A DNA stretch of 64,000 bases from Crossiella sp. SN42 (GTDB lineage Bacteria; Actinomycetota; Actinomycetes; Mycobacteriales; Pseudonocardiaceae). The position numbers were made by a program, and so were the translations under genes. The notes beneath the pieces are model-generated. The model saw only the letters and a list, made by a program, of their open reading frames with translations, ran no database searches and was not told the DNA's origin. Location: assembly GCF_023897065.1 (NCBI RefSeq), contig NZ_JAMHIV010000012.1:124001-188000 (forward strand), in the 5' to 3' direction. Shown piece by piece: positions 1 through 64,000 of this stretch (position 1 is its first letter; each line of letters begins with the position of its first letter).

Positions 1-533
1 GGCTGCACGGTTCGCCGATGGCCCAGGTGTTCCTGGACGACTGCGTGCTGGCGGCGGACGCGCTGCTGGGCAAACCCGGTGGCGGCGCGGCGGTGTTCCT
101 GTCCTCGATGGACTGGGAGCGCACCCTGATCCTGGCCTGCGTGGTCGGCGCGATGGCCCGGCAGCTGGCCGAGACGGTGGCCTTCGCCAAGGAGCGCGAG
201 CAGTTCGGCCACCCCATCGGGGAGTTCCAGGCGGTCTCGCACAAGGTCGCCGCCATGCGGCTGCGGCTGGAGTCCGCGCGGCTGCTGGTGCGCAGGGCCG
301 CCTGGGCGCTGGACCACCGGGACGACCCCCGGCTGCACGGCGCGCTGGCCAAGCTCGCGGTCAGCGAGTCCTACGTGGCCTCCAGCCTGGACGCGCTGCA
401 GATCCGGGGCGGCTCCGGCTTCCTGGCCGAGTCCGGCCTTGGCCAGGAGCTGCTGGACGCGGTGGGCAGCCGGTTGTACTCGGGCACCTCGGAGACGCTG
501 ATGAACCTGGTAGCCAAGAAGGTGGGACTGTGA
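1..533 (+). CDS. Acyl-CoA-dehydrogenase-like prolyl-S-PCP dehydrogenase (3' part)
   Basis: Partial gene: the reading frame is open to the left edge, so the flavin-binding N-terminal half lies outside the window. The visible C-terminal domain has the family marks REQFGHPIGEFQ, IRGGSGFLAE and LYSGTSE. The catalytic Glu of short/medium-chain enzymes (YEGTS) is Ser here, but a Glu sits in MDWERT, the helix position used by isovaleryl-CoA dehydrogenase and by prolyl-PCP oxidases. Its stop overlaps the carrier protein start (GTGA) and a proline-type adenylation gene follows. The likely role is flavin-dependent oxidation of prolyl-S-PCP to pyrrolyl-2-carboxyl-S-PCP, as for PltE, RedW and CloN3. The family call is firm; the substrate is inferred from context. 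Confidence 0.85.
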   Translation, partial: LHGSPMAQVFLDDCVLAADALLGKPGGGAAVFLSSMDWERTLILACVVGAMARQLAETVAFAKEREQFGHPIGEFQAVSHKVAAMRLRLESARLLVRRAAWALDHRDDPRLHGALAKLAVSESYVASSLDALQIRGGSGFLAESGLGQELLDAVGSRLYSGTSETLMNLVAKKVGL

Positions 534-790
534 CCGCGCAGACGGTGATCGAGACCTCGGTCCGGGAGTTCGTGCTCAAGAGCCGCCGCTGGCCCGGCCC
601 GGACGTGCCGCTGACCGAGAGCTATCCGTTGCTGGACAACGGGGTGCTGGACTCCATGACGCTGATGGAGCTGGTCGCGCACCTGGAGCGCCAGTTCGCC
701 ATCGTGGTGGAGGACGAGGACATCCTGCCGGAGAACTTCGAGGACCTGGCCGCGATCGTCCGCTACGTCCGGGAGAAGGAGGGCAGCTGA
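530..790 (+). CDS. Free-standing peptidyl carrier protein (prolyl/pyrrolyl-PCP)
   Basis: An 86-residue acidic carrier protein starting at GTG 530 inside the stop of the upstream dehydrogenase gene. The phosphopantetheine attachment motif is NGVLDSM, with Ser42 as the expected attachment residue. Helix II (LMELVAHLERQF) and the acidic C-terminal part fit a discrete PCP of the PltL/PigG/RedO/CloN5 type. It probably carries proline loaded by the next gene and presents it to the dehydrogenase. It could in principle be a generic acyl carrier protein, but its position between the dehydrogenase and a proline-code adenylation enzyme favours PCP. Confidence 0.88.
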   Translation: MTAQTVIETSVREFVLKSRRWPGPDVPLTESYPLLDNGVLDSMTLMELVAHLERQFAIVVEDEDILPENFEDLAAIVRYVREKEGS

Positions 791-791
791 G

Positions 792-2297
792 GTGGACTAC
801 CTGCTGCACCACTACCTGGACGCCTCGGTCGCGGCCACCCCGCAGGCGGTCGCGGTGGTCGACGGCGGCGGCGAGCACAGCTACGCCACCCTGAGCGAAC
901 GCGCCGACCGGATCAGGGGCGCGCTGCACGCCGCCGGGGTGCGGCCGGGTGACCGGGTGGGCATCCACGCGGAGAAGTCCGTGGACACCGTCGCCGCGAT
1001 CTACGCGGTGCTGCGGGCCGGCGCGACCTACGTCTGCCTCGACCCGCAGGCGCCCCCGGCCCGGCTGGCCACCGTGGTCGCCGACGGCGGGCTCACCGCG
1101 GTGCTGGCCGACGAGCCGCGGCTCGGCACCATCCCCGGGGCCAGGGTGCTCCCGCTGGCCGAGGCGGTCACCGCGGAGCCGCACACCGGGCCCGCGCCCG
1201 CCACCGAGGGCGACCTGGCCTACCTGATCTACACCTCCGGCTCCACCGGCGCGCCCAAGGGCGTGATGCTCAGCCACCGCAACGCGATGGCCTTCGTGGA
1301 CTGGGCGGTGGCGGAGTTCGCCATCACCGCGGCCGACCGGCTCTCCAGCCACGCCCCGTTCCACTTCGACCTGTCCATCCTGGACCTCTTCGCCGCGGCC
1401 AAGGCCGGGGCCGCGGTGGTGCTGGTGCCGCCCCGGCTGTCGATGTTCCCGGTGCGGCTGGCCCAGTTCATCGCCGAACAGCGCATCTCGGTCTGGTACT
1501 CGGTGCCCGCCGTGCTCAGCGCGCTGGCCACCCGCGCCGGCCTGTCCCCCGGCGCGCTGCCCGCACTGCGCCTGGTGCTCTTCGCCGGTGAGGTGTTCCC
1601 GGTGGACCGGCTGCGCGCGCTGATGGAACTGTTGCCCGGCAAGCGTTTCGCCAACCTGTACGGGCCGACCGAGACCAACGTGTGCACCTGGCACGAGCTG
1701 GACGGCCCGCCGCCGCAGGGGGCCACCGAGATCCCGATCGGCCGCGCCATCGCCAACACCCGCGCCTGGGCCGCCGGACCCGACGGGCAACCGGTGCCGC
1801 CCGGCGAGGTCGGCGAGCTGTACGTGCGCGGGGCCACCGTGATGCGCGGCTACTGGGGCGATCCGGCCCGCAGCGCGGAGAAGCTGGTGCCCAACCCGCT
1901 CACCGGCGCCGACGGCGACCTGGTCTTCCGCACCGGCGACCTGGTCCGCGCCGACGACACCGGCAGCTTCACCTTCATCGGCCGCCGCGACGGCCAGATC
2001 AAGAAGAACGGCTACCGGGTCGAGCTCGGCGAGATCGAGTCAGTCCTCAATGGACAGTCCTTTGTAGACGAGTGCGCGGTGGTCGCGGTGCCGGACGCGG
2101 CGGGCAGCACCCGGATCGAGGCGTTCCTGGTGCTGCTGGGCGAGGCGGGCGCGGAGCAGGTCTACGCCGCCTGCCGGGAACGGCTGCCCGGCTACATGGT
2201 GCCGGACGCGGTGCACGTGATCCCGGCCATCCCGCGCACCTCCACCGGCAAGGTGGACCGGCAGCGGCTGGCGCACAGTGGTGGCAGGCTGTCCTGA
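792..2297 (+). CDS. L-prolyl-AMP ligase (stand-alone NRPS adenylation enzyme)
   Basis: A 501-residue ANL-family enzyme, GTG start just after the PCP gene. Core motifs visible are YTSGSTGAPKG (A3), YGPTETN (A5), FRTGDLV (A7), GRRDGQIKKNGYRVE (A8) and RTSTGKVDRQ (A10, catalytic Lys). Reading the binding-pocket positions against GrsA gives D-L-L-Y-L-A-L-V-C-K, which matches, from memory, the code of the PltF/RedM/CloN4 proline-activating enzymes. It should activate L-proline and load it on the preceding PCP for conversion to pyrrole-2-carboxylate. There are no condensation or carrier domains in the protein. The stop overlaps the next start by one base (TGATG). Confidence 0.9.
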   Translation: MDYLLHHYLDASVAATPQAVAVVDGGGEHSYATLSERADRIRGALHAAGVRPGDRVGIHAEKSVDTVAAIYAVLRAGATYVCLDPQAPPARLATVVADGGLTAVLADEPRLGTIPGARVLPLAEAVTAEPHTGPAPATEGDLAYLIYTSGSTGAPKGVMLSHRNAMAFVDWAVAEFAITAADRLSSHAPFHFDLSILDLFAAAKAGAAVVLVPPRLSMFPVRLAQFIAEQRISVWYSVPAVLSALATRAGLSPGALPALRLVLFAGEVFPVDRLRALMELLPGKRFANLYGPTETNVCTWHELDGPPPQGATEIPIGRAIANTRAWAAGPDGQPVPPGEVGELYVRGATVMRGYWGDPARSAEKLVPNPLTGADGDLVFRTGDLVRADDTGSFTFIGRRDGQIKKNGYRVELGEIESVLNGQSFVDECAVVAVPDAAGSTRIEAFLVLLGEAGAEQVYAACRERLPGYMVPDAVHVIPAIPRTSTGKVDRQRLAHSGGRLS

Positions 2298-3295
2298 TGA
2301 TCCGCAGCACCACACCGGCCGTGCTGGTCGAGGGCCTGGTCAAACGCTATCCCCGGCGGGAGGTCCCGGCGGTGGCCGGGCTGAGCTTCCGCATCGCCGA
2401 GGGCGAGGTGTTCGGGCTGCTCGGCCCCAACGGCGCGGGCAAGAGCACCACGATCGGCGCGATCACCACCAGGGTGGTGCCCACCGAGGGCGAGATCCGC
2501 ATCGCCGGAGTGGACGTGCGCGCCCGCCCGGTGGAGGCGCGACGGGTGCTGGGCGTGGTGCCGCAGCACAACAACCTGGACCGGGCCATCTCCATCGAGC
2601 AGAACCTGCTCTTCCACGCCCGCTACCACCGGCTGCCAGCGGCCCGCCGCGGCGAGCTGGCCCGGCAGCTGCTCACCGAGTTCGGCCTGGCCGGGCACGC
2701 CGGGGAACGGCCGCAACGGCTCTCCGGCGGGCAGGCGCAGCGGGTGAAGATCGCCCGCGCGCTGATGCACGATCCGGCGGTGCTGGTGCTGGACGAGCCG
2801 AGCACCGGTCTGGACCCGGCGGCCCGGCAGTTCATCTGGCAGCGCGTGCGCGAGCTGCGCGCCCGAGGGGTGACCGTGCTGCTCACCACGCACGACATGG
2901 TGGAGGCGGCCGAGCTGGCCGACCGGGTCGGCATCATCGACCACGGCAGGCTGATCGCCATGGACACCCCGGCCGCGCTGACCCGCACGGTCACCGACGA
3001 CACCGTGCTGGAGGTGGCGGGCACGCCGGGTCCCGGCTTCGGCCAGGCCGAGCTGGCCGAACTGCGCCAGGCCGCCGCCGGGCTCGGTGGCGTGCGCGAA
3101 GTCGAACAGGCCGAGCTGCGCCCTGAGCACCAGCGGCTGCGACTCCGCCTGATCGCCGACACCGGCACGCCAGGGCTTCTGTCCACAGTGGACACACTGC
3201 TGGCCGCGCGCGGGGTGGCGCTGGCCGATGTGCACGTGGGCAAACCCACCCTGGAGGACGTGTTCCTGCGCCTGACCGGGCGGTCCCTGCGATGA
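2297..3295 (+). CDS. ABC exporter ATP-binding protein, DrrA type
   Basis: A 332-residue cytoplasmic ATPase. Walker A GPNGAGKST, signature LSGGQ, Walker B VLVLDEPSTGLD and the switch His in LTTHD are all intact. The C-terminal extension with a final VGKPTLEDVFLRLTG segment is characteristic of the DrrA/antibiotic-export branch. It is translationally coupled to the permease (ATGA overlap at 3292-3295). It probably energises export of, or self-resistance to, the pyrrole-containing product of this cluster. The substrate is inferred from location only. Confidence 0.9.
   Translation: MIRSTTPAVLVEGLVKRYPRREVPAVAGLSFRIAEGEVFGLLGPNGAGKSTTIGAITTRVVPTEGEIRIAGVDVRARPVEARRVLGVVPQHNNLDRAISIEQNLLFHARYHRLPAARRGELARQLLTEFGLAGHAGERPQRLSGGQAQRVKIARALMHDPAVLVLDEPSTGLDPAARQFIWQRVRELRARGVTVLLTTHDMVEAAELADRVGIIDHGRLIAMDTPAALTRTVTDDTVLEVAGTPGPGFGQAELAELRQAAAGLGGVREVEQAELRPEHQRLRLRLIADTGTPGLLSTVDTLLAARGVALADVHVGKPTLEDVFLRLTGRSLR
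3181..3193. repeat. 13-base palindromic word GTCCACAGTGGAC (copy 1)
   Basis: Exact copy, arms GTCCAC/GTGGAC around a central A, inside the ABC ATPase gene. The same word recurs at 13753 and 26000. Confidence 0.6.
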
Positions 3296-4074
3296 GCCGG
3301 GCCCTGGACTACACCCGCACCTTCGGCGCGGTGCTGCTGCGCGACCTCTACGTCACCGGCCGCGACCTGTGGAGCTTCCTGGCGCAGGTGCTGCTGCAAC
3401 CGCTGTTCATGCTGCTGGTCTTCGGCCACGTCATCACCGCGGTCGGTTTCGCCTCCCCCGGCTACGCCAACCTGCTCTTCCCCGGCATGGTCGCCTTCAC
3501 CGCGGTGCTCACCGGCGTGCAGGGCACCGGGCTGCCGCTGGCCATCGACTTCGCCGCGTTCAAGGAGATCGAGGACCGGCTGCTTGCTCCCTTCCCGCTC
3601 GGCTTGGTGGCGCTGGAGAAGGTGGTCTTCGGCATGCTGCGCGGGGTGCTGGCCGCCGCCGCGGTGTACCCGGTGGGCTGGCTGGTGCTGGACTCGGTGC
3701 CGGTGCGCCCGGAGGGTGTGCCGCTGCTGGTGCTGGTGATCGCGCTGGGCGCGCTGACCGGGTCCACGCTCGGCCTGGTGCTGGGCACCTGGGTGCCGCC
3801 GGAGAAGATCAACCTGTTGTTCGCGGTGCTGCTGCCGCCGCTGCTGTTCACCGGGGCCAGCCAGTATCCGTGGCCTGCCCTGTCCACGCTGCCGTGGTTG
3901 CAGACGGTCTCGCTGTTCAACCCGCTCACCTATGTCAGCGAGGCCGCGCGGGCCGCCTCCCTGGCAGACGTCGAGCACCTGCCGGTGTGGCTGTGCCTGA
4001 CCGTGCTGACGCTCTTTCTCTGTGTGCTCGCCCCCATCGGACTGGCCGGTTTCCGCCGCCGGGTGCTGGACTGA
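3292..4074 (+). CDS. ABC-2 type permease, DrrB type
   Basis: A 260-residue membrane protein with about six hydrophobic segments and the ABC-2 family layout: N-terminal RDLYVTGRDLWSF before the first membrane span, then FPGMVAFTAVLTGVQGTG and a late LPPLLFTGASQYPW / LFNPLTYVSEAAR segment. It overlaps the ATPase gene by four bases, so the two form one exporter. It sits inside the pyrrole/ligase gene run and probably exports the cluster product across the cytoplasmic membrane. Confidence 0.9.
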   Translation: MSRALDYTRTFGAVLLRDLYVTGRDLWSFLAQVLLQPLFMLLVFGHVITAVGFASPGYANLLFPGMVAFTAVLTGVQGTGLPLAIDFAAFKEIEDRLLAPFPLGLVALEKVVFGMLRGVLAAAAVYPVGWLVLDSVPVRPEGVPLLVLVIALGALTGSTLGLVLGTWVPPEKINLLFAVLLPPLLFTGASQYPWPALSTLPWLQTVSLFNPLTYVSEAARAASLADVEHLPVWLCLTVLTLFLCVLAPIGLAGFRRRVLD

Positions 4075-4089
4075 CCACGAAGGACACCG

Positions 4090-5535
4090 ATGACACCGAC
4101 ACTCGCCGCCGCACTGCACCCCGAGGGCGTGCTGCGCTCGCCCGGCCGGGACGCACTGTCCACAATGGAGCTGATCGGGCTGGCCGAGCGGCTGGCTGAC
4201 GCGGTCCGGATCCCCGGTTCGGCCGCGCCGCAACGGATCTGGCTGGCCACCGACGACCCGGCCCTGCTGCTGCCCGCCGCGCTCACCCTGGCCGACGGGC
4301 ACTCCTGCCTGCTGGTCAGCGCCGCGCTCAAGCCGCCGGAGTACGACCGCCTGGCCGAGACCACCTGGCCCGACCTGGTGCTCACCGACCCGGGCGCGGC
4401 CGGCCTGTGGCAGTGGGCGAAGCAGCGGCAGGCCGCGTGCGCGGAGATCGGCGCGCTGCTCGCGCGCGAGACGGTCACCGTCGAACCCGGTGCGGGCGAG
4501 GCGGGCGCGCCGGGCATCGGCTTCTTCACCTCCGGCACCACCGGCCGTCCCAAGCACATCGGCTTCACCCCGGCCCAGATCGTCACCGCCGCCGGTGGTG
4601 TGGCCGACCGGCTCCGCCTCTGTCCCGCCGACACCGGCCTGGCGCTGAGCCCGCTCAACCACACCCTGGGTTTTGTCACCACGGTGCTCGCCCCGCTGCT
4701 GCGCGGCGGCCGGGTCACCGTGGGCGGGGTGCGCGACGTGGCCGCGCTGGCCGAGGTCACCGAACGGGACCGCCCGACCTGGTGCGCCAGCGTGCCCGCG
4801 GTGCTCAGCCAGTTGCAGCGGCTGAGCGAGTCGGGCCGGATCAGCCTGCCCGAGCTGCGCCTGCTCCGGGGCAGCGCGGCGGCTCTCGGCGCGCGGCGGC
4901 AGGTCGCGCTGGCCGAGCACTTCGGCGTGCCGGTGGTCAGCGCCTACGTGATGACCGAGGCGCCCGGCGAGCTGGCCTCCCAGGGCCTGCCGCCGGAGGT
5001 CGCCACCCCCGGCACGGTCGGCCACCCCACGCTGTGCGAGATCGAGGTCCGCGACGAGCAGGGGCGGGTGGTCACCGGCGAGCCCGGCGAGATCTGGGCC
5101 AGGGGCGCGATCATCTCCGCCGGGGCGCGCACAGTCGAGGGCTGGCTGCCCACCGCCGACCTGGGCGTACGCGCGGCCAACGGCGAGCTGACGGTGCTGG
5201 GCAGGTTGGACGACGTGATCAACTGCGGCGGGGAGAACGTGCTCGCCTACGAGGTGGAGACCGCCGCCCAGTCCTGCCCGGGGGTGACCGAGGCGGTCGC
5301 CTACCCGGTGCCGGACGAGCTGCTCGGCGCCACCGTCGGCCTGGTGCTCACGGCCAGTCCAGGGGTCACCAGGTCCCAGCTGCGCAAGCACCTGATGGGG
5401 CTGCTGTCCACGCAGAAGCTGCCCAGGACCTTCCTCGCCGTCGAGGACATCCCGCGCACCCCCCGCGGCAAGATCAGCCGCCGACAGCTGCACACCCAAC
5501 TGGCCGCGCTCGCCTCGGTCACCGAACTGCCCTGA
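4090..5535 (+). CDS. Second AMP-forming acyl/aryl ligase (ANL superfamily)
   Basis: A 481-residue ANL enzyme starting at ATG 4090 behind GAAGGA. It shows FFTSGTTGRPKH (P-loop), YVMTEA, PTADLG, GRLDDVINCGGENV and the catalytic Lys in TPRGKISRRQ. The N-terminal domain is short and the sequence around the pocket does not resemble the amino-acid adenylation gene upstream, so I do not propose an amino-acid code. It more likely activates a carboxylic acid as acyl-AMP for CoA, a carrier protein or direct transfer. No second carrier protein is visible in the window. It is part of the same operon, 15 bases after the permease. Confidence 0.85.
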   Translation: MTPTLAAALHPEGVLRSPGRDALSTMELIGLAERLADAVRIPGSAAPQRIWLATDDPALLLPAALTLADGHSCLLVSAALKPPEYDRLAETTWPDLVLTDPGAAGLWQWAKQRQAACAEIGALLARETVTVEPGAGEAGAPGIGFFTSGTTGRPKHIGFTPAQIVTAAGGVADRLRLCPADTGLALSPLNHTLGFVTTVLAPLLRGGRVTVGGVRDVAALAEVTERDRPTWCASVPAVLSQLQRLSESGRISLPELRLLRGSAAALGARRQVALAEHFGVPVVSAYVMTEAPGELASQGLPPEVATPGTVGHPTLCEIEVRDEQGRVVTGEPGEIWARGAIISAGARTVEGWLPTADLGVRAANGELTVLGRLDDVINCGGENVLAYEVETAAQSCPGVTEAVAYPVPDELLGATVGLVLTASPGVTRSQLRKHLMGLLSTQKLPRTFLAVEDIPRTPRGKISRRQLHTQLAALASVTELP

Positions 5536-5552
5536 CCGGAAAGGAGACCGCG

Positions 5553-6461
5553 GTGAGCACTCCCGTGCGCGAGATCGTGGCCCGCGCCCGCCGCATCCCC
5601 GAACACCACCGCAGCTTCACCGAGACCCCGGAGACCGCCACCAAGGTCCACCAGATCCCGCCGGACCTGCTGGCCGAGCTGACCGCCGAGGGCCTCCCCC
5701 GCGCCGACACCCCTGACGGCCCGCGCTACGACAACCACGACCTGGCCAGCATCGCGGTCACCCTGCGCCTGCCCTCACCGCGGTTCATGGGCATGCGCGG
5801 CTGGGTCGCGGCCCTGCGGCACGGCACCGCGGGCGTCCCGGTCGACTACGCGGTCCGCCTCATCCCCACCTGCACCGGCGGCTGCCTCGACCCCGGCGCG
5901 CCCTACCGGATCCACCCCGGCCTGGCCCCGCTGATCACCGAGCACCCCACCGACCCGGCCAGGCCGGTGTTCACCATCCGGCACCGCGCCCAGGGCGAGA
6001 GCATCGAGCTCACCGGAGCGCCCCGGCAGCTGATCGAGCTGCTCAGCAAGGTCGAGCACTACCTGGTCCCCTCCCTGGACCTGCGCGAGGACCTGGACTT
6101 CGTCCGCCGCACCCGCCTGGCCGACTGCGACCTGGCCGCCCGCTACCTCGCCGCCGAGGCCGCCCGCCTGGGCGTCGAGGCGCGCACCTCCTTCGGCCTG
6201 CTGCTGGCCAAGCCCTACTCCACCGGGCACAGCTGGCTGGACATCAAGGTCGACGGCGCCTGGCACCCCTTCGACCCGCTGATCGGCAAGATGCTGGCCA
6301 ACGCGGGCCTCACCCCGCCCGGCGAATGGCCCGCCCACCGCTCCCTCGGCGCCTCGTTCCTGCGCTTCGCCGACGAGCCGGTGGAGCTGCTCGAGCACTG
6401 CGGCGTCCCGGTCCGCCTCGGCTTCCCCACCAAGCGCACCCCGGTACCGGAAAGTCCGTGA
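5553..6461 (+). CDS. Transglutaminase-fold enzyme, possible amide-forming catalyst
   Basis: A 302-residue protein with GTG start 5553 preceded by AAGGAG. The C-terminal half has a transglutaminase-like papain fold signature with a complete triad: Cys192 (LADCDLAARYLAAEAARLG), His226 (TGHSWLDI) and Asp241 (WHPFDPL). No signal peptide or membrane segment is seen, so it acts in the cytoplasm. In andrimid biosynthesis AdmF, a protein of this fold, forms an amide between two carrier-bound acyl groups. Lying last in an operon with a prolyl/pyrrolyl carrier and a second ligase, this protein may do a comparable joining reaction. A protease or hydrolase role cannot be excluded. Confidence 0.7.
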   Translation: MSTPVREIVARARRIPEHHRSFTETPETATKVHQIPPDLLAELTAEGLPRADTPDGPRYDNHDLASIAVTLRLPSPRFMGMRGWVAALRHGTAGVPVDYAVRLIPTCTGGCLDPGAPYRIHPGLAPLITEHPTDPARPVFTIRHRAQGESIELTGAPRQLIELLSKVEHYLVPSLDLREDLDFVRRTRLADCDLAARYLAAEAARLGVEARTSFGLLLAKPYSTGHSWLDIKVDGAWHPFDPLIGKMLANAGLTPPGEWPAHRSLGASFLRFADEPVELLEHCGVPVRLGFPTKRTPVPESP

Positions 6462-6784
6462 CCTGCGCGTAACCCGCCGTCCAGGGAAGTACGGGAGTTG
6501 TTTGTACGGCAGCCGCCCCGACACCAGACAACTCCGGCAGAGGTAGACCTGAGCCGCCCAGGTCCATCCGGGAGACCAGGGTGTGAGGGGTTGCATGTGA
6601 ACACAACAAGGGTCAGCACAATCGCGACACCGGCAGGACGAGCCTGCCGGGCCTGGGACACGGCTGCCGTGATCGACGGCGGCGCCCCGGCCAACGGGCA
6701 CCGGATGCGGGCGGACACGCAGCAGGTGCTGGCGCACTCCACCGGCGAGCTGTCGCCCCGCGGCCGGTGGTGATCGGCTAGTCG
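6462..6784. other. Gene-poor stretch at the end of the pyrrole operon
   Basis: No convincing gene. A 58-codon open frame (GTG 6597 to 6773) has only a weak ribosome site and is not called. Two inverted repeats are present: GGAGTTGT/ACAACTCC (6494-6501 and 6528-6535, 26-base loop) and CCGGCAGG/CCTGCCGG (6630-6637 and 6643-6650, five-base loop). Either may end or process the operon transcript. Confidence 0.4.
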
Positions 6785-6841
6785 CGCTCCGGGCTGGGCG
6801 GGCGGCAAGAGGAAGCCGGGTCAGCCGCCCAGCCCGGAGCG
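6785..6841. terminator. Bidirectional hairpin between convergent genes
   Basis: A 17-base perfect inverted repeat (6785-6801 and 6825-6841, CGCTCCGGGCTGGGCGG and its complement) sits directly after the end of the minus-strand MFS gene and after the plus-strand operon. There is no T-run, which is normal in high-GC actinomycetes. Confidence 0.75.
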
Positions 6842-6843
6842 GG

Positions 6844-7998
6844 TCACCGTGCCTGCCACCAGGCGAGCGGAAGTGCGATCAGCACCACCGCCTGGATCGC
6901 GAGCAGCGCCGCGACGATGCCCCAACGATCTGCCACCAGACCGGCTCCCAGTGCGACGAACGCGTAGAGCACGCTGCCGAGCAGCGAGGCCAGCGAACCC
7001 ATCGTCGCGCGTTCCCGGTCGGTGAACTCGCGCTGCAGCAACGTCTGCTGGGCGATGGTCGACATGCCGTAGGCCGGTGACCCGAGCAGCACGGGCGAGA
7101 ACACCGTCGGCTTGATCAGCGCCACGAAGTTCGCCACGTGGTCGAACAGCTCCCCGAAGAGCAGCGTGCGGGCCGCGCCCACCCGGCCGATCACCCAGCC
7201 ACTGACGCGGAAGCCGACGAAGGCCACGCCATGGCCGAAGGTGCGCCACAGGCCCAGCGCCCAGAGCGGCCACAGCCCCGCCACAAAAGCAGGCGACAGC
7301 TGGGCCGCGCTTTCGCCGCTGTGACGAAGCGCCGACACCAGGGTCAACCGGCGGAGCACCGGACTGCGGCGGATGCCGCGCAGGGCCGAGCCGAGGTGCG
7401 CCAGCGCGTTCGAGGCCAGCGGTCCGCGCACCCGCGGTTCCCGGATCCCCAAGGCGACGAGCAGGCACAGCACCTGCGGCAGGACCGACAGCACGACCAC
7501 CGCACGCAGCGACCACACGCCGGCGACCACGCCACCCAGGGGCGCCGCCAGGGCGAGCGCGATCTGGAACATCGAGTTCACCCGGCCCGAGTGCCGAGGG
7601 AACTCCTGCTCCCGGCCGACTTCCAGCAACGTGTCGTAGAGCAGGGCCTCGTTGTTGCCGCTCCACAGCGCGGTCGCCAGTCCCTCCAGCACCACAGCGG
7701 CCAGCAGGAGGCCGTAGCCGGAAGCACCGGCGTACCCGAGGTGGGCGGCCACCATGATCACGGCGCCGGCGATCATGGTGCCGCGCCGGCCGAGGCGGTC
7801 GGAGAGCACCCCGGCCGGGACCTCGAACGCGGCCGAGGACAGCATCTTCACCGCCAGGAGGCTGGCGGCGGCGGTGTAGGAGCCGGTGACCTGCGCGAAG
7901 TAGATGACCATGATCGGCCCGTACAGGCGGAAGTCACCGAAGAAGTTGAACCAGCTCAGCAGGCGGACATTGCGGTCGACGGTCTGATCGGCGGACAC
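6844..7998 (-). CDS. MFS transporter (drug-efflux type)
   Basis: About 384 residues from the chosen GTG at 7998, which follows GGGAG at a seven-base distance; an open frame continues to 8043. The protein has about 12 hydrophobic segments and the loop 2-3 motif GVLSDRLGRRGTM typical of MFS carriers. The N-terminus (RLLSWFNFFGDFRLYGPIMVIYFAQVTGSY) resembles proteins of the macrolide/tetracycline efflux kind. A 20-codon ORF and a palindrome lie upstream on the same strand, which suggests its expression may be controlled. Substrate unknown. Confidence 0.85.
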   Translation of the reverse strand: MSADQTVDRNVRLLSWFNFFGDFRLYGPIMVIYFAQVTGSYTAAASLLAVKMLSSAAFEVPAGVLSDRLGRRGTMIAGAVIMVAAHLGYAGASGYGLLLAAVVLEGLATALWSGNNEALLYDTLLEVGREQEFPRHSGRVNSMFQIALALAAPLGGVVAGVWSLRAVVVLSVLPQVLCLLVALGIREPRVRGPLASNALAHLGSALRGIRRSPVLRRLTLVSALRHSGESAAQLSPAFVAGLWPLWALGLWRTFGHGVAFVGFRVSGWVIGRVGAARTLLFGELFDHVANFVALIKPTVFSPVLLGSPAYGMSTIAQQTLLQREFTDRERATMGSLASLLGSVLYAFVALGAGLVADRWGIVAALLAIQAVVLIALPLAWWQAR

Positions 7999-8051
7999 AG
8001 CGGAACTCCCGGAAAGGCGAACGGAGACGCCAGAGGGCGCCAAGGGCCGGC

Positions 8052-8061
8052 GACACGTGTC
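8052..8061. promoter_or_regulatory. Palindrome GACACGTGTC upstream of the MFS gene
   Basis: A perfect 10-base palindrome lies 53 bases before the MFS start and after the small upstream ORF. It may be a repressor site; no regulator gene is adjacent. Confidence 0.35.
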
Positions 8062-8114
8062 ACCTCGCCCCGGCGACCGGGAGGTGTGCTGACTGTGCTG
8101 CTATCCGCGCGGCG

Positions 8115-8177
8115 TCAGCAGCCCGCGGCCGCGGTCACCAAGGGGCGAACGGAAGCTCCGGTCATCGTGGTGGACAT
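8115..8177 (-). CDS. Putative 20-residue leader peptide upstream of the MFS gene
   Basis: A short ORF encoding 20 residues (starts MSTTMTG, ends TAAAGC) with ATG 8177 preceded by GAGGAG at a six-base distance, a better ribosome site than many full genes here. It ends about 115 bases before the MFS start on the same strand. It could be a translated upstream ORF that controls the transporter by attenuation, or a small peptide in its own right. No family is recognised. The call rests on the ribosome site and position alone. Confidence 0.4.
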   Translation of the reverse strand: MSTTMTGASVRPLVTAAAGC

Positions 8178-8349
8178 CAGTGCTCCTCAGTTCCCCAGGC
8201 GGACGGGATGCCGCCACCGCGTCAAGCCAGTGCCGTATGAGCCAACGTTGGCCTTGTAGTGCCTCGGATCGAGGATGGCACAGGTCTCCTCGAACGCGAC
8301 GTCTGAAATCCGCCAGCATGCTCGCGGTCGGTCGGCCGAGAATCCGCTC

Positions 8350-8991
8350 ATGATCGCTGTAGCGCAGGGAATCCGCATCCGGCACCGCGGGCATGAGCCG
8401 CGGGTCCATCCCACCGCCTACGTCGCCCCGACGGCCACGCTCGTCGGTGATGTCCGCGTGGGGCCGAGGGCGCGGGTGATGTACGGCGCGGTGCTCGATG
8501 CCGAGGGGTCTCGGATCGAGGTCGGGGAGGCGGCGGTGATCTGCGAGAACGCCGTGTTGCGCGGGTCTGCGGTCGCCGGCGATCAGCCGGTGCTTGTCGA
8601 CGATCACGTCTTCGTGGGGCCGCATGCCACGCTGCTGGGTTGTGCGGTCGGCAGGTGCGTCTACGTGGCGACCGCGGCGACGATCCTGCAGAGCGCACGG
8701 TTGGGGGCCGGTTCGGTTGTCGCTGTCGGCGCGCTCGTCCATGCGCGCACCGTTTTGCCGGACGAGTACTTCGTGCCGCCGCACACCGTGGCGCTTGACA
8801 CGCCGGTGCGGCTGCTGGCGCCTGGCGACCCGGGCCTGGCCGAGGCCGTCGGGCGGGTGGGCTTCGCGCAGGTGGCGTTCGGCGTCGACGCGGAGTGGAC
8901 CGACCGGATCAGCCGGTACGAGCGCATCGCGGAGGTGCGCGTCGCCGAGTTCGGCACGCACGCGGACGATGAGGTTCTAGATCTCGGCTAG
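8350..8991 (+). CDS. Left-handed beta-helix (hexapeptide repeat) protein, gamma-carbonic-anhydrase-like without Zn ligands
   Basis: A 213-residue protein built of hexapeptide repeats (ATLVGDVRVGPRARVMYGAVLDAEGSRIEVGEAAVICENAV and on, described here only by its repeats). It follows the layout of gamma carbonic anhydrase/PaaY/YrdA proteins, but where those have two zinc-binding His in GHxxxxHGC this one reads GPHATLLGC, so the metal site looks lost. The start is set at ATG 8350, where similarity to the fold begins; the frame is open to 8275. An acyltransferase or scaffold role is possible. It stands alone between an MFS gene and an IS remnant. Confidence 0.7.
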   Translation: MIAVAQGIRIRHRGHEPRVHPTAYVAPTATLVGDVRVGPRARVMYGAVLDAEGSRIEVGEAAVICENAVLRGSAVAGDQPVLVDDHVFVGPHATLLGCAVGRCVYVATAATILQSARLGAGSVVAVGALVHARTVLPDEYFVPPHTVALDTPVRLLAPGDPGLAEAVGRVGFAQVAFGVDAEWTDRISRYERIAEVRVAEFGTHADDEVLDLG

Positions 8992-9081
8992 CGCCGCATC
9001 AGCGCCCCTTGTGCTGTGCTGCGGTGAGGTGCCGTCCGGATTCCACTTCGGCGGCGCGCGCGTCCGGCAGGCTGTGCCGGT

Positions 9082-9308
9082 GTGGCAGAGCGCGTGCGTG
9101 GGATCGATGACGGCGAGGGCAGGCGGCTGCTGCGGATCATCCGTAGGGCACCGGGTCGGTGGTGACCTGGCGCCGGGCGCAGCTGGCGCTGTTGTCCGCA
9201 CAGGGCATACCCGTGGCGAAGACCGCCGAGGTGACGTTCACCGGCGCGGACCGGGTCCGGGATGTGATCCACAACTTCAACGCTGACGGCTTCGACTCAG
9301 GACACTAG
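9082..9308 (+). pseudogene. IS630-family transposase remnant (N-terminal HTH, frameshifted)
   Basis: Translation from GTG 9082 begins VAERVRGIDDGEGRRLLRII, then a one-base deletion near 9138 (AGGGCACC where AGGGGCACC would keep frame) moves the rest to another frame. That frame continues TGSVVTWRRAQLALLSAQG, then PVAKTAEVTFTGADRVRDVI and HNFNADGFDS, and stops at 9308. This is the well-known N-terminal helix-turn-helix of actinobacterial IS630-type transposases. The DDE catalytic domain is absent. Evidence is by remembered family similarity. It is a dead relic of an insertion, and no terminal inverted repeats could be assigned. Confidence 0.8.
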
Positions 9309-9318
9309 GTTCCAGCTC

Positions 9319-10473
9319 GTGCCGAACTCCGACCGGGCCATGTGGCCGTTGTACGCCGCCGGGTTCACCACCGCCTTCGGCGCGCACGGCATCGCGGCCA
9401 ACCTGGGCGGCTCGGCCGAGGACGCGGTCACCTCCCTGCTGGTGCTGGGCGGTCTGCTCGCCCTCTACGACGGCGCGGAGGTGGTGCTCAAGCCGGTGTT
9501 CGGCTCGCTGGCCGACCGGATCGGCGGCAAGCCGGTGCTGCTGGGCGGCCTGATCGCCTTCGCCGTGGCCTCCGGCCTGTACGCGGTCGCGGACAGCCCC
9601 GGCTGGCTGTGGGCCGCCCGCCTCGGTCAGGGCGCGGCGGCCTCGGCCTTCTCCCCCTCGGCCTCGGCGATGGTCGCCCGGCTGAACCCGGCGGCCAGGC
9701 GCGGCCGCGCCTTCGGCAGTTACGGCTTCTACAAGTCCATCGGCTACACCCTCGGCCCGCTGCTCGGCGGCGTGCTGGCCTGGGCGGGGGGCCTGTGGCT
9801 GCTGTTCACGGTGATGGCGGCCTGCGGCGCGGCCGTCGCGGTGTGGGCCGCCATCACCGTGCCCGCCGTGCCCCCGCTGCCCCGCCAACGGCAGACCGTC
9901 GCGGACCTCGCCCGCCGTCTGACCGACCGCTGCTTCCTCGCCCCGGTCGCCGCCCTGGCCGCGGCCACCGCCGCGCTCTCCGTGGGCGTCGGCTTCCTGC
10001 CGGTCTCCGGCGCGGCGGCCGGTCTCGGCGCCATCGCCACCGGCGCCGCGGTCTCCGTGCTGGCCGCCACCGCCGCGATCGTCCAGCCCACCGCGGGCCG
10101 GGCCCTGGACGCCGGCCGCCTGAGCACCCGCACCGGACTGCGCGCCGGACTGCTCCTCACCGCGGCTGGGTTGGCCGCGGCGATCCTGCCCGGTCTGCTC
10201 GGCGTGTTGCTGGCCGCCGCGCTGATCGGCGCCGGCACCGGCCTGGTCACCCCGCTCGGCTTCGCCGCCCTGGCCGCGGCCACGCCCGAGGAACGTATGG
10301 GGCAGACGATGGGCGCGGCGGAGGTGGGGCGGGAACTGGGCGATGCCGGGGGGCCGCTGCTGGTGGCGGGGGTGGCGACGGTCGCCACGCTGGGCTACGG
10401 GTTCGCGGCGCTGGCGGTCCTGGTTGCGGTGGTTCCGCTCAGCGGAGCGCCACGCTCTACAAAGGAAGGGTGA
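9319..10473 (+). CDS. MFS transporter
   Basis: A 384-residue membrane protein with about 12 spans; GTG start at 9319, with ATG 9340 as an alternative. The motif GSLADRIGGKPVLLGG is the MFS loop 2-3 signature, followed by ARLGQGAAASAFSPSASAMVAR. It begins right after the IS630 remnant, so its original upstream region may have been replaced. It overlaps the patatin gene by four bases (GTGA). Substrate unknown; a drug or metabolite exporter is most likely. Confidence 0.85.
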   Translation: MPNSDRAMWPLYAAGFTTAFGAHGIAANLGGSAEDAVTSLLVLGGLLALYDGAEVVLKPVFGSLADRIGGKPVLLGGLIAFAVASGLYAVADSPGWLWAARLGQGAAASAFSPSASAMVARLNPAARRGRAFGSYGFYKSIGYTLGPLLGGVLAWAGGLWLLFTVMAACGAAVAVWAAITVPAVPPLPRQRQTVADLARRLTDRCFLAPVAALAAATAALSVGVGFLPVSGAAAGLGAIATGAAVSVLAATAAIVQPTAGRALDAGRLSTRTGLRAGLLLTAAGLAAAILPGLLGVLLAAALIGAGTGLVTPLGFAALAAATPEERMGQTMGAAEVGRELGDAGGPLLVAGVATVATLGYGFAALAVLVAVVPLSGAPRSTKEG

Positions 10474-11420
10474 CCCACACCGTTCTGCAGCTGCTCCGCG
10501 ACCGCAAGCGCCAGGGCAGCACTCCCGGCCACCGCGAGGACAACGCCCGCCTGGCGCTCCTGATCGAGGGCGGCAGCTCGCGCGGCGCATACTCCAGCGG
10601 CATGACCGTGCCCATCGAACAACTGGGCCTGCTGCCGATGTTCGACGCCGTCTACGGCAGCTCAGCCGGTGCGCTCAACGCGGCCTGGCTGCTGTGCGGC
10701 CGCGCGGAAAGCACCATGCACGCCTGGTGGGACCCGGTGGTCATGGGCACCACCATCAGCCTCCGGCGGGCGCTGCGCCTGCGGCCCGTGGTGGACACCC
10801 GGTTCCTGGTGCACACCGTGTACACCCAGATCATGCCGATGGGGTTCCAGGAGATCCTGGACAACCCGGTGGAGTTCCACCCGATCGCCACCGACGCGCG
10901 CACCGGCCAGGCCGTCGACCTGCACCCGCGGCTCCGCGACCAGGCCGGCATCCAGGCCGCGCTGCGCGCCTCCACCGCGATGCCCATCCTCGCGGGCGAA
11001 CCGGTCGAGTTCGACGGGCGGTCGCTGGTCGACGCCGGGCTGAGCGAGGCCATCCCGGTGCGCACCGCGCTCGCGCAGGGGGCCACGCACATCCTCGCGC
11101 TGCGCACCCGGCGCGCGGACGAGACCTCCGCACCGCCCTCCCTCGGTGAGCGCCTGGTGGCCTCGCGCTGGTTCGCCCGGCACGCCCCAGGAGCCCTCGA
11201 TCCCTGGCTGCGCGGCAACCTCATCCGGGCGGAGGAGGAACGCCTGCTGGCCTCGCACCCCGCGACCCTGCAGATCCGGCCGCCGCTGGGCAGCGCGCGC
11301 ATCGGCCGCACCGAGCGCCGTCCGCACCTGCTGCGCGCCGCGGTCGACGCGGGACGGCGGGCGGCCATGGCCGAACTGGCGGGCTGCGTCGAGGAACCGC
11401 TGCCCGGTTCGCCAAGATGA
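10470..11420 (+). CDS. Patatin-like phospholipase (RssA/YjjU type)
   Basis: A 316-residue cytoplasmic protein starting at GTG 10470 behind AAAGGAAG. The anion-hole motif GGSSRGAYSSG, nucleophile Ser65 in GSSAG and Asp188 in VDAG form the Ser-Asp dyad of patatin hydrolases. Bacterial relatives hydrolyse phospholipid or acyl esters, but a specific substrate cannot be read. It is coupled to the MFS gene before it and overlaps the leader of the hydrolase after it, so the three genes are likely co-transcribed. Confidence 0.85.
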   Translation: MTHTVLQLLRDRKRQGSTPGHREDNARLALLIEGGSSRGAYSSGMTVPIEQLGLLPMFDAVYGSSAGALNAAWLLCGRAESTMHAWWDPVVMGTTISLRRALRLRPVVDTRFLVHTVYTQIMPMGFQEILDNPVEFHPIATDARTGQAVDLHPRLRDQAGIQAALRASTAMPILAGEPVEFDGRSLVDAGLSEAIPVRTALAQGATHILALRTRRADETSAPPSLGERLVASRWFARHAPGALDPWLRGNLIRAEEERLLASHPATLQIRPPLGSARIGRTERRPHLLRAAVDAGRRAAMAELAGCVEEPLPGSPR

Positions 11421-11443
11421 GGTCGACACCTCAGGAGGTCGCC

Positions 11444-12295
11444 ATGCCCGATCCCGCTCTTGGCACCAGCAAGACCGTCACCCTGCCCAGCGGCCAGCTC
11501 GCCTACACCGAGCGCGGCGACGGCAGGCCGGTGCTGTTCGTGCACGGCCTGCTGGTCAACGCCAACCTGTGGCGCAAGGTCGTGCCCGCCGTCGCGGAGG
11601 CCGGTTTCCGTTGTCTCGCACCGGACCTGCCGCTGGGCGCGCACCGGGTGCCGATGCCGGCTGAGGCCGACCTGACGCCGCCCGGCGTGGCCAGGCTGAT
11701 CGCGGAGTTCCTGGACGCGCTCGACCTGACCGAGGTCACCATCGTGGCCAACGACACCGGTGGCGCGCTCACCCAGATCCTGATGGCCAACCACCCGGAG
11801 CGGATCGGCCGGGTGGTGCTGACGCCGTGCGACGCGTTCGAGGTCTTCCTGCCCCAGCCCTTCACCCGGCTGCCCACCCTGGCCCGGCTGCCCGGCGCGA
11901 TCTGGATGGCCAGCCGACTGCTCCAGCTGCCGGTCCTGCGGCGGCTGCCGACCGCGTTCGGCTGGCTGAGCAAGCACGGCATCCCCGCCGAGGTCCTCGA
12001 CTCCTACCTGCGGCCCATCCGCGACAGCGCCGCGATCCGCCGCGACGCCAAGCGGTTCATCACCGGCATCCACCACCGGCACACCCTGGCCGCGGCCAAG
12101 GCGCTGCCCCGGTTCGACAAGCCGGTGCTGCTGGTCCGCGCGGCCGACGACCGGATCTTCAAGCCCCCGCTCTTCGACCGGCTCGCCGCGATCCTGCCGG
12201 ACGCGCGGCTGGTCACCGTGGACGACTCCGGCACCTTCGTCCCGGAGGACCAGCCCGCGGAGCTGGCCCGGTTGGTCGTCGAGTGGCAGCGGTGA
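11444..12295 (+). CDS. Alpha/beta hydrolase with Asp nucleophile and no catalytic His
   Basis: A 283-residue alpha/beta-fold protein. ATG 11444 is chosen because CAGGAGG lies just before it. FVHG gives the oxyanion hole. The nucleophile elbow is ANDTGGA with Asp104, as in haloalkane dehalogenases and epoxide hydrolases rather than Ser esterases. At the usual catalytic His the sequence reads SGTFVPEDQP, with Thr in place of His. It may be a non-hydrolytic member or use another residue. It is co-oriented with the MFS and patatin genes and convergent with arsC. Confidence 0.75.
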   Translation: MPDPALGTSKTVTLPSGQLAYTERGDGRPVLFVHGLLVNANLWRKVVPAVAEAGFRCLAPDLPLGAHRVPMPAEADLTPPGVARLIAEFLDALDLTEVTIVANDTGGALTQILMANHPERIGRVVLTPCDAFEVFLPQPFTRLPTLARLPGAIWMASRLLQLPVLRRLPTAFGWLSKHGIPAEVLDSYLRPIRDSAAIRRDAKRFITGIHHRHTLAAAKALPRFDKPVLLVRAADDRIFKPPLFDRLAAILPDARLVTVDDSGTFVPEDQPAELARLVVEWQR

Positions 12296-12301
12296 CCGGG
12301 G

Positions 12302-12712
12302 TCAGGCGGCAGGCGAGGTCAGCTCGGCCAGCAGCGCGGTGACGCGGCGGTCGATCTCGTCGCGGATCGGCCGGACGTGCTCGACGCCCTTGCCAGCCGG
12401 GTCGGCCAGCGCCCAGTCCAGGTAGCGCTTGCCGGGGAAGACCGGGCAGGCGTCGCCGCAGCCCATGGTGATCACCACGTCGGCGGCCCGGACGGCCTGC
12501 TCGGTCAGCGGTTTGGGGAACTCGCCGGAGAGGTCAAGGCCGAGCTCGGCCATGGCCTCGACCACCGCCGGGTTGACCGAGTCGGCCGGAGCCGAGCCCG
12601 CGGAGCGGACCGTGACCCGGCCCTGGGCGTGGTGGTGCAGCAGGGCGGCCGCCATCTGGGAGCGGCCCGCGTTGTGCACGCAGACGAAGAGCACCTCGGG
12701 CAGGTCGGACAC
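12302..12712 (-). CDS. arsC: Arsenate reductase, low-molecular-weight phosphatase fold
   Basis: A 136-residue enzyme starting at GTG 12712 behind AGGAG. The P-loop is C11-VHNAGRS, and two further cysteines (Cys85, Cys89 in MGCGDACP) fit a thioredoxin- or mycothiol-linked redox relay. It reduces arsenate to arsenite, which the adjacent ACR3 pump exports. It is the last gene of arsR-acr3-arsC. The open frame extends upstream into acr3 but the ribosome site and the fold both start here. Confidence 0.92.
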   Translation of the reverse strand: MSDLPEVLFVCVHNAGRSQMAAALLHHHAQGRVTVRSAGSAPADSVNPAVVEAMAELGLDLSGEFPKPLTEQAVRAADVVITMGCGDACPVFPGKRYLDWALADPAGKGVEHVRPIRDEIDRRVTALLAELTSPAA

Positions 12713-12720
12713 GACAGCTC

Positions 12721-13803
12721 CTAGTTCTTGACGGTGGTGCGCGGGTCTTCGGCGGTGAAGTGACGGCGGGCGCGCAGGGCGGCGTAGACCAGCGCGACCA
12801 GCACCGGCACCTCGATCAGCGGGCCGACCACCCCGGCCAGGGCCTGGCCGCTGGTGATGCCGAAGGTGGCGATCGCCACCGCGATGGCGAGCTCGAAGTT
12901 GTTGCCGGCCGCGGTGAACGCCAGTGTGGTGGTGCGTTCGTAGGACAGTCCGGCCGCCTTGCCGATGGCGAACGAGCCGAACCACATGAGCAGGAAGTAG
13001 GCCAGCAGCGGCAGCGCGATCCGGGCCACGTCCCACGGCCGGCTGGTGATCTGCCCGCCCTGCAAGGCGAAGAGCACCACGATGGTGAACAGCAGCCCGT
13101 ACAGCGCGAGCGGGCCGATGCGCGGCAGGAACCGGTTCTCGTACCAGTCCCGGCCCTTGGCGCGCTCGCCGAGGCGGCGGGTCAGGTACCCGGCCAGCAG
13201 CGGGATGCCGAGGAAGATCAGCACTGACCGGGCGATGGCCCAGCCGGAGACCGCCAGATCCGCTTGCGGCAGACCGAGCCAGCCGGGCAGCACGGTCAGG
13301 TAGAACCAGCCGAGCACACCGAAGGCGATCACCTGGAACACCGAGTTCAGCGCGACCAGCACCGCGGCGGCCTCGCGGTCCCCGCAGGCCAGGTCGTTCC
13401 AGATGATGACCATCGCGATGCACCTGGCCAGGCCCACGATGATCAGCCCGGTGCGGTACTCGGGCAGGTCCGGGAGCATCAGCCAGGCCAGCGTGAACAT
13501 CAGCGCCGGGCCGAGGATCCAGTTGAGCAGCAAGGAAAGCAGCAGCAGCCGCCGGTCGCCGGTGACGGTGTCCAGCCGGTCGTAGCGGACCTTGGCCAGC
13601 ACCGGGTACATCATCACCAGCAGCCCGAGCGCGATGGGCAGCGAGATGCCGTCGACCTGCACCGCGTCGATCGCCGCGCCCAGTCCGGGCAGGGCACGCC
13701 CCGCGCCGAGACCGAGCAGCATCGCGGCCAGGATCCACACCGGCAGGAACCGGTCCACAGTGGACAGTTTGCCCGGCACGCCGGGTCCGTCGGCGGCGCT
13801 CAC
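12721..13803 (-). CDS. acr3: Arsenite efflux permease, ACR3 family
   Basis: A 360-residue membrane protein with about ten spans. It carries the ACR3 marks GLARCIAMVIIWNDLACGD (conserved Cys for arsenite) and AGNNFELAIAVAIATFG (conserved Glu). It exports arsenite from the cytoplasm. Its start overlaps the arsR stop by four bases, and arsC follows after eight bases, so the three form an operon controlled by ArsR. Confidence 0.95.
   Translation of the reverse strand: MSAADGPGVPGKLSTVDRFLPVWILAAMLLGLGAGRALPGLGAAIDAVQVDGISLPIALGLLVMMYPVLAKVRYDRLDTVTGDRRLLLLSLLLNWILGPALMFTLAWLMLPDLPEYRTGLIIVGLARCIAMVIIWNDLACGDREAAAVLVALNSVFQVIAFGVLGWFYLTVLPGWLGLPQADLAVSGWAIARSVLIFLGIPLLAGYLTRRLGERAKGRDWYENRFLPRIGPLALYGLLFTIVVLFALQGGQITSRPWDVARIALPLLAYFLLMWFGSFAIGKAAGLSYERTTTLAFTAAGNNFELAIAVAIATFGITSGQALAGVVGPLIEVPVLVALVYAALRARRHFTAEDPRTTVKN
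13753..13765. repeat. 13-base palindromic word GTCCACAGTGGAC (copy 2)
   Basis: Exact copy inside the 5' part of acr3. Confidence 0.6.
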
Positions 13804-14165
13804 GCGGTGGCGGCCTGGGCCGGGGTCATCAGGACCGCGGACAGGGTCTGCAACATGCTCGGCCGCACCCGGTAGTAGATCCAGGTCCCGCGCCGCTCGC
13901 CGTCGATGACCCCGGCCTCCCGCAACACCTTCAGGTGGTGGGAGATGGTCGGCCCGGTCAGCTCGAAGGCGTCGGTCAGGTCGCAGACGCAGGCCTCACC
14001 GCCGGCATGGGAGGCGATCAGCGAGAGCAGGCGCAGCCGCACCGGGTCGCCGAGGGCCTTGAACACCCTGGCCAGCTCCGCCGACTGGCTCTCGGTCAGC
14101 GGCTCGCGCATCAGCGGCGAGCAGCACAGCGTCTCCTGTGCGATCACCGGCAGCTGTTTCGACAT
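13800..14165 (-). CDS. arsR: ArsR-family arsenic-responsive repressor
   Basis: A 121-residue winged-helix repressor (ALGDPVRLRLLSLI, TGPTISHHLKVLREAGVI, RRGTWIYYRV). Cys59 and Cys61 lie in ACVCDLT, the metal-box helix, and Cys14-Cys15 near the N-terminus may complete the As(III) site. It heads arsR-acr3-arsC and diverges from the ArsI-like gene; the 80-base gap holds a palindromic operator candidate. It should release DNA on binding arsenite or organoarsenicals. Confidence 0.93.
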   Translation of the reverse strand: MSKQLPVIAQETLCCSPLMREPLTESQSAELARVFKALGDPVRLRLLSLIASHAGGEACVCDLTDAFELTGPTISHHLKVLREAGVIDGERRGTWIYYRVRPSMLQTLSAVLMTPAQAATA

Positions 14166-14217
14166 ATCTCTATCTTGACAGACCTCTATCCAGACGGCAA
14201 TGTGGGCCCTGCTTGAT

Positions 14218-14231
14218 TAGATGAACATCTA
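14218..14231. promoter_or_regulatory. Probable ArsR operator
   Basis: A perfect inverted repeat TAGATG-AA-CATCTA in the gap between arsR and the arsI-like gene, right before the arsI ribosome site (AAGGAG). A related CTCTATC word occurs twice nearer arsR (about 14168 and 14184). A TTGACA hexamer at about 14174 may belong to the arsI promoter. Confidence 0.6.
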
Positions 14232-14245
14232 TCCAAGGAGACGTC

Positions 14246-14668
14246 ATGTCCCGTGTCCAGCTGGCCCTGCGAGTGTCCGACCTGGACGCCTCGATCGCCT
14301 TCTACACCAAGCTCTTCGGCGTCGAACCGGCCAAGCTCCGCCCCGGCTACGCCAACTTCGCCATCGCCGAGCCGCCGCTGAAGCTGGTGCTGCTGGAAGG
14401 CGAGCCGGACCAGGAGACCGCGCTGGACCACCTCGGCGTGGAGGTCGAGACCAGCGAGCAGGTCGACCGGGCCACCGAACGGCTGGCCTCCCTGGGCCTG
14501 TTCACCGCGGTGGAGAACGACACCACCTGTTGCTACGCGGTGCAGGACAAGGTGTGGGTGCACGGGCCGGGCCGGGAGCCGTGGGAGGTCTACGTGGTCA
14601 AGGAGGACTCGGCCGCCTTCGGCGAGGACGTCCCGCCCACGGTCCAGGCCGCGGCCTGCTGCAAGTGA
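14246..14668 (+). CDS. arsI: ArsI-like organoarsenical C-As lyase / CadI-like dioxygenase
   Basis: A 140-residue vicinal-oxygen-chelate protein. Gln5, His62 and Glu114 fit the ArsI Fe(II) triad, and adjacent Cys95-Cys96 in NDTTCCYAVQDKVWV match the trivalent-arsenic-binding pair. ArsI cleaves methyl- or phenylarsenite to arsenite. A C-terminal AACCK adds another Cys pair. It is divergent from arsR-acr3-arsC, so arsenite it releases could be pumped out by ACR3. CadI proteins share this fold, so a metal-sequestering role is an alternative. Confidence 0.85.
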   Translation: MSRVQLALRVSDLDASIAFYTKLFGVEPAKLRPGYANFAIAEPPLKLVLLEGEPDQETALDHLGVEVETSEQVDRATERLASLGLFTAVENDTTCCYAVQDKVWVHGPGREPWEVYVVKEDSAAFGEDVPPTVQAAACCK

Positions 14669-14693
14669 TCCTGCACCGTCGGCTGGGCTGAGC

Positions 14694-17600
14694 TCAGCTG
14701 GCCGCCGGCAGCGCGGACAGCGCGCGGGTCACCTCCGCCGCCTCCGGTGAGCCCAGCTCGGTGAGCAGGGCCACCGCCTGGCGGAGGTGGTCCGCGCCGC
14801 GCCCGGGGTCGCCGAGGTGGACCAGGCAGCGGCCCATGCCGGTCAGGGCGGCCGCGATCACGGCGCGGGCGCCGAGGCGGCGGCCCAGGTCGAGGGCCTG
14901 GCGGAACTCGCGCAGGGCCTCGGTGTGCCCTCCGGTGCTCAGGTGCAGGGTGGCCAGGCGGTGCCGGGCGATGGCGTGGCCGAGTGGCTCGTCGACCCCG
15001 GCGAAGGAGGTCAGCGCCTGGTCGAGATGGCGTTGTGCGGCAACGGGATCACCGGCTTGGCGGTGGCAGTCGCCGAGGTGGCTCAGCGTGCTGGCCTGGC
15101 CGAGCTGGTCGCCGAGCGCGCGGTAGCCCGCCAGCGCCTCGGTCAGCGCGGCCAGCGCCACCGGGAACTCACCGGCCTCGGTGCCCAGGTGGCCGATCGC
15201 GGCCAGCACGTGCGCCTGACCGAGCGGGTTGGCCAGCAGCCGGTAGCGGTGCCGGGCGTTGCACAGGTGGGCGGCGGCGCCGGGCAGGTCGCCGAGCTGG
15301 TGGCGCAGGATGCCCAGGTGCAGCTGGATGTGCGCCTGGCCGAGCGGGTTGCCCAGCAGGCGGTAGCGGCTCTGGGCATCGCGCAGGTGGGTGGTCGCGG
15401 TGTCGGGCGCGCCGGTGGTGGTGTCCAGCACGCCGAGCTCGGTGAGCACGCCGGCCTCGCCGCGCAGGTGGCCGAGCGCGCGGTAGCGGAGCAGCGCGTC
15501 GCCGAGGTCCCGGCGCGCGCCGGGGTGGTCGCCGGTCAGGCGCCGCAGCGTGCCGAGGTGGTGCAGGACGGCGGCGCGGGCGGGTTCGTCGCCGGTGTCC
15601 TCGGCCAGGGCCAGCGCCGCCTGGTGCAGGCTGATCGACCGGTGCCAGTGGCCGCGGCTGCGCAGGTACGGGTGCAGGGCGGTGGTGAGCGAGACGACCA
15701 GCGCGGGGTGCGCGCCGGCCGAGGGACAGGTGAGGCAGGCGAGGAGGTTGTCGGCTTCCCGGTCCAGCCAGGCCAGCGCGCCGGACTCGGTGTCCACCGC
15801 GGGGTCGTGGGCGAACCGGCAGGCCAGCGCGGGCACCGCCATCGGCGCGTCCGCGAACACCCTGGTGCTGATCAGCGCGGTGGCGTCCAGGTAGTACTCC
15901 AGCAGCCGGCCCGCCGCGGCTGCCCTCGGCGCCGGGTCGTCCTGTTCGGCCAGGGTGAGCGCGTACTCCTTGACCAGGTCGTGCAGCAGGTACCGGCCGG
16001 GCTCGGACTCGGTGAGCAGGTGGTCGTCGTAGAGCTGTTCGAGCTCCTGGCGGGTCTCCGGCACCTCCAGTCCGGCCAGTGCCGCGGTGGCGTGCACCTC
16101 GATCTCGTTGCCCGGCAACAGGGCCAGCGACCGGAACAGCCGCTGCTGCCCCTCGGTGAGGTTGCGGTAGGACAGCTCGAACGCCGCGGTCAGCGTGACG
16201 TTCTCCGCGTGCAGCTCCCCCAGCGTCATCCGCGAGGAGGCCAGCAGGTCCACCAGGTAGCGCAGTGTCCACCGTGGACGGTGCCGCAACCGCCCGGCCA
16301 GCAACGTGATCGCCAGCGGCAGCCGCCCGCACAGCGCGGTGAGCTCGGCCAGCGCCACCGGGTCGGGCTCCTGCTCCGGCCGGCCGGCCAGGCGCAGGAA
16401 CAGGGCGCGGGCCTCCTCGGCGGGTAGCGGGTGCAGCTCCACGGTCCGCAGGCATTCCAGCGCGGTCAGCCTGCGGCGGCTGGTGATCAGCACCAGGCAG
16501 CGGCCAGGACCGGGCAGCAGCGGGCGGAGCTGTTCGTGGCCGGTGGCGTCGTCGAGCACCAGCAGCAGCCGCTTCTCCCGCAGGCTGGCCTGCCACAGCG
16601 CGGCGCGGGCCGGCAGCCCGTCGGGGATCTCCGCGCCGGGCACGCCCACCGCGCGCAGCAGGTCGGCCAGCGCGTCCTCGGGAGCCACCGGCGGCCGGTC
16701 CGCGCTGAAGGCGCCCAGCCGCAGGTAGATCTGGCCGTCCGGGAAGTGCTCGGCCACCGCGCGGGCGGCGTGCACGGCCAGCGCGGTCTTGCCCACCCCC
16801 GGCATCCCGTCGATGGCGACGATCTCGCTGTCCTGCCGGTCCGGGTCGGCCGCGCCGGAGGCGGCCACGACGAGCTGCCCCAGCTCGGCGTCCCGGCCGG
16901 TGAAGGCGCGCACCGCGGCAGGCAGCTGCGCGGGCGTCACCGGAGCGGCCGCGGGTGGCGGGGCGGGCGCGACCCTGATCGCGGTGGGCGCGGGCGGGGG
17001 TGCCGGGTCCTCGGCCAGGATCCGCTGGTACAGCTCGCGCAGCCCGGTCCCGGGGTCGATGCCGAGCCGGTCGGCCAGCGTGGTGCGCGCGTCCTGGTAG
17101 GCCGAGAGCGCCTCGGCCCGCCTGCCCGAGCGGCACAGCGCGAGCATCAGCAGCTCGCGCGGGCGTTCGCGCAGCGGGTGAGCGCTTACCAGCGCGGTCA
17201 GCTCGGCCACCACCGCCGCGGGCTCACCGCGGGCCAGCAGCAGCTCGGCCCACAGCTCCTGCGCGATCAGCCTGCACTCGGCCAGCCGCAGCCGCCTGGT
17301 GTGCAGGTACGAGCCCTCCAGGCCGCTGCACGGGTCCCCGCGCCAGCGCCGCAGGGCCGACTCCACCGAGGTGGTCGCGGCGGCCAGGTTGCCGGCCCGC
17401 CGGTGCTCCCTGGCCGCGGCCAGCTCCTGCTCGAAGGCCAGCGCGTCCACCTGGGAGGCCTCGGCGCGCAGCAGGTAGCCGCCGTCGGTGCGCACCACCA
17501 GGTCGTCCCGGTCGGCCGAGGGGTCCGCGCGCAGCGCCCGGCGCAACCGGCTGATGTTGGTCTGCACGGTGTTGCGCACGCCCTGCGGCGGCGCCTCGCC

Positions 17601-17771
17601 CCACACCGCGTCGATCAGCGTGCACACCGGCACCGGGCGGTTCAGCTCCAGCAGCAGCACCGCCAGCACGGCCTGCTGCCGCGGCCAGCCCAGGTCGATC
17701 TGGTGCACGCCGCGCCAGGCCGCCACCGGTCCCAGCACGCCAAAGCGCAACTCGTGTTGCTGCGGCCCCAC
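14694..17771 (-). CDS. SARP/AfsR-type pathway regulator (wHTH-BTAD-NB-ARC-TPR)
   Basis: About 1025 residues from GTG 17771; the frame is open to 17969, and the start is placed where the regulator fold begins (LRFGVLGPVAAWRG). Domain order is winged helix (about 1-95), BTAD (about 100-245), a P-loop NTPase (DGMPGVGKTALAVHAAR, then LLLVLDDA, LVLITSRR) and a long tract of tetratricopeptide repeats to the end. This is the layout of large Streptomyces antibiotic regulatory proteins. It diverges from the lanthipeptide precursor across a 270-base gap with 11-base direct repeats, so it very likely activates the lan operon. Confidence 0.9.
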   Translation of the reverse strand: MGPQQHELRFGVLGPVAAWRGVHQIDLGWPRQQAVLAVLLLELNRPVPVCTLIDAVWGEAPPQGVRNTVQTNISRLRRALRADPSADRDDLVVRTDGGYLLRAEASQVDALAFEQELAAAREHRRAGNLAAATTSVESALRRWRGDPCSGLEGSYLHTRRLRLAECRLIAQELWAELLLARGEPAAVVAELTALVSAHPLRERPRELLMLALCRSGRRAEALSAYQDARTTLADRLGIDPGTGLRELYQRILAEDPAPPPAPTAIRVAPAPPPAAAPVTPAQLPAAVRAFTGRDAELGQLVVAASGAADPDRQDSEIVAIDGMPGVGKTALAVHAARAVAEHFPDGQIYLRLGAFSADRPPVAPEDALADLLRAVGVPGAEIPDGLPARAALWQASLREKRLLLVLDDATGHEQLRPLLPGPGRCLVLITSRRRLTALECLRTVELHPLPAEEARALFLRLAGRPEQEPDPVALAELTALCGRLPLAITLLAGRLRHRPRWTLRYLVDLLASSRMTLGELHAENVTLTAAFELSYRNLTEGQQRLFRSLALLPGNEIEVHATAALAGLEVPETRQELEQLYDDHLLTESEPGRYLLHDLVKEYALTLAEQDDPAPRAAAAGRLLEYYLDATALISTRVFADAPMAVPALACRFAHDPAVDTESGALAWLDREADNLLACLTCPSAGAHPALVVSLTTALHPYLRSRGHWHRSISLHQAALALAEDTGDEPARAAVLHHLGTLRRLTGDHPGARRDLGDALLRYRALGHLRGEAGVLTELGVLDTTTGAPDTATTHLRDAQSRYRLLGNPLGQAHIQLHLGILRHQLGDLPGAAAHLCNARHRYRLLANPLGQAHVLAAIGHLGTEAGEFPVALAALTEALAGYRALGDQLGQASTLSHLGDCHRQAGDPVAAQRHLDQALTSFAGVDEPLGHAIARHRLATLHLSTGGHTEALREFRQALDLGRRLGARAVIAAALTGMGRCLVHLGDPGRGADHLRQAVALLTELGSPEAAEVTRALSALPAAS

Positions 17772-18042
17772 AGCCCACCCCCAAGACGGCACAGCCACTC
17801 CCCAGATCGTGACCGCGGTCGCGCCCACGGTAGCCGCAGGAACACGGATCGTGCAGCCCCTGGCGGAACAAGGGGCTTGAACTGGACGGCCAGCCCGGTG
17901 ACAGCGCTCTGACAGCGCTGTGTACGCGACCGTCAGCACCGTGTACGCGCCGCGACTTACGTTGGCCACGGCGATGCGAAATCGCAGTCAATCCGCACCG
18001 GTCCATTCCGGCCGGTGAATTCTCCGAAAGGAAAAGGCGAAC
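17772..18042. promoter_or_regulatory. Divergent control region between SARP regulator and lanthipeptide precursor
   Basis: About 270 bases without a gene. It holds the direct-repeat array (listed separately), a -10-like TTACGT at about 17957 placed some eight bases after the last repeat, a small hairpin GCGAT/ATCGC (about 17971-17985), and the precursor ribosome site AAAGGAAAAGG. Confidence 0.6.
17899..17949 (+). promoter_or_regulatory. 11-base direct repeats, probable SARP binding array
   Basis: Two adjacent 11-base units TGACAGCGCTC (17899-17909) and TGACAGCGCTG (17910-17920) are followed by TGTACGCG at 17921 and again at 17942, embedded in CAGCGCTGTGTACGCG (17913) and CAGCACCGTGTACGCG (17934), 21 bases apart. 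SARP proteins are known to bind direct repeats with 11- or 22-base period just upstream of the -10 region. Confidence 0.65.
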
Positions 18043-18219
18043 ATGGACGCATTTGATCTGGACGTCAGAATCACCACTCCCGCGGGTGCCGACGGCGCGG
18101 CCGGGCCGCTGTCCATCATCAGCAGGCTGACCTGCTCGCGCACCCCGGTCTGTTCCAAGACCACGTGCCAGTGCAGCCGGACCTGCACCCCGCTCTGCAC
18201 CGCGGGCCGCATGCGCTGA
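18043..18219 (+). CDS. lanA: FxLD-type class I lanthipeptide precursor peptide
   Basis: A 58-residue ORF starting at ATG 18043 behind AAAGGA, directly upstream of lanC and lanB. Residues 4-8 read FDLDV, the leader motif recognised by class I LanB/LanC enzymes and the hallmark of the FxLD lanthipeptide family. The leader is acidic and Gly/Ala-rich (to about residue 28). The C-terminal part is rich in Thr, Ser and Cys with six Cys at 31, 37, 42, 44, 48 and 52. Two T-P-x-C motifs (34-37 TPVC and 49-52 TPLC) resemble ring B of nisin (TPGC). The core is basic (Arg33, Lys39, Arg46, Arg56, Arg58). Mature product, cleavage site and ring pattern are predictions. Confidence 0.9.
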   Translation: MDAFDLDVRITTPAGADGAAGPLSIISRLTCSRTPVCSKTTCQCSRTCTPLCTAGRMR

Positions 18220-18225
18220 GCAAGA

Positions 18226-18260
18226 GGGTGCTGCCGTGTGTGGAAGACACGGCAGCACCC
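18226..18260 (+). terminator. Hairpin between lanA and lanC (partial terminator)
   Basis: A perfect 14-base inverted repeat GGGTGCTGCCGTGT (18226-18239) and its complement (18247-18260) with a seven-base loop, starting seven bases after the precursor stop. Such hairpins after lanthipeptide precursor genes let most transcripts stop or be stabilised there, giving more precursor than enzyme. Confidence 0.8.
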
Positions 18261-18303
18261 GCTCGGCAAAATACCGCATTCGCCACAAGAAAAGGGGGCA
18301 TTC

Positions 18304-19674
18304 GTGCGCCAGTTGTCCGAACACGCCTCGGCAGGCCCGAGCGCCCCGACGTCCGCCTGGCACGGCTCGCTGCCGGGCGCGCTGGCGCGCCGGGCCACCG
18401 CGACCGCGCTGGAGGTCGCGCGCCGCAGCGCCGACCCCGAGACGGTCATCGACCTGGTGATGGCCGCGGCCGAGCAGGCAGTCCACCCCAACGGCTGGTC
18501 CTATCCCGGCTTCGCGCACGGGCACGCCGGCCTCGCGCTGCTGCACGTGCTCGCCGCCGAGGCGGAGCCGGACGGACCGGACCGCCGCGCCGCGCTGGAC
18601 ACCGCGTTCACCTACATCCGCGAGGCGGTCGCCGGGACCGCGGGCACCCCGCTGGCCGAGCCTGGGCTGCTCTCGGGCACCAGCGGCCTGGCGCTGGCCC
18701 TGGCCGCCTGCACGCACGCCGAGGAGCGGTTCGGCCCGAGCCTGGACCGGCTGCACGAGAAGCTGGCCGCGCAGGTCATGGACCTGCCGCTGCCCACGGT
18801 CGAGCGCGGGGTCAGCGACTCCGACTACGACATGGTCAGCGGCGCCGCGGGCACCCTGTCCTACCTGTGCGGCATCGACTCGCCCAGCCCCGCCGTGCGC
18901 GCGGCGGCCGAGCGGCTCCTCGACTACCTGGTGTGGCTCGGCGAGCCGCCGCGCGACCTGTCGCTGACCCGCCGCTGGCTGATCAGCCCCGAGCTCTGCC
19001 GGGGCGAGCGCGACCATCCGCACGGCCACCTCAACGTGGGCCTGGCGCACGGCATCCCCGGCCCACTGGCCGCGCTGGCCACCGCCTGGCTGGCGGGCTA
19101 CCGGCGGCCGGGTCAGGAGGCCGCGCTGCGCGGGGTGCTGGAGTGGGTGCTGGCGATCCGGCGTGCCGACGGCCACGGCCCGGTGTGGCCGAGCGAGGTG
19201 CCCATCGACGAGTCCGGCGCCGAGCTCCGGCCCAGTGCGCCACTGGACCAGATCGCCTGGTGCTACGGCACCGCGGGGGTGGCCGTCGCGCTGCTCCCGG
19301 TGGCCGAGGCGCTGGGCGAGGAGTCGCTGCGCGCGCTGGCCGTGTCCTCCTTCGAGGCCGTGCTGCGCCGCCTGCCCGAGCGCCCGAGCTTCTCCCCCAC
19401 CTTCTGCCACGGCCTGGCCGGGGTGCTGGTGCTGTGCCTGGAGTTCGCCGCGCACGGCAGCGCGCCGGCCGCCGCCGAGGCGTCCCGGCTGGTGGAGCTG
19501 CTGGTGGCGCAGGCCGATCCGGAGCTGCCGCTGCTCTTCCGCGACGAGGAGGAGCGCGACGTCTTCGTGGACAGCCCTTCCCTGCTCTCCGGTTCGACCG
19601 GGATCGCGCTGGCCCTGCTCGCCGCGACCGCGCCGCGCCGTCCGTCCTGGTTCCGCGCCTTCCTCACGAGGTGA
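18304..19674 (+). CDS. lanC: Lanthionine cyclase LanC
   Basis: A 456-residue protein, GTG 18304 behind AAGGGGG. It has the LanC toroid repeats GHAGLAL, SGTSGLALAL, SGAAGTLSYL, GLAHGIPGPLA and SGSTGIALALL. The zinc ligands Cys320 (WCYG), Cys368 and His369 (FCHG) are intact. It adds precursor cysteines to dehydroalanine/dehydrobutyrine to close (methyl)lanthionine rings. It lies between lanA and lanB, seven bases before lanB. The open frame extends to 18238 through the hairpin, which is not plausible coding. Confidence 0.93.
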   Translation: MRQLSEHASAGPSAPTSAWHGSLPGALARRATATALEVARRSADPETVIDLVMAAAEQAVHPNGWSYPGFAHGHAGLALLHVLAAEAEPDGPDRRAALDTAFTYIREAVAGTAGTPLAEPGLLSGTSGLALALAACTHAEERFGPSLDRLHEKLAAQVMDLPLPTVERGVSDSDYDMVSGAAGTLSYLCGIDSPSPAVRAAAERLLDYLVWLGEPPRDLSLTRRWLISPELCRGERDHPHGHLNVGLAHGIPGPLAALATAWLAGYRRPGQEAALRGVLEWVLAIRRADGHGPVWPSEVPIDESGAELRPSAPLDQIAWCYGTAGVAVALLPVAEALGEESLRALAVSSFEAVLRRLPERPSFSPTFCHGLAGVLVLCLEFAAHGSAPAAAEASRLVELLVAQADPELPLLFRDEEERDVFVDSPSLLSGSTGIALALLAATAPRRPSWFRAFLTR

Positions 19675-19681
19675 GTGCCCG

Positions 19682-22600
19682 ATGATCGAGTCCCGTTACC
19701 GCGTGAGCGAGTTCTACCTGATCCGCACGCCCGCCCTGCCCGCGGAGACCTTCCGCGAGCTGCTGGCCGGCGAGGGTGACGACGAGCGGCGCCGTGCCGA
19801 GGCCCTGGCCCGGCTGCGCGCGCTGGCCCAGACCCCGCTGGTGCGCCGCGCGCTGGCCGTGGCCAGCAACGACCTGGTGGACGCGCTGGACCGGCTGGAC
19901 GCCGACGGCGGCGGCAAGAAGAGCAAGCGGGTGCACTCCCGGCTGCTGCGCTACCTGACCAGGATGTCCACCCGGCCCACCCCCTTCGGCGCCTTCTCCG
20001 GGATCGCGCTCGGTGAGTTCGCCGAGCGGACCACGCTGGAGCTCGGCGCGCCCGCGGTGCACCGGGGCCGGGTGCGTGCCGACATGGGCTGGCTGCTGGC
20101 GCTGATCAAAGATCTCGAACAGGACCCGGCGCTGCGCCCGCACCTGCGGCTGGTCCGCAACGCCGGCGCGCACCTGCGTGGCGACCGGCTGGTGCTGCCC
20201 TACGCCGACATCTACGGCCGGGCGGACAACCGCAGCGTGCGGGTGCGGGCCACCGCCGCGGTCACCGCGGTGCTGCGCATGGCCGCCACCCCGACCCCGG
20301 CCGAACAGCTCGTCGACGAGCTGGCCCAGGGGTTCCCCGAGGTGCCGAGGGACCGGGTCGCCGGGCTGGTGGAACAGTTGCGGGAGCTCAACTTCCTCAT
20401 CAGCGACCTGCGCCCGCCGCAGTCCAGCCCGTTCCCGGAACAGCACGTGGCCAAGCGGCTCACCGGGATCGAGGCGGCCGGGCCGGCCACCGAGGCGCTG
20501 CGCGAGATCATCGAGTTGGTGCACCGGGCCTCCGCCGAGCCGGGCACCGAGCCGTTGCGCGAGCTGCGGGCCGCCCAGCAGGCACTGGTGCCCGGCCACC
20601 AGAGTGACACCTTCCAGCTGGACTCCGCGCTGGACCTGCGCGGGGCCGGGCTCAGTCACGCGGTCGGCGCGGCCGTGGCCGACGCGGTGGACTGCCTGAT
20701 GCGCCTGGCCGCCGCGCTGCCCGGCCACAACCACCACCTGGTGCAGTACCGGGAGGCCTTCACCGAGCGCTACGGCGACCACGCCCTGGTCCCGGTGCTG
20801 GAGGTGCTCAGCCCGGACACCGGCCTGGACGCGCCGTACAACTACCTCGAACCGCCGCGCTCGCACCCGGTGCCGAACAACACCCCCGAACCGTCCACAG
20901 CGGACTACGACCTGCTGCTGACCGAGTTCGCCAGCCAGGCCTGGTGCGCCGGCGAGACCTCGGTGGAGCTCACCGACGCCTGGCTGGACCGGATCGCCCC
21001 GGCCGAGGCCAAGCCCCCGCTCGGCCTCTACCCGGCCCTGGACGCCTACGCGCAGCTCCAGCTCACCGACCCGGACGGCCGGATCGACGACGGGCAGTGG
21101 CGGCTGGTGCTGCGCGAGCTCAGCCTGGCCTACGGCGGGCGCACCACCGGGCGCTTCTTCGACCTGCTCGGCGAGGACGCGCTGGGCCACCTTGGCGAGC
21201 ACGCGCGGCGGGTGCGCGCGCTGCAACCCGAGGCGGTGCACGCGGAGCTGTGCTTCCTGCCCACCTCGGGGCGGGCGGCGAACGTGGCGTTCCGGCCGCT
21301 GCTGCACGAGTACGAGGTGCCGGTCAACGCCACCCCCTCGGCGCGGCCCGAGCGCACCATCAGCCTGGCCGACCTGCACGTGGGCGTGGCCGGGAACCGG
21401 TTCTACCTGTGGTCGCGGACCCTGGGCCGCGAGGTCGTGGTCACCCAGGGGCACATGCTCGGCCCGCACCTGGCGCCCAACGCGGCCCGGTTCGTGCTGG
21501 AGGTCTCCCAGGACGGCTACGCCATGCCCACCGGATTCCGTTGGGGCCCCTTGGAGAACCTGTCCTTCCTGCCCAGGGTCACCCGGGGCAGCGTGGTGCT
21601 GCGGCCCGCGCAGTGGACCCTGCGCGCCACGGACCTCACCGGCGACTTCGGCGCCGCGTTCGCCGCCTGGCGGCAGCGGTGGCGGGTGCCGCGCTACGTC
21701 TACCTGGTCGATGAGGACAACCGGCTGCTGCTGGACCTGGAGCACCCGCTCGGCCTGGACGAGCTGGCCGGGCAGCTCGGCGGCGAGCACGGCCCGGCGG
21801 TGCTGCACGAGATGCTGCCCGCCTTCGACGACCTGTGGCTGTCCGATGTGGACGGTGCGCGGTACCTGGAGGAGATCGTGGTGCCGCTGGTGGCGCACTC
21901 CGCCGAGGACACCGCGCGCAGCCCGGTGCCGCTCTCCGGCAGGCTGGAGACCATCGCCGAGGTCGGCGCCAGCCGCAGCCTGCGGCGGCGGCACCTGCCC
22001 GGCGAGGAATGGGCCTACCTCAAGCTGTACTCCGCCTTCAGCAGGCACGACGAGATCATCGCCGGACCGCTGCGCGCGCACATCGCCGCGCTGCGCGAAC
22101 AGGGCCTGATCGACCGCTGGTTCTACCTCCGCTACGCCGATCCGCAGCCACACCTGCGCATCCGCTGCCGGGCCGCCGAAGCGGGCGCGGCCACCGAGGT
22201 GCTGCGCCAGCTGATGGCCTGGGGTCGCGGGCTGGTCGAGGCGGACCTGGCCTTCGACACCGCGGTCGCGACCTACCTGCCGGAGATCGAGCGCTACGGC
22301 GGGCCGCGGACCTTCGAGCCGGTGGAGGACCTGTTCACGGTCAACAGCGACACCACCGTCGAGCTGGTCGCGCTGCTGCAACAGGAGGAACCCAAGCTGC
22401 GCCCGGAGTTCGTCGCGATCGCCACGGTGGACGCGCTGTACCGGCAGTGGGGCCTGGCCCCGCAGGAGCGCCCGGCGCTGATCCCGCCGGTGGCCGAGTC
22501 CGAGGCGGTGCGCAAGGAGTTCCAGGCCAACCGCGACTACCTCGGTGAACTGCTGCTGCCGTGGGACTTCCGGCCGCACGAGGAAGGCCGCGCGCACCAC

Positions 22601-22849
22601 GAGCTGATCAACGGCCTGCTCGCCCCACAGGCCGGGGCGGTGGCTGCGGCGGCACAGGCGGTCCGCACCGCGGTCGCGGCGGAGACGTTGTGGGGCAACG
22701 AGTTCAGCGTGCTCGGCAGCCTGGCGCACATGCAGATCAACCGGTTGATGCCGGTGGACCTGCCCAGGGAGTCGGAATGCTACGCGCTGTGGCGGCACGT
22801 CCTGCGCGCCGTCGGCGGCCGTCCGGCACACCTGCGAGGGGATTCCTGA
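19682..22849 (+). CDS. lanB: Full-length class I lanthipeptide dehydratase LanB
   Basis: A 1055-residue protein starting at ATG 19682 after GAGGTGAG. The N-terminal glutamylation domain shows the conserved RPTPFGAFSG (98-107) after a basic SKRVHSRLLRYLTRMST stretch. The C-terminal elimination domain (about 770-1050) shows EEWAYLKLYSAF and WFYLRYADPQPHLRIRC. Having both in one chain is the true LanB form, unlike split thiopeptide enzymes. It uses glutamyl-tRNA(Glu) to glutamylate Ser/Thr of the precursor and then eliminates glutamate to give Dha/Dhb. Two bases separate it from the transporter gene. Confidence 0.95.
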   Translation: MIESRYRVSEFYLIRTPALPAETFRELLAGEGDDERRRAEALARLRALAQTPLVRRALAVASNDLVDALDRLDADGGGKKSKRVHSRLLRYLTRMSTRPTPFGAFSGIALGEFAERTTLELGAPAVHRGRVRADMGWLLALIKDLEQDPALRPHLRLVRNAGAHLRGDRLVLPYADIYGRADNRSVRVRATAAVTAVLRMAATPTPAEQLVDELAQGFPEVPRDRVAGLVEQLRELNFLISDLRPPQSSPFPEQHVAKRLTGIEAAGPATEALREIIELVHRASAEPGTEPLRELRAAQQALVPGHQSDTFQLDSALDLRGAGLSHAVGAAVADAVDCLMRLAAALPGHNHHLVQYREAFTERYGDHALVPVLEVLSPDTGLDAPYNYLEPPRSHPVPNNTPEPSTADYDLLLTEFASQAWCAGETSVELTDAWLDRIAPAEAKPPLGLYPALDAYAQLQLTDPDGRIDDGQWRLVLRELSLAYGGRTTGRFFDLLGEDALGHLGEHARRVRALQPEAVHAELCFLPTSGRAANVAFRPLLHEYEVPVNATPSARPERTISLADLHVGVAGNRFYLWSRTLGREVVVTQGHMLGPHLAPNAARFVLEVSQDGYAMPTGFRWGPLENLSFLPRVTRGSVVLRPAQWTLRATDLTGDFGAAFAAWRQRWRVPRYVYLVDEDNRLLLDLEHPLGLDELAGQLGGEHGPAVLHEMLPAFDDLWLSDVDGARYLEEIVVPLVAHSAEDTARSPVPLSGRLETIAEVGASRSLRRRHLPGEEWAYLKLYSAFSRHDEIIAGPLRAHIAALREQGLIDRWFYLRYADPQPHLRIRCRAAEAGAATEVLRQLMAWGRGLVEADLAFDTAVATYLPEIERYGGPRTFEPVEDLFTVNSDTTVELVALLQQEEPKLRPEFVAIATVDALYRQWGLAPQERPALIPPVAESEAVRKEFQANRDYLGELLLPWDFRPHEEGRAHHELINGLLAPQAGAVAAAAQAVRTAVAAETLWGNEFSVLGSLAHMQINRLMPVDLPRESECYALWRHVLRAVGGRPAHLRGDS

Positions 22850-22850
22850 G

Positions 22851-24677
22851 ATGGCGAAGAGGTTGCGGGACAACGACTGGCTGCGCATCGCGGCGATGCT
22901 GTGGCGGTTGAGCCCGGTGCGGGTGAGCGCGCTGATCCTGGTCACCGTGGCGGTGTCGGTGGTGCCCGCGGTGCAGCTCCAGCTCACCGCGAGCGCGGTG
23001 CAGTCGGTGGCCGACGCGGTCACCACCGGCAGCACCGAGGGCCTCACCGGGCAGGTGTTGTTCGTGGGCCTGCTGATCGTGGCGGTCAGCGTGGCCGCGC
23101 ACCTGTCCGGGGTGTGGCACCAGTACCTGGACGCGGTGCTGCGGCTGCACCTGGCCACCGCGGTCGGTGAGCAGGTGATGTGCAAGGGCACCCGGATGGA
23201 CCTGCAGGACTACGAGAACGCCGACTCCTACGACAAGCTGCAACGGGCCTTCCAGGAGAGCAGCGGCTCCAACATCCACCAACTGTTCGCCGACACGCTT
23301 TCCACCGCCCGCGAGCTGATCACCATCGTGTCGGTCTCCGCGGTGCTGTTCTCCTGGCACCCGTGGATCGCGCTGCTGATCCTGCTGGCGCCGGTGCCCT
23401 CCGCGCTGGCGCAGATGTGGTACGGCAAGAAGATGTACGAGATCGAGTACGAGCGGGCCGCGGACCGGCGGCGGCTGTTGTACTTCCAGTACCTCACCAC
23501 CACCGACCACTCCTTCAAGGAAGTCCGGCTGTTCCAGCTCGGCGACTTCTTCATCGGCCGGTACCGGGAGCTCGTGCACCGCTTCCTCAAGGTGGACCGC
23601 TCGATCAACCGCAGGCAGTCGGTCGCCTTCGGGCTGCTCGGCCTGATCAGCGTGCTGGCCTCCGGCGCGGCGCTGATCTACGCGATGCTGACCACCATGG
23701 GCTCCGGCCAGATCGGCCAGCTGGCAGGCTACCTCCAGGCCATCGGCGTGGTGCAGGCCTCCGGGCAGGCGCTGCTGGTCGGGCTGGCGATGCTGTTCCA
23801 GAACAAGCTGTTCGTCAGCAACCTGTTCGAGCTCTTCGACCTGCCGGAGCGGCAGATCGGCGGTGGCAGCAGGCCCTTCCCCGCGCGGCTGAGCCGGGGC
23901 ATCGAGTTCCGCGAGGTCAGCTTCACCTACCCCGGCACCAGCGAACGCGTGCTGGACCGGGTCAGCTTCACCATGCCCGCGGGCGAGTGCGTGGCGCTGG
24001 TGGGGCAGAACGGCGCGGGCAAGACCACCCTGGTGAAGCTGCTGACCCGGCTCTACGAACCCACCGCCGGGCAGATCCTCATCGACGGGGTGCCGATCCA
24101 GGAGTACGACCTGGATGACCTGCGCCGCAACATGGGCGTCATCTTCCAGGACTACATCCGCTACGAGATGAGCGTGCGGCACAACATCGGTTTTGGCGCG
24201 GTGGAACACCTCCAGGACACCGACCGGGTCCGCAAGGCCGCCATCGCCAGCGGCGCGGACACCGTGGTCGAGGGGCTCGGCGGCGGCTACGACGCCATGC
24301 TGGGCCGCCACTTCGCCGAGGGCAGCCAGCTCTCCGGCGGGCAGTGGCAGAAGGTCGCGCTGGCCAGGGCGTTCATGCGGGGCGCGCCGGTGGTGGTGCT
24401 GGACGAGCCGACCGCGGCCATCGACGCCGAGGCCGAGGCGGAGATCTTCGGCCGGTTCCGCACCATCGCGCGCACCTCGACCAGCCTGCTGGTGGCGCAC
24501 CGCTTCTCCACCGTCCGGATCGCCGACCGGATCATCGTGATCGAGGGCGGCAGGCTGATCGAGCAGGGCACGCACGCGGAGCTGATGCGCCGGGACGGGC
24601 ACTACGCCTACCTGTTCAACCTGCAGGCCGCCGGGTACCAGCCGGAGCCGGACGCCGAGGCGGTCGGCCCGGCATGA
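22851..24677 (+). CDS. lanT: ABC transporter, fused membrane and ATPase domains (LanT-like, no protease domain)
   Basis: A 608-residue half-transporter: membrane domain (about 1-330), then ATPase with VGQNGAGKTTLVKLL, VIFQDY, LSGGQWQKVALARAF, VVVLDEPTAAID and VAHRFST. There is no N-terminal C39 peptidase domain, so it cannot cut the leader. It probably dimerises in the cytoplasmic membrane and exports the modified peptide. ATG 22851 follows GAGGGG. It overlaps the next gene by four bases. Some similar actinomycete ABC proteins act in immunity, which is an alternative. Confidence 0.88.
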   Translation: MAKRLRDNDWLRIAAMLWRLSPVRVSALILVTVAVSVVPAVQLQLTASAVQSVADAVTTGSTEGLTGQVLFVGLLIVAVSVAAHLSGVWHQYLDAVLRLHLATAVGEQVMCKGTRMDLQDYENADSYDKLQRAFQESSGSNIHQLFADTLSTARELITIVSVSAVLFSWHPWIALLILLAPVPSALAQMWYGKKMYEIEYERAADRRRLLYFQYLTTTDHSFKEVRLFQLGDFFIGRYRELVHRFLKVDRSINRRQSVAFGLLGLISVLASGAALIYAMLTTMGSGQIGQLAGYLQAIGVVQASGQALLVGLAMLFQNKLFVSNLFELFDLPERQIGGGSRPFPARLSRGIEFREVSFTYPGTSERVLDRVSFTMPAGECVALVGQNGAGKTTLVKLLTRLYEPTAGQILIDGVPIQEYDLDDLRRNMGVIFQDYIRYEMSVRHNIGFGAVEHLQDTDRVRKAAIASGADTVVEGLGGGYDAMLGRHFAEGSQLSGGQWQKVALARAFMRGAPVVVLDEPTAAIDAEAEAEIFGRFRTIARTSTSLLVAHRFSTVRIADRIIVIEGGRLIEQGTHAELMRRDGHYAYLFNLQAAGYQPEPDAEAVGPA

Positions 24678-25633
24678 AGGTCTCGCTGATGGTGCCGGTG
24701 ATGCCGCACGAGCCCGAGCACCTGCCCGCCTATGCCGAGCTGGTCAGGGACCGCGGGGCGCACCGGCTGTGGCAGGGCCAGTCGCTGGCGCTGGAGACCT
24801 TCCAGGGCTTCGCCTACCTGGCCGGGCGCGGGCTGCGGGTGCCGGTGGGCACCAGCGTCACCCTCACCGCGCTGCGGCATCCCTACGAGGCGGCGTTACA
24901 GGCCCGGTCGCTGGCCAGGCTCACCGGGCACGACCTGGTGCTGGGCCTGGGCACCGGCACGCCGGAGCTGGTGGCCTCGCTGCGCGGGCGGCCCTACGGC
25001 AGTCCGCTGACCGCGGCCCGCGACCAGCTCACCATCCTGCGCGGCCTGCTGGACGGCAAACCCGTGCAGCACGAGGGCCGCTACGACACCATGCTGGGCG
25101 GGCTGCCCGAGTTCGCGCATCCCGCTGTCTCCCTTGGCCTCGGCGTGCTGCGACCCGGCATGGCCAGGGTGGCCGGGGAGCTGGCCGAGGTCGCGATCAC
25201 CTGGCTCACCCCGCCGTGCTACCTGCGCGAGGTGCTGCTGCCGGAACTGCGCGCCGCGGCCGGGGCGGCGGGCAGGCCGGTGCCGAGGGTGGTGACGGTG
25301 GTGCAGGTCGCGGTGGCCCGGCCCGGCCGCGATCCGCACCTGCTCGCGCTGAACGGCTCGCGCGAGCACCTGGCCGCGCCGCACTACACCGACATGCTGC
25401 GGCGGGCCGGGCTGCGCGTGCACCCGGCGCAGGTCGCGCTGAGCGCCCGCGCGCTGGTGCGCGCCGGGGTCTTCCTGACCGGCACGGTCGCCGAGATCGC
25501 CGAGGGACTGGCGGAGTACCGGGCGGCCGGGGTGGACGAGGTGGTGCTCAACACCGCGGGGGTGCACCTGACCGAAGGCCGCGCCGCCGCCCTGGACGAC
25601 CTCGCCGAACTGCTGGCCGCCCGGCCCGGCTGA
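24674..25633 (+). CDS. Luciferase-like flavin/F420-dependent enzyme, possible LanJ_C-type reductase
   Basis: A 319-residue TIM-barrel protein of the luciferase-like monooxygenase superfamily (ALRHPYEAALQARSLARLTG, LVLGLGTGTPE, YGSPLTAARDQLTILRGLLDG, AGVDEVVLN). Its ATG overlaps the transporter stop, so it belongs to the lan operon. In lexapeptide biosynthesis a member of this superfamily (LxmJ, LanJ_C type) uses reduced F420 to reduce dehydroalanine to D-alanine. That role is attractive here because the precursor has more Ser/Thr than Cys. A monooxygenase acting on the peptide is the alternative. Confidence 0.8.
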   Translation: MKVSLMVPVMPHEPEHLPAYAELVRDRGAHRLWQGQSLALETFQGFAYLAGRGLRVPVGTSVTLTALRHPYEAALQARSLARLTGHDLVLGLGTGTPELVASLRGRPYGSPLTAARDQLTILRGLLDGKPVQHEGRYDTMLGGLPEFAHPAVSLGLGVLRPGMARVAGELAEVAITWLTPPCYLREVLLPELRAAAGAAGRPVPRVVTVVQVAVARPGRDPHLLALNGSREHLAAPHYTDMLRRAGLRVHPAQVALSARALVRAGVFLTGTVAEIAEGLAEYRAAGVDEVVLNTAGVHLTEGRAAALDDLAELLAARPG

Positions 25634-25642
25634 GCGCTCCGG

Positions 25643-26101
25643 CTACAGGTCCTTCGAGCTCAGCGGCTGGCCGGCCGCGTACTCGGCCAGGCCGTCGGCC
25701 ATCCGCTGCATGGTCTGGCTCATCACCCGCCGCATCATCCACCGCAGGCCCCACCGCGCGGTGTAGGTGCCGTGCCAGGTGATGATGGTGCCGCCGCCGG
25801 GGGCCAGGGAGAGGTCGATGACCGCGCGGTAGTCGCGCAGGACCCAGTTGAAGGCGTCCTGGTAGGTCAGCTGCTTCTCCTCGGTCAGCCCGGTGATGCG
25901 TTCGCCGGTCACCGTCCGCCCGGTGCGGAAGGCGCGGACCGCGCCGACCGGGTCCCTGCCGTTGCGGTCGAGACCGCTGGAGCGTTCCGGCACCAGACTG
26001 TCCACAGTGGACCATGCTGGCCAGCTGCGGGCGTCCAGCAGCAGTCGCCAGACCACGGCCGGGGGTGCGGGGGTGGTGGCGGTCGCGTGGTATTTCTGCA
26101 C
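25643..26101 (-). CDS. SRPBCC-family protein
   Basis: A 152-residue START/Bet v1-like protein (N-terminal MQKYHATATTPAPPAVVWRLLLDARSWPAW and C-terminal WHGTYTARWGLRWMMRRVM are typical). Such proteins bind small hydrophobic ligands or act as cyclases; no specific function can be given. It lies 58 bases downstream of the AraC-type regulator on the same strand, so the pair may be co-transcribed. It converges on the lan operon but is unlikely to belong to it. Confidence 0.8.
   Translation of the reverse strand: MQKYHATATTPAPPAVVWRLLLDARSWPAWSTVDSLVPERSSGLDRNGRDPVGAVRAFRTGRTVTGERITGLTEEKQLTYQDAFNWVLRDYRAVIDLSLAPGGGTIITWHGTYTARWGLRWMMRRVMSQTMQRMADGLAEYAAGQPLSSKDL
26000..26012. repeat. 13-base palindromic word GTCCACAGTGGAC (copy 3)
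   Basis: Exact copy inside the SRPBCC gene. Confidence 0.6.
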
Positions 26102-26159
26102 GGCTCGAAACTAGGTCGGGCCCGGTCCGCAGGACATGCGGCGGATTGCGCGGTATCGG

Positions 26160-27038
26160 TCAGATCTTGCGGTACACCGAGGGCCGGAGGCCGACCTGGC
26201 CGAGGAAGGCCGCGGACAGCGCGCCGGGGCTGGCGAAGCCGCAGCGTTCGGCGATCTGGTCGATGGTCAGGCTGGTGCCGGTGAGCAGTCGCTGGGCCTG
26301 CTCGATCCGCAGCCGGGTCAGGTGCCGGTGCGGGGTCTCGCCGGTCGCCTCCCGGAACACCCGGATGAAGTGGAAGACGCTCAGGTGCACCTGGGCGGCG
26401 ATGTCGGCCACCCGCAGCGGCTCGGCCAGCCGGTCCCGCATGATCGCCGCGGCCGCGCGGACCGCGGCGTGCTCGGGGCCGGGCCGGCGCGGCCGACGGC
26501 CCTGGGTGAGCAGGTGGGTGACCAGGAAGGCCGCGGCGGACTCGGCGTAGAGGTCGTTGGCCTCCTGGGCCGCGGGCAGGGCGCGGACCAGGTGCTCGAC
26601 CAGCGGGTCGCCCGCGGTCAGCGCGGCCGAGAACGCCTCGAAGTCCGGTTCCGCGCCGCCGAGCTGAGCGGCGACGCGGCGCACGGTCGCGGACGGGATG
26701 TGCACCTGGACGGTGCGCATCGCCGACCTGGAGCGATAGCTGCGCACACTGGACAGGCCGGGGACCATCAGCTCCAGGCTGCCCGGCAGCCAGCGGCGGC
26801 GGACCGGCTTGCCGTCGGCGCGCACCTGGAGGTCCACGTCCCCGGCCACGCACAGCACCAGGTGCAGGTCGGCCACGCCGGGCAGCGGCAGGCACTCGGC
26901 CTCGGGGGCGTGCTCGAAGCTCTGCACGAGCATCGACCGCCAGCCCGCATCGCCCCAGCTGCAGTACTCGCGACGGACGGACTTCGGCGAGCCGGGGTTC
27001 GCATACGGCGCCAGGTCGAAGTCGGCCGAGTCGAACAC
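26160..27038 (-). CDS. AraC-family transcription regulator
   Basis: About 292 residues from GTG 27038 (the frame is open to a GTG at 27104; neither has a strong ribosome site). The N-terminal part is a cupin-like sensing domain of the AraC-binding-domain type. The C-terminal about 100 residues carry two helix-turn-helices: LRVADIAAQVHLSVFHFIRVFREATGETP and TIDQIAERCGFASPGALSAAF, ending GLRPSVYRKI. It probably controls itself and the SRPBCC gene downstream. It diverges from tspO, sharing a short intergenic region. Confidence 0.87.
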   Translation of the reverse strand: MFDSADFDLAPYANPGSPKSVRREYCSWGDAGWRSMLVQSFEHAPEAECLPLPGVADLHLVLCVAGDVDLQVRADGKPVRRRWLPGSLELMVPGLSSVRSYRSRSAMRTVQVHIPSATVRRVAAQLGGAEPDFEAFSAALTAGDPLVEHLVRALPAAQEANDLYAESAAAFLVTHLLTQGRRPRRPGPEHAAVRAAAAIMRDRLAEPLRVADIAAQVHLSVFHFIRVFREATGETPHRHLTRLRIEQAQRLLTGTSLTIDQIAERCGFASPGALSAAFLGQVGLRPSVYRKI

Positions 27039-27083
27039 CCCGCCCAGTCTAGAGATCGTGCCGCACGGCGGCCGGTCTTCCGG

Positions 27084-27131
27084 TTGTCCACTTCCTGCCG
27101 CCACCCTAGAATCGATTCACATTCGATTCAG
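27084..27131 (+). promoter_or_regulatory. tspO promoter with 11-base direct repeat
   Basis: A TTGTCC (27084-27089), 17 bases, TAGAAT (27107-27112) promoter is followed by two 11-base units AATCGATTCAC (27110-27120) and ATTCGATTCAG (27121-27131), identical at nine positions. The units overlap the -10 and the transcript start, a repressing position. CarH/LitR-type regulators bind direct repeats of about 11 bases, and such a regulator is encoded at 29463. Confidence 0.5.
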
Positions 27132-27143
27132 CCCGGAGGAACC

Positions 27144-27635
27144 ATGGCCACTGCCACCCACCCGACCGTGCCCCGCCAGCTCGGCGCGGGCGCGGTCTTC
27201 GCCGTCTCGGTCGTGCTCGCCGCCGGGCTGGGCGCGCTGGCCGGCACAAGCACCTCGGCCGACTACCTGGCCCTGCGCCAGCCGTCCTGGGCCCCGCCGT
27301 CCTGGCTGTTCGGTCCGGTGTGGACGGTGCTCTACGCGATGATCGCGATCTCCGGCTGGCTGCTCTGGCGGCACACCAGTGGACCGGCGACCCGCTCCGC
27401 CCTCGCGGCCTACGGCGTGCAGCTGGCGCTCAACGCGGCCTGGACCCCGATCTTCTTCGGCGCGCGGCTGTACGGCCTGGCCTTCGCCGAGCTGGTGCTG
27501 ATGTGGGTGGCCATCGGCGTGACGGTGTGGCGCTTCTTCCCGCTGCACCGGACCGCGGCGGTGCTGCTGCTGCCGTACTGGGCCTGGGTGAGCTTCGCCG
27601 GGGCGCTGAACTTCGCCATCTGGCGACTGAACTGA
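27144..27635 (+). CDS. tspO: TspO/MBR-family membrane protein
   Basis: A 163-residue protein with five hydrophobic helices; ATG 27144 behind CCGGAGGA. The family motif QPSWAPPSWLFGPVWTVLYAMI and the WTPIFFG and PYWAWVSFAGALNFAIWRLN segments are clear. TspO proteins bind tetrapyrroles and are often tied to light, oxygen and carotenoid or porphyrin metabolism. It is followed by an SDR-type gene, a whiB gene and a MerR-B12-type regulator, a grouping that fits a light- or B12-responsive locus. Confidence 0.93.
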   Translation: MATATHPTVPRQLGAGAVFAVSVVLAAGLGALAGTSTSADYLALRQPSWAPPSWLFGPVWTVLYAMIAISGWLLWRHTSGPATRSALAAYGVQLALNAAWTPIFFGARLYGLAFAELVLMWVAIGVTVWRFFPLHRTAAVLLLPYWAWVSFAGALNFAIWRLN

Positions 27636-27648
27636 GCCGGTGAGAAGC

Positions 27649-29103
27649 ATGCGTTGTGTCGTCTTCGGCGCCACCGGCTACCTCGGCGGCAGGCTGGTGC
27701 CCGAGCTGCTGCGCGCCGGGCACCAGGTGCGGGCGGTGGCCCGCGACCCCGGCAAGCTGGCCGAGGTGCCCTGGCGGGACTCGGCGGAGATCGTGCCGGG
27801 CGACGTCCTCGATCCGGGCTCGGTCGATGAGGCCATGCGGGGCCAGGAGGTCGTCTACTACCTGGTGCACTCGCTGAACCGCCGCGACTTCGTGGCCCTG
27901 GACCGCGAAGCCGCCCGCACGGTCGCGCGCGCCGCCGCCGAGGCGGGGGTGCGCCGGATCGTCTACCTGGGCGGGATCACCCCAGCCGGGGAACGGCTGT
28001 CGCCGCACCTGGCCTCGCGGGCGGAGGTCGGGGAGATCCTGCTCGCCTCCGGGGTGCCCACCGCGGTGCTGCGCGCGGCGATCATCCTGGGCTCCGGCTC
28101 GGCCAGCTTCGAGATGCTGCGCCACCTCACCGAACGGCTGCCCGCCATGGTCACCCCGCGCTGGGTGCGCAACCGGATCCAGCCGATCGCGGTCCGCGAC
28201 GTGCTGCACTACCTGGTGCGCGCCGCGGAGCTGCCGCCGGAGGTGAGCCGGGGCTTCGACATCGCGGGCCCGGACGTGCTCACCTACCTGGCGATGATGC
28301 GCCGGTACGCGGTGGTGGCCCGGCTGCCGCGCCGGGTCGTGCTGCCGGTGCCGGTGCTCACCCCGTGGCTGTCCGCGCAGTGGGTGAACCTGGTGACGCC
28401 GGTGCCCAACAGCATCGCGGTGCCGCTGATCGAGTCGCTGGTGCACGAGGTCGTCCAGCAGGACAAGGACATCGCCGCGCACATCCCCGATCCCCCCGGC
28501 GGTCTGACCCGCTACGAGCGGGCCATCGAGCTGGCGCTGGCCCGGATCAGGGACGCCGACGTGCCGACCCGCTGGTCGGACGCGGGCGACCCGGCCGACC
28601 CGCTGCCCACCGATCCGGAGTGGTCCGGCGGCACCCGTTACCTGGACGTCCGCGAACGGCACACCCCCGCCGAGGCGGAGACGGTGTGGCGGGTGATCGA
28701 GGCCATCGGCGGCGAGCACGGCTGGTACTCCTTCCCGCTGGCCTGGTCGGTGCGCGGCTGGATCGACCGCCTGGCCGGTGGCGCCGGCCTGCGCAGGGGC
28801 CGCCGCGACCCGCGCCGCCTGCGTGCCGGCGAGGCCCTGGACTGGTGGCGGGTGGAGCACCTGGAGCGCCCGCGCCTGCTGCGGCTGCGCGCGGAGCTGC
28901 GGGTGCCCGGCCGGGCCTGGCTGGAACTGTCGGTGACCCCGGCGGACTCCGGCGGCTCGGTGTACCGGCAGCGGGCGATCTTCGAACCGCACGGCCTCGC
29001 CGGGCACCTGTACTGGAAGTCGGTCGCGCCCTTCCACGCGGTGGTCTTCGGCGGCATGGCCCGCAACATCACCGGCACGGCCGAGCGCCGCCCTTCGAGT
29101 TGA
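27649..29103 (+). CDS. NAD(P)-binding SDR-like protein with C-terminal DUF2867 domain
   Basis: About 484 residues from ATG 27649 (GTG 27640 is an alternative). The N-terminal NmrA/SDR-like Rossmann domain begins VVFGATGYLGGRLVPELL and contains VYYLVHSLNRRDF and RRIVYLGGI. The C-terminal about 150 residues (ERHTPAEAETVWRVIEAIGG, WYSFPLAWSVRGWIDRLAGG, WKSVAPFHAVVFGGMARNI) match the DUF2867 module often fused to it. The reaction is unknown. Proteins of this architecture commonly lie beside LitR-type regulators and photolyase or carotenoid genes in actinomycetes. It is separated from tspO by 13 bases. Confidence 0.8.
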   Translation: MRCVVFGATGYLGGRLVPELLRAGHQVRAVARDPGKLAEVPWRDSAEIVPGDVLDPGSVDEAMRGQEVVYYLVHSLNRRDFVALDREAARTVARAAAEAGVRRIVYLGGITPAGERLSPHLASRAEVGEILLASGVPTAVLRAAIILGSGSASFEMLRHLTERLPAMVTPRWVRNRIQPIAVRDVLHYLVRAAELPPEVSRGFDIAGPDVLTYLAMMRRYAVVARLPRRVVLPVPVLTPWLSAQWVNLVTPVPNSIAVPLIESLVHEVVQQDKDIAAHIPDPPGGLTRYERAIELALARIRDADVPTRWSDAGDPADPLPTDPEWSGGTRYLDVRERHTPAEAETVWRVIEAIGGEHGWYSFPLAWSVRGWIDRLAGGAGLRRGRRDPRRLRAGEALDWWRVEHLERPRLLRLRAELRVPGRAWLELSVTPADSGGSVYRQRAIFEPHGLAGHLYWKSVAPFHAVVFGGMARNITGTAERRPSS

Positions 29104-29128
29104 ATCGGTTGCGGATCGGTTCTAGGGT
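29100..29128 (+). promoter_or_regulatory. whiB promoter with 11-base direct repeat between -35 and -10
   Basis: TTGAAT (29100-29105), 17 bases, TAGGGT (29123-29128). Two 11-base units GAATCGGTTGC (29102-29112) and GGATCGGTTCT (29113-29123) fill the spacer. The arrangement parallels the tspO promoter and suggests repression by the nearby MerR-B12 regulator. Confidence 0.5.
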
Positions 29129-29162
29129 GGGGCCGGAACCCTCAGCCAGGAAGGAGCCGGTG

Positions 29163-29447
29163 ATGTCCGAACTGAGCCGATTGCCCAAACCGGTCGCCGA
29201 GGAGTGGGACTGGCAGTTGCGCGCCGCCTGCCGCGGCCGTGACGCGGCGCTGTTCTTCCACCCGTTCAACGCCCGCGGCGTCAGCCGAACGGCCCGCGAG
29301 CAGGCGGCCAAGGCCGTCTGCGCCGCCTGCCCGGTGGTGCCGGAGTGCAGGCGGCACGCGCTGGAGACCGAGGAGGTGTTCGGGGTCTGGGGCGGCCTTG
29401 GAGAGAATGAGCTGCGCGAGCTGATCACCCAGCAGCGGCGAAGATGA
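29163..29447 (+). CDS. WhiB-family iron-sulfur transcription factor
   Basis: A 94-residue Wbl protein. Four cluster-binding cysteines are at 23 (AACRG), 53 and 56 (VCAAC) and 62 (ECRR), followed by the family motif FGVWGGLGENEL that contacts the sigma factor, and a basic tail QQRRR. ATG 29163 follows AAGGAG. It probably acts with the principal sigma factor at selected promoters. The next gene starts 16 bases later, so it is likely co-transcribed with the MerR-type regulator. Which Wbl subclass it belongs to cannot be settled by eye. Confidence 0.93.
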   Translation: MSELSRLPKPVAEEWDWQLRAACRGRDAALFFHPFNARGVSRTAREQAAKAVCAACPVVPECRRHALETEEVFGVWGGLGENELRELITQQRRR

Positions 29448-29462
29448 GGGGAGCGTCCCGGC

Positions 29463-30368
29463 ATGGTCGGACCTGGGGAGAAGCCGTCCTCGGGTGAGTG
29501 GACGCCGAAAGCGGTGGCCCAGCGACTGGGCGTCTCCGCGATCACCCTGCGCACCTGGGAACGCCGCTACGGCCTGGGCCCCGGCGCGCACCAGCCGGGC
29601 AAGCACCGCCGCTACACCGAGGAGGACGTGCGCAGGCTCCGCCGCATGGTCGAGCTGACCGGCCAGGGCATGGCCGCGGCCGCGGCGGCGGCCACCGCGC
29701 TCGCCGAGCCGGACCCAGCGGCCGGGCCGGTGTTCCCCGCGCCGCCCGAGCTGACCACCGAGTCGGCCGTGCGCGGACTGCACGCGGCCGCACTGCGCAT
29801 GGACGCGCCCGCGCTGCGCCACCTCACCCGCACCGCGATCGCCGAGTTCGGCGTGATCGCGGCCTGGGAACGGGTGTGCACGCCGGTGCTGGTCGAGCTC
29901 GGCCAGCGGGTGGCCGAGTCCGGCAGCGGCGTGGAGATCGAGCACGTGATCAGCGACAGCATCGAGCACGTCCTGCGCGAGCTCACCCACCTCCCCGAAC
30001 AGGGCACGCTGTGCGCCCTGCTCTCCGCCGCCCCCGACGAACACCACACCCTGCCCCTGGACGCCCTCGCCGCCGCACTGGCCGGCCTGCGCCGCAGCTC
30101 CCGCATGCTCGGCGCCCGGGTGCCCCCGGCCGCGCTGCTGGGCGCGGTACGGCGGTTACGTCCACTGGTGACCGTGGTGTGGTCGCACCAGCCGACGACC
30201 GCGCTGGCCACCCCGGTGCGGGAGCTGACCGAGGACCGGCAGACGGTGCTAGTGCTGGCGGGTCCCGGGTGGGCGGAGGTCGAGATCCCGGAGCACGCGC
30301 GGCGGGTGCACGACCTGCGCGGGGCGGTGCGGTTCATCGACGAGGCGGCGAGCAGGCGCTGGGGCTGA
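29463..30368 (+). CDS. MerR-family regulator with B12-binding-like domain (LitR/CarH type)
   Basis: A 301-residue protein. The N-terminal MerR helix-turn-helix reads WTPKAVAQRLGVSAITLRTWERRYGL and HRRYTEEDVRRLRRM. The middle has the four-helix-bundle form (AAWERVCTPVLVELGQRVAESGSGVEIEHVISD) of cobalamin photoreceptors, keeping the EH pair, but the Trx of CarH's W-x9-EH is Val here. The C-terminal domain has SAAPDEHHTLPLDALAAAL, in place of the DxHxxG cobalamin-ligand motif, with the His kept and Gly changed. It probably represses tspO/whiB promoters in response to B12 or light, though the altered residues leave sensing uncertain. Confidence 0.8.
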   Translation: MVGPGEKPSSGEWTPKAVAQRLGVSAITLRTWERRYGLGPGAHQPGKHRRYTEEDVRRLRRMVELTGQGMAAAAAAATALAEPDPAAGPVFPAPPELTTESAVRGLHAAALRMDAPALRHLTRTAIAEFGVIAAWERVCTPVLVELGQRVAESGSGVEIEHVISDSIEHVLRELTHLPEQGTLCALLSAAPDEHHTLPLDALAAALAGLRRSSRMLGARVPPAALLGAVRRLRPLVTVVWSHQPTTALATPVRELTEDRQTVLVLAGPGWAEVEIPEHARRVHDLRGAVRFIDEAASRRWG

Positions 30369-30730
30369 GGCGGTCGGTCGCGGCCCTGCTGCTCTCGCAG
30401 GGAGTCAGTGCGGCCTCGACCGAGACTGAACCGGGCTCGGACGGTGCCGCAGCCCGCTGCTCCATTGGTTACAACTGCACGTGGTCCGGCCGCAACTACG
30501 CCGGCAATCCGGGCGTTTGGCGGAACGTCCGTCCTGGATGCACCGGATTCGACGCAGCGTATCTGCCGCGGTCCTACTCCTTCTTCGGCGGCGAGGAGGG
30601 CTACTTCTACGCCGGCCACAACTGCACCGGCCGATCGCGTCCGGCGCGACGGAACACCGAGTCCGGTGACATCGGTTTCACCGCGTACAGCTTCTTGTCG
30701 GCCTGCATCGTCTGCCGGTCCGCTCGCTGA
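30365..30730 (+). CDS. Small secreted Cys-rich protein, peptidase-inhibitor I36-like, start unclear
   Basis: A reading frame to 30730 encodes a hydrophobic stretch (SVAALLLSQGVSAAS) that looks like the end of a signal peptide, then a domain with RCSIGYNCTWSGRNYAGNPG, a GCTGF, GHNCTG and SACIVC. The spacing of Cys, Trp and Gly recalls secreted I36-type inhibitor or lactococcin-972-like actinomycete proteins. No ATG, GTG or TTG precedes the signal-like segment closely; the first frame codon here is CTG 30365, and the next upstream GTG (30269) lies deep in the MerR gene. It may be a 5'-truncated pseudogene or use a rare start. Confidence 0.45.
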   Translation: MRRSVAALLLSQGVSAASTETEPGSDGAAARCSIGYNCTWSGRNYAGNPGVWRNVRPGCTGFDAAYLPRSYSFFGGEEGYFYAGHNCTGRSRPARRNTESGDIGFTAYSFLSACIVCRSAR

Positions 30731-30788
30731 CGGCAACCGCGGCACGCGGTCGGCCTCGCCGCCCACGACGCCGACCGCGTGCCGGGTG

Positions 30789-32249
30789 TCAGACCACCAC
30801 CCCGTCGAGCTGGAAGGTCTGCACCGCCCCGGCGGCGAAGGCCGAGCGCAGGAGCTTGCCGTCCAGGCGGGCGTCCGTCCGGTGCGTGTACTTGTCGCCG
30901 CCGCCGGAGGTCTGCGTGGACCAACGCGGGATCGTCCCCGTCGGGAGCGTGCGGAACCGGGACAGGTCGAAGGTGATCGTCTGGGCCGCGCCGGGGTTGA
31001 CGGCCACCAGGACGAGGCGGCGGGCGGCGGGGTCGTAGGCGGCCACGGCGTTGTCGGCGGCCGCGCCGATGATCCGCATCCCTGGCCGGATGTGCCGGGT
31101 GAACTGGGCCAGCACGTAGAGCTTGGTCTGCACCGCGCCGGGCTGCAGGGTGTTCGGATCGTAGGCGATCAGCGCCCAGTCCGGGGTCGGGTCCATCACC
31201 TGCCAGTAGCACCAGGCGGTCGGGTGCAGGTGGCGGAAGTCCAGGCACAGGTTGCGCGCCATGGTCAGGCCGGTGCCGTCGCGTTCACCGCTCTCGGAGT
31301 TCCACAGCACCTTCCCCGCCGCGCGCACCTCCCGGCCCAGCAGGTCGCGGCGGCCGCCCGCGCCCTGGTAGCCGTGCACGTTGACCTGGTCGACCAGCGC
31401 CTTGGTGGCGGCGTCGAAGCTGTTCCAGGTGGTGCGGGCCAGGTCGTAGCTGGTCTCGTCGGAGGCGGCGATCCGGGTGGCGGACAGGCCGCGCCGGTCC
31501 AGCTCCGCGCGCAGGTGCCGCAGCACGCTGCGCTGGGTGGTGGCGTCGATGTGGCAGCCCTCCTGCTTGCCGTCCGCCTTCCACCAGTCCGAGGACGGTT
31601 CGTTGAACGGCTCGACGGTGGCGAAGCGCACGCCCCAGCTGTCCCTGGCGCGCCGGGCCACCTCGGCGAGGTGGGCGGCGTGCTGGCGGTGGTTCCAGGA
31701 CTGGAGGTTGTTGCCACCGCCTGCCGACCCGGACGGGTTGTGGTTGGCGCACATCCACCACATCGGCGAGTTGGCGAACAGCTCGCTGACCGCGCCGCGC
31801 TGGGTCGCCATGACCAGCGCCGCGCGCTGCTTGGCATCCGCCGACCACTTCCAGGCCGAGGACGCCGGGTCCTCGTTGCGCCAGTCCTGCCAGAACCCCT
31901 CGATCTGCTTGAACCGGGGGATGTTGGGCGAGACCGCCATCTTCGCCCCGTCGACGGTGTTCCAGCTGCACGCGCCGAGGTTGTAGCGGGCGATGTTCAG
32001 GCCAAGGCCGGGCAGCGCGACGCCCCGGTAGTTCACGGACTTGGTGGTGAACCACAGGTCGGCGAAGTCCTCGCGGTCGCCGAAGACGTTGGCCCACCAG
32101 GCAAGCGAGGTGCCCCAGCCTTCCCAGCGCCCGTGGTCGGCGCCAGGGTCGACGGGCACGGTGGTGGCGGCCTGCGCCGTGCCCACGCGCAGGGCACTGC
32201 CCGCGGCGGCGGCCGCGGCGGTGAACAACACTGTCCGACGGTTGATCAT
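30789..32249 (-). CDS. Secreted GH30-type glycoside hydrolase (endo-beta-1,6-galactanase-like)
   Basis: A 486-residue protein from ATG 32249, preceded by GGGAGG. A twin-arginine signal (INRRTVLFTAAAAAAGSAL) ends near AQA. The (beta/alpha)8 domain opens GRWEGWGTSLAWWANVFG; the acid/base Glu is in VEPFNEPSSDWW and the nucleophile Glu in VLWNSESGERD. A C-terminal beta domain (about 390-486) follows, as in GH30 enzymes. It probably attacks beta-1,6-linked galactan side chains of arabinogalactan. A LacI-type operator lies 34 bases upstream. Substrate is inferred by family. Confidence 0.85.
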   Translation of the reverse strand: MINRRTVLFTAAAAAAGSALRVGTAQAATTVPVDPGADHGRWEGWGTSLAWWANVFGDREDFADLWFTTKSVNYRGVALPGLGLNIARYNLGACSWNTVDGAKMAVSPNIPRFKQIEGFWQDWRNEDPASSAWKWSADAKQRAALVMATQRGAVSELFANSPMWWMCANHNPSGSAGGGNNLQSWNHRQHAAHLAEVARRARDSWGVRFATVEPFNEPSSDWWKADGKQEGCHIDATTQRSVLRHLRAELDRRGLSATRIAASDETSYDLARTTWNSFDAATKALVDQVNVHGYQGAGGRRDLLGREVRAAGKVLWNSESGERDGTGLTMARNLCLDFRHLHPTAWCYWQVMDPTPDWALIAYDPNTLQPGAVQTKLYVLAQFTRHIRPGMRIIGAAADNAVAAYDPAARRLVLVAVNPGAAQTITFDLSRFRTLPTGTIPRWSTQTSGGGDKYTHRTDARLDGKLLRSAFAAGAVQTFQLDGVVV

Positions 32250-32282
32250 GGAACCTCCCGGCGCTGGGGCGTTCGCGTGATA

Positions 32283-32296
32283 GGAAAGCGTTTTCC
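32283..32296. promoter_or_regulatory. LacI-family-type operator GGAAAGCGTTTTCC
   Basis: A near-perfect palindrome with central CG, of the kind bound by LacI-family sugar repressors in actinomycetes, placed between the promoter region and start of the GH30 gene. No LacI-family gene lies in the window. Confidence 0.65.
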
Positions 32297-32479
32297 AACT
32301 TGGCACGCAAGAGGAACCGTGGCAACACACCGCTGCCGCCGTAGTCGAATGCGTTCGACGACCGTTGGCGCTGTGCCCCTCGCCGCCGGAACCGGTCAGC
32401 CAGAGGACTTGACTGTGCCGCGACGGCACGGTTTGGACTCTTCGGTGACCGCAGGATCGACCCGAAGAGGGGGAACAAC
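32297..32479. promoter_or_regulatory. Divergent promoter region, GH30 and secreted peptidase
   Basis: About 180 bases with no gene. Apart from the LacI-type site next to it and a ribosome site (AGAGGGGG) before the peptidase gene, I see no clear signal. Confidence 0.35.
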
Positions 32480-34039
32480 ATGCGCAGGCGATCGCTCGCC
32501 GCCGTGGTCGTCCCGGTGCTCGCGGGTGGGCTCGTCGCCGGGATGTCCCCGGCGCTGGCCGACCCGGCCGAGGCGCTCAACACCACGCACATCCCGGCCC
32601 GCTACGCCAAACAGGCGCTGGACTGGCACCTGTGCACCGCCGAGGAGCTGCCCTCGCCGGTGCCGGGGCTGGAGTGCGCCACCTACCGCACGCCGAGGGA
32701 CTGGGAGCGCCCGCACCAGCGGCCGGAGCTGACCATCGCGATCAGCCGGCTCGCCGCCACCGGGAAGGCCACCGCCTCGGTGCTGACCAACCCCGGCGGC
32801 CCCGGCGGGCCCGGCCGCACGCTGCCCGGGAACTTCCGCGGGCAGAGCAAGCTGCGGGAGCACCAGGAGGTCATCGGCATCGACACCAGGGGCACCGGCA
32901 AGAGCACCAACGTCAGCTGCGGCGGCGCGATCGGCTCCGAGCTGATCCCGGACGCGCGCGACCGGAACCCGGCCAACCTGGACCTGGTCGTGGACACGGT
33001 CCGGCGCCAAGCGGCCGACTGTCAGAAGGCCTCCGGCGAGCTGGGCCCGTTCATCAACACCTTCCAGATGACCAAGGACCTGGACCTGCTGCGGGTGCTG
33101 CTGCGCCGGGACAAGATCAACTGGATCGGCTACTCCGCGGGCACCTGGCTGGGCGCGCACTACGCCCAGCGGTTCCCGAACCGGGTCGGCCGGTTCGTGC
33201 TGGACTCCGCGACCGAGTTCACCGCGAGCTGGCAGCAGTCCTTCGACTGGCAGCCGATGTCCTTCGAGCGGCGCTGGCGGCAGGACTTCCTGCCCTGGAT
33301 CGCCCGCTACGACGGCAAGTACCACTTCGGCGCCACCGCCGAGGCGGCCCGCCAGAACTACGAGCGGATCCGGCAGGCGCTGCGCCGCAAGCCGGTGGTC
33401 ATCGACGGCATCAAGGTCGGTCCGACCGAGCTGGACCTGCGCACCATCGGTGAGCTCAAGTCCAAGGCCCGGTTCACCGCGCTGGCCGAGGACCTCCTCC
33501 GGCTGCGCACGCTGACCGAGCCGGGCACGCCGGAGCAGGCCAAAGCGGAGGCGCGGGACGGGCTCAAGGAAGGCGTGGCCAGGCAGCGGGCCGAGGCGCC
33601 GGACGCGCTGCTGGCCACGCTGTTCAACACGCTGTGCAACGACGGTCCGTGGACCGGTGACCGCGAGTCGATCATCCGCCGCTCGCAGCAGTTCCTCGAC
33701 CGCGGCCAGACCCTGCACAGCGGCTGGATGGGCTTCCAGTCGTGCGCGTTCTGGGGCAAGCCGTCGCACCCGCTGCCCAAGCTGGACGGCAAGGGCGTGC
33801 CGCCGGTGCTGATCGTGCACGCCGAGCACGACGGGTCCACCGCGATCGAGGGCGCGCGCCGGGCGCGCGCGGGCTTCGCGAACTCCCGGCTGCTGACCGT
33901 GACCGGCGAGGGTGACCACGGCGTCTACGGCAGGGGCAACCCGGCCGTGGACAAGATCGTCAACGCCTACCTGGTCGACGGCGTGGTCCCGGCGGACCAG
34001 AACGTGCCCGGCATGCCGCTGCCCGTCCCGGCAGGCTGA
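32480..34039 (+). CDS. Secreted tripeptidyl-aminopeptidase-like alpha/beta hydrolase (S33)
   Basis: A 519-residue protein with a Sec signal (MRRRSLAAVVVPVLAGGLVAG to about ALA27). TNPGGPGGPG forms the oxyanion region, Ser219 in GYSAG is the nucleophile, Asp in IVHAEHDGS and His in TGEGDHGVYGRG complete the triad. The DWERP motif and the C-terminal TAP-like segment match the Streptomyces SlpD/SlpE and tripeptidyl aminopeptidase group. It probably releases short peptides from protein N-termini outside the cell. The convergent neighbour ends seven bases away. Confidence 0.88.
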   Translation: MRRRSLAAVVVPVLAGGLVAGMSPALADPAEALNTTHIPARYAKQALDWHLCTAEELPSPVPGLECATYRTPRDWERPHQRPELTIAISRLAATGKATASVLTNPGGPGGPGRTLPGNFRGQSKLREHQEVIGIDTRGTGKSTNVSCGGAIGSELIPDARDRNPANLDLVVDTVRRQAADCQKASGELGPFINTFQMTKDLDLLRVLLRRDKINWIGYSAGTWLGAHYAQRFPNRVGRFVLDSATEFTASWQQSFDWQPMSFERRWRQDFLPWIARYDGKYHFGATAEAARQNYERIRQALRRKPVVIDGIKVGPTELDLRTIGELKSKARFTALAEDLLRLRTLTEPGTPEQAKAEARDGLKEGVARQRAEAPDALLATLFNTLCNDGPWTGDRESIIRRSQQFLDRGQTLHSGWMGFQSCAFWGKPSHPLPKLDGKGVPPVLIVHAEHDGSTAIEGARRARAGFANSRLLTVTGEGDHGVYGRGNPAVDKIVNAYLVDGVVPADQNVPGMPLPVPAG

Positions 34040-34046
34040 GCCGAGC

Positions 34047-35627
34047 TCAGGCCGCCGTGTAGCCGAGCAGCGCCTCGGCCCGGTGACCCTCGCACCGCGG
34101 ATCGGCGGCCACGAAGTGGTCGCCGGTCCGCGGCACCAGGCAGCGGTAGAGCGCGGTCCGGCCCGGCGCGGGGGCGGTGTGCACCGACCCGACCGGACCC
34201 AGCGGCGGCAGCCCCTCGCAGCGCGGATCGACGGTGAGCAGGTTGTGCCCGCCCACCCCGCACTCGTAGAGCACCGCGGTCCCGGCCGCGGGCTCGCGCA
34301 GCAGCAACCAGGACTGCTGGGCGGTGAAGCCGGGCGGCAGCAGCCGGGAGGTGGCCCAGTGGCCGCGGGCCGGGTTGAACCCGCGCACCAGCCTGGTGTG
34401 CGGCAGCTGCTCGAACCCGCAGGACAGCCCGCCCCGGCCGAGGTCGGCGCGGTTGGCCAGCGCCCAGGTCGTCCACGCCGGTTTGGGCGCGCCGTTGTCC
34501 TGCCACAGCCCCAGCGCGAGCCCGGCCCCGGTCTCGTCGGGGTGGTCGCGCATCCGGTGGTAGACGTGGCTGGTCACGCCGGGGGTGCCCAGCACCGCGC
34601 GGAAGGAGTCGCAGACCGCGATGGCCTGCCGCTCCGGGGTGGACGGCGCGCTGGAGTTGATCCCGCTCTCGGTGAGCTGGATGTCGGTGGCCGCGACGCT
34701 GCCGGGGAACTCCGCGGCCAGCCAGCCGGCCAGCACGCCGAGGTTTCCGTAGGTGACGTACGGGAAGTCGTCCGCGCTGATCTCCGGTCGCCGCAGGTCC
34801 TTGGGGTACGGGTGGAAGGCGACCCGCCACTGCCGTGCCCCGGCCCGCGCGGCCAGCGCTCGCAGCACGTTCTGCCCGGCCAGCACCGGTTCCCGCGCCG
34901 AGGGGCTTTCCAGCTCCGCGCCGAACCGGTTGTCCAGCGAGATCAGCACCTTCGCGTGCGGCTGCTCGGCGACGACCCGGTCGTAGGCGGCCACGTACAG
35001 CTCGCTGATCTCCTCCAGCCACCGCTGCCGGTCGCAGGGCACGCCCTGGCCGCAGCCGATGTCGAACCAGGTGTTGGTGTTCACCTCGTTGAGCACCACG
35101 AAGTCGGCCACCCGCCCGTGCCCGCGCAGCCCGCTGTACCGGCGGGCCAGCATGCCGGCGAACCGGGCGTAGTCGGCGGCCTGGTTCGGCGTGCAGTGCA
35201 CCTCGAATCCCGGTTCGGCCGGGGAGCACGGCTTGGCGTAGCGGGCCCACGCCGGGGTCCCGTAGGTGACGCCGGTGACCACCAGCCCGCGCGCGGACCA
35301 GTCCTTGATCGCGCTGTCCACCTCGGCCGGGACGCGGAAGCAGTGGTTGTCGAAGAGCTCCTCGCCCTCGGCGCAGGGCGCCGGTTTCCGGCTCGGTTCC
35401 CACTCCGCCCAGACCAGGTTGAGCGCCACCCCGCCGGTGTTGTTGCCCGCGATGGTGTCCTTGTCGGCCCAGGAGTCCGGCTGGATGGACTTGATCCGGT
35501 AGCCGTCGCGAGCGGGGTAGGGCAGCGGATCGGTGGTGGCCGAGGCCGGCGCGGTGAGCAGTCCGCCGCAGAGCAGGACGATCAGCGCGACGGCCAGCGA
35601 GGGCGTGCGGCTGAGGTGGACCTTCAC
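34047..35627 (-). CDS. Secreted DUF5722-type TIM-barrel protein with C-terminal repeats
   Basis: A 526-residue protein from GTG 35627 after GGAGC. A Sec signal (LAVALIVLLCGGLLTAPASA) precedes a barrel-like domain containing VVLNEVNTNTWFD, AFHPYPKDLR and DIQLTESGINSSAP, the pattern of DUF5722 proteins that look like retaining glycosidases (Glu in NEV and TESG as candidate acid/base and nucleophile). The C-terminal about 130 residues contain two repeats ending DPRCEG (TAVLYECG...HNLLTVDPRCEG and TALYRCL...DHFVAADPRCEG), similar to small binding modules attached to secreted hydrolases. Activity is unknown. Confidence 0.7.
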   Translation of the reverse strand: MKVHLSRTPSLAVALIVLLCGGLLTAPASATTDPLPYPARDGYRIKSIQPDSWADKDTIAGNNTGGVALNLVWAEWEPSRKPAPCAEGEELFDNHCFRVPAEVDSAIKDWSARGLVVTGVTYGTPAWARYAKPCSPAEPGFEVHCTPNQAADYARFAGMLARRYSGLRGHGRVADFVVLNEVNTNTWFDIGCGQGVPCDRQRWLEEISELYVAAYDRVVAEQPHAKVLISLDNRFGAELESPSAREPVLAGQNVLRALAARAGARQWRVAFHPYPKDLRRPEISADDFPYVTYGNLGVLAGWLAAEFPGSVAATDIQLTESGINSSAPSTPERQAIAVCDSFRAVLGTPGVTSHVYHRMRDHPDETGAGLALGLWQDNGAPKPAWTTWALANRADLGRGGLSCGFEQLPHTRLVRGFNPARGHWATSRLLPPGFTAQQSWLLLREPAAGTAVLYECGVGGHNLLTVDPRCEGLPPLGPVGSVHTAPAPGRTALYRCLVPRTGDHFVAADPRCEGHRAEALLGYTAA

Positions 35628-35671
35628 CAAGTGCTCCGTTCCGGCGCGTCGACAGTGGCTCGGCTGTTGGC

Positions 35672-36166
35672 CTACCCGCTGGTGATGCTGCCAGAAACGA
35701 GGGCCGCGGTGTCCCAGGTCAGGAAGCGGTAGTGCAGCCCGGTCGCCGACTCCTGCCAGTCCCCTGCGGCGTCCGGCGCGCGGCCCACCCCCGGCGCGTG
35801 CGTGTCCCCTTCGAAGGACTCGCGGATCTCGGTGACCACGATCCGGTCGGCCAACGGCAGCGCCGCCCGGTACACCGCCGCGCCGCCGATCACCCACACG
35901 TCCCCGGTGACCGAGGCCAGCGCCGTCGCCAGGTCGGGGAAGGTCTCCACGTTCTCCTGCGGGGTGCGCGAGAGCACCAGGTTGCGCCTGCCCGGCAGCG
36001 GGCGGAACCGCGGCGGCAGCGACTCCCAGGTGCGGCGGCCCATCAGCACGGTCGCGCCCGCGGTCAGCGTGCGGAAGTGCTTGAGGTCCTCCGGCAGGTG
36101 CCACGGCAGCGTGCCGTCGCGGCCGATGACGCCGTTGGCCGACTGCGCCCAGACCAGCCCGATCAC
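35672..36166 (-). CDS. dfrA: Dihydrofolate reductase
   Basis: A 164-residue enzyme with the canonical N-terminus [40 protein letters not shown] and the [10 protein letters not shown] nucleotide motif. It reduces dihydrofolate to tetrahydrofolate with NADPH, restoring the cofactor used by thymidylate synthase encoded just upstream. The start overlaps the thyA stop by four bases (36163-36166), so the two are co-translated. Length and key residues are normal. Confidence 0.96.
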
Positions 36167-36960
36167 ACCGCCACCGGTGCCTTGATGCCGGGGTGCGGGT
36201 GGTAACCGTCGAGGGCGATGTGCTCGTAGGTGTAGTCGAACAGGCTGTCCGCCGGTTTGAGGCTCAGACTGGGGAACGGCCGCGCCTGGCGGGCCAACTG
36301 GGTGCGCACCTGCTCCTCGTGGTTGTCATAGATGTGGCAGTCCCCACCGGTCCAGATGAAGTCGCCGACGCCCAGGCCCACCTGCTCGGCGATCATGTGC
36401 GTGAGCAGCGCGTAGCTGGCGATGTTGAACGGCACGCCGAGGAAGAGGTCCGCGCTGCGCTGGTAGAGCTGGCAGGAGAGCTTGCCGTCGGCGACGTAGA
36501 ACTGGAAGAACGCATGGCAGGGCGGCAGCGCCATCCGCGGGATGTCGGCCACGTTCCAGGCGGAGACGATGATTCGCCGGGAGTCCGGGTTCTCCCGCAG
36601 CGTGCGCAGCACCTCGCTGATCTGGTCGACGTGCCCGCCGTCGGGGGTCGGCCAGGACCGCCACTGCACCCCGTAGACCGGGCCGAGGTCGCCGTCCGGC
36701 GCGGCCCACTCGTCCCAGATGGTCACGCCGTGTTCTTGCAGCCAGGTGACGTTGGCCTCGCCGCGCAGGAACCACAGCAGCTCGTAGGCGATCGAGCGGA
36801 AGTGCACCTTCTTCGTGGTGATCAGCGGAAAACCGTCGGCCAGGCGGTAGCGCAGCTGGTGACCGAAGATCGACCGGGTGCCCGTGCCGGTGCGGTCCTG
36901 CTTGCGCGCGCCCGTGTCGAGTACCTGGCGGAGCAGGTCTTCGTACTGCGTGTCCAGCAT
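36163..36960 (-). CDS. thyA: Thymidylate synthase
   Basis: A 265-residue ThyA enzyme. Visible family blocks include [45 protein letters not shown], the catalytic Cys in [35 protein letters not shown] and [15 protein letters not shown]. It methylates dUMP to dTMP with methylene-tetrahydrofolate. It is the first gene of thyA-dfrA, a common actinobacterial pair, and is set off from the catabolic operon upstream by a hairpin. Confidence 0.97.
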
Positions 36961-36978
36961 GCCCGCGAGCCTAGACGA

Positions 36979-37017
36979 GGGGCTCGGCCCGGTGGCAGCG
37001 CACCGCTGCCGAGCCCC
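36979..37017 (-). terminator. Strong hairpin ending the catabolic gene run
   Basis: A 10-base perfect stem GGGGCTCGGC (36979-36988) with its complement (37008-37017) and an inner stem CGGTG/CACCG (36990-36994 and 37001-37005). It follows the stop of the 37025 hydrolase gene and precedes thyA. Confidence 0.75.
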
Positions 37018-37024
37018 ACGCCGA

Positions 37025-37861
37025 TCAGGCGTTGCCGAGCGCGCGGACGAAGTCGAGGACCTCCCGGGTGATGCGGTCAGGGGCCTCGATGAACGGGATG
37101 TGCCCGCCGCCGGAGACCTCCACGAACTTCGAGTGCGGAATGGCCCGGTGGATCAGGGCGCTCAGCTCGGCCGGGATGAAGTGGTCGTTGTCCGCGCAGG
37201 CCACCAGGGTGGGCGCGGTGATCGAGCTCAGCGCCGCGGTCAGCGGCGGCACCGCCCCGCCGGGTTCGCGCCTGCCGAGGGCCAGGATCGCGTCCAGGAA
37301 GGCGCGGTAGATCTCCGGGGAGTTCTCGCGCACCCCGGCCCGGATGTTCGCGGCGACCTCGCGGCCCGCCTCGGACTCCAGGAAGCCTGGGGTCATGATC
37401 CACAACGCGATGAAGTCGGCCACGTCCTCGCTCATGCCGAGCTTGGCGATCAGGCGCTTGCGCAGCGAGTAGTTGAGCTCCACCGACAGGTTCAGCTCGG
37501 AGAACGCGCCGACCGCGATGAGCGAACGGACCTTGGCGGGGTGGCGGGCGGCCAGGGCCAGCGCGATCGAACCGCCCAGCGAGGTGCCCAGCACGTGCGC
37601 GCCGGCCAGGCCGAGGTGCTCGATCAGCAGGGCGATGTCCTCCGCCCACAGCCGCACGGAGTACTCGACGTCCTCATCCTTCGTCGAGCGGCCCACCCCG
37701 CGCAGGTCCACCGCGATCGTGCGCAGTTCGGCGGAGAGCGCGGGCACGCCGAGTGCGTAGTAGGTGTGGTCCAGGCCCAGCCCCGGGATCAGGATCATCG
37801 GCTCGCCCGTGCCCACGTCCTGGTAGTACAGCCTCGTCCCGTTGACGTCGGCGTACGGCAT
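37025..37861 (-). CDS. Alpha/beta hydrolase, 3-oxoadipate enol-lactonase-like
   Basis: A 278-residue alpha/beta hydrolase: oxyanion segment [12 protein letters not shown], nucleophile Ser in LGTSLGG, acid Asp in [11 protein letters not shown] and His in [12 protein letters not shown]. The overall form resembles PcaD-type enol-lactonases. It has its own promoter with a 15-base operator (37874-37888) that also precedes the permease operon at 42.7 kb, which places it in the same catabolic regulon. Substrate unknown. Confidence 0.8.
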
Positions 37862-37873
37862 GACAGCTCCTTC

Positions 37874-37888
37874 GTATGATCGTCATAC
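37874..37888. promoter_or_regulatory. Operator GTATGA-TCG-TCATAC (copy 1)
   Basis: A perfect inverted repeat of six with a three-base spacer, 12 bases before the start of the enol-lactonase-like gene. The same arms, followed by AAT, occur at 42738. The likely binder is the GntR/FCD regulator at 37933. Confidence 0.8.
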
Positions 37889-37932
37889 AATTGATGGTCG
37901 CAAGGGTTCGCCCCGGGACCGTGCGAAGTTGG

Positions 37933-38643
37933 TCAGGCGGAGGCGGCGGCCGCGTCCATCCCCGCCAGCACCGCGTGTGCGGCCTGCCGGACGTGGTGGG
38001 CGCAGGCGGTCGCCGCCCGCTCGGCGTCCCGGGCCTCGGCCGCTTCGACGATCTCCCGGATCTCGGCGACGCTGTGCACCGCCCGGCCGGGCTGTCCCAG
38101 CGACATCGTCCGCAGCACCGTCACCCTGGCCTGGAGGCCTTCGACGATCTCCCGGATCGTCTCGTTGCCCGAGCCGGCCAGCAGGGTGTCGTAGAACCGC
38201 GCCTTCGCCGCCAGCATGGGCGCGCCCAGCTCGCCCGCGGCGAAACAGGACTCGATCTCCTCGAAGGCCCGCCGCAGCTCGGCCACCTGCTGCTCACTCG
38301 CGCGCTCGGCGAACGCGCGGGCGGCCATGCCTTCCAGCGCGGCGCGCACCTCGTACAGCTCGACGGCCCGCTCGCGGGACACCGAGGCCACCACGGTTCC
38401 CCGGTGCGGGATCGTCTCCACCAGGCCCTCGGCGGAGAGCTGGCGCAGCACCTCGCGGATCGTGGTGCGGGAGACCCCGGTCTGCTCGATCAGCTCCCGT
38501 TCCACCAGCCGCTTCCCCGGTTCCAGGCGCATCTCCACGATCGCCTGGCGCAGCTGGTCGAGCACCTGTTCGCGAACCGGCGCGGCGACCCGGTTCACGC
38601 GCATCGAGAACGCGCCGACTGAGGAACCCCGCGGGTCTGCCAT
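37933..38643 (-). CDS. GntR-family regulator, FadR/FCD subfamily
   Basis: About 236 residues from ATG 38643 (the frame is open to 38670). The winged helix reads VREQVLDQLRQAIVEMRLEPGKRLVERELIEQTGVSRTTIREVLRQLSAEGLVETIPHRGTVVA, described here as the standard GntR fold. The C-terminal FCD domain (YEVRAALEGMAARAFAE, FYDTLLAGSGNETI, ACAHHVRQAAHAV) binds carboxylate effectors, usually through metal-bound His. It lies inside the catabolic operon 13 bases after a hydrolase gene and probably represses both operator-bearing promoters until its ligand appears. Confidence 0.9.
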   Translation of the reverse strand: MADPRGSSVGAFSMRVNRVAAPVREQVLDQLRQAIVEMRLEPGKRLVERELIEQTGVSRTTIREVLRQLSAEGLVETIPHRGTVVASVSRERAVELYEVRAALEGMAARAFAERASEQQVAELRRAFEEIESCFAAGELGAPMLAAKARFYDTLLAGSGNETIREIVEGLQARVTVLRTMSLGQPGRAVHSVAEIREIVEAAEARDAERAATACAHHVRQAAHAVLAGMDAAAASA

Positions 38644-38656
38644 TCGGCTGACGATA

Positions 38657-39463
38657 CTAGGCACGCGCACACCTCCCCCGGACCTCGTCGAGAAACGCGG
38701 TGAACGCGGCCAGGAACGGATCCGGCCGCTCGAACACGCCCAGATGCCACGCCTGCTCGACGACGCTCAGCCGCGCGGACGGCAGTGCCGCCACCAGTTC
38801 CCGCGCCGCCGCGGGCGGAGTCGCGGTGTCCTGCGCCCCGGTGATCACCAGTGCCGGTGCGGCCACCTGCGGCAGCCGGGAGAGCGTGTCCAGCTCCGCG
38901 ATCGCCGCCCAGGCCGCGGTCCAGCTCGCCGGGTCGGCCGCGCTGAGGGTGCGCTCGCAGCTCCGGCCGATCGCGGCGGCCCGGCCCGCGGGTGAGAACC
39001 ACCGTCGCAGGGTGGCCGGGATGACCCCGGACATGCCCTGGTGGTCGAGCCGGCCCCGGTCCCGGAGGGCCGGCCGCAGGTCCTGGGGGAAGCCTCCGGC
39101 GGTGGCGCACAGCACCAGCGCGGCCACCGATCCCGGGTCGCGCAGCGCCAGGTGCTGGGCGACCATGCCGCCCAGGGACACCCCGATGACCTGCGCGCGG
39201 CTGGTGGCCACCTCGGCGAGCAGGAACGAGACGTCGGCGGCGAGCTGGTCCAGGGTGACCGGTCCGTCGATCGGGCTGGACCGGCCGTGACCACGGAGGT
39301 CGACGGCGATGACCTGGTAGCGGTCGGCGAACGCGGCCGAGTAGTCGCACCACCAGGATCCGTCCAGGCCGACCGGGTGCAGCAACAGCAGCGGCGGCCC
39401 GGACCCGGTCATCCGGTAGGCGAGGTGCCCGCCCCAGGGCAGCGACAGCCGCGCGGTGCTCAC
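38657..39463 (-). CDS. Alpha/beta hydrolase of the catabolic operon
   Basis: A 268-residue alpha/beta hydrolase. GTG 39463 overlaps the stop of the aldehyde dehydrogenase gene by four bases. Oxyanion segment LLLHPVGLDGSWW, nucleophile Ser in IGVSLGGM, acid Asp in VITGAQDTATPP and catalytic His in EQAWHLGVFERP are present. It resembles enol-lactonases and other C-C or ester hydrolases of ring-cleavage pathways. With the decarboxylase and semialdehyde dehydrogenase it forms a degradation route, whose substrate I cannot name. Confidence 0.8.
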   Translation of the reverse strand: MSTARLSLPWGGHLAYRMTGSGPPLLLLHPVGLDGSWWCDYSAAFADRYQVIAVDLRGHGRSSPIDGPVTLDQLAADVSFLLAEVATSRAQVIGVSLGGMVAQHLALRDPGSVAALVLCATAGGFPQDLRPALRDRGRLDHQGMSGVIPATLRRWFSPAGRAAAIGRSCERTLSAADPASWTAAWAAIAELDTLSRLPQVAAPALVITGAQDTATPPAAARELVAALPSARLSVVEQAWHLGVFERPDPFLAAFTAFLDEVRGRCARA

Positions 39464-40908
39464 CGCAACCCGCCGAAGGCCAGGTACTTCAGCTCGGTGA
39501 ACTCCTCGATGCCGTGCCGGGAGCCCTCCCGGCCGAGGCCGGACTGCTTGGTGCCGCCGAAGGGCGCGACCTCCACGGAGAGGAACCCGGTGTTGATCCC
39601 GACCATGCCCGCCTCGATCCGCTCGGCCACCCGCCACACCCGGGCCAGGTTCTGGCTGTAGAAGTAGGCCGCCAGCCCGTACTCGGTGCTGTTGGCCAGT
39701 TCGACGGCCTGGCGCTCCTCGCTGAACCGGAACAGCGCCGCCACCGGGCCGAAGGTCTCCTCGTGCGCCAGCAGCATGTCGGTGTTGGCCTCGCCCAGCA
39801 CCGTCGGCGGGTAGAAGGTGCCGCCCTCCGGGGCCGTGCCGCCGGTGAGCAGTGTGGCGCCCTTGCCCAGCGCGTCCAGCACGTGCGCGTGCACCTTCGC
39901 CACAGCGGCCTCGTTGATCAGCGGACCGATGGTGACTCCGTCGATGGTGCCTTCGCCGACGCGCAGCCCGCGCACGCGCTCGACGAACCGCTCGACGAAG
40001 GCGTCATAGACGCTGTCCTGGATCAGGAACCGGTTCACGCCAACGCAACTCTGCCCGGTCTGGCGGAACTTGGCCACGATCGCGCCCGCCACCGCCGCGT
40101 CCAGGTCCGCGTCGTCGAAGACCAGGAACGGCGCGTTGCCGCCGAGCTCCAGCGTCAGCTTCTTCAGCGTCGGCGCGCACTGCGCGGCGAGCAGCCTGCC
40201 GACCTGGGTGGAGCCGGTGAAGGAGAGCGCCCGCACCACGGGGCTGGCACACAGCACCGCGCCGATCTCCTTCGGGTCGCCGGTCAGGATGTTCAGCACC
40301 CCGGCAGGCATCCCGGCCTCCTCGGCCAGCGCGGCCAGTGCCAGCGCGGACAGTGGCGTGTCCTCGGCCGGCTTGAGCACGACGGTGCACCCGGCGGCGA
40401 GCGCGGGCGCGGCCTTGCGGGTGATCATGGCCGCGGGGAAGTTCCACGGGGTGATGCAGGCGACCACGCCGATGGGCTCGCGCAGCACCACGATCCGGGT
40501 GTCGGCGGTCTTGGCCGGAATGGTCTCGCCGTTGAGCCTGCGCGCCTCCTCGGCGTAGAGGCGCAGGAACGAGGCGGCGTAGGCGATCTCCCCGCGCGCC
40601 TCGGCCAACGGCTTGCCCTGCTCAAGGGTGAGCAGCCGGGCCAGCTCGTCCTGGTGCCGCAGCACCAGTTCGCGCCACCGCAGCAGCACGTCGGCCCGGT
40701 CCTCCGCGGTCCGCGCGGCCCAGCCGCCGCGCGCCCGGTCGGCCGCCTCGATCGCCTGGGCGGTCTCCGCCCCGGACATCGAGGGAACGCGGCCGACCAC
40801 CTCCCCGGTGGCCGGGTTCCGCACCTCGAACTCGGCCCCGGAGGCCGCGCCGACCCATCGACCGTCCACATAGGAGCGATCGCGCAGTAGCTCGATATCT
40901 GTCGTCAT
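39460..40908 (-). CDS. NAD(P)-dependent aldehyde dehydrogenase, succinate-semialdehyde type
   Basis: A 482-residue enzyme, start ATG 40908. Typical GabD-type blocks: TPWNFPAAMITRKAAPALAAGCTVVLKPAEDTP split across the cofactor site, SFTGSTQVGRLL, catalytic Glu in LELGGNAPF, catalytic Cys in QTGQSCVGVNRF, and APFGGTKQSGLGREGS near the C-terminus. It oxidises an aldehyde, probably a semialdehyde, to the acid. It sits between the decarboxylase and a hydrolase in the GntR-regulated operon. Confidence 0.9.
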   Translation of the reverse strand: MTTDIELLRDRSYVDGRWVGAASGAEFEVRNPATGEVVGRVPSMSGAETAQAIEAADRARGGWAARTAEDRADVLLRWRELVLRHQDELARLLTLEQGKPLAEARGEIAYAASFLRLYAEEARRLNGETIPAKTADTRIVVLREPIGVVACITPWNFPAAMITRKAAPALAAGCTVVLKPAEDTPLSALALAALAEEAGMPAGVLNILTGDPKEIGAVLCASPVVRALSFTGSTQVGRLLAAQCAPTLKKLTLELGGNAPFLVFDDADLDAAVAGAIVAKFRQTGQSCVGVNRFLIQDSVYDAFVERFVERVRGLRVGEGTIDGVTIGPLINEAAVAKVHAHVLDALGKGATLLTGGTAPEGGTFYPPTVLGEANTDMLLAHEETFGPVAALFRFSEERQAVELANSTEYGLAAYFYSQNLARVWRVAERIEAGMVGINTGFLSVEVAPFGGTKQSGLGREGSRHGIEEFTELKYLAFGGLR

Positions 40909-40928
40909 GTCTTGTCTCCCTTGTGGTT

Positions 40929-41345
40929 TCAGTCGTTGTGCACGGTGGGGCCGGACAGGTCCACACCTTCGGCGGCGAACACTTCCTCCGCCCCGCGGAA
41001 CGCTTCCAGCGCGGCCGGCACTCCGCAGTAGATCGCGGCCTGCAGCAACGCCTCCCGGATCTCGCCAGGGGTGACGCCGTTGTTCAACGCGCCCCTGACG
41101 TGCAGCCGCAGTTCCTGGCCGCGGCCGAGCGCGGTGAGCATCACCAGCGTGAGCAGGCTGCGGGTGCCACGGGGCAGGCCAGGCCGGGCCCAGACGGTCC
41201 CCCAGCAGTACTCGGTGACGAGCTCTTGCAAGGGCCGGGAGAACGCGGTCGCCTTGGCCAGCGAGCGCTCCACGTGGGCATCGCCGAGCACCTCCCGCCG
41301 TACCCGCGAGCCCACGTCGAGCGCGGTGTCGTTGTCGATGGTCAT
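40929..41345 (-). CDS. Carboxymuconolactone decarboxylase family protein
   Basis: A 138-residue protein (LVTEYCWGTVWARPGLPRGTRSLLTLVML, RLHVRGALNNGVTPGEIREALLQ, AIYCGVPAALEAFR). The HVRGALNNG and YCGVPAA motifs match PcaC-like gamma-carboxymuconolactone decarboxylases rather than CxxC-type AhpD proteins. ATG 41345 overlaps the permease stop. Its place with enol-lactonase-like hydrolases supports a lactone-decarboxylating role, but other protocatechuate-branch genes are absent. Confidence 0.87.
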   Translation of the reverse strand: MTIDNDTALDVGSRVRREVLGDAHVERSLAKATAFSRPLQELVTEYCWGTVWARPGLPRGTRSLLTLVMLTALGRGQELRLHVRGALNNGVTPGEIREALLQAAIYCGVPAALEAFRGAEEVFAAEGVDLSGPTVHND

Positions 41346-42706
41346 GCCGGTGCTCCTGTCTTGCGATCCATGGCTGGCACGGGAACGGATGCGGAGGCCG
41401 CCTGGTGGTCGGCGAGGTCGCGGCCACGGGTCTCCGGCAGCATCCGGACCAGCGCGAGGAAGGTCATCAGCGCCACCGCCACCAGGTACAGCGCGCCGCT
41501 GCCCGCGAAGTCGAACCCGGCGGCCAGCCAGGCCACGACCGCGGGAGCCGGGCTGCCGAGCAGCGCCCCGGCCAGGTTGAAGCCGGTGGTGCAGCCGCTC
41601 ATCCGGGTGCGCGCCGGGAACAGTTCGATCAGCAGCACCACCATGGTCACGTTCACCATGGCCTCGAACAGACCGAGCACGGCCATGCCGAGCAGCACCG
41701 CGGGGACGCTGCCGGTGGCCATCAGCAGGAAGGCGGGCACCGCGACCACGACGAGCCCGGCCGCGCCGAGGAGCATCGTCGGTCGCCTGCCGAACCGGTC
41801 CGCCAGCACCCCCGCCAGCGGGCAGAGCGCCGAGTACACCGCGAGCCCGCCCGCGGTGGCCGCGAGCGCGGCCGGCTCGCTCAGCCCGACCCTGGCGGAG
41901 GTCAGGAAGTTCGGCACCGAGGTGACCAGGTAGTAGAACCCGACCGCCGCGGTCGCCGTGGCGAAGAACACCAGCGCGATGGCCCGCCGGTTCTCCCGAA
42001 GGGCCTCCCGCAGCGGGGCTTCCGCGATCGAGTCCGCACGCCGCACCGCCTGGAACTCCGGCGTGTCCTCCAGCTTCGTCCGGACGTAGAACCCGGCCAC
42101 CCCCAGTGGCGCGGCCAGGATGAACGGCACGCGCCACCCCCAGGAGGACATGGCCTCCCCAGAGAGCCAGACCGAGAGCCCGAGGGTGACCAGTGCCCCC
42201 GCGAGCGCGCCCGCTCCCGCGGTGGCAGGCACCACGCTGCCCCACAGGGCTCGCCGGTGCCTCGGCGCCTGCTCCACCAGGAACACCGAGGAGCCTGCCC
42301 ACTCGCCGCCGATGGAGAACCCCTGGGCACAGCGCAGCAGCACGAGCAGGACCGGCGCGAGCACACCGGCGGTGGCGTAGCCGGGCAGGAACGCGATCAG
42401 GGTGGTGGACACCGCCATCACGATCACCGAACCGGACAGCGCCGCCCGCCTGCCGTAGCGGTCGCCCACGATGCCGAAGACCGCGCCGCCCAGCGGCCGC
42501 ATGAGCAGCGCGACGCCGAAGACGCCGAGCGCGGCGAGCAGGCGGCCGGTGGCGTCGGCCGCCGGGAAGAAGACGCTGCCGATCGTCGTGGCCAGGAAGC
42601 CGTAGACGGCGAAGTCGAACCACTCCATGAAGTTGCCGAACCCCGCCGCCAGCAGCACCCGTCTGGCCGCCCGCGATCTGGCGGGTCTCCCCGGTGTCGG
42701 GGCCAC
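41342..42706 (-). CDS. MHS-family (metabolite:H+ symporter) permease
   Basis: About 454 residues from GTG 42706, chosen for GAGGAGG just upstream; the frame is open to 42754 through the operator. It has 12 spans and the MHS marks GFGNFMEWFDFAVYGF, MRPLGGAVFGIVGDRYGRRAAL, RCAQGFSIGGEWAGSSVFLVE and SWGWRVPFILAAPLG. Relatives import dicarboxylates, aromatic acids, shikimate or osmolytes. It is the first gene of the GntR-regulated operon and probably brings in the substrate. Confidence 0.88.
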   Translation of the reverse strand: MAPTPGRPARSRAARRVLLAAGFGNFMEWFDFAVYGFLATTIGSVFFPAADATGRLLAALGVFGVALLMRPLGGAVFGIVGDRYGRRAALSGSVIVMAVSTTLIAFLPGYATAGVLAPVLLVLLRCAQGFSIGGEWAGSSVFLVEQAPRHRRALWGSVVPATAGAGALAGALVTLGLSVWLSGEAMSSWGWRVPFILAAPLGVAGFYVRTKLEDTPEFQAVRRADSIAEAPLREALRENRRAIALVFFATATAAVGFYYLVTSVPNFLTSARVGLSEPAALAATAGGLAVYSALCPLAGVLADRFGRRPTMLLGAAGLVVVAVPAFLLMATGSVPAVLLGMAVLGLFEAMVNVTMVVLLIELFPARTRMSGCTTGFNLAGALLGSPAPAVVAWLAAGFDFAGSGALYLVAVALMTFLALVRMLPETRGRDLADHQAASASVPVPAMDRKTGAPA

Positions 42707-42737
42707 GAGACCACCTCCTCGAGTCGATTGAATGACG

Positions 42738-42752
42738 GTATGACTGTCATAC
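42738..42752. promoter_or_regulatory. Operator GTATGA-CTG-TCATAC (copy 2)
   Basis: Perfect six-base arms with a three-base spacer, followed by AAT as at 37874. It lies 32 bases before the start of the permease operon. Confidence 0.8.
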
Positions 42753-42840
42753 AATCCGCTCTGACCTGGGCTGTCAAGGGCGAAGTTTGGCTAGGCGATG
42801 CCGATCGCGGATCCGCTGAAGCGGCTCTAGACTCCGTTTC

Positions 42841-43239
42841 ATGCCGAATCTGCGGATCAGCGAGGCTGCCGCGCTGCTGGGCGTCAGCGATGACTCCGTG
42901 CGCCGCTGGATCGACCAGGGCCGGCTGGCCGCGATCACGCTGGACAACGGCCGCAAGGGCGTGGCAGGCACCGAGCTGGCCGCCTTCGCCCAGCAGCTGT
43001 CCGAGTCGGCCGAGCCCGGCGTCACGGTGGCCGCCTCCGCGCGCAACCGGATGAAGGGCATCGTCACCCGGGTGGTCAAGGACGGGGTGATGGCGCAGGT
43101 CGACATGCAGGCAGGGCCGTTCCGGATCGTGTCGCTGATGAGCCGGGAGTCCGCGGAGGAGCTGGGCCTGGAGGTCGGCAGCGTCGCGGTGGCCTCGATC
43201 AAGTCCACCCACGTCGTCGTCGAGATCCCGGAGGCCTGA
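42841..43239 (+). CDS. Molybdate-binding regulator: excisionase-like HTH plus Mop domain
   Basis: A 132-residue protein. Residues 4-50 form a MerR/excisionase-like HTH (RISEAAALLGVSDDSVRRWIDQGRLAAI); residues 65-131 form one Mop/TOBE molybdate-binding domain (SARNRMKGIVTRVVKDGVM, VDMQAGPFRIVSLMSRESAEELGL, VASIKSTHVVVE). This is the small ModE-like regulator found before modABC in actinomycetes. It ends one base before modA, so it is co-transcribed and likely controls molybdate uptake. Confidence 0.9.
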   Translation: MPNLRISEAAALLGVSDDSVRRWIDQGRLAAITLDNGRKGVAGTELAAFAQQLSESAEPGVTVAASARNRMKGIVTRVVKDGVMAQVDMQAGPFRIVSLMSRESAEELGLEVGSVAVASIKSTHVVVEIPEA

Positions 43240-43240
43240 A

Positions 43241-43993
43241 GTGCGCACACTGACCGCACTGCTCGTGGTGCTGGCACTGGCCGGTTGTGGCACCGCGCAG
43301 CCGGGCTCCTCCCCCACCGGCGGCACGCTCACCGTGTTCGCCGCCGCCTCGCTGACCGAGTCCTTCACCAAGCTGGGCAAGGACTTCGAGGCCGCCAACC
43401 CCGGCACCACGGTGAAGTTCAACTTCGCGGGCAGCTCGGCGCTGGCCCAGCAGCTCAACCAGGGCGCGCCGGCCGACGTGTTCGCCGCGGCCGCCCCGGC
43501 GAACATGAAGCAGGTGACCGACACCGGCACGGTCACCGCCACGCCGGTGACCTTCGCCAGGAACACGCTGCAGATCGCGGTGCCCCAAGGGAATCCGGCC
43601 AAGGTCACCGGGCTGGCCGACTTCGGCAGGGCCGAGCTGAAGATCGCGTTGTGCGCCGAGCAGGTGCCCTGCGGCGCGGCCGCGAAGAAGGTGTTCGAGG
43701 CGGCCGGGACCACCGCGCGGCCGGACACCCTGGAACAGGACGTCAAGGCGGTGCTGACCAAGGTCTCCCTCGGCGAGGTGGACGCCGCGCTGGTCTACCG
43801 CACCGACGTCCGGGCCGCGGGCGGCAAGGTCGAGGGCAAGGACTTCGCCGAGGCCGCCCAGGCGGTCAACGACTACCCGATCGCGCCACTGGCCAAGGCC
43901 CCCAACACCATGGCCGCCAAGGCTTTTGTCGACTTCGTCCGCTCGGAGCAGGGCCGCGCGGTGCTCGCCGAAGCCGGCTTCGCGGCCCCATGA
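43241..43993 (+). CDS. modA: Molybdate ABC transporter substrate-binding lipoprotein
   Basis: A 250-residue protein starting GTG 43241. The lipobox ALAGC follows a short hydrophobic signal, so it is membrane-anchored outside the cell. TLTVFAAASLTESFTKLGKDFE, FNFAGSSALAQQLNQGAPADVFAAA and DAALVYRTDVRAAG are classic ModA blocks that bind molybdate or tungstate. It overlaps modB by four bases. Confidence 0.95.
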   Translation: MRTLTALLVVLALAGCGTAQPGSSPTGGTLTVFAAASLTESFTKLGKDFEAANPGTTVKFNFAGSSALAQQLNQGAPADVFAAAAPANMKQVTDTGTVTATPVTFARNTLQIAVPQGNPAKVTGLADFGRAELKIALCAEQVPCGAAAKKVFEAAGTTARPDTLEQDVKAVLTKVSLGEVDAALVYRTDVRAAGGKVEGKDFAEAAQAVNDYPIAPLAKAPNTMAAKAFVDFVRSEQGRAVLAEAGFAAP

Positions 43994-44793
43994 CCAAGAC
44001 GCGCAGGGCGCGGGGACGGCGGCCGCTCATCCTGGTGCTGCCCGCGGTGATCGGGCTGGTGTTCCTGCTGGTGCCGCTGGCCGGGTTGCTGGTCACCGCG
44101 CCCTGGACCACCTTGCCCGGCAGGCTGTTCAGCCCCGAGGTCGGCCAGGCGCTGCGGCTGTCGGTGGTCTGCGCGAGCCTGGCCACGGTGCTGTGCCTGC
44201 TCTTCGGCATCCCGCTGGCCTGGCTGCTGGCCCGCGGCGAGGTGCCCGGCCGGGGGTTCCTGCGCGCGCTGGTCACCGTGCCGCTGGTGCTGCCGCCGGT
44301 GGTCGGCGGGGTGGCGCTGCTGCTGGTGCTGGGCAGGCGCGGGCTGCTCGGGCAGTACCTGGACCAGTGGTTCGGCATCTCGCTGCCGTTCACCACCGCG
44401 GGCGTGGTGCTGGCCGAGGCGTTCGTGGCGATGCCGTTCCTGGTGATCTCGGTGGAGGGCGCGTTGCGCGCGGCCGATCCCCGGTTCGAGGAGGCCGCCG
44501 CCACCCTGGGCGCCTCCCGCTGGCTCACCTTCCGCCGGGTCACCCTGCCCTCGATCATGCCCGGCGTGGTCGCGGGCACCGTGCTGTGCTGGGCGCGCGC
44601 CCTGGGCGAGTTCGGCGCCACCATCACCTTCGCCGGCAACTTCCCCGGCGAGACCACCACCATGCCGCTGGCGGTCTACCTGGCGCTGGAAAGCGATCCG
44701 GACGCCGCGATCGTGCTCAGCGTGGTGTTGCTGCTGGTCTCGGTCGGCGTGCTGGCGGGCCTGCGCGACCGCTGGATCAGTGGCGCCTCATGA
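43990..44793 (+). CDS. modB: Molybdate ABC transporter permease
   Basis: A 267-residue membrane protein with about five to six spans. The ABC permease EAA loop is visible as EEAAATLGASRWLTFRRVTLPSIMPG, preceded by VTVPLVLPPVVGGVALLL. ARALGEFGATITFAGNFPGETTTMPLAVYLALE is the conserved ModB end region. It overlaps modA and modC by four bases each, giving one tightly coupled operon. Confidence 0.95.
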   Translation: MTKTRRARGRRPLILVLPAVIGLVFLLVPLAGLLVTAPWTTLPGRLFSPEVGQALRLSVVCASLATVLCLLFGIPLAWLLARGEVPGRGFLRALVTVPLVLPPVVGGVALLLVLGRRGLLGQYLDQWFGISLPFTTAGVVLAEAFVAMPFLVISVEGALRAADPRFEEAAATLGASRWLTFRRVTLPSIMPGVVAGTVLCWARALGEFGATITFAGNFPGETTTMPLAVYLALESDPDAAIVLSVVLLLVSVGVLAGLRDRWISGAS

Positions 44794-45821
44794 CCCTGCG
44801 CGCCTGCCTGCGGGTCACCCGCGAGACCTTCGCCCTGGACCTGGACCTGACCATCGAGCCCGGCGAGGTGGTCGCCCTGCTCGGCCCCAACGGCGCGGGC
44901 AAGACCACCGCGCTGCGTGCCCTGGCCGGACTCCTGGCCTCCGACAGCACGATCCGGCTCGGTGAGTCCACTTGGGACGGTCTGCCCACCGAGCTGCGCC
45001 CGATCGGCGTGGTGTTCCAGGACCACCTGCTCTTCGCCACCATGACCGCACTGGACAACGTCGCCTTCGGCCTGCGCGCCCGAGGGCGGGGCAAGGCCGA
45101 GGCCAACGCCAGGGCCGCGCACTGGCTGGCCAAGGTCGGCCTCGCCGACCACGCGGGAGCCAAGCCCCGCACCCTCTCCGGCGGCCAGGCCCAGCGGGTC
45201 GCCCTGGCCCGCGCCCTGGCCACCGATCCCGCCCTGCTGCTGCTCGACGAACCCCTGGCCGCCCTGGACGCGAGCACCCGCCTGCGCGTGCGCGCCGAGC
45301 TGGGCAGGCACCTGCGCGACTACCCCGGCCACACCCTGCTGGTCACCCACGACCCGCTGGACGCGATGGTGCTGGCCGACCGCCTGGTCATCCTGGAACA
45401 CGGCCGCGTGGTGCAGCAGGGCAGTCCGCGCGCGGTGGTCCGCCAGCCCCGCACCGACTACGTCGCCCACCTGGTCGGCCTCAACTTCTACCGCGGCACC
45501 GCCCACAACACCGAGATCCACCTCGACGAGGGCGGCACCCTCACCGTCGCCGAACCGGCCACCGGCCCGGTGCACGTGGTGTTCCCGCCCAGCGCGGTCA
45601 GCCTGTACCCGGAGAAACCCGTTGGCAGCCCACGAAATACCTGGCAGGCCACGGTCGCTGGGATCGAGCAGCACGCGCACACCATGAGGATCGAACTGGA
45701 CGGCACCCCCGCCGTGCTGGCTGACATCACCACCGCCACCGTCGCCGACCTCCGCCTGCACCCCGGCGACACCCTGTGGGCCTCGGTGAAGGCAACCGAG
45801 ATCCACACCTACCCCCGCTGA
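44790..45821 (+). CDS. modC: Molybdate ABC transporter ATP-binding protein
   Basis: A 343-residue ATPase with LLGPNGAGKTTALRALAG, VVFQDHLLF, LSGGQAQRVALARAL, LLLLDEPLAALD and LLVTHDPLDAM intact. The C-terminal part (about 255-343) is a TOBE-like domain (NTWQATVAGIEQHAHTMRIEL, GDTLWASVKATEIHTYPR) that can bind molybdate and regulate transport. Last gene of the mod operon; it converges with an unrelated phosphotransferase gene five bases away. Confidence 0.94.
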   Translation: MTLRACLRVTRETFALDLDLTIEPGEVVALLGPNGAGKTTALRALAGLLASDSTIRLGESTWDGLPTELRPIGVVFQDHLLFATMTALDNVAFGLRARGRGKAEANARAAHWLAKVGLADHAGAKPRTLSGGQAQRVALARALATDPALLLLDEPLAALDASTRLRVRAELGRHLRDYPGHTLLVTHDPLDAMVLADRLVILEHGRVVQQGSPRAVVRQPRTDYVAHLVGLNFYRGTAHNTEIHLDEGGTLTVAEPATGPVHVVFPPSAVSLYPEKPVGSPRNTWQATVAGIEQHAHTMRIELDGTPAVLADITTATVADLRLHPGDTLWASVKATEIHTYPR

Positions 45822-45826
45822 CCGGC

Positions 45827-46651
45827 TCAGCGATACCCCGACAGCCCGTCCGCCAGCTCCTCCTCGTCGCCATCGCGCAGCCCGGACAGCGCCTGCTGCA
45901 AGGCAAAAGTGCCGCCGATGACCCTGGCCCGGTCCAGCAGACTCTCGTCCGGAGGAAGGTGCGCCACCACGGCACGCGCCATCTCCTCGCCATAGCTGGC
46001 CCGGATCGCGGCCAGGTCCTCCGCCTGGTCCCCCAGCCCGGCCTCGTCCCAGTCCACCACCCCGGACAGTCGCGGCAGGCCATCCTGTTCGCACCACAGC
46101 ACGTTCTCGCCGCCGAGGTCGCCGTGCACCAGCCCGGTGACCCGGTGCGGCAGAGCGGTGATCGCGGCCAGCTCCGCCTCCGCCCTGGCCCGGCCGGACG
46201 CGGACATCAGTGGGAACAGCTCGGCCCGGACGCCCTCCGCGAACTCCGGCCAGCGGCCCGCCGACGGCAGTCCGGCCCGCACCCCGGCCAGCTCCCGCAG
46301 CAGCGCGCCAAAACCGGCGGCCACGGCCTCGAACTCCGGTGGCGCGGCCAGCCGATCCGCTGCCAGTGGGTCGCCGGGCACCCGGCTCAGCACCAGGCAG
46401 GCCGGGTCACCGTCCACTTCGGACAGAGGGACGGGGGTGGTGAAGCCGAGACCCAGGTCCGCCACCGTTCGCAGCCGGGCCGCGCGGGCGGGCAGCCGGG
46501 ACGCGGCCGAGGCGGTGCGGGCGAAGCACACCACCCGGTCCGCGCCGAGGACCACCTCGTGGAACTGACCCTGGTGCACCACCAGCTCGTCGAGGTCCGC
46601 CCCGGGCAGCTCCCGGTGCAGCACCTCGCGCTGACGTGCGGAGATCGGCAT
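45827..46651 (-). CDS. Aminoglycoside phosphotransferase (APH)-family kinase-like protein
   Basis: A 274-residue protein starting ATG 46651. The catalytic loop VTGLVHGDLGGENVLW and the metal-binding VVDWDEAGLGDQAEDLA are the APH-fold signatures. The N-terminal lobe is short. Relatives phosphorylate small hydroxylated molecules, including aminoglycosides and macrolides, but most genomic copies have no known substrate. It is translationally coupled (TGATG) to the SRPBCC gene upstream. Confidence 0.85.
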   Translation of the reverse strand: MPISARQREVLHRELPGADLDELVVHQGQFHEVVLGADRVVCFARTASAASRLPARAARLRTVADLGLGFTTPVPLSEVDGDPACLVLSRVPGDPLAADRLAAPPEFEAVAAGFGALLRELAGVRAGLPSAGRWPEFAEGVRAELFPLMSASGRARAEAELAAITALPHRVTGLVHGDLGGENVLWCEQDGLPRLSGVVDWDEAGLGDQAEDLAAIRASYGEEMARAVVAHLPPDESLLDRARVIGGTFALQQALSGLRDGDEEELADGLSGYR

Positions 46652-47157
46652 CAGGCTGCTCGCCTGCGGACCACGCGCGCCAGGATGCCGAGGGTGGCCT
46701 TGAGCGCGGACCCGGGCACCACCGGGAAGTCCAGGCGCTGCTTCCACTCCGGGGGGAGCTCCGACCAGTCGTAGTACGAGGTGACCAGGGTGCCGTCCTC
46801 GGTGGGGGCCAGGCGGTAGCCGTAGATGTGCCGGAGGTGCGGGCGGACCCCGGCTTCCACGGTCCAGGCGATCTCCTGCTCCGGGACGAGCTTGGTGATG
46901 ATCACTTCGACCTGGTACTTGCCAAGGGGGAGGTCGCCGAGCGCTTCCCGGTCCATGTGCACCCGGAACCGGTCGCCTGCCTGGGTGACCGGTTCGCCTT
47001 CGGCGTCCATGAGCATGCCCGAGGCGTCGATGTCCACGTGCCCCAACGGATCGGTCAGGACCGCGAAGATCGCGCCGGCGGGGGCGGGGATGAGCCGGGA
47101 CACCTCGATCCGTTCCGCGCTCTCGGTGGGCCGGGTGGCGGGGTCGTTGGTGGTCAT
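46651..47157 (-). CDS. SRPBCC-family protein
   Basis: A 168-residue protein; ATG 47157 behind GAGAGGAA. SRLIPAPAGAIFAVLTDPLGHVDIDASGML, AWTVEAGVRPHLRHIYGYRL and TSYYDWSELPPEWKQR match polyketide-cyclase/dehydrase-like START proteins common in actinomycetes. It ends YTAA-like RVVRRRAA and is coupled to the phosphotransferase gene. Ligand and role unknown. Confidence 0.82.
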   Translation of the reverse strand: MTTNDPATRPTESAERIEVSRLIPAPAGAIFAVLTDPLGHVDIDASGMLMDAEGEPVTQAGDRFRVHMDREALGDLPLGKYQVEVIITKLVPEQEIAWTVEAGVRPHLRHIYGYRLAPTEDGTLVTSYYDWSELPPEWKQRLDFPVVPGSALKATLGILARVVRRRAA

Positions 47158-47263
47158 GCTGTTCCTCTCCGGGCGGGCGGCGGCTGTGCTCGACAATAGG
47201 CGGGAAGCGATCATGCGCGCGGACCACGCCCCCGGCACCGCCGCCGGACTGACCGAGGACTGA

Positions 47264-48265
47264 TCACCCCTTGAGGAAGCGCAACAGCTCCTCGGTGACG
47301 AACCCTGGGTTTTCCTCAACAAGCCAGTGTCCGGCTTTGGGCACGTCGACCGCGCGCACGATGTCGGTCAGCCGGGGAGCCACCGTGGCCTTGATCGCCT
47401 CCGCCTGTCCCTGCGCGGCCATCACCAGGGCCGGCACCCGCACCGGCGCGGTCGCCACGGTGTCCCGGACGTCCTTGTCCAGGGCGCGATAGAGCTCGAA
47501 GCCGCCGGAGAGCGCCTCGGGCCGGGAGTAGGTCCGCGCGTACTCGCTGATCTCCTCCTCGGTGAACGGGGACCGGTCCGAGGTGCCGCCGAAAGCCGTG
47601 CCGCCAAAGGAAACCTGGGGGTAGAACAGCTTCAGGTACTCGCGGACGTCGTTGCCGACCACCGCCTCGGGCACCCGCCGCTGGGAGTGGAAGGCGATGT
47701 GCCAGCTCAGCGAGCGGTAGGCAGCCCCGTCGATGCCGGGTCCGGGCAGCGGCAGGTCGAGGTAGCCCAGCCGCGCGGTGTCGGCCGGGAACTGGGCGGC
47801 GTACTGGAAGGCCACCGCGGCGCCGTGGTCGTGCCCGACCACGCGGGCGTCCCGCAGGCCGAGCCGGTCGGCGATCAGGGTGTGCACGTAGCGGGCCAGG
47901 GTGGCCTTGTCGTAACCGGTTGGCTTGCCGGTGCTGTCGCCGAGTCCTGGCAGGTCGACGGCGTAGACGGTGTGGTGCTCGGCCAGCGCGGGCATGATCG
48001 GCCACCAGCCGTACCAGGTCTGCGGCCAGCCGTGCAGCAGCACCACCGGCGTGCCGCGGCCCCCGGTCACGTAGTGCATGCGGACGCCGTCGACCTCGGT
48101 GAACTCGTGCCGGAAGGCGCCGGTGAACTTCGGGTCGGCCTGGGTGACCGTGGCGTAGGCGGGCACCTCGGGGGCGGGGGCGGGTGCGGCACAGGCCGCG
48201 CCGGTGAGCAGGAGGGTCAGCGCGAAAGTCGTTGCCGCACGGGCGAACCTGGATGTGGAAATCAT
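47264..48265 (-). CDS. Secreted epoxide-hydrolase-like alpha/beta hydrolase
   Basis: A 333-residue protein with an N-terminal signal (RFARAATTFALTLLLTGAACA; a lipid-modified Cys25 is possible but the motif is weak). LLHGWPQTWYGWWP is the oxyanion region of epoxide hydrolases; the nucleophile is Asp146 in GHDHGAA and the general-base His is in KAGHWLVEENP. Where a catalytic acid is usual after the sixth strand it reads VMAAQGQAEA, with no Asp. It may hydrolyse epoxides or halides at the cell surface. Confidence 0.82.
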   Translation of the reverse strand: MISTSRFARAATTFALTLLLTGAACAAPAPAPEVPAYATVTQADPKFTGAFRHEFTEVDGVRMHYVTGGRGTPVVLLHGWPQTWYGWWPIMPALAEHHTVYAVDLPGLGDSTGKPTGYDKATLARYVHTLIADRLGLRDARVVGHDHGAAVAFQYAAQFPADTARLGYLDLPLPGPGIDGAAYRSLSWHIAFHSQRRVPEAVVGNDVREYLKLFYPQVSFGGTAFGGTSDRSPFTEEEISEYARTYSRPEALSGGFELYRALDKDVRDTVATAPVRVPALVMAAQGQAEAIKATVAPRLTDIVRAVDVPKAGHWLVEENPGFVTEELLRFLKG

Positions 48266-48291
48266 GCTCTCTGTCCTATGTAGACGGTGGG

Positions 48292-48759
48292 TCAGCGCCC
48301 GGTGGCGCCGTCGATGAGCTCGCGCAGGATGTCGGCGTGGCCCGCGTGGCGGCCGGTCTCCTCGATCAGGTGGGTCAGCGCCCAGCGAGCGCTGGCGCGG
48401 CCACCCGGAACCGGCGCGCCGAGGTCGGTGCAGCCGTCGAGCACCTTGTTCGCGCGCTGCACGGTCTTCCGGTAGCGGGCGAGCACCTCGGCGACGCTGT
48501 CCTGCGGCGCGGCGTGGAAGGTGGCCTGCCAGTCGGTGACCTTCGCGCCGAGGAAAGTGGCGCGCTCGACGTGGGTGAGGTGGTTGAGCAGGCCGAGCAG
48601 GTTGGTGCCCGAGGGCACCCCGGCGGTGCGCACCCGCGGTTCGGGCGCGCCGCGCACCTTCGCCGCGATCGAGTCGCGGAGGTAGTCCAGGAACCCGCGC
48701 AGGGTCTCGGCTTCACTGCCGCCGGTGCGCGGCGGTGGCTGGTCGCGGCGTCGGGTCAT
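48292..48759 (-). CDS. DinB-family protein (mycothiol-dependent thiol transferase-like)
   Basis: A 155-residue four-helix-bundle protein. ATG 48759 overlaps the stop of the methyltransferase gene. Metal-site histidines are visible in LLNHLTHVERATFLG and in the C-terminal GRHAGHADILRELIDG. Proteins of this DUF664/DinB type in actinobacteria use mycothiol or related thiols for detoxification. The partner substrate is unknown. Confidence 0.87.
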   Translation of the reverse strand: MTRRRDQPPPRTGGSEAETLRGFLDYLRDSIAAKVRGAPEPRVRTAGVPSGTNLLGLLNHLTHVERATFLGAKVTDWQATFHAAPQDSVAEVLARYRKTVQRANKVLDGCTDLGAPVPGGRASARWALTHLIEETGRHAGHADILRELIDGATGR

Positions 48760-49382
48760 GCGGCCCGCCGGAGCAGCAGGACGTGGTCGATGACCTCGGC
48801 GGTGCGCCCGCCCGGCCCGGTGGCGACCCGGCGCGGCGACTCGGCTCGCGCCACCGCCCACTGCGCCGGATCGAGGTCAAGCTCGGCCGCGACCTCCTGT
48901 GGCGACGGGAAATGCGCGTCCGGGTCCTGGTTCCAGGACCACGGCGCGGTCGAGCCGTGGTCCACGACCAGCAGCCGCCCGCCAGGGTGCAGCGCGTGCG
49001 CCGCGGTGCGCAGGACGCTCGCCCGGTCCAGGTCGAACGGGGTGTGCAGGTAGTGCGCGGAGACGAGGTCGAAGCAGCCGCTGGGGAAGGAGTCGCGCAG
49101 GTCGTGACTCTGGGCGGTGAGCCGTTCACCGAGGCCGAGGGACTGGGCGCGGTCGGCGAGTCGCTGGGTCGCCACGGCCGAGATGTCGACCGCGGTGACC
49201 TGCCAGCCCCGGCGAGCCAGCCACAGCGAGTCGCCGCCGCTGCCGCAGCCCAGGTCCAGTGCGAGGCCGGGCGGCAGGTCGGCGGTCAGGTCGACGAGTG
49301 TGCTGTTCGGCCGCGGGTCGCCGGCGGCCGGTCGGGCGGCGTAGAGGTCGTCCCAGAAGGCGACCGGATCGGTGCTGTTCAT
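48756..49382 (-). CDS. Class I SAM-dependent methyltransferase
   Basis: A 208-residue protein from ATG 49382. Motif I ALDLGCGSGGDSLWLARRGW, acidic loop VTAVDIS and the post-motif SAHYLHTPFDLDR define a Rossmann methyltransferase of the TehB/UbiE-like small-molecule kind. The tail AEVIDHVLLLRRAA is typical. It is divergent from the XRE-cupin regulator and coupled to the DinB gene; the pair may detoxify a thiol-reactive or metalloid compound, which is inference. Confidence 0.87.
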   Translation of the reverse strand: MNSTDPVAFWDDLYAARPAAGDPRPNSTLVDLTADLPPGLALDLGCGSGGDSLWLARRGWQVTAVDISAVATQRLADRAQSLGLGERLTAQSHDLRDSFPSGCFDLVSAHYLHTPFDLDRASVLRTAAHALHPGGRLLVVDHGSTAPWSWNQDPDAHFPSPQEVAAELDLDPAQWAVARAESPRRVATGPGGRTAEVIDHVLLLRRAA

Positions 49383-49425
49383 GCGGCCAAGTCTCGCCAG
49401 CGGCCAGATCGACTGGCACGGATTC

Positions 49426-49440
49426 TTGCCGTTCTGGCAA
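49426..49440. promoter_or_regulatory. Probable XRE-cupin operator TTGCC-GTTCT-GGCAA
   Basis: A perfect inverted repeat ten bases before the regulator start, in the gap to the divergent methyltransferase gene. A further TGGCA half-site lies upstream at about 49414. Confidence 0.6.
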
Positions 49441-49449
49441 CCTGATCCC

Positions 49450-50067
49450 GTGGACGACATGGAGGACGTGCTGGAGGCGGTCGGACCGCGGCTGCGGGCG
49501 CTGCGCAACGCCCGCGGCATCACCCTGGCCGACCTCGCGGTGACCACCGGCATCTCGGAGAGCACCCTGTCCAGGCTGGAGAGCGGGCAGCGCAAGGCGA
49601 CCCTGGAACTGCTGCTGCCGCTGGCGCGCACCTACGACGTGCCGCTGGACGACCTGGTCGGCGCGCCCCGCACCGGCGACCCCCGCATCCACCTCAAGCC
49701 GATCCACCGCTTCGGCCTGACCTTCGTGCCGCTGTCCCGGCGACCGGGTGGGGTGCAGTCGTTCAAGATGCTCATCCCGGCCCGGCGGGAACCGGTCGAA
49801 CCAACCCCGCAGACCCATCCCGGCTTCGAGTGGTTGTACGTGCTCAACGGCCAGTTGCGCCTGCTGGTCGGCGACCGCGACCTGGTGCTGCCGCCCGGTC
49901 AGGCCGCTGAGTTCGACACCTCCGTGCCGCACTGGCTGGGCAGCGCCGACGGGGAGGCGGTGGAGCTGCTGGTGCTGTTCGACCCGCAGGGGGTGCGCGC
50001 GCACGTGCGGCCCAGCGCGGGGCGGGCAGGCCCGGATCAGGCCCGGAACGGGCCGGTGACCTCGTAG
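49450..50067 (+). CDS. XRE-family regulator with C-terminal cupin domain
   Basis: About 205 residues from GTG 49450 (ATG 49459 is an alternative). The helix-turn-helix spans about 10-65 (RLRALRNARGITLADLAVTTGISESTLSRLESGQRKA), and the cupin sensing domain about 90-185 (HPGFEWLYVLNGQLRLLVGDRDLVLPPGQAAEFD, VPHWLG). It probably regulates itself and the divergent methyltransferase-DinB pair through the operator between them. Its 3' end overlaps the convergent PhoX-like gene by 31 bases. Confidence 0.9.
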   Translation: MDDMEDVLEAVGPRLRALRNARGITLADLAVTTGISESTLSRLESGQRKATLELLLPLARTYDVPLDDLVGAPRTGDPRIHLKPIHRFGLTFVPLSRRPGGVQSFKMLIPARREPVEPTPQTHPGFEWLYVLNGQLRLLVGDRDLVLPPGQAAEFDTSVPHWLGSADGEAVELLVLFDPQGVRAHVRPSAGRAGPDQARNGPVTS

Positions 50068-51197
50068 GTGATGCCGCCGCTGCTGCTCCCGCTGGTGCCG
50101 CGCTGGGAGGAGAAGTAGAGCCGGTTGCCCGCCGGGTTGAACGCCGGGCCGCAGATCTCCGAATCGCTGTGCCCATTGACCCGCAGGAACGGGGCCACCA
50201 CCCCAGCCTTGGTGATGATGCAGATCTCCAGGTCGCCGCCGTCCTCGGCCACGAAGAGGTCCCCGCCACTGGTCCCGGTCACGTTGTCCACGCCGGTCAG
50301 CGGCGCGGTGTCGCTGGTGACCAGGTCGTCGTCGTAGGTCAGGCTGATCGAGCTGGTCTTCGCGTCATAGGCCCAGACCCGGTTGTCCCCCTTGGTGGTG
50401 AACCAGCAGGTCCCGCCCGCGTAGTAGCAGCCCTCACCGCCGTTGAAGCGCTTCGCGCCACTGACCTGGTTGCGGGTCGCGGTCGAGGAGCCCGCGGGGT
50501 CCGGGACCCGGGCCCAGGTCACCGGGCCGCTGGTCTGGGAGCTGCCGCCCTTGAGCACTTCGAGGGTGCCGCTGGACAGATCGCCCCAGGTGGTGGGCTT
50601 GAAGCGGTAGAAGCAGCCGTCGGAGACGTCCTCGGTGAGGTAGATGTAGCCGTGGTCGGCGTCGGTGGCACAGGCCTCGTGCTTGAACCGGCCCATCGCC
50701 GGGCGGCGGATGGCGGCCTTGACGCCCCACGGGTCGGTCTCATAGACGTAGCCGCGGTCCACCTCCTCACAGGAGAGCCAGGTCTGCCACGGGGTCGCGC
50801 CCCCGGCGCAGTTGACGTTGGTGTTGGCCAGGGTGCGGTAAGCGCCGGTGATCTTGCCGGTGCTGTCGAACTTGACCGCGCCCACCCCGCCGGTGCTGGG
50901 CACCTCGCTGTTGGAGACATAGATCCAGCCGCTGCCGTCGGCGAAACAGGCCCCGCCATCCGGCGCCGGGTGCCAGGTGTAGCCGGTGCCTGCCACCTGC
51001 TGCCCGGTGCGCGCGATGACCCGGCTGGTGAACCCCTGCGGCAGCTGGATCCCGTTGGCGTCAGCGGACAACAGCGCGCCGTAGGGGCTGGGGCCGGGCT
51101 GGGCGCCCTCGGCGAAGGCCTCCCGCCAGGCCGCCCCGCCGAAAGCCGCGGCCGCGGCGCCGACCACGGCGACCCATAAGAAGCTGCGTCGCTCCAC
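50037..51197 (-). CDS. Secreted PhoX-like (DUF839) protein
   Basis: A 386-residue protein with a twin-arginine-type signal (MERRSFLWVAVVGAAAAAFGG). The body is a beta-propeller of the DUF839/PhoX type: YTWHPAPDGGACFADGSGWIYVSNSE, TWLSCEEVDRGYVYETDPWG, MGRFKHEACATD, EDVSDGCFYRFKP and GVDNVTGTSGGDLFVAEDGG. PhoX enzymes are calcium/iron-dependent alkaline phosphatases; this shorter form keeps the CEE and HEA acidic motifs, but activity is not certain. No lan- or phosphate-linked neighbours help. Confidence 0.82.
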   Translation of the reverse strand: MERRSFLWVAVVGAAAAAFGGAAWREAFAEGAQPGPSPYGALLSADANGIQLPQGFTSRVIARTGQQVAGTGYTWHPAPDGGACFADGSGWIYVSNSEVPSTGGVGAVKFDSTGKITGAYRTLANTNVNCAGGATPWQTWLSCEEVDRGYVYETDPWGVKAAIRRPAMGRFKHEACATDADHGYIYLTEDVSDGCFYRFKPTTWGDLSSGTLEVLKGGSSQTSGPVTWARVPDPAGSSTATRNQVSGAKRFNGGEGCYYAGGTCWFTTKGDNRVWAYDAKTSSISLTYDDDLVTSDTAPLTGVDNVTGTSGGDLFVAEDGGDLEICIITKAGVVAPFLRVNGHSDSEICGPAFNPAGNRLYFSSQRGTSGSSSGGITYEVTGPFRA

Positions 51198-51403
51198 AGT
51201 GAACCCCCATCAGATCGAGTGACACCCAGGAGTGTGGCGAGCATCAATGCTCAGCGCTAAGGGTGACGACAGGTGAACACACACTGCTGGGCGAGCAGTT
51301 GCCGCGCCGGTGCCGGATCTCCTTGCCGCAGAAGCGCTTCTGCCGCACAGGGAGTGCGCGCCCTCGCTTCGGCCCAGCGCGGAGCGCGCTCAGGCGCTGC
51401 TGG
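51198..51403. promoter_or_regulatory. Intergenic region with two perfect palindromes
   Basis: No gene seen. It holds GAGCAT-CA-ATGCTC (51239-51252) upstream of the PhoX-like gene, and the 16-base palindrome GCAGAAGCGCTTCTGC (51328-51343) downstream of the YjbR-like gene. The first could be an operator and the second a terminator or a site for a dimeric protein. Confidence 0.45.
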
Positions 51404-51826
51404 TCATTGCGCCGCGCGGCTGCGCAGCCAGGCGGCGGCCCTGGTCGGCGAGGCGCGGGAGAGCCAGGCGTCCTGCACGACCTCGGTCAGCTCCCGCAGG
51501 GTGAGCTCGCCGATCCGGCTGGCCCGCAACAACACCGACGGGTGACCGTTGAAGTGCGACGTGGTGAAGAACGGTGATCCTTGATCTTGGACCAGGGCCT
51601 GCTTGTCGTGTTCGGACGGCACCCAGAACACGATCACGTCCGGGTAGCGTTCACCGGTCTCGGGATCGACGGCATCGGGGCGGGGGTTGCGGAAGAACAC
51701 GAACGACTTCCGGCCGACCTGGTAGACCGGGTTGTCCGCGGTGCCCAGCACCACCGTGACGTGGGGCATCCCCAGCGCGAGCTCGTGCACGTCCCGCACC
51801 CGCGCCCGGCGCGATCCTGCCGACAT
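51404..51826 (-). CDS. MmcQ/YjbR-family protein
   Basis: A 140-residue protein from ATG 51826. VHELALGMPHVTVVLGTADNPVYQVGRKSFVFFRNP and PFFTTSHFNGHPSVLLRASRIGELTLRELTEVVQDAWL match MmcQ/YjbR-like proteins, small cytoplasmic proteins with a double-wing fold proposed to bind DNA. Function unknown. It follows the WYL regulator gene on the same strand after 23 bases and may be co-transcribed with it. Confidence 0.85.
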   Translation of the reverse strand: MSAGSRRARVRDVHELALGMPHVTVVLGTADNPVYQVGRKSFVFFRNPRPDAVDPETGERYPDVIVFWVPSEHDKQALVQDQGSPFFTTSHFNGHPSVLLRASRIGELTLRELTEVVQDAWLSRASPTRAAAWLRSRAAQ

Positions 51827-51849
51827 GACCACAGCGTACGTCCGCGGGC

Positions 51850-52857
51850 CTACTCCACGGCGCGGGCGTAGCGGCGGCCCAGGACGCGGAGGTGCTCGAC
51901 CAGCTCGGGTGGCTCGGTGACGTGGAAGTCCAGGCCCAGCATGCCGATGTAGACCGCGATCATCTCCAGGCTGTCCGCGCCGGTGACCAGCACCGAGGTG
52001 GACTCGTCCACCGCCTCGACCACGCCGACGGCCGGGTTGATCCGGGCCAGCACGTCCTCGGCGGGGGCGCGCACGGTGATCCGGGCGTGCACCTGCCAGC
52101 CCGCGGTGGCCACATCGCGCAGCACGAAGCTCGCGTAGTCGCCGCCGGGGAACTCGACCGGGGTGAAGCGGCGGCCGGTGGCCATCCGGAGGGTGATCCA
52201 GTCGGCCCGGTAGGTGTGCCAGGCGCCGGTCTCGGGGCCGCGCGCGACCAGGTACCAGTGCCGTTCCCAGCTCACCAGGCGGTAGGGCTCGACCAGCACC
52301 GGCCAGTCGCCGAAGGGCGCCGAGGCGTCGTTGCGGCGCGGGGTGTCGTCCGCGCGGGCCGGGGCGGAGTAGTCGAAGCGGAGCAGTTCGGCGTCCCGGA
52401 CCGCCCCGGCGATGGTGGCGAGCACCGCGGCGTCCACCACCGGGGCGACCACGTTGGTGCCGGTGTTGTCCGGGCCTTCGGAGACCGCCTGGTGCAGCGC
52501 GGTCACCTGCCTGCGCAGGCGGTGCGGCAGCACCTGTTCGAGCTTGCTCAGGGCGCGGGCGGCGCTGTCCTCGATGCCGGTGACGCCCCGGCCGGCCCGC
52601 AGGCCGATCGCGACCGCCACCGCCTCCTCGTCGTCGAGCAGCAGCGGCGGCAGCTTCGCCCCCGCGCCCAGCCGGTAGAACCCGGCGGGCCCGCGCTCGG
52701 CCTCCACCGGGTAGCCCAGGGTGCGCAGCCGCTCGATGTCGTTGCGGATCGTGCGGCCGCTGACCGCCAGCCGTTCGGCCAGCTGGGCGCCCGTCCACTG
52801 CGGCCGGGACTGCATCAGCGCGAGCAGGGCGAGCAGCCTCGACGAGGTGTCCAACAT
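51850..52857 (-). CDS. WYL-domain transcription regulator (DeoR-like HTH)
   Basis: A 335-residue protein from ATG 52857. Residues 1-60 form an HTH_11 domain (RLLALLALMQSRPQWTGAQLAERLAVSGRTIRNDIERLRTLGYPVEAERG); then LPPLLLDDEEAVAVAIGLR, the WYL-type domain (LVEPYRLVSWERHWYLVARG) and a C-terminal WCX segment. It diverges from an epoxide hydrolase gene across 54 bases containing a palindrome, so that gene is its likely target. Confidence 0.9.
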   Translation of the reverse strand: MLDTSSRLLALLALMQSRPQWTGAQLAERLAVSGRTIRNDIERLRTLGYPVEAERGPAGFYRLGAGAKLPPLLLDDEEAVAVAIGLRAGRGVTGIEDSAARALSKLEQVLPHRLRRQVTALHQAVSEGPDNTGTNVVAPVVDAAVLATIAGAVRDAELLRFDYSAPARADDTPRRNDASAPFGDWPVLVEPYRLVSWERHWYLVARGPETGAWHTYRADWITLRMATGRRFTPVEFPGGDYASFVLRDVATAGWQVHARITVRAPAEDVLARINPAVGVVEAVDESTSVLVTGADSLEMIAVYIGMLGLDFHVTEPPELVEHLRVLGRRYARAVE

Positions 52858-52890
52858 GAACTTCAGGCTATAGGAACCGAACGTGCCTAA

Positions 52891-52900
52891 TAGGTACCTA
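52891..52900. promoter_or_regulatory. Palindrome TAGGTACCTA between WYL regulator and epoxide hydrolase
   Basis: A perfect 10-base palindrome in the short divergent promoter region, in an AT-richer patch (CCTAATAGGTACCTAGAGT). Likely operator of the WYL regulator. Confidence 0.5.
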
Positions 52901-52911
52901 GAGTCTGCCTC

Positions 52912-54048
52912 ATGACGAACTCCACGAACGCCACCGAGATCCGCCCCTTCCGCATCGACATCGCCCAGGCCGAGCTGGACGACCTCAACGAGCGCCTGGC
53001 CCGCACCCGGCTGCCGCAGCCCGCGCCCACCGACGACTGGGAGTACGGCACCCCGAACAGCTACCTGCGGGAGACCGTCGAGCACTGGCGGACCGAGTTC
53101 GACTGGCGTGCGCAGGAAGCCCGGATGAACGAGTTCCCGCACCACCTCACCGAGATCGACGGCCAGACCGTGCACTTCATCCACGTGCCGTCCAAGGAAG
53201 CCGGCGCGACCCCGCTGTTGCTGCTGCACACCTACCCGGGCTCCTTCGCCGACTTCCTCGACCTGATCGGCCCGCTCACCGACCCGGTGGCGCACGGCGG
53301 CGAGGCCGCGGACGCCTTCTCGGTCGTGGTGCCCTCGATCCCCGGCACCGGCTTCAGCATGCCGCTGACCGGCCGCGGCTGGACCATGCGCAAGGTCGCG
53401 GAGACCTTCGACGCGCTGATGCGGCGCCTGGGCTACGACTCCTACGGCGTGCACGGCAGCGACAGCGGCGCGATGATCTCCCGCGAGCTCGGTTTGCTGC
53501 AGCCGGACGGCTTCCTCGGCCTGCACGTGCAGCAGCTGTTCTCCTTCCCCTCCGGCGATCCGGCGGAGTTCGAGAAGCTGGCGCCCAAGGACTACGCCGC
53601 GCTGGAGCACCTGCAGTGGTTCCAGTCCGTGGGCGGCTACAACCAGATGAACGCCACCCGCCCGCAGACCATCGGCGCGGCCATCGCCGACTCGCCGGTC
53701 GGGCAGCTGGCCTACAGCGAGCTGTTCACCAACTTCGGCAACGGCACCAGCCTGGTCAGCACCGAGCAGATCCTGACCCAGGTGTCGCTGTACTGGTTCA
53801 CCAACACCCAGGCCACCGCGAGCCGCTACTACTTCGAGGAGGCCAAAGCCGCGCGGGAGCCGGAGGTCAACCCCTCCCGCACCGGGGTGGCGGTCTTCGC
53901 CGACGACTTCACCACGATCCGCACCTTCGCCGAGCGGGACAACTCCAACATCGTGCACTGGTCGGAGTTTCCCGAGGGCGGGCACTTCGCGGCGATGGAG
54001 CGCCCCGAGGTCCTGGCCGACGATCTGCGGGCGTTCTTCCGCTCCTGA
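52912..54048 (+). CDS. Epoxide hydrolase, EHN-domain (microsomal-type) family
   Basis: A 378-residue protein. The N-terminal EHN domain (RPFRIDIAQAELDDLNERLARTRLPQP, YLRETVEHWRTEFDWRAQEARMNEFPHHLTEIDG) is followed by the alpha/beta core: LLLLHTYPGSF in place of HGWPGS, Asp184 in HGSDSGAM as nucleophile (usually GGDWG), and His in EFPEGGHFAAMERP. The replaced residues suggest a divergent substrate. No signal peptide. Divergent from the WYL regulator that probably controls it. Confidence 0.88.
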   Translation: MTNSTNATEIRPFRIDIAQAELDDLNERLARTRLPQPAPTDDWEYGTPNSYLRETVEHWRTEFDWRAQEARMNEFPHHLTEIDGQTVHFIHVPSKEAGATPLLLLHTYPGSFADFLDLIGPLTDPVAHGGEAADAFSVVVPSIPGTGFSMPLTGRGWTMRKVAETFDALMRRLGYDSYGVHGSDSGAMISRELGLLQPDGFLGLHVQQLFSFPSGDPAEFEKLAPKDYAALEHLQWFQSVGGYNQMNATRPQTIGAAIADSPVGQLAYSELFTNFGNGTSLVSTEQILTQVSLYWFTNTQATASRYYFEEAKAAREPEVNPSRTGVAVFADDFTTIRTFAERDNSNIVHWSEFPEGGHFAAMERPEVLADDLRAFFRS

Positions 54049-54058
54049 GCGCCAGGCC

Positions 54059-54094
54059 CATCGGCCACCTGCCGGCGACGGCGGGTGGCCGATG
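54059..54094. terminator. Hairpin between convergent epoxide hydrolase and APC permease genes
   Basis: A 16-base stem (54059-54074 and 54079-54094, CATCGGCCACCTGCCG with a single G-T pair) and a four-base loop GCGA, placed 11 bases after one stop and five bases before the other. It should act in both directions. Confidence 0.8.
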
Positions 54095-54099
54095 TGGTG

Positions 54100-55392
54100 T
54101 CACCCGACCCGGCGGCGCGCCCGCAGCGCCACCCCGGCCGCGAGGACCAGGCCGACGGCCAGGACCAGCATGCCGCGCAGCCACACCCCGGCCTCGACCT
54201 GCGAGGCCAGCAGCACGCAGGACACCGCGCCCAGCACCGGGAACACCGAGGCGATGCGGAAGTGGTCGTGCTCGACCTCGTCGCGCCGGAGCACCAGCAC
54301 GGCGATGTTCACCGCGAAGAACACCACCAGCAGCAACAGCACCAGCGTCGAGGCCAGCGAGGCCACATCACCGGTGAGCGCGAGTCCCAGCGAGGTCACC
54401 GTGGTCGCCACGATGGCCACCCACGGCGTCCGCCGCCGCGGCAGCACCCGGGCCAGCACCGCGGGCAGCAGACCGTCCCTGGCCATGCCGTAGGCCAGCC
54501 GCGAGGACATGATCCCGGTCAGCAGCGCCCCGTTGGCCACCGCCGCCAGGGCGATGAGCCCGAACAGCCACAGCGGCACGCCACCGGCCAGGCGGACCAC
54601 CTCCAGCAGCGGGCCGCTGGAGGCGCTGAGCACCTCGGGCGGCACCACCGCGGCCGCGATCGAGCCGACCGCCACGTACACCACACCGGCGAAGGCCAGC
54701 GCGCCGAACAGGGCGCGTGGGTAGGCCCGGCGCGGGTCCTTGGTCTCCTCCGCGACGTTGACCGAGGTCTCGAACCCGACGAAGGAGTAGTAGGCGAGCA
54801 CGGCGCCGGCCAGCACCGCCGACAGCGGCCCGTGCTCGGCCGTGCCGAACTGCACCAGCCGCCCCGGGTCCGCCTCTCCCCTGGCGATCACCACGATGCC
54901 GAGCACGATGACGAGCAGCAGCCCGCCGACCTCCACCACGGTGGCGGCCATGTTGGCGCGCAAGGAGTCCTTGATGCCACGGGCGTTGAGCAGGCCCAGC
55001 GCGGCCAGGAAGACCCCGGCCACCAGCACGGTGGGCAGCGTGACGAACTGGCTCAGGTACTCCCCGGCGAACCCGAGCGCGAGGGCCGCCACCGACACCA
55101 CCCCGGCGGCGAGCATGCAGAAACCGACCAGGAACGCGGCGAACGGCCCGAACGCGCGCTGTGCGTAGTGCGCCGCGCCACCGGCCCGCGGGTACTTCGT
55201 GGCCAGTTCCACATAGGACCCCGCGGTCAGCATCGCCAGGCACCAGGCGAGCACCAGCGGCGCCCACACGGCCCCGCCGGACTGCCCGGCCACCTTGCCC
55301 ACCAGCACGTAGACCCCGGCGCCGAGGATGTCCCCCAGGATGAACAGGAACAGCAGCGGGGTCGTCACGGACCGCTTCAGCGAGAGCGCCAT
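54100..55392 (-). CDS. APC-family amino acid permease
   Basis: A 430-residue membrane protein with about 12 spans. The first helix LLFLFILGDILGAGVYVLVG, the AELATKYPRAGGAAHYAQRAFG-like segment (VELATKYPRAGG) and YYSFVGFETSVNVAEETKDPRRAYPRAL are APC-superfamily signatures. The N-terminus is short and there is no C-terminal USP domain. It imports an amino acid or amine by proton symport; the substrate is not readable. Stand-alone gene. Confidence 0.88.
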   Translation of the reverse strand: MALSLKRSVTTPLLFLFILGDILGAGVYVLVGKVAGQSGGAVWAPLVLAWCLAMLTAGSYVELATKYPRAGGAAHYAQRAFGPFAAFLVGFCMLAAGVVSVAALALGFAGEYLSQFVTLPTVLVAGVFLAALGLLNARGIKDSLRANMAATVVEVGGLLLVIVLGIVVIARGEADPGRLVQFGTAEHGPLSAVLAGAVLAYYSFVGFETSVNVAEETKDPRRAYPRALFGALAFAGVVYVAVGSIAAAVVPPEVLSASSGPLLEVVRLAGGVPLWLFGLIALAAVANGALLTGIMSSRLAYGMARDGLLPAVLARVLPRRRTPWVAIVATTVTSLGLALTGDVASLASTLVLLLLVVFFAVNIAVLVLRRDEVEHDHFRIASVFPVLGAVSCVLLASQVEAGVWLRGMLVLAVGLVLAAGVALRARRRVG

Positions 55393-55422
55393 ACCGCGCA
55401 GAGTTCTCCCGCGTCGTCCCAG

Positions 55423-56013
55423 CTAAACAAGGACCTGCCGCTGGTCCGCCTCGGGAAAGCGCGCGGCCCACTGCTCGAGCTCGACGCCCGCGACGTTGAT
55501 GACGGTGGAGATGGTGCGGTACCAGCCCGCGGTGATCACCAGTTCGAGGATCTCATCCGGCGGGAAATGCGCGGCCAGCTCGGCGAACAGCTCGTCGGAG
55601 AGCCCGCCGGTGGTGTGCAGTGCGTCGGCCAGGCGGAAGACCAGCGCCTCGGGCGGCGACCACACCGGGTCCTCGGCGTTGCCGTGCACGGTGGAGAAGA
55701 GCTGCGCGTCGGTCAGGCCAAGGGGTTTGCCGAAGACGACGGCGTGGACTCCCCACTCGTACTCGGCCCCGCAGAGCGCGCAGGTCCGATGGATGACCAC
55801 CTCACGCAGCCGGGGCTCGACCCGGCCGTGGCCGAGGATGCCCGCGCCCAGCGGCAGCATCCGGGAGAACAGTTCGTCGTGCACACCGAACGTGCGGAAC
55901 AGCGCCAGCGGCTCGATCGCCGAGTCCGGCGGCATCCACTTGTCCAGCATCGCCTGGATGTGCGGCTGGTAGGGCGGTTCGAGGGGCGGGATGCGGGGAG
56001 CGGTGGTGGCCAT
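55423..56013 (-). CDS. Carboxymuconolactone decarboxylase/AhpD-like protein with CxxC
   Basis: A 196-residue protein starting ATG 56013 after AGGAGGG. The REVVIHRTCALCGAEYEWGVH segment has the CxxC and His of AhpD-like peroxidase-associated proteins, and the C-terminal ELVITAGWYRTISTVINVAGVE is the second half of the CMD fold. It probably acts in thiol-dependent reduction or as a lactone decarboxylase. It diverges from an HxlR regulator across two 17-base operators and is likely its target. Confidence 0.85.
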   Translation of the reverse strand: MATTAPRIPPLEPPYQPHIQAMLDKWMPPDSAIEPLALFRTFGVHDELFSRMLPLGAGILGHGRVEPRLREVVIHRTCALCGAEYEWGVHAVVFGKPLGLTDAQLFSTVHGNAEDPVWSPPEALVFRLADALHTTGGLSDELFAELAAHFPPDEILELVITAGWYRTISTVINVAGVELEQWAARFPEADQRQVLV

Positions 56014-56026
56014 GGGCTACCCTCCT

Positions 56027-56043
56027 GCTTCGGTAATCGAAGC
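56027..56043. promoter_or_regulatory. HxlR operator copy 1, GCTTCGGTAATCGAAGC
   Basis: A 17-base palindrome with perfect GCTTCG/CGAAGC arms. It lies just upstream of the CMD gene. Confidence 0.7.
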
Positions 56044-56053
56044 GCACCGTATC

Positions 56054-56070
56054 GCTTCGGAAACAGAAGC
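56054..56070. promoter_or_regulatory. HxlR operator copy 2, GCTTCGGAAACAGAAGC
   Basis: Same length and arms (GCTTC/GAAGC) as copy 1, centre-to-centre 27 bases away, and just upstream of the HxlR gene. Confidence 0.65.
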
Positions 56071-56084
56071 ACAAGGAGGAGCCG

Positions 56085-56465
56085 GTGTCTCAGATCCCTC
56101 GTCCGGGACAGCCGGTCCGCGGCTCCGAAACGGGCAAGCCGATCATGGCCCTGCTCGACCTGCTCGGCCGCCGCTGGGCGCTGCGCGTCATCTGGGAGCT
56201 GCGCGAGGACCCGCTGACCTTCCGCGACCTGCAGGCGCGCTGCGACGGGATGTCCTCCTCCGTCCTCAACCAGCGCCTCGCCGAGTTGCGCGCGGCCTGG
56301 ATCGTGGAGCAGGACGGCAACGGATACCGGCTCACCACGGAAGGAACGGAGCTGCTCCTCGCCTTTCCCGCCTTCCAAGCCTGGGCTGACCGCTGGGCCG
56401 AGCGGGAAGCAGCGATCAGCCGTCGGCCCGCGGCTCCGCTCAACCGGGCTGTGCGCCGACCGTGA
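56085..56465 (+). CDS. HxlR-family transcription regulator
   Basis: A 126-residue winged-helix protein starting GTG 56085 after AAGGAGGAG. GKPIMALLDLLGRRWALRVIWELREDPLTFRDLQARCDGMSSSVLNQRLAELR is the standard HxlR fold. HxlR proteins respond to reactive quinones, aldehydes or redox stress. It diverges from the CxxC-type CMD gene with paired operators between them. It overlaps the convergent protease gene by 26 bases at its 3' end. Confidence 0.92.
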   Translation: MSQIPRPGQPVRGSETGKPIMALLDLLGRRWALRVIWELREDPLTFRDLQARCDGMSSSVLNQRLAELRAAWIVEQDGNGYRLTTEGTELLLAFPAFQAWADRWAEREAAISRRPAAPLNRAVRRP

Positions 56466-57444
56466 CCTGAACGGTTCGCCGTTCCCCGCCCCGCAGCACC
56501 GCCAGCTCGGCCACGGTCCCTGGCGCGGTGCGGCGCAGCGCCGCGAGCACGTCCTCGACCACCCGCACCTCGCTCTGCCCCATGCGCACGATCAGATCCC
56601 CCGGACGCACCCCCGCGCCGGCCGCCGGACCGCCCGCCACCACCGCCATGACCAGCGCGCCGGACTCGGCCCGGATACTCAGGCGGTCCCGGATGGCCGG
56701 GGTGAGCGGAGACAGGGACACCCCGAGGTAGGGGTGCTCGGCCGTGCCGTCGGCCAGCAGCTGCTCGGCCACCGAGGCCGCGGTGGCCGCGGGAATGGCG
56801 AAGCCCAGCGACACCGCTCCGGCGCTGGGCGGGATGTAGGCCTCGTTGATCCCGACCACCCGGCCGCCCAGGTCCACCAGCGCGCCACCGGAGTTGCCCG
56901 GCGAGATGGAGGCGTCGGTCTGGATCAGGTCGACCAGCGCGCGGTTCTGCGCCGCCGCCCCGGGGATCTCCCGGTGCAGGCCCGAGACGATCCCGGCGGT
57001 GACGGTGTTGGCGAAGCCCAGCGGACTGCCGATGGCCAGCACCCGGTCCCCCGCCCTGGGCAGCTCGCGGCGGAACTCCGCCACCGGCAGGTTCTTCCGT
57101 TCGGTCCGCACCACCGCGAGATCGGTGATCCGGTCGGTGGCCAGCACGGTGCCGCCGGACTCGCTGCCGTCGGCGTACCGGACGCTGACCTGCCGCTGCT
57201 CCCCCACCACGTGCTGGTTGCTGACCACGACATCGGCGCCGAAGACCACCCCGCTGCCCTGGCTCTCCCCGGCGCGCACGGTGACCACCGACGGTGCCAC
57301 CCGCTCGACCAGGTCGGCGTAGCCGCTGTCCGGGACGGCCGTGCTCGCCGAGGTGGTGGTCACCTGCGGCTGACCGGTCTGCGCGGTGCACCCCGCGGCC
57401 AGCACCGCCACCACGGCCGCCGCGGCAAGTCCCATCCTGCTCAT
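56440..57444 (-). CDS. HtrA-like trypsin-type serine protease, lipoprotein
   Basis: A 334-residue protein with lipobox LAAGC (Cys19), so anchored on the outer face of the membrane. The S1C triad is intact: His78 (VVSNQHVV), Asp108 (ITDLAVV) and Ser185 (SPGNSGGAL). One PDZ domain follows (about 240-330: YLGVSLSPL, AGVRPGDLIVRMG). It probably degrades or refolds misfolded envelope proteins. There is no separate transmembrane anchor, unlike the usual HtrA of actinomycetes. Confidence 0.92.
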   Translation of the reverse strand: MSRMGLAAAAVVAVLAAGCTAQTGQPQVTTTSASTAVPDSGYADLVERVAPSVVTVRAGESQGSGVVFGADVVVSNQHVVGEQRQVSVRYADGSESGGTVLATDRITDLAVVRTERKNLPVAEFRRELPRAGDRVLAIGSPLGFANTVTAGIVSGLHREIPGAAAQNRALVDLIQTDASISPGNSGGALVDLGGRVVGINEAYIPPSAGAVSLGFAIPAATAASVAEQLLADGTAEHPYLGVSLSPLTPAIRDRLSIRAESGALVMAVVAGGPAAGAGVRPGDLIVRMGQSEVRVVEDVLAALRRTAPGTVAELAVLRGGERRTVQVTVGAQPG

Positions 57445-57504
57445 GGCCTCGGAATACCCGGCCCGGCCAGGGCCAAGCCAGCGGCGGGCCGGCTGGGGGC
57501 GGGG

Positions 57505-58254
57505 TCAGCCGAGCAGGCGCGCGGCCGGGTGGCCAGCCAGCCCGTGCAGGGTGAGCGCGAGGCGCACGGCACGGCGAACCAGGCCGGGTGCCGCCGCCGC
57601 GGGGCCGCCGGCCAGGAAGAGCGGGCGGCTGAAGTCCGACAGGTCGGGCTGCTCGTCGAGGATCGGCTCGGGAGCGGGCATCAGCTCCACGTCGACCCTG
57701 GCCAACGACGTGTCCACCAGGCCGCCGCCCGACCAGAGCAGGGCGGCCACCTGGTCGCCGATGCCGTCCGGGTCCTTGGGCAGCACCCGCACCAGTTCCG
57801 GCGCGGCGGTGTCGTCGCGGCGGATGCGGTCCAGCAGGGTGGTGACGATGTTGTTGCCGAGCAACGCGGGATGCCGCTCCCCCAGTTCGCGGACGACCCG
57901 CGCGCAGAACTCCCGCAGCGCCACGTGCAGCACCGTGCGGCGGGCTTCGGCGCTGCCGCCGGTGAACCGGGAACGCAGCACCACGTCGTCGTTCTGGAAG
58001 GCGAACTCGACGAGCCGCCCCACCTCGAAGTCCTCGGCGTAGGAATGCCCCTGGGCCACCGCCAGGTAGAGCCCCCTGGCCACGGCGAGGACCGGCACGA
58101 GCGCCGGGCCGACCCGGAGGTCCTGGCCGTCCACGGTGAAGTCGACCTCGCCGAGGAAGCAGTCCGACCCGAGCACCCATTCGTCCGCCGTGGCGAGGTT
58201 GACGTGCCGCTGGTAGGACTCGTACGACTCGTCGAGCCGGTAGTCCAGCAGCAC
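57505..58254 (-). CDS. Protein of unknown function, 249 residues
   Basis: I do not recognise a family. It is a soluble acidic protein with no signal peptide or membrane span. It begins MLLDYRLDESYESYQRHVNLATADEWV and has a DCFLGEVDFTVDGQDLRVGPALVPVLAVARGL stretch, a predicted beta-rich N-terminal half and a helical C-terminal half. Codon use and GC at third positions match the neighbours, so it is a real gene. It lies downstream of the glycosidase cluster on the same strand, 17 bases after it, and may be transcribed with it. Confidence 0.7.
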   Translation of the reverse strand: MLLDYRLDESYESYQRHVNLATADEWVLGSDCFLGEVDFTVDGQDLRVGPALVPVLAVARGLYLAVAQGHSYAEDFEVGRLVEFAFQNDDVVLRSRFTGGSAEARRTVLHVALREFCARVVRELGERHPALLGNNIVTTLLDRIRRDDTAAPELVRVLPKDPDGIGDQVAALLWSGGGLVDTSLARVDVELMPAPEPILDEQPDLSDFSRPLFLAGGPAAAAPGLVRRAVRLALTLHGLAGHPAARLLG

Positions 58255-58271
58255 GTCAACCTCGCATCACA

Positions 58272-61124
58272 TCAACGGCCGGTGGTCGAGAGTGTAGATG
58301 GGCCGTAGACCTTGAGCTCGGTCAAACCGGTGTGGAAGCCGGTCGCGTGGGTCAGCCGCACCCGCAGGCGGTCGGTGCTGACCGGGGTGAACCGCACCCG
58401 GTTGTAGTTGGCCCTGGGTATCTCCGGTGTCTTCGCCTGCCCGGAGACATCGGCCCAGGCTTGGCCGTTCCAGTACTGCACGGTGTAGGAGGCGGGGGCC
58501 CGGTACTTGTTGCCCGCCCGGTCGTCCCGGAAGTACAGCCGTGCCTCCTGGACGTTCTGGGACCGGCCGAAGTCGAGCTGGTACCAGTCCGTGCCGTTGG
58601 GTGAGCCGGAGCTGCCCCAGATCGGCGCGTTGATCGGGAACCCGTCCACCGCGGCGCCTGCCGAGGTGTCCGCGGCGGTGTGCGAGGCCGAGGCGGTGGC
58701 GCCCTGGGCCAGGTTGGGCCGCGTGGAGGTCAGGTCGACGCCTGCCTTGGCGAACACGTCGACCATGCGCGCGCTGTTCTGCACCACCTCCTGCGCGGCC
58801 TGCAAACCGGCCACCGCCGTGCTGTGCGTGAGGTTTCCGCCAGCGGGCAGCGTCACCGAGCCGGTCGCCGGGTCGTACACCGCGCGGGTGAGCCGGTCCA
58901 CGGTGAAGGCGCGGGTTCCGTTGAGGTAGACCGAATACCCCTGCGGCACCCCGGGGTAGCGGGTGATGCCGTCGGCCGGGTCGTCCCAGACGATGCTCAG
59001 GTCCATGTTGCGGTACCGCAGGTTGTTCACCGCGAAGTGCGACCAGCCGATGCCGATCGGCCACAGCTCGACCTTGGCGTCGGTGCGCGGGCGCAGGCCG
59101 GCCACCTCCTCCACCACGGTCCAGTTGCTGCTGCCCAGGATGTTGTGGTGGATCCAGGAGCGGTAGTCGATCCGCTGGGCGCCCGCGTTCCAGTTGGCCC
59201 AGAACTCGTTCGCGTCCGGCCACTGCGTGTTGCCGCCGACGTACTGCGCCCAGGCGTTCCAGTGCAACAGCTTCTTGTAGTCCTCGGCGGTCATCCACTG
59301 GTTCGGGTAGTTGCGCAGCACCGAGGCGTAGAGCCGGAACTGCACGGTGGAGTTGATGGTGGAGAAGTTGTTCGAGCCGGGGTGCCCGGCGGCCGCGGCC
59401 TCGGCCTTGTCCTTCTGGTTGGCGGTGTAGAACGGGAACACCGGGTACTCGGCCGGACTGGCGAACAGCCGCAGCGCCTGCTTGTACTGATCGGTGCTGG
59501 GCATCATGCCGACCGAGAACGGGTAGTAGTTGTTGATCTCCTTCCACGGCACGTGGGTGTTGGTGGGCACGTGCTTGTGTTCGAGCAGTTGCCGGTCGGG
59601 GTTCCACAGCGTGTTGAGCACACCGGTGCGGATGCGGTCGGCCAGGGCCTGCATCTCGTTGGCCTTGGCGGTGTTGCCGATGAGCGCGTAGGCCCGTTGG
59701 GCGGCAATGGCTCCGCTCCACACGTACGCGGTTTCGGCGCGGTCGAGGCGGCCCGGCCGCCAGTCGAAGGACACCGCGTCCGCGTCGTTGCCGGTGAGCG
59801 CGCCCCAGTCGTACTCGATCACGCCGTTGTTGTTGGTGTCGTAGAAGGACAGCTGTCCCTTGGCATCGCCCTCGGCGTAGCGGGCCAGCAGCCCGGCGAT
59901 GGCCGGTTGGCCGCCGTGCAGCTGGTAGCTGCGCCAGGCCGCCTCGGAGATGTACTGGGTGTAGGAGTTGGACCAGTTCTCCGGGTCACCGGGGTTGTCC
60001 ATGAACCGGCCGCCGCGCGAGGTCTGCCCGGCCGAGAGCCAGGGACCGTAGGAGTAGACCGGGTTGCGCAGGTACTTGAGGTCGTCGATGTGCATCGGCT
60101 GGGTCAGCGCGATCGCGTTGTTGTACCCTGTGACACCCTCGATGGAGACCGGGAACTGGTAGTCCTGGCCGGGGATGTCGACGTCGAGGTGGTTGAACCG
60201 CATCAGCCACCAGCGGTAGTAGACGCTCTTCTTGATCGCCGCGTCTGGCACGTCGATGTACGGGATGTTGTCGGCCCACCAACGGTTGTACTCACGCACG
60301 TGGGTGGCGAAGGCCGTCGCGGGCGAGTGCCCCCGGTAGGCCTGGTACTCGGTGCGGGACTCCGGGATCTCGGTGGCGGGGAACCCCATGACGACCTTGG
60401 TGGTCACCGTCTGGCCCGCGCCGACGGTCACCGACCTGCTCAGGCCGCCGGCGCCGGCCGCGAACCCGTCGCCGGAGAGGCGTGGCTGGATGGTGGTCAG
60501 GTTGTTCTTCACCGGCCTGCTGCCGGTCAGCTCGTCCCCGGCGACCGTGGTCGCGTACGGCGAGGTGGCGCGCAGCTGCAGGGTGGCGGGTGCGCCGCCG
60601 GTGTTGACGATGGCCAGGTTGGTCACCGCCACGTTGTTGTGCGTGATGAACTTGGTCAGCTCCAGCCGGATCGTGCCGCTGGTGAAGACGGCCTTGTAGT
60701 GACTGGGTTTCTGCAGTCTGCTGTTCACCTGCTCGGTGAAGGTGCCAGGGGACACCGCGATCGAGTAGGCGTGCTGGCCGCTGAGGTCGTCCCAGTAGGC
60801 GGCCTTGCCGCCGAAGCCGATGACCGCGGGATCGTGGGTGTACATGAACAGCCCGCGGCCGCGGGTCATCAGCAAGGAGCCTGCCGGGTCGTTGCCGGGG
60901 CGGGCGAGCAGGCGGTCCAGCCAGAAGTCGGTGCCGGAGCTCTCCGCGTCGTAGATCGCCCGCATGGTGCTGCCGGTGTTGTACCCCACCGGTGGCGCCG
61001 GGATCGCGGGTCCGGAGAAGGTCGGATAGCCGATGGTCTGCGCCGCGTGCGCGGGCAGCGCGGTGGTCGGCACGGTCAGCGTCGCCGCGAGCAGCACGGC
61101 GGCGAGTGCGTGGCGGGTGCGCAT
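58272..61124 (-). CDS. Secreted MGH1-like glycoside hydrolase with C-terminal F5/8C (CBM32-like) module
   Basis: About 950 residues from ATG 61124 (ATG 61127 is adjacent; GGGAGG fits the second better). A Sec signal (RHALAAVLLAATLTVPTTALPAHA) is followed by a long (alpha/alpha)6-type catalytic region (VYYRWWLMRFNHLDVDIPGQDYQFPVSIEG, AETAYVWSGAIAAQRAYALIG, WKEINNYYPFSVGM, WIHHNILGSSNWTVVEEVAGL). The last about 140 residues form an F5/8 type C domain (ASASHTAADTSAGAAVDG, WYQLDFGRSQNVQEARLYFRD, RVRLTHATGFHTGLTELKVYG) for sugar binding. It follows a GH43 gene with overlapping stop/start. Confidence 0.83.
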   Translation of the reverse strand: MRTRHALAAVLLAATLTVPTTALPAHAAQTIGYPTFSGPAIPAPPVGYNTGSTMRAIYDAESSGTDFWLDRLLARPGNDPAGSLLMTRGRGLFMYTHDPAVIGFGGKAAYWDDLSGQHAYSIAVSPGTFTEQVNSRLQKPSHYKAVFTSGTIRLELTKFITHNNVAVTNLAIVNTGGAPATLQLRATSPYATTVAGDELTGSRPVKNNLTTIQPRLSGDGFAAGAGGLSRSVTVGAGQTVTTKVVMGFPATEIPESRTEYQAYRGHSPATAFATHVREYNRWWADNIPYIDVPDAAIKKSVYYRWWLMRFNHLDVDIPGQDYQFPVSIEGVTGYNNAIALTQPMHIDDLKYLRNPVYSYGPWLSAGQTSRGGRFMDNPGDPENWSNSYTQYISEAAWRSYQLHGGQPAIAGLLARYAEGDAKGQLSFYDTNNNGVIEYDWGALTGNDADAVSFDWRPGRLDRAETAYVWSGAIAAQRAYALIGNTAKANEMQALADRIRTGVLNTLWNPDRQLLEHKHVPTNTHVPWKEINNYYPFSVGMMPSTDQYKQALRLFASPAEYPVFPFYTANQKDKAEAAAAGHPGSNNFSTINSTVQFRLYASVLRNYPNQWMTAEDYKKLLHWNAWAQYVGGNTQWPDANEFWANWNAGAQRIDYRSWIHHNILGSSNWTVVEEVAGLRPRTDAKVELWPIGIGWSHFAVNNLRYRNMDLSIVWDDPADGITRYPGVPQGYSVYLNGTRAFTVDRLTRAVYDPATGSVTLPAGGNLTHSTAVAGLQAAQEVVQNSARMVDVFAKAGVDLTSTRPNLAQGATASASHTAADTSAGAAVDGFPINAPIWGSSGSPNGTDWYQLDFGRSQNVQEARLYFRDDRAGNKYRAPASYTVQYWNGQAWADVSGQAKTPEIPRANYNRVRFTPVSTDRLRVRLTHATGFHTGLTELKVYGPSTLSTTGR

Positions 61125-62134
61125 CATCCCTCCCGCGAGAGGTGTGGGCCTGCCGGGTTCGGCGGCGGGCCGGTGGTGGTCTGCTGGACCCGCCGCATGG
61201 TGCCGTCGGCGTTGAAGTGCACCAGGTCCACCGCGACCGAGCGCCGGAAGTTGCCGCCGCCGGGTGCGTTGGCGTTGTGGTAGACCATGTACCACTGCCC
61301 CTTGAACTGCACCACGCCCGCGTGGTTGGTGGTCGAGGAGACCTGGTCGAGCACCACGCCGCGGTGGGTCCACGGTCCCATCGGGCTGGTGGCGGTGGCG
61401 TAGCGCTGGCAGGCGTAGTTCGTCGAGCTGACGCAGCCGTTGGTGTCGTTGGCCGCGTAGATCATGTGGTAGAGACCGTTGCGCTTGAACATGAACGGCG
61501 CTTCCCAGAAGTTCGTCAGCCCCTGCGGGGTGACCACCGGGCCGTCGAGCTCGATCATGTTCGGCTTGAGCTTGGCCGCCCTGGGCGCCCAGTAGCTGCC
61601 CCAGTAGAGGTAGGCCTGGCCGTCGTCGTCGGTGAAGACGGTGGGGTCGATGTTGAGCCCGGAGGAGTTGGGGGTGCTGTCACTGACCAGCGGCCCGCCC
61701 TTGGCGTCGGTGAACGGCCCCAGCGGGCTGTCCCCGACCGCGACGCCGATGTTCATCCAGCCGGGACCGTTGCCGTTGACCGAGGTGTACCAGTAGTACT
61801 TGCCGTTGCGGGGTTCCACCTCGCTGGCCCAGGCGTCCGCGCCGGCCCAGCGGAAGGTGCCGATGTTGGCGCGGGCGCCCCGATCGGTCCAGGTGGCCGC
61901 GTCCGTGGAGGACAGCACCCGCCACTCCCGCATGTGGAAGTTGGTCTGGCCGGGCGCGGCCTCGTCCCGGCCCGCGTAGATGTAGAGGGTGTTGCCGACG
62001 ACCAGTGGCGCGGGGTCGGCGGTGTAGACGGAGGTGATGATCGGGTTGGCGGCGTGCGCGGCCGGTGTCGCCACGGTGCTGACGGCGACGGTGACCGCGG
62101 CGCCGAGGATCAGCGCTCGGCGGGTGGCTCGCAT
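61124..62134 (-). CDS. Secreted GH43-type arabinosidase/xylosidase
   Basis: A 336-residue protein with signal (RRALILGAAVTVAVSTVATPAAHA). The five-blade GH43 fold is indicated by VYTADPAPLVVGNTLYIYAG (catalytic base Asp), GLNIDPTVFTDDDGQAYLYWG (pKa-modulating Asp) and LTNFWEAPFMFKRNGLYHMIYA (acid Glu). It should release arabinofuranose or xylose units from plant polysaccharides outside the cell. It lies between a GH127 and an MGH1-like enzyme, overlapping the latter. Confidence 0.9.
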   Translation of the reverse strand: MRATRRALILGAAVTVAVSTVATPAAHAANPIITSVYTADPAPLVVGNTLYIYAGRDEAAPGQTNFHMREWRVLSSTDAATWTDRGARANIGTFRWAGADAWASEVEPRNGKYYWYTSVNGNGPGWMNIGVAVGDSPLGPFTDAKGGPLVSDSTPNSSGLNIDPTVFTDDDGQAYLYWGSYWAPRAAKLKPNMIELDGPVVTPQGLTNFWEAPFMFKRNGLYHMIYAANDTNGCVSSTNYACQRYATATSPMGPWTHRGVVLDQVSSTTNHAGVVQFKGQWYMVYHNANAPGGGNFRRSVAVDLVHFNADGTMRRVQQTTTGPPPNPAGPHLSREG

Positions 62135-62143
62135 GGGTCCTCC

Positions 62144-64000
62144 TCAACGACCGGTGGTGCCTTCGGTGACCTGCCAGTAGACGGTGTAGCGCTGCCCGTG
62201 CAGCTGGTAGAACGGCATCAGCGTCACCGGGCCGGTGCTGGCCGTCGCGGTGTACCGCAGCGGGCCCGAAGCGGGCCTGATCGTGGCCGGCCGGAGCGCG
62301 GGCATCGAGGTCAGGTTCGTGTTGCCGTAGGCGCCTGCCAGCACGATCGGGCCGTGCTTGACCGCCTGCACCGCGCGGTTGTCCGGTGTGGACTCCCGGT
62401 GCAGCGCCATCGGCAGGCTGATCTCCACCACGTCGCCACTGGCCCAGGAGCGGTTGATCCGCGCGTAGGAGCCGGGGGTGACCGGGGTGTGCGGTGCGCC
62501 GTTGACCAGGATCCGCGCGCCCGTCGCCCAGGCGGGCACCCGCACCCGCAGGTCGATCGGCCCGGAGCCGGTGATGGTCAGCCTGCTGCCGGGCGTCTCC
62601 GGGAAGGTGGTGTCCTGCCGCACCGTGATGCCGCGGCCGGGCCAGCGCAGGGTGGCGGCGATGAACAGGTTGACCCACAACGTGGTGCCGGCGTGGGCGT
62701 AGATCTGCCTGGAGTGCCCGGTGTTGGTCTCCATGCCGGTGCCGTGGCAGCAGGTGAAGTTGTGGTAGTCGTTGCTGTAGGTGCGGATGCCGCCGGGCCG
62801 CAGCGGGGTGAAGTAGCTGTGGTGGCCGTGGCTGGAGCCGGGGTCCTGCGCGCCCAGCAGGTGGTTGTACAGCGCCTTCTCGTAGAAGTCGAAGTACCGC
62901 GCCTCGCCCGGCCTGGTGCGGAACAGCTGGGTGGCGAGCTTGAGCATGTTGTAGGAGTTGCAGGACTCGCAGGTGTTGTCGGAGAGTTCGGCGGCGATCC
63001 GGCCGGGCGCCTTGAAGTACTCGCCGTTGGAGTTGCCGCCGATGGCGTAGCTGTGCGCGCCGACCACGATGTCGAAGAAGTTGCTCGCGATGTCGCGGTA
63101 CCGGGTGGTGCCGGTGGCGTGGTACTCGCGGATCGCGCCGATCGCCTTGGGGATCTGGGTGTTGGCGTGGTAGCCGTCGAGCGCGTCACGGTTGACCGCC
63201 AACGGGTCGAAGATCTCGGCGTGGTCGAAGTACTGGGCGCTGGTCAGGTGCGCCTGCGTGCCGGTGAGCTGGTACAGGTTGGCCAGCACCTCGTTCATGC
63301 CGCCGAACTCGGTGCGCAGCATGGCCTGCCGTTGCGGATAGCTGAGCCTGCCGTTGCGCCAGCCCACCCAGGCCGCCTTCCGGGTGAGCACGGTGAGCGC
63401 CTGCGCGTTGCCCGCCAGCACGTGCATGTCGAGCAGGCCTGCCATGATCTTGTGCAGGGTGTAGTAGGGGGCCCAGACCTGTTGCCTGGCCTCGACCCGG
63501 TCGATGAAGCTCTCCGGGAACGCGGACAGGTAACCGGTGTTGAAGCCCGCGGTCGCGGCCCGGTCCTGGCAGATCGCCAGCTGCGCCACCAGGTACTCGC
63601 CCTTGGCCTTGAACGCGGCGTCGCCGGTGCTGGCATAGGCCTGGGCGAGTGCGGTGAGCAGGTGGCCGGTGGAGTGGCCGCGCAGCTCCGTCGCCGGGGA
63701 CTCCCAGCCGCCGCAGGGGGTGGCCGAGCTGGGCAGGCCGACGTTGAGCCGGAAGGTGTGCAGCAGCCGGTCGGGGTCGAGGAACTTCAGGTAGGCGTGC
63801 GTGCGGGCGGTGCTGGCCTGGAACGGGCCGGGCAGCAGGGACACCGCGCCGAGCGGGAAGAGCTCGGCCGAGACACCGATGTCGGGACGGGCCGCGGCCG
63901 CTGCCGGGGTGGCCGGTGCGGGACTGGCCGATGCCGGCGTGGGCAGGGCCGCGGCCGCGGCGGCCAGGACGCCCGCGCGCAGCACCGTGCGCCGGGAGGG
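62144..64000 (-). CDS. Secreted GH127 beta-L-arabinofuranosidase (5' end outside window)
   Basis: Partial gene; the frame is open to the right edge, where residues PSRRTVLRAGVLAAAAAAL show a twin-arginine signal whose start lies beyond 64000. GH127/DUF1680 marks are clear: WESPATELRGHSTGHLL, NTGYLSAFPESFIDRVE, VWAPYYTLHKIMAGLLD, the zinc-site Glu-x-Cys in NTCESCNSYNMLKL and Cys-Cys in FTCCHGTGMETN, the second pair including the catalytic cysteine. It cleaves beta-L-arabinofuranosides such as those on hydroxyproline-rich plant proteins. Nine bases separate it from the GH43 gene. Confidence 0.92.
   Translation of the reverse strand, partial: PSRRTVLRAGVLAAAAAALPTPASASPAPATPAAAAARPDIGVSAELFPLGAVSLLPGPFQASTARTHAYLKFLDPDRLLHTFRLNVGLPSSATPCGGWESPATELRGHSTGHLLTALAQAYASTGDAAFKAKGEYLVAQLAICQDRAATAGFNTGYLSAFPESFIDRVEARQQVWAPYYTLHKIMAGLLDMHVLAGNAQALTVLTRKAAWVGWRNGRLSYPQRQAMLRTEFGGMNEVLANLYQLTGTQAHLTSAQYFDHAEIFDPLAVNRDALDGYHANTQIPKAIGAIREYHATGTTRYRDIASNFFDIVVGAHSYAIGGNSNGEYFKAPGRIAAELSDNTCESCNSYNMLKLATQLFRTRPGEARYFDFYEKALYNHLLGAQDPGSSHGHHSYFTPLRPGGIRTYSNDYHNFTCCHGTGMETNTGHSRQIYAHAGTTLWVNLFIAATLRWPGRGITVRQDTTFPETPGSRLTITGSGPIDLRVRVPAWATGARILVNGAPHTPVTPGSYARINRSWASGDVVEISLPMALHRESTPDNRAVQAVKHGPIVLAGAYGNTNLTSMPALRPATIRPASGPLRYTATASTGPVTLMPFYQLHGQRYTVYWQVTEGTTGR

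Follow-up and report, generated by a model that had tools for sequence, protein, structure and literature searches.

Does the short open reading frame upstream of a lanC-lanB-transporter run in Crossiella sp. SN42 encode a genuine lanthipeptide precursor, and what would the neighbouring enzymes make of its product? We analyzed this frame within a 64,000-nt stretch of the genome (hereafter the window). It opens with an ATG at 18043 on the forward strand and its stop codon ends at 18219. The 58-aa product, MDAFDLDVRITTPAGADGAAGPLSIISRLTCSRTPVCSKTTCQCSRTCTPLCTAGRMR, carries FDLD at residues 4–7, cysteines at 31, 37, 42, 44, 48 and 52, and two TPxC motifs, TPVC at 34–37 and TPLC at 49–52. This is what the first-pass annotation had described, and the gene order it gave also stands, as lanC begins 84 nt downstream of the frame and is followed by lanB and an ABC transporter gene. 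The NCBIfam model NF038155 (FDLD family class I lanthipeptide) matched residues 2–34 with 27.8 bits against a cut-off of 20, and it was the sole NCBIfam family reported at E-values up to 1. The NCBI FxLD family, TIGR04363, gave no match in that search, and membership of it was rejected for this reason. In Pfam only Gallidermin appeared, at a sub-threshold 10.3 bits against a cut-off of 21, and a comparison of the precursor with PDB chains gave no match up to an E-value of 1. The FxLD family is associated with an FxLD-system methyltransferase, and no methyltransferase is present among the five genes of 18043–25633, so the gene expected of an FxLD system is missing there. Hence the earlier label ‘FxLD lanthipeptide’ holds for the motif and, through the NF038155 match, for a class I precursor, but not for the NCBI family of that name. 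Because the NF038155 score exceeds its cut-off, orthologues and paralogues exist in the genus, and dN/dS over the whole ORF lies between 0.09 and 0.36 (six pairs of four window-type sequences), the frame, which we call lanA, is better explained as a gene than as a chance ORF. Judged by its sequence, it is very likely a genuine class I lanthipeptide precursor gene.

The locus recurs in the genus. Ten such cassettes were found in the five Crossiella genomes searched (5/5), with three in the window's own genome, two each in three others and one in the last. Their layout is compact: lanA, lanC, lanB and the genes for the ABC exporter and the LLM oxidoreductase run in this order, and a SARP-type regulator gene diverges from them. 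All six genes were matched in 9/9 of the other stretches, and in five of these the regulator match spans ∼60% of the protein. The window type accounts for four precursors (91–100% identity), with orthologues in three other genomes of the genus at 91–93%. The remaining six, five of a C1 type and one of a third type on contig C34 of the window's genome, are 62–65% identical to the window's peptide, and paralogues at this level are present in all five genomes. The precursor alignment and profile have nine rows, since the tenth sequence is identical to one row and was left out; two of the nine are identical to each other. A separate observation concerns the sole cassette in G002, where LanB (G002:C1:8813606-8816638; L111, L019) contains one in-frame TGA and may be broken or misread.

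The core of the peptide is less constrained than the leader. Among window-type pairs, the leader showed 0–1 non-synonymous against 3–9 synonymous changes, and the core 4–8.5 non-synonymous against 1.8–6 synonymous changes, the former equalling or exceeding the latter in most pairs, although non-synonymous sites are ∼3 times as many. The core of the L005–L004 pair had 8 against 3. Invariant in the nine rows are FDLD, T12-P13-A14, P22-L23-S24-I25, C31, T34-P35, C37, S38, T41-C42, C44, C52, T53 and G55, and four residues before C31 there is a Ser or Thr in 9/9 rows. Paralogues have a different C-terminal part. At residue 56 the window encodes Arg (CGC), whereas G004, a genome of the same species, has Cys (TGC), two others have Ser (AGC) and the five paralogue rows have Cys; from this distribution, the window's strain may have lost a terminal ring. 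The six cysteines reported earlier are thus right for the window but are not a fixed trait, as the same-species genome (L005) has seven.

Proline at position -2 is usual in class I leaders (12 of the 16 in Table 2 of PMC3930743), and hence we predict a cut after about L23, giving a leader of residues 1–23 and a core of residues 24–58 (35 residues). The predicted core has six Lys/Arg and no Asp/Glu side chains, in agreement with the cationic product proposed before. It could lose up to 12 waters, with computed neutral monoisotopic masses of 3819.83 for the linear form, 3711.77 after 6 losses and 3603.70 after 12. Spacing would allow rings S27-C31, T34-C37, S38-C42, T41-C44, S45-C48 and T49-C52 as one possible set, and the polycyclic product that had been suggested is accordingly likely in its general form, with a pattern of rings that is only predicted. 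The echo of nisin ring B seen in the two TPxC motifs survived in part: TP[VIL]C is kept, but the second TPxC occurs only in the window-type group (4/9 aligned rows), and the lipid II motif of nisin and gallidermin, SxxxCTP(G/S)C (PMC7268733), is found in 0/9 precursor rows. The rows have two residues between the first Cys and TP, and V, I or L in place of G/S. A nisin-type lipid II motif in the core was therefore rejected.

A profile search gave no clear relatives of the precursor in 385 other genomes of the family or 393 other genomes of the class (best E-values 2.1e-4 and 4.0e-4). In this search 13–16 first-look candidates were scored per genome, so that a divergent relative could escape; the two samples overlap (G023 and G256 are in both). 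A separate search of the family, cut at E 0.001, passed over the window's own copy, which scores 0.00101. The best weak outside matches, in genus g9, cover the leader part and have different cores. Among the genomes searched, the precursor thus appears confined to Crossiella. NF038155 itself matches in 20 of 390 family genomes, the five Crossiella included, and the cores outside Crossiella, for example CTPGCTSxGGGSxCSxCC at six loci, are plainly different. Such cores are presumably of the planosporicin/microbisporicin type. The leader of lanA matches the FDLD model above cut-off, whereas its core lacks CTPGC...CSxCC, is longer, and has six Cys with a TCxC in the middle. The view that the core resembles no known one was borne out against the other NF038155 cores compared, and by this comparison the core is new and belongs to a multi-copy cassette. 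Two further observations were made with this model. G002:C1:3234439-3234528 (L047) is a further ORF that resembles a class I precursor; it contains FDID and CTPGC...CTACCC and adjoins a LanB match at G002:C1:3231166-3234207. In genus g9 the FDLD-model matches stand in tandem, four in G085:C1:3111728-3112500, four in G086:C246:37479-38225 and three in G087:C33:403994-404571, with short and varied cores.

The genes after lanA, all on the forward strand, fit a class I pathway. The lanC gene (18304..19674) encodes a 456-aa cyclase (PF05147, 2e-44) with WCYG at 319 and CHG at 368, both of which align with NisC and with the LanC of PDB 8byk. The zinc ligands of LanC enzymes are Cys and Cys-His. The lanB gene (19682..22849) encodes a full-length dehydratase of 1055 aa with glutamylation and elimination domains (PF04738, 4.7e-160; PF14028, 5.4e-51). 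Nine catalytic residues of LanB are listed for MadB (PMC12241602), and eight of them align in our protein (phmmer, counted by eye); the ninth, His1016, was aligned only via a weak, low-scoring MibB segment. A LanT-like ABC exporter follows (22851..24677; PF00005, 4.5e-35; PF00664, 1.9e-7), with no C39 peptidase domain among its matches, and neither a LanP nor an immunity gene is present among the five genes of 18043–25633. Together with lanA, these genes give the locus what defines a class I (LanBC) system at the gene level, namely an FxLD-type leader with a Ser/Thr/Cys-rich core, a two-domain LanB and a stand-alone LanC. At the start of the window (18–5535), the N-termini of ORFs look by eye as if they belonged to a further secondary-metabolite cluster, with genes of acyl-carrier, adenylation and ABC permease type.

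The fifth gene (24674..25633, forward strand), whose start overlaps the stop codon of the exporter (ATGA), encodes an LLM-class F420-type oxidoreductase (PF00296, 5.7e-29), a candidate LanJC, and is present in 10/10 cassettes. Here the first-pass annotation was incomplete, as it mentioned neither this LanJC-like reductase nor the paralogous copies of the cassette, the box that they share or the hairpin. The top NCBIfam match of the enzyme was TIGR03564 (F420_MSMEG_4879) with 122 bits, below the cut-off of 234, and a class V-linked LLM paralogue in the window's genome (G000:C25) scored 111 bits with the same model, also below 234. Its nine PDB matches comprise six methylenetetrahydromethanopterin reductases (three of them named F420-dependent), one F420-dependent Fgd1 and two FMNH2-dependent alkanesulfonate monooxygenases, and because the last two depend on FMNH2, F420 is a putative cofactor here. 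CofH of F420 synthesis is encoded in the window's genome (519 bits, cut-off 374), a cut-off that 3 of 14 control genomes pass.

We then considered the genomic company of related LLM enzymes. Relatives outside the cassettes were collected with an E-value limit of 1e-60, scoring no more than five candidates in each genome, which gave 14 loci in 390 family genomes and 22 more in 389 class genomes, 36 loci in all. Dehydroalanine-forming enzymes lie within ∼7 kb of 26 of them. Twenty of the 36 neighbourhoods are of class V type (LxmK and HopA1 within ∼7 kb; family models identified LxmK in L121 and L134 and HopA1 in L121, L126 and L132, and tblastn the rest), 4/36 have LanM (TIGR03897) and 1/36 LanKC genes within the same distance, and in L131 the relative stands with split Lant_dehydr_N and Lant_dehydr_C, YcaO and SagB genes, a thiopeptide-type set. 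The other ten have no such enzyme within 7 kb: four have LanKC 7.6–8.9 kb away and six have none recognised, and two of the ten (L167 and L174) sit <3 kb from a contig end. No full-length LanB was found beside the 36 outside relatives by a query that recovered five known LanB control loci. In an unrooted tree, the ten cassette enzymes form one clade (99/98).

Some of these neighbourhoods are worth describing for themselves. The genome of the window carries L121 (G000:C25:85800-102800), a class V-type cluster with LxmK (NF038156), HopA1, an LLM paralogue of 56% identity and two M16 peptidase-like genes. In L131 (G093:C49:302300-319300), the relative is 49% identical and lies by the split dehydratase, the SagB dehydrogenase and YcaO (8072–16612), and it may also reduce dehydroalanine. 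In L122, L124, L126 and L127, LxmK, HopA1 and the LLM gene adjoin a daptide RiPP recognition protein (NF041823 in L122; tblastn, 57–65% in the others), and these are possible mixed clusters.

LanJC enzymes are known from class II, class V, massatide and daptide clusters (PMC8068269, PMC7268733, PMC11162475, PMC10036551). As in LxmJ of the class V lexapeptide, Cao12 of cacaoidin, the class II birimositide LLM, MatR1/MatR2 of massatide and the daptide LanJC, an LLM-class F420-type enzyme here stands beside dehydroalanine formers, whereas the partners in Crossiella are a full-length LanB and a LanC, that is, class I enzymes. LxmJ and Cao12 are described as carrying an MSMEG_4879-family domain, and LxmJ converts Dha28 to D-Ala28 but does not act on the Dhb that arises when the Ser is replaced by Thr (PMC8068269). 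On our best reading, the Crossiella enzyme looks like a LanJC acting in a class I pathway, and it is set beside LxmJ and Cao12 by their published domain description. From the reductase gene, D-alanine would be predicted in the product. The best candidate position is S24, because it is the only invariant Ser that the proposed ring set does not use; the mature peptide would begin with it, whereas a cut made elsewhere would place it in the leader.

Upstream of lanA and divergent from it lies a gene for an AfsR-like SARP regulator with HTH, BTAD, NB-ARC and TPR domains (14694..17771, reverse strand; Pfam BTAD, 2.9e-37, with NB-ARC and TPR), for which we propose a GTG start at 17771 in a frame open to 17969. 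It was matched in frame beside 9/9 other cassettes with 58–96% identity, although for five cassettes the match is limited to some 606–626 of the 1031 residues used, and PADLOC gave a TPR match only. The best-kept block of the upstream alignment is a 19-bp box, TGACAGCGCTGTGTACGCG, at 17910..17928 on the forward strand, a candidate activator site found upstream of all ten cassette precursors. Allowing ≤2 mismatches, it has ten matches in the five Crossiella genomes, 10/10 upstream of a cassette precursor and none elsewhere; the backwards pattern had one match in the five genomes, and 0.02 matches would be expected in the window at ≤3 mismatches. It is likely that the SARP regulator reads this box. 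A SARP heptamer repeat of 11-bp spacing was tried and dropped: the window has an exact TGACAGC pair (12/500 shuffles were as good), and since the other nine cassettes have at least one mismatch we claim the 19-bp box only.

Between lanA and lanC, the transcript could fold into a hairpin with a 14-bp stem and a 7-nt loop (18226..18260, forward strand; -35 kcal/mol for 18220–18270, z -6.3, 0/200 shuffles). The other cassettes (9/9) have a similar stem, 86–100% complementary, with a 7-nt loop, and in L017 and L018 one T-A pair is replaced by G-C with both sides changed. Rfam gave no match at gathering score. No U-run follows the hairpin, thus a plain intrinsic terminator is unlikely, and our guess is a role in processing or attenuation that favours lanA mRNA.

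Taken together, we consider it probable that lanA belongs to a Crossiella class I cassette whose peptide receives rings from LanB and LanC and D-alanine from a LanJC, under control of the SARP regulator and the box. In this pathway, the SARP-type activator would act through its private 19-bp box, and LanB would bind the FDLD leader, glutamylate Ser/Thr and eliminate to give Dha and Dhb, after which LanC would close thioether rings. The LLM enzyme, as LanJC, would use F420H2 to reduce one or more Dha residues to D-Ala, with S24 as the best candidate site. The ABC protein would export the peptide, and a protease encoded elsewhere would cut it after about L23, with Pro at -2 as in nisin; any bioactivity of the mature peptide is likewise a prediction. 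For the more specific claim of a natural LanBC lanthipeptide with D-alanine made by an F420H2-dependent LanJC akin to the class V-type ones, possibly at Ser24 (residue 1), where the reduction would spare an exposed N-terminal Dha from loss to hydrolysis, and with up to three co-regulated paralogous products per genome, we see the balance as even.

The reductase is the point on which the main rival turns. The class I precursor could be real and the LLM enzyme could serve some other redox tailoring or a task outside the pathway, in which case the product would be a plain LanBC peptide that lacks D-Ala. In favour of this, the LLM superfamily is a broad one, the enzyme scores below the TIGR03564 cut-off, two FMNH2-dependent enzymes are among its PDB matches, its likeness to LxmJ is known by description, and ten of the 36 relatives lack a dehydroalanine former within 7 kb. 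However, the gene accompanies every one of the ten cassettes and overlaps the exporter stop codon, a dehydroalanine-forming enzyme lies near 26 of the 36 relatives, and the cassette enzymes are a single clade among those relatives (99/98, unrooted tree). We regard such another role as rather unlikely on this evidence. A LanJC acting with LanB and LanC is the reading that we prefer.

Nisin and gallidermin share with lanA a predicted 23-residue leader, FxLD, Pro at -2 and the SxxxC and TPxC spacing, and the Crossiella LanB and LanC are homologous to NisB and NisC. S27xxxC31 and T34PVC37 are spaced like rings A and B of nisin and lie in a basic core, which could suggest a lantibiotic of nisin type whose rings A and B bind lipid II. 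We find this improbable, because the published lipid II motif (PMC7268733) occurs in none of the nine rows and the five operon genes include no immunity gene. The cassette differs from nisin and gallidermin also in its SARP-type regulator and its extra LanJC-like gene. Nisin is regulated by a two-component system. From the mere 58 codons of the ORF in a GC-rich genome, and from the Arg that replaces Cys56 of the same-species genome, one could argue that the frame is open by chance or that the gene is dead. This is contradicted by the above-threshold family match, the orthologues and paralogues in the genus, the dN/dS of 0.09–0.36 and the ten linked cassettes, so that we rejected a chance ORF at 18043–18219 and give either form of this idea hardly any credence.

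The open-access PMC text that our searches brought up contains no report of this peptide, or of a LanJC in a characterised natural class I pathway. A 2024 account places LanJ D-residues primarily in class II and in one class V lanthipeptide (PMC11519912). D-Ala has already been engineered into nisin by co-expressing the class II LtnJA with NisBTC (PMC10373908), and together with the LLM enzyme beside the split LanB-type dehydratase of L131, a locus that suits a dehydroalanine reductase and lowers the novelty slightly, this tempers the claim that the pairing is new. Class I clusters contain other reductase families (PMC7268733), hence a class I-LanJC pairing may already stand in survey tables. 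antiSMASH analysis of a Crossiella genome gave class I, III and V lanthipeptide clusters (PMC9415966), the class I cluster being 91–94% similar to Amycolatopsis marina; the available text of that paper does not equate it with this cassette.

If our reading is true, Crossiella would join natural LanB/LanC ring formation with F420H2-dependent formation of a D-residue. Moreover, the ten natural cassettes, which have the box and the hairpin in common, lend themselves to comparisons of ring pattern and of the substrate choice of the reductase.
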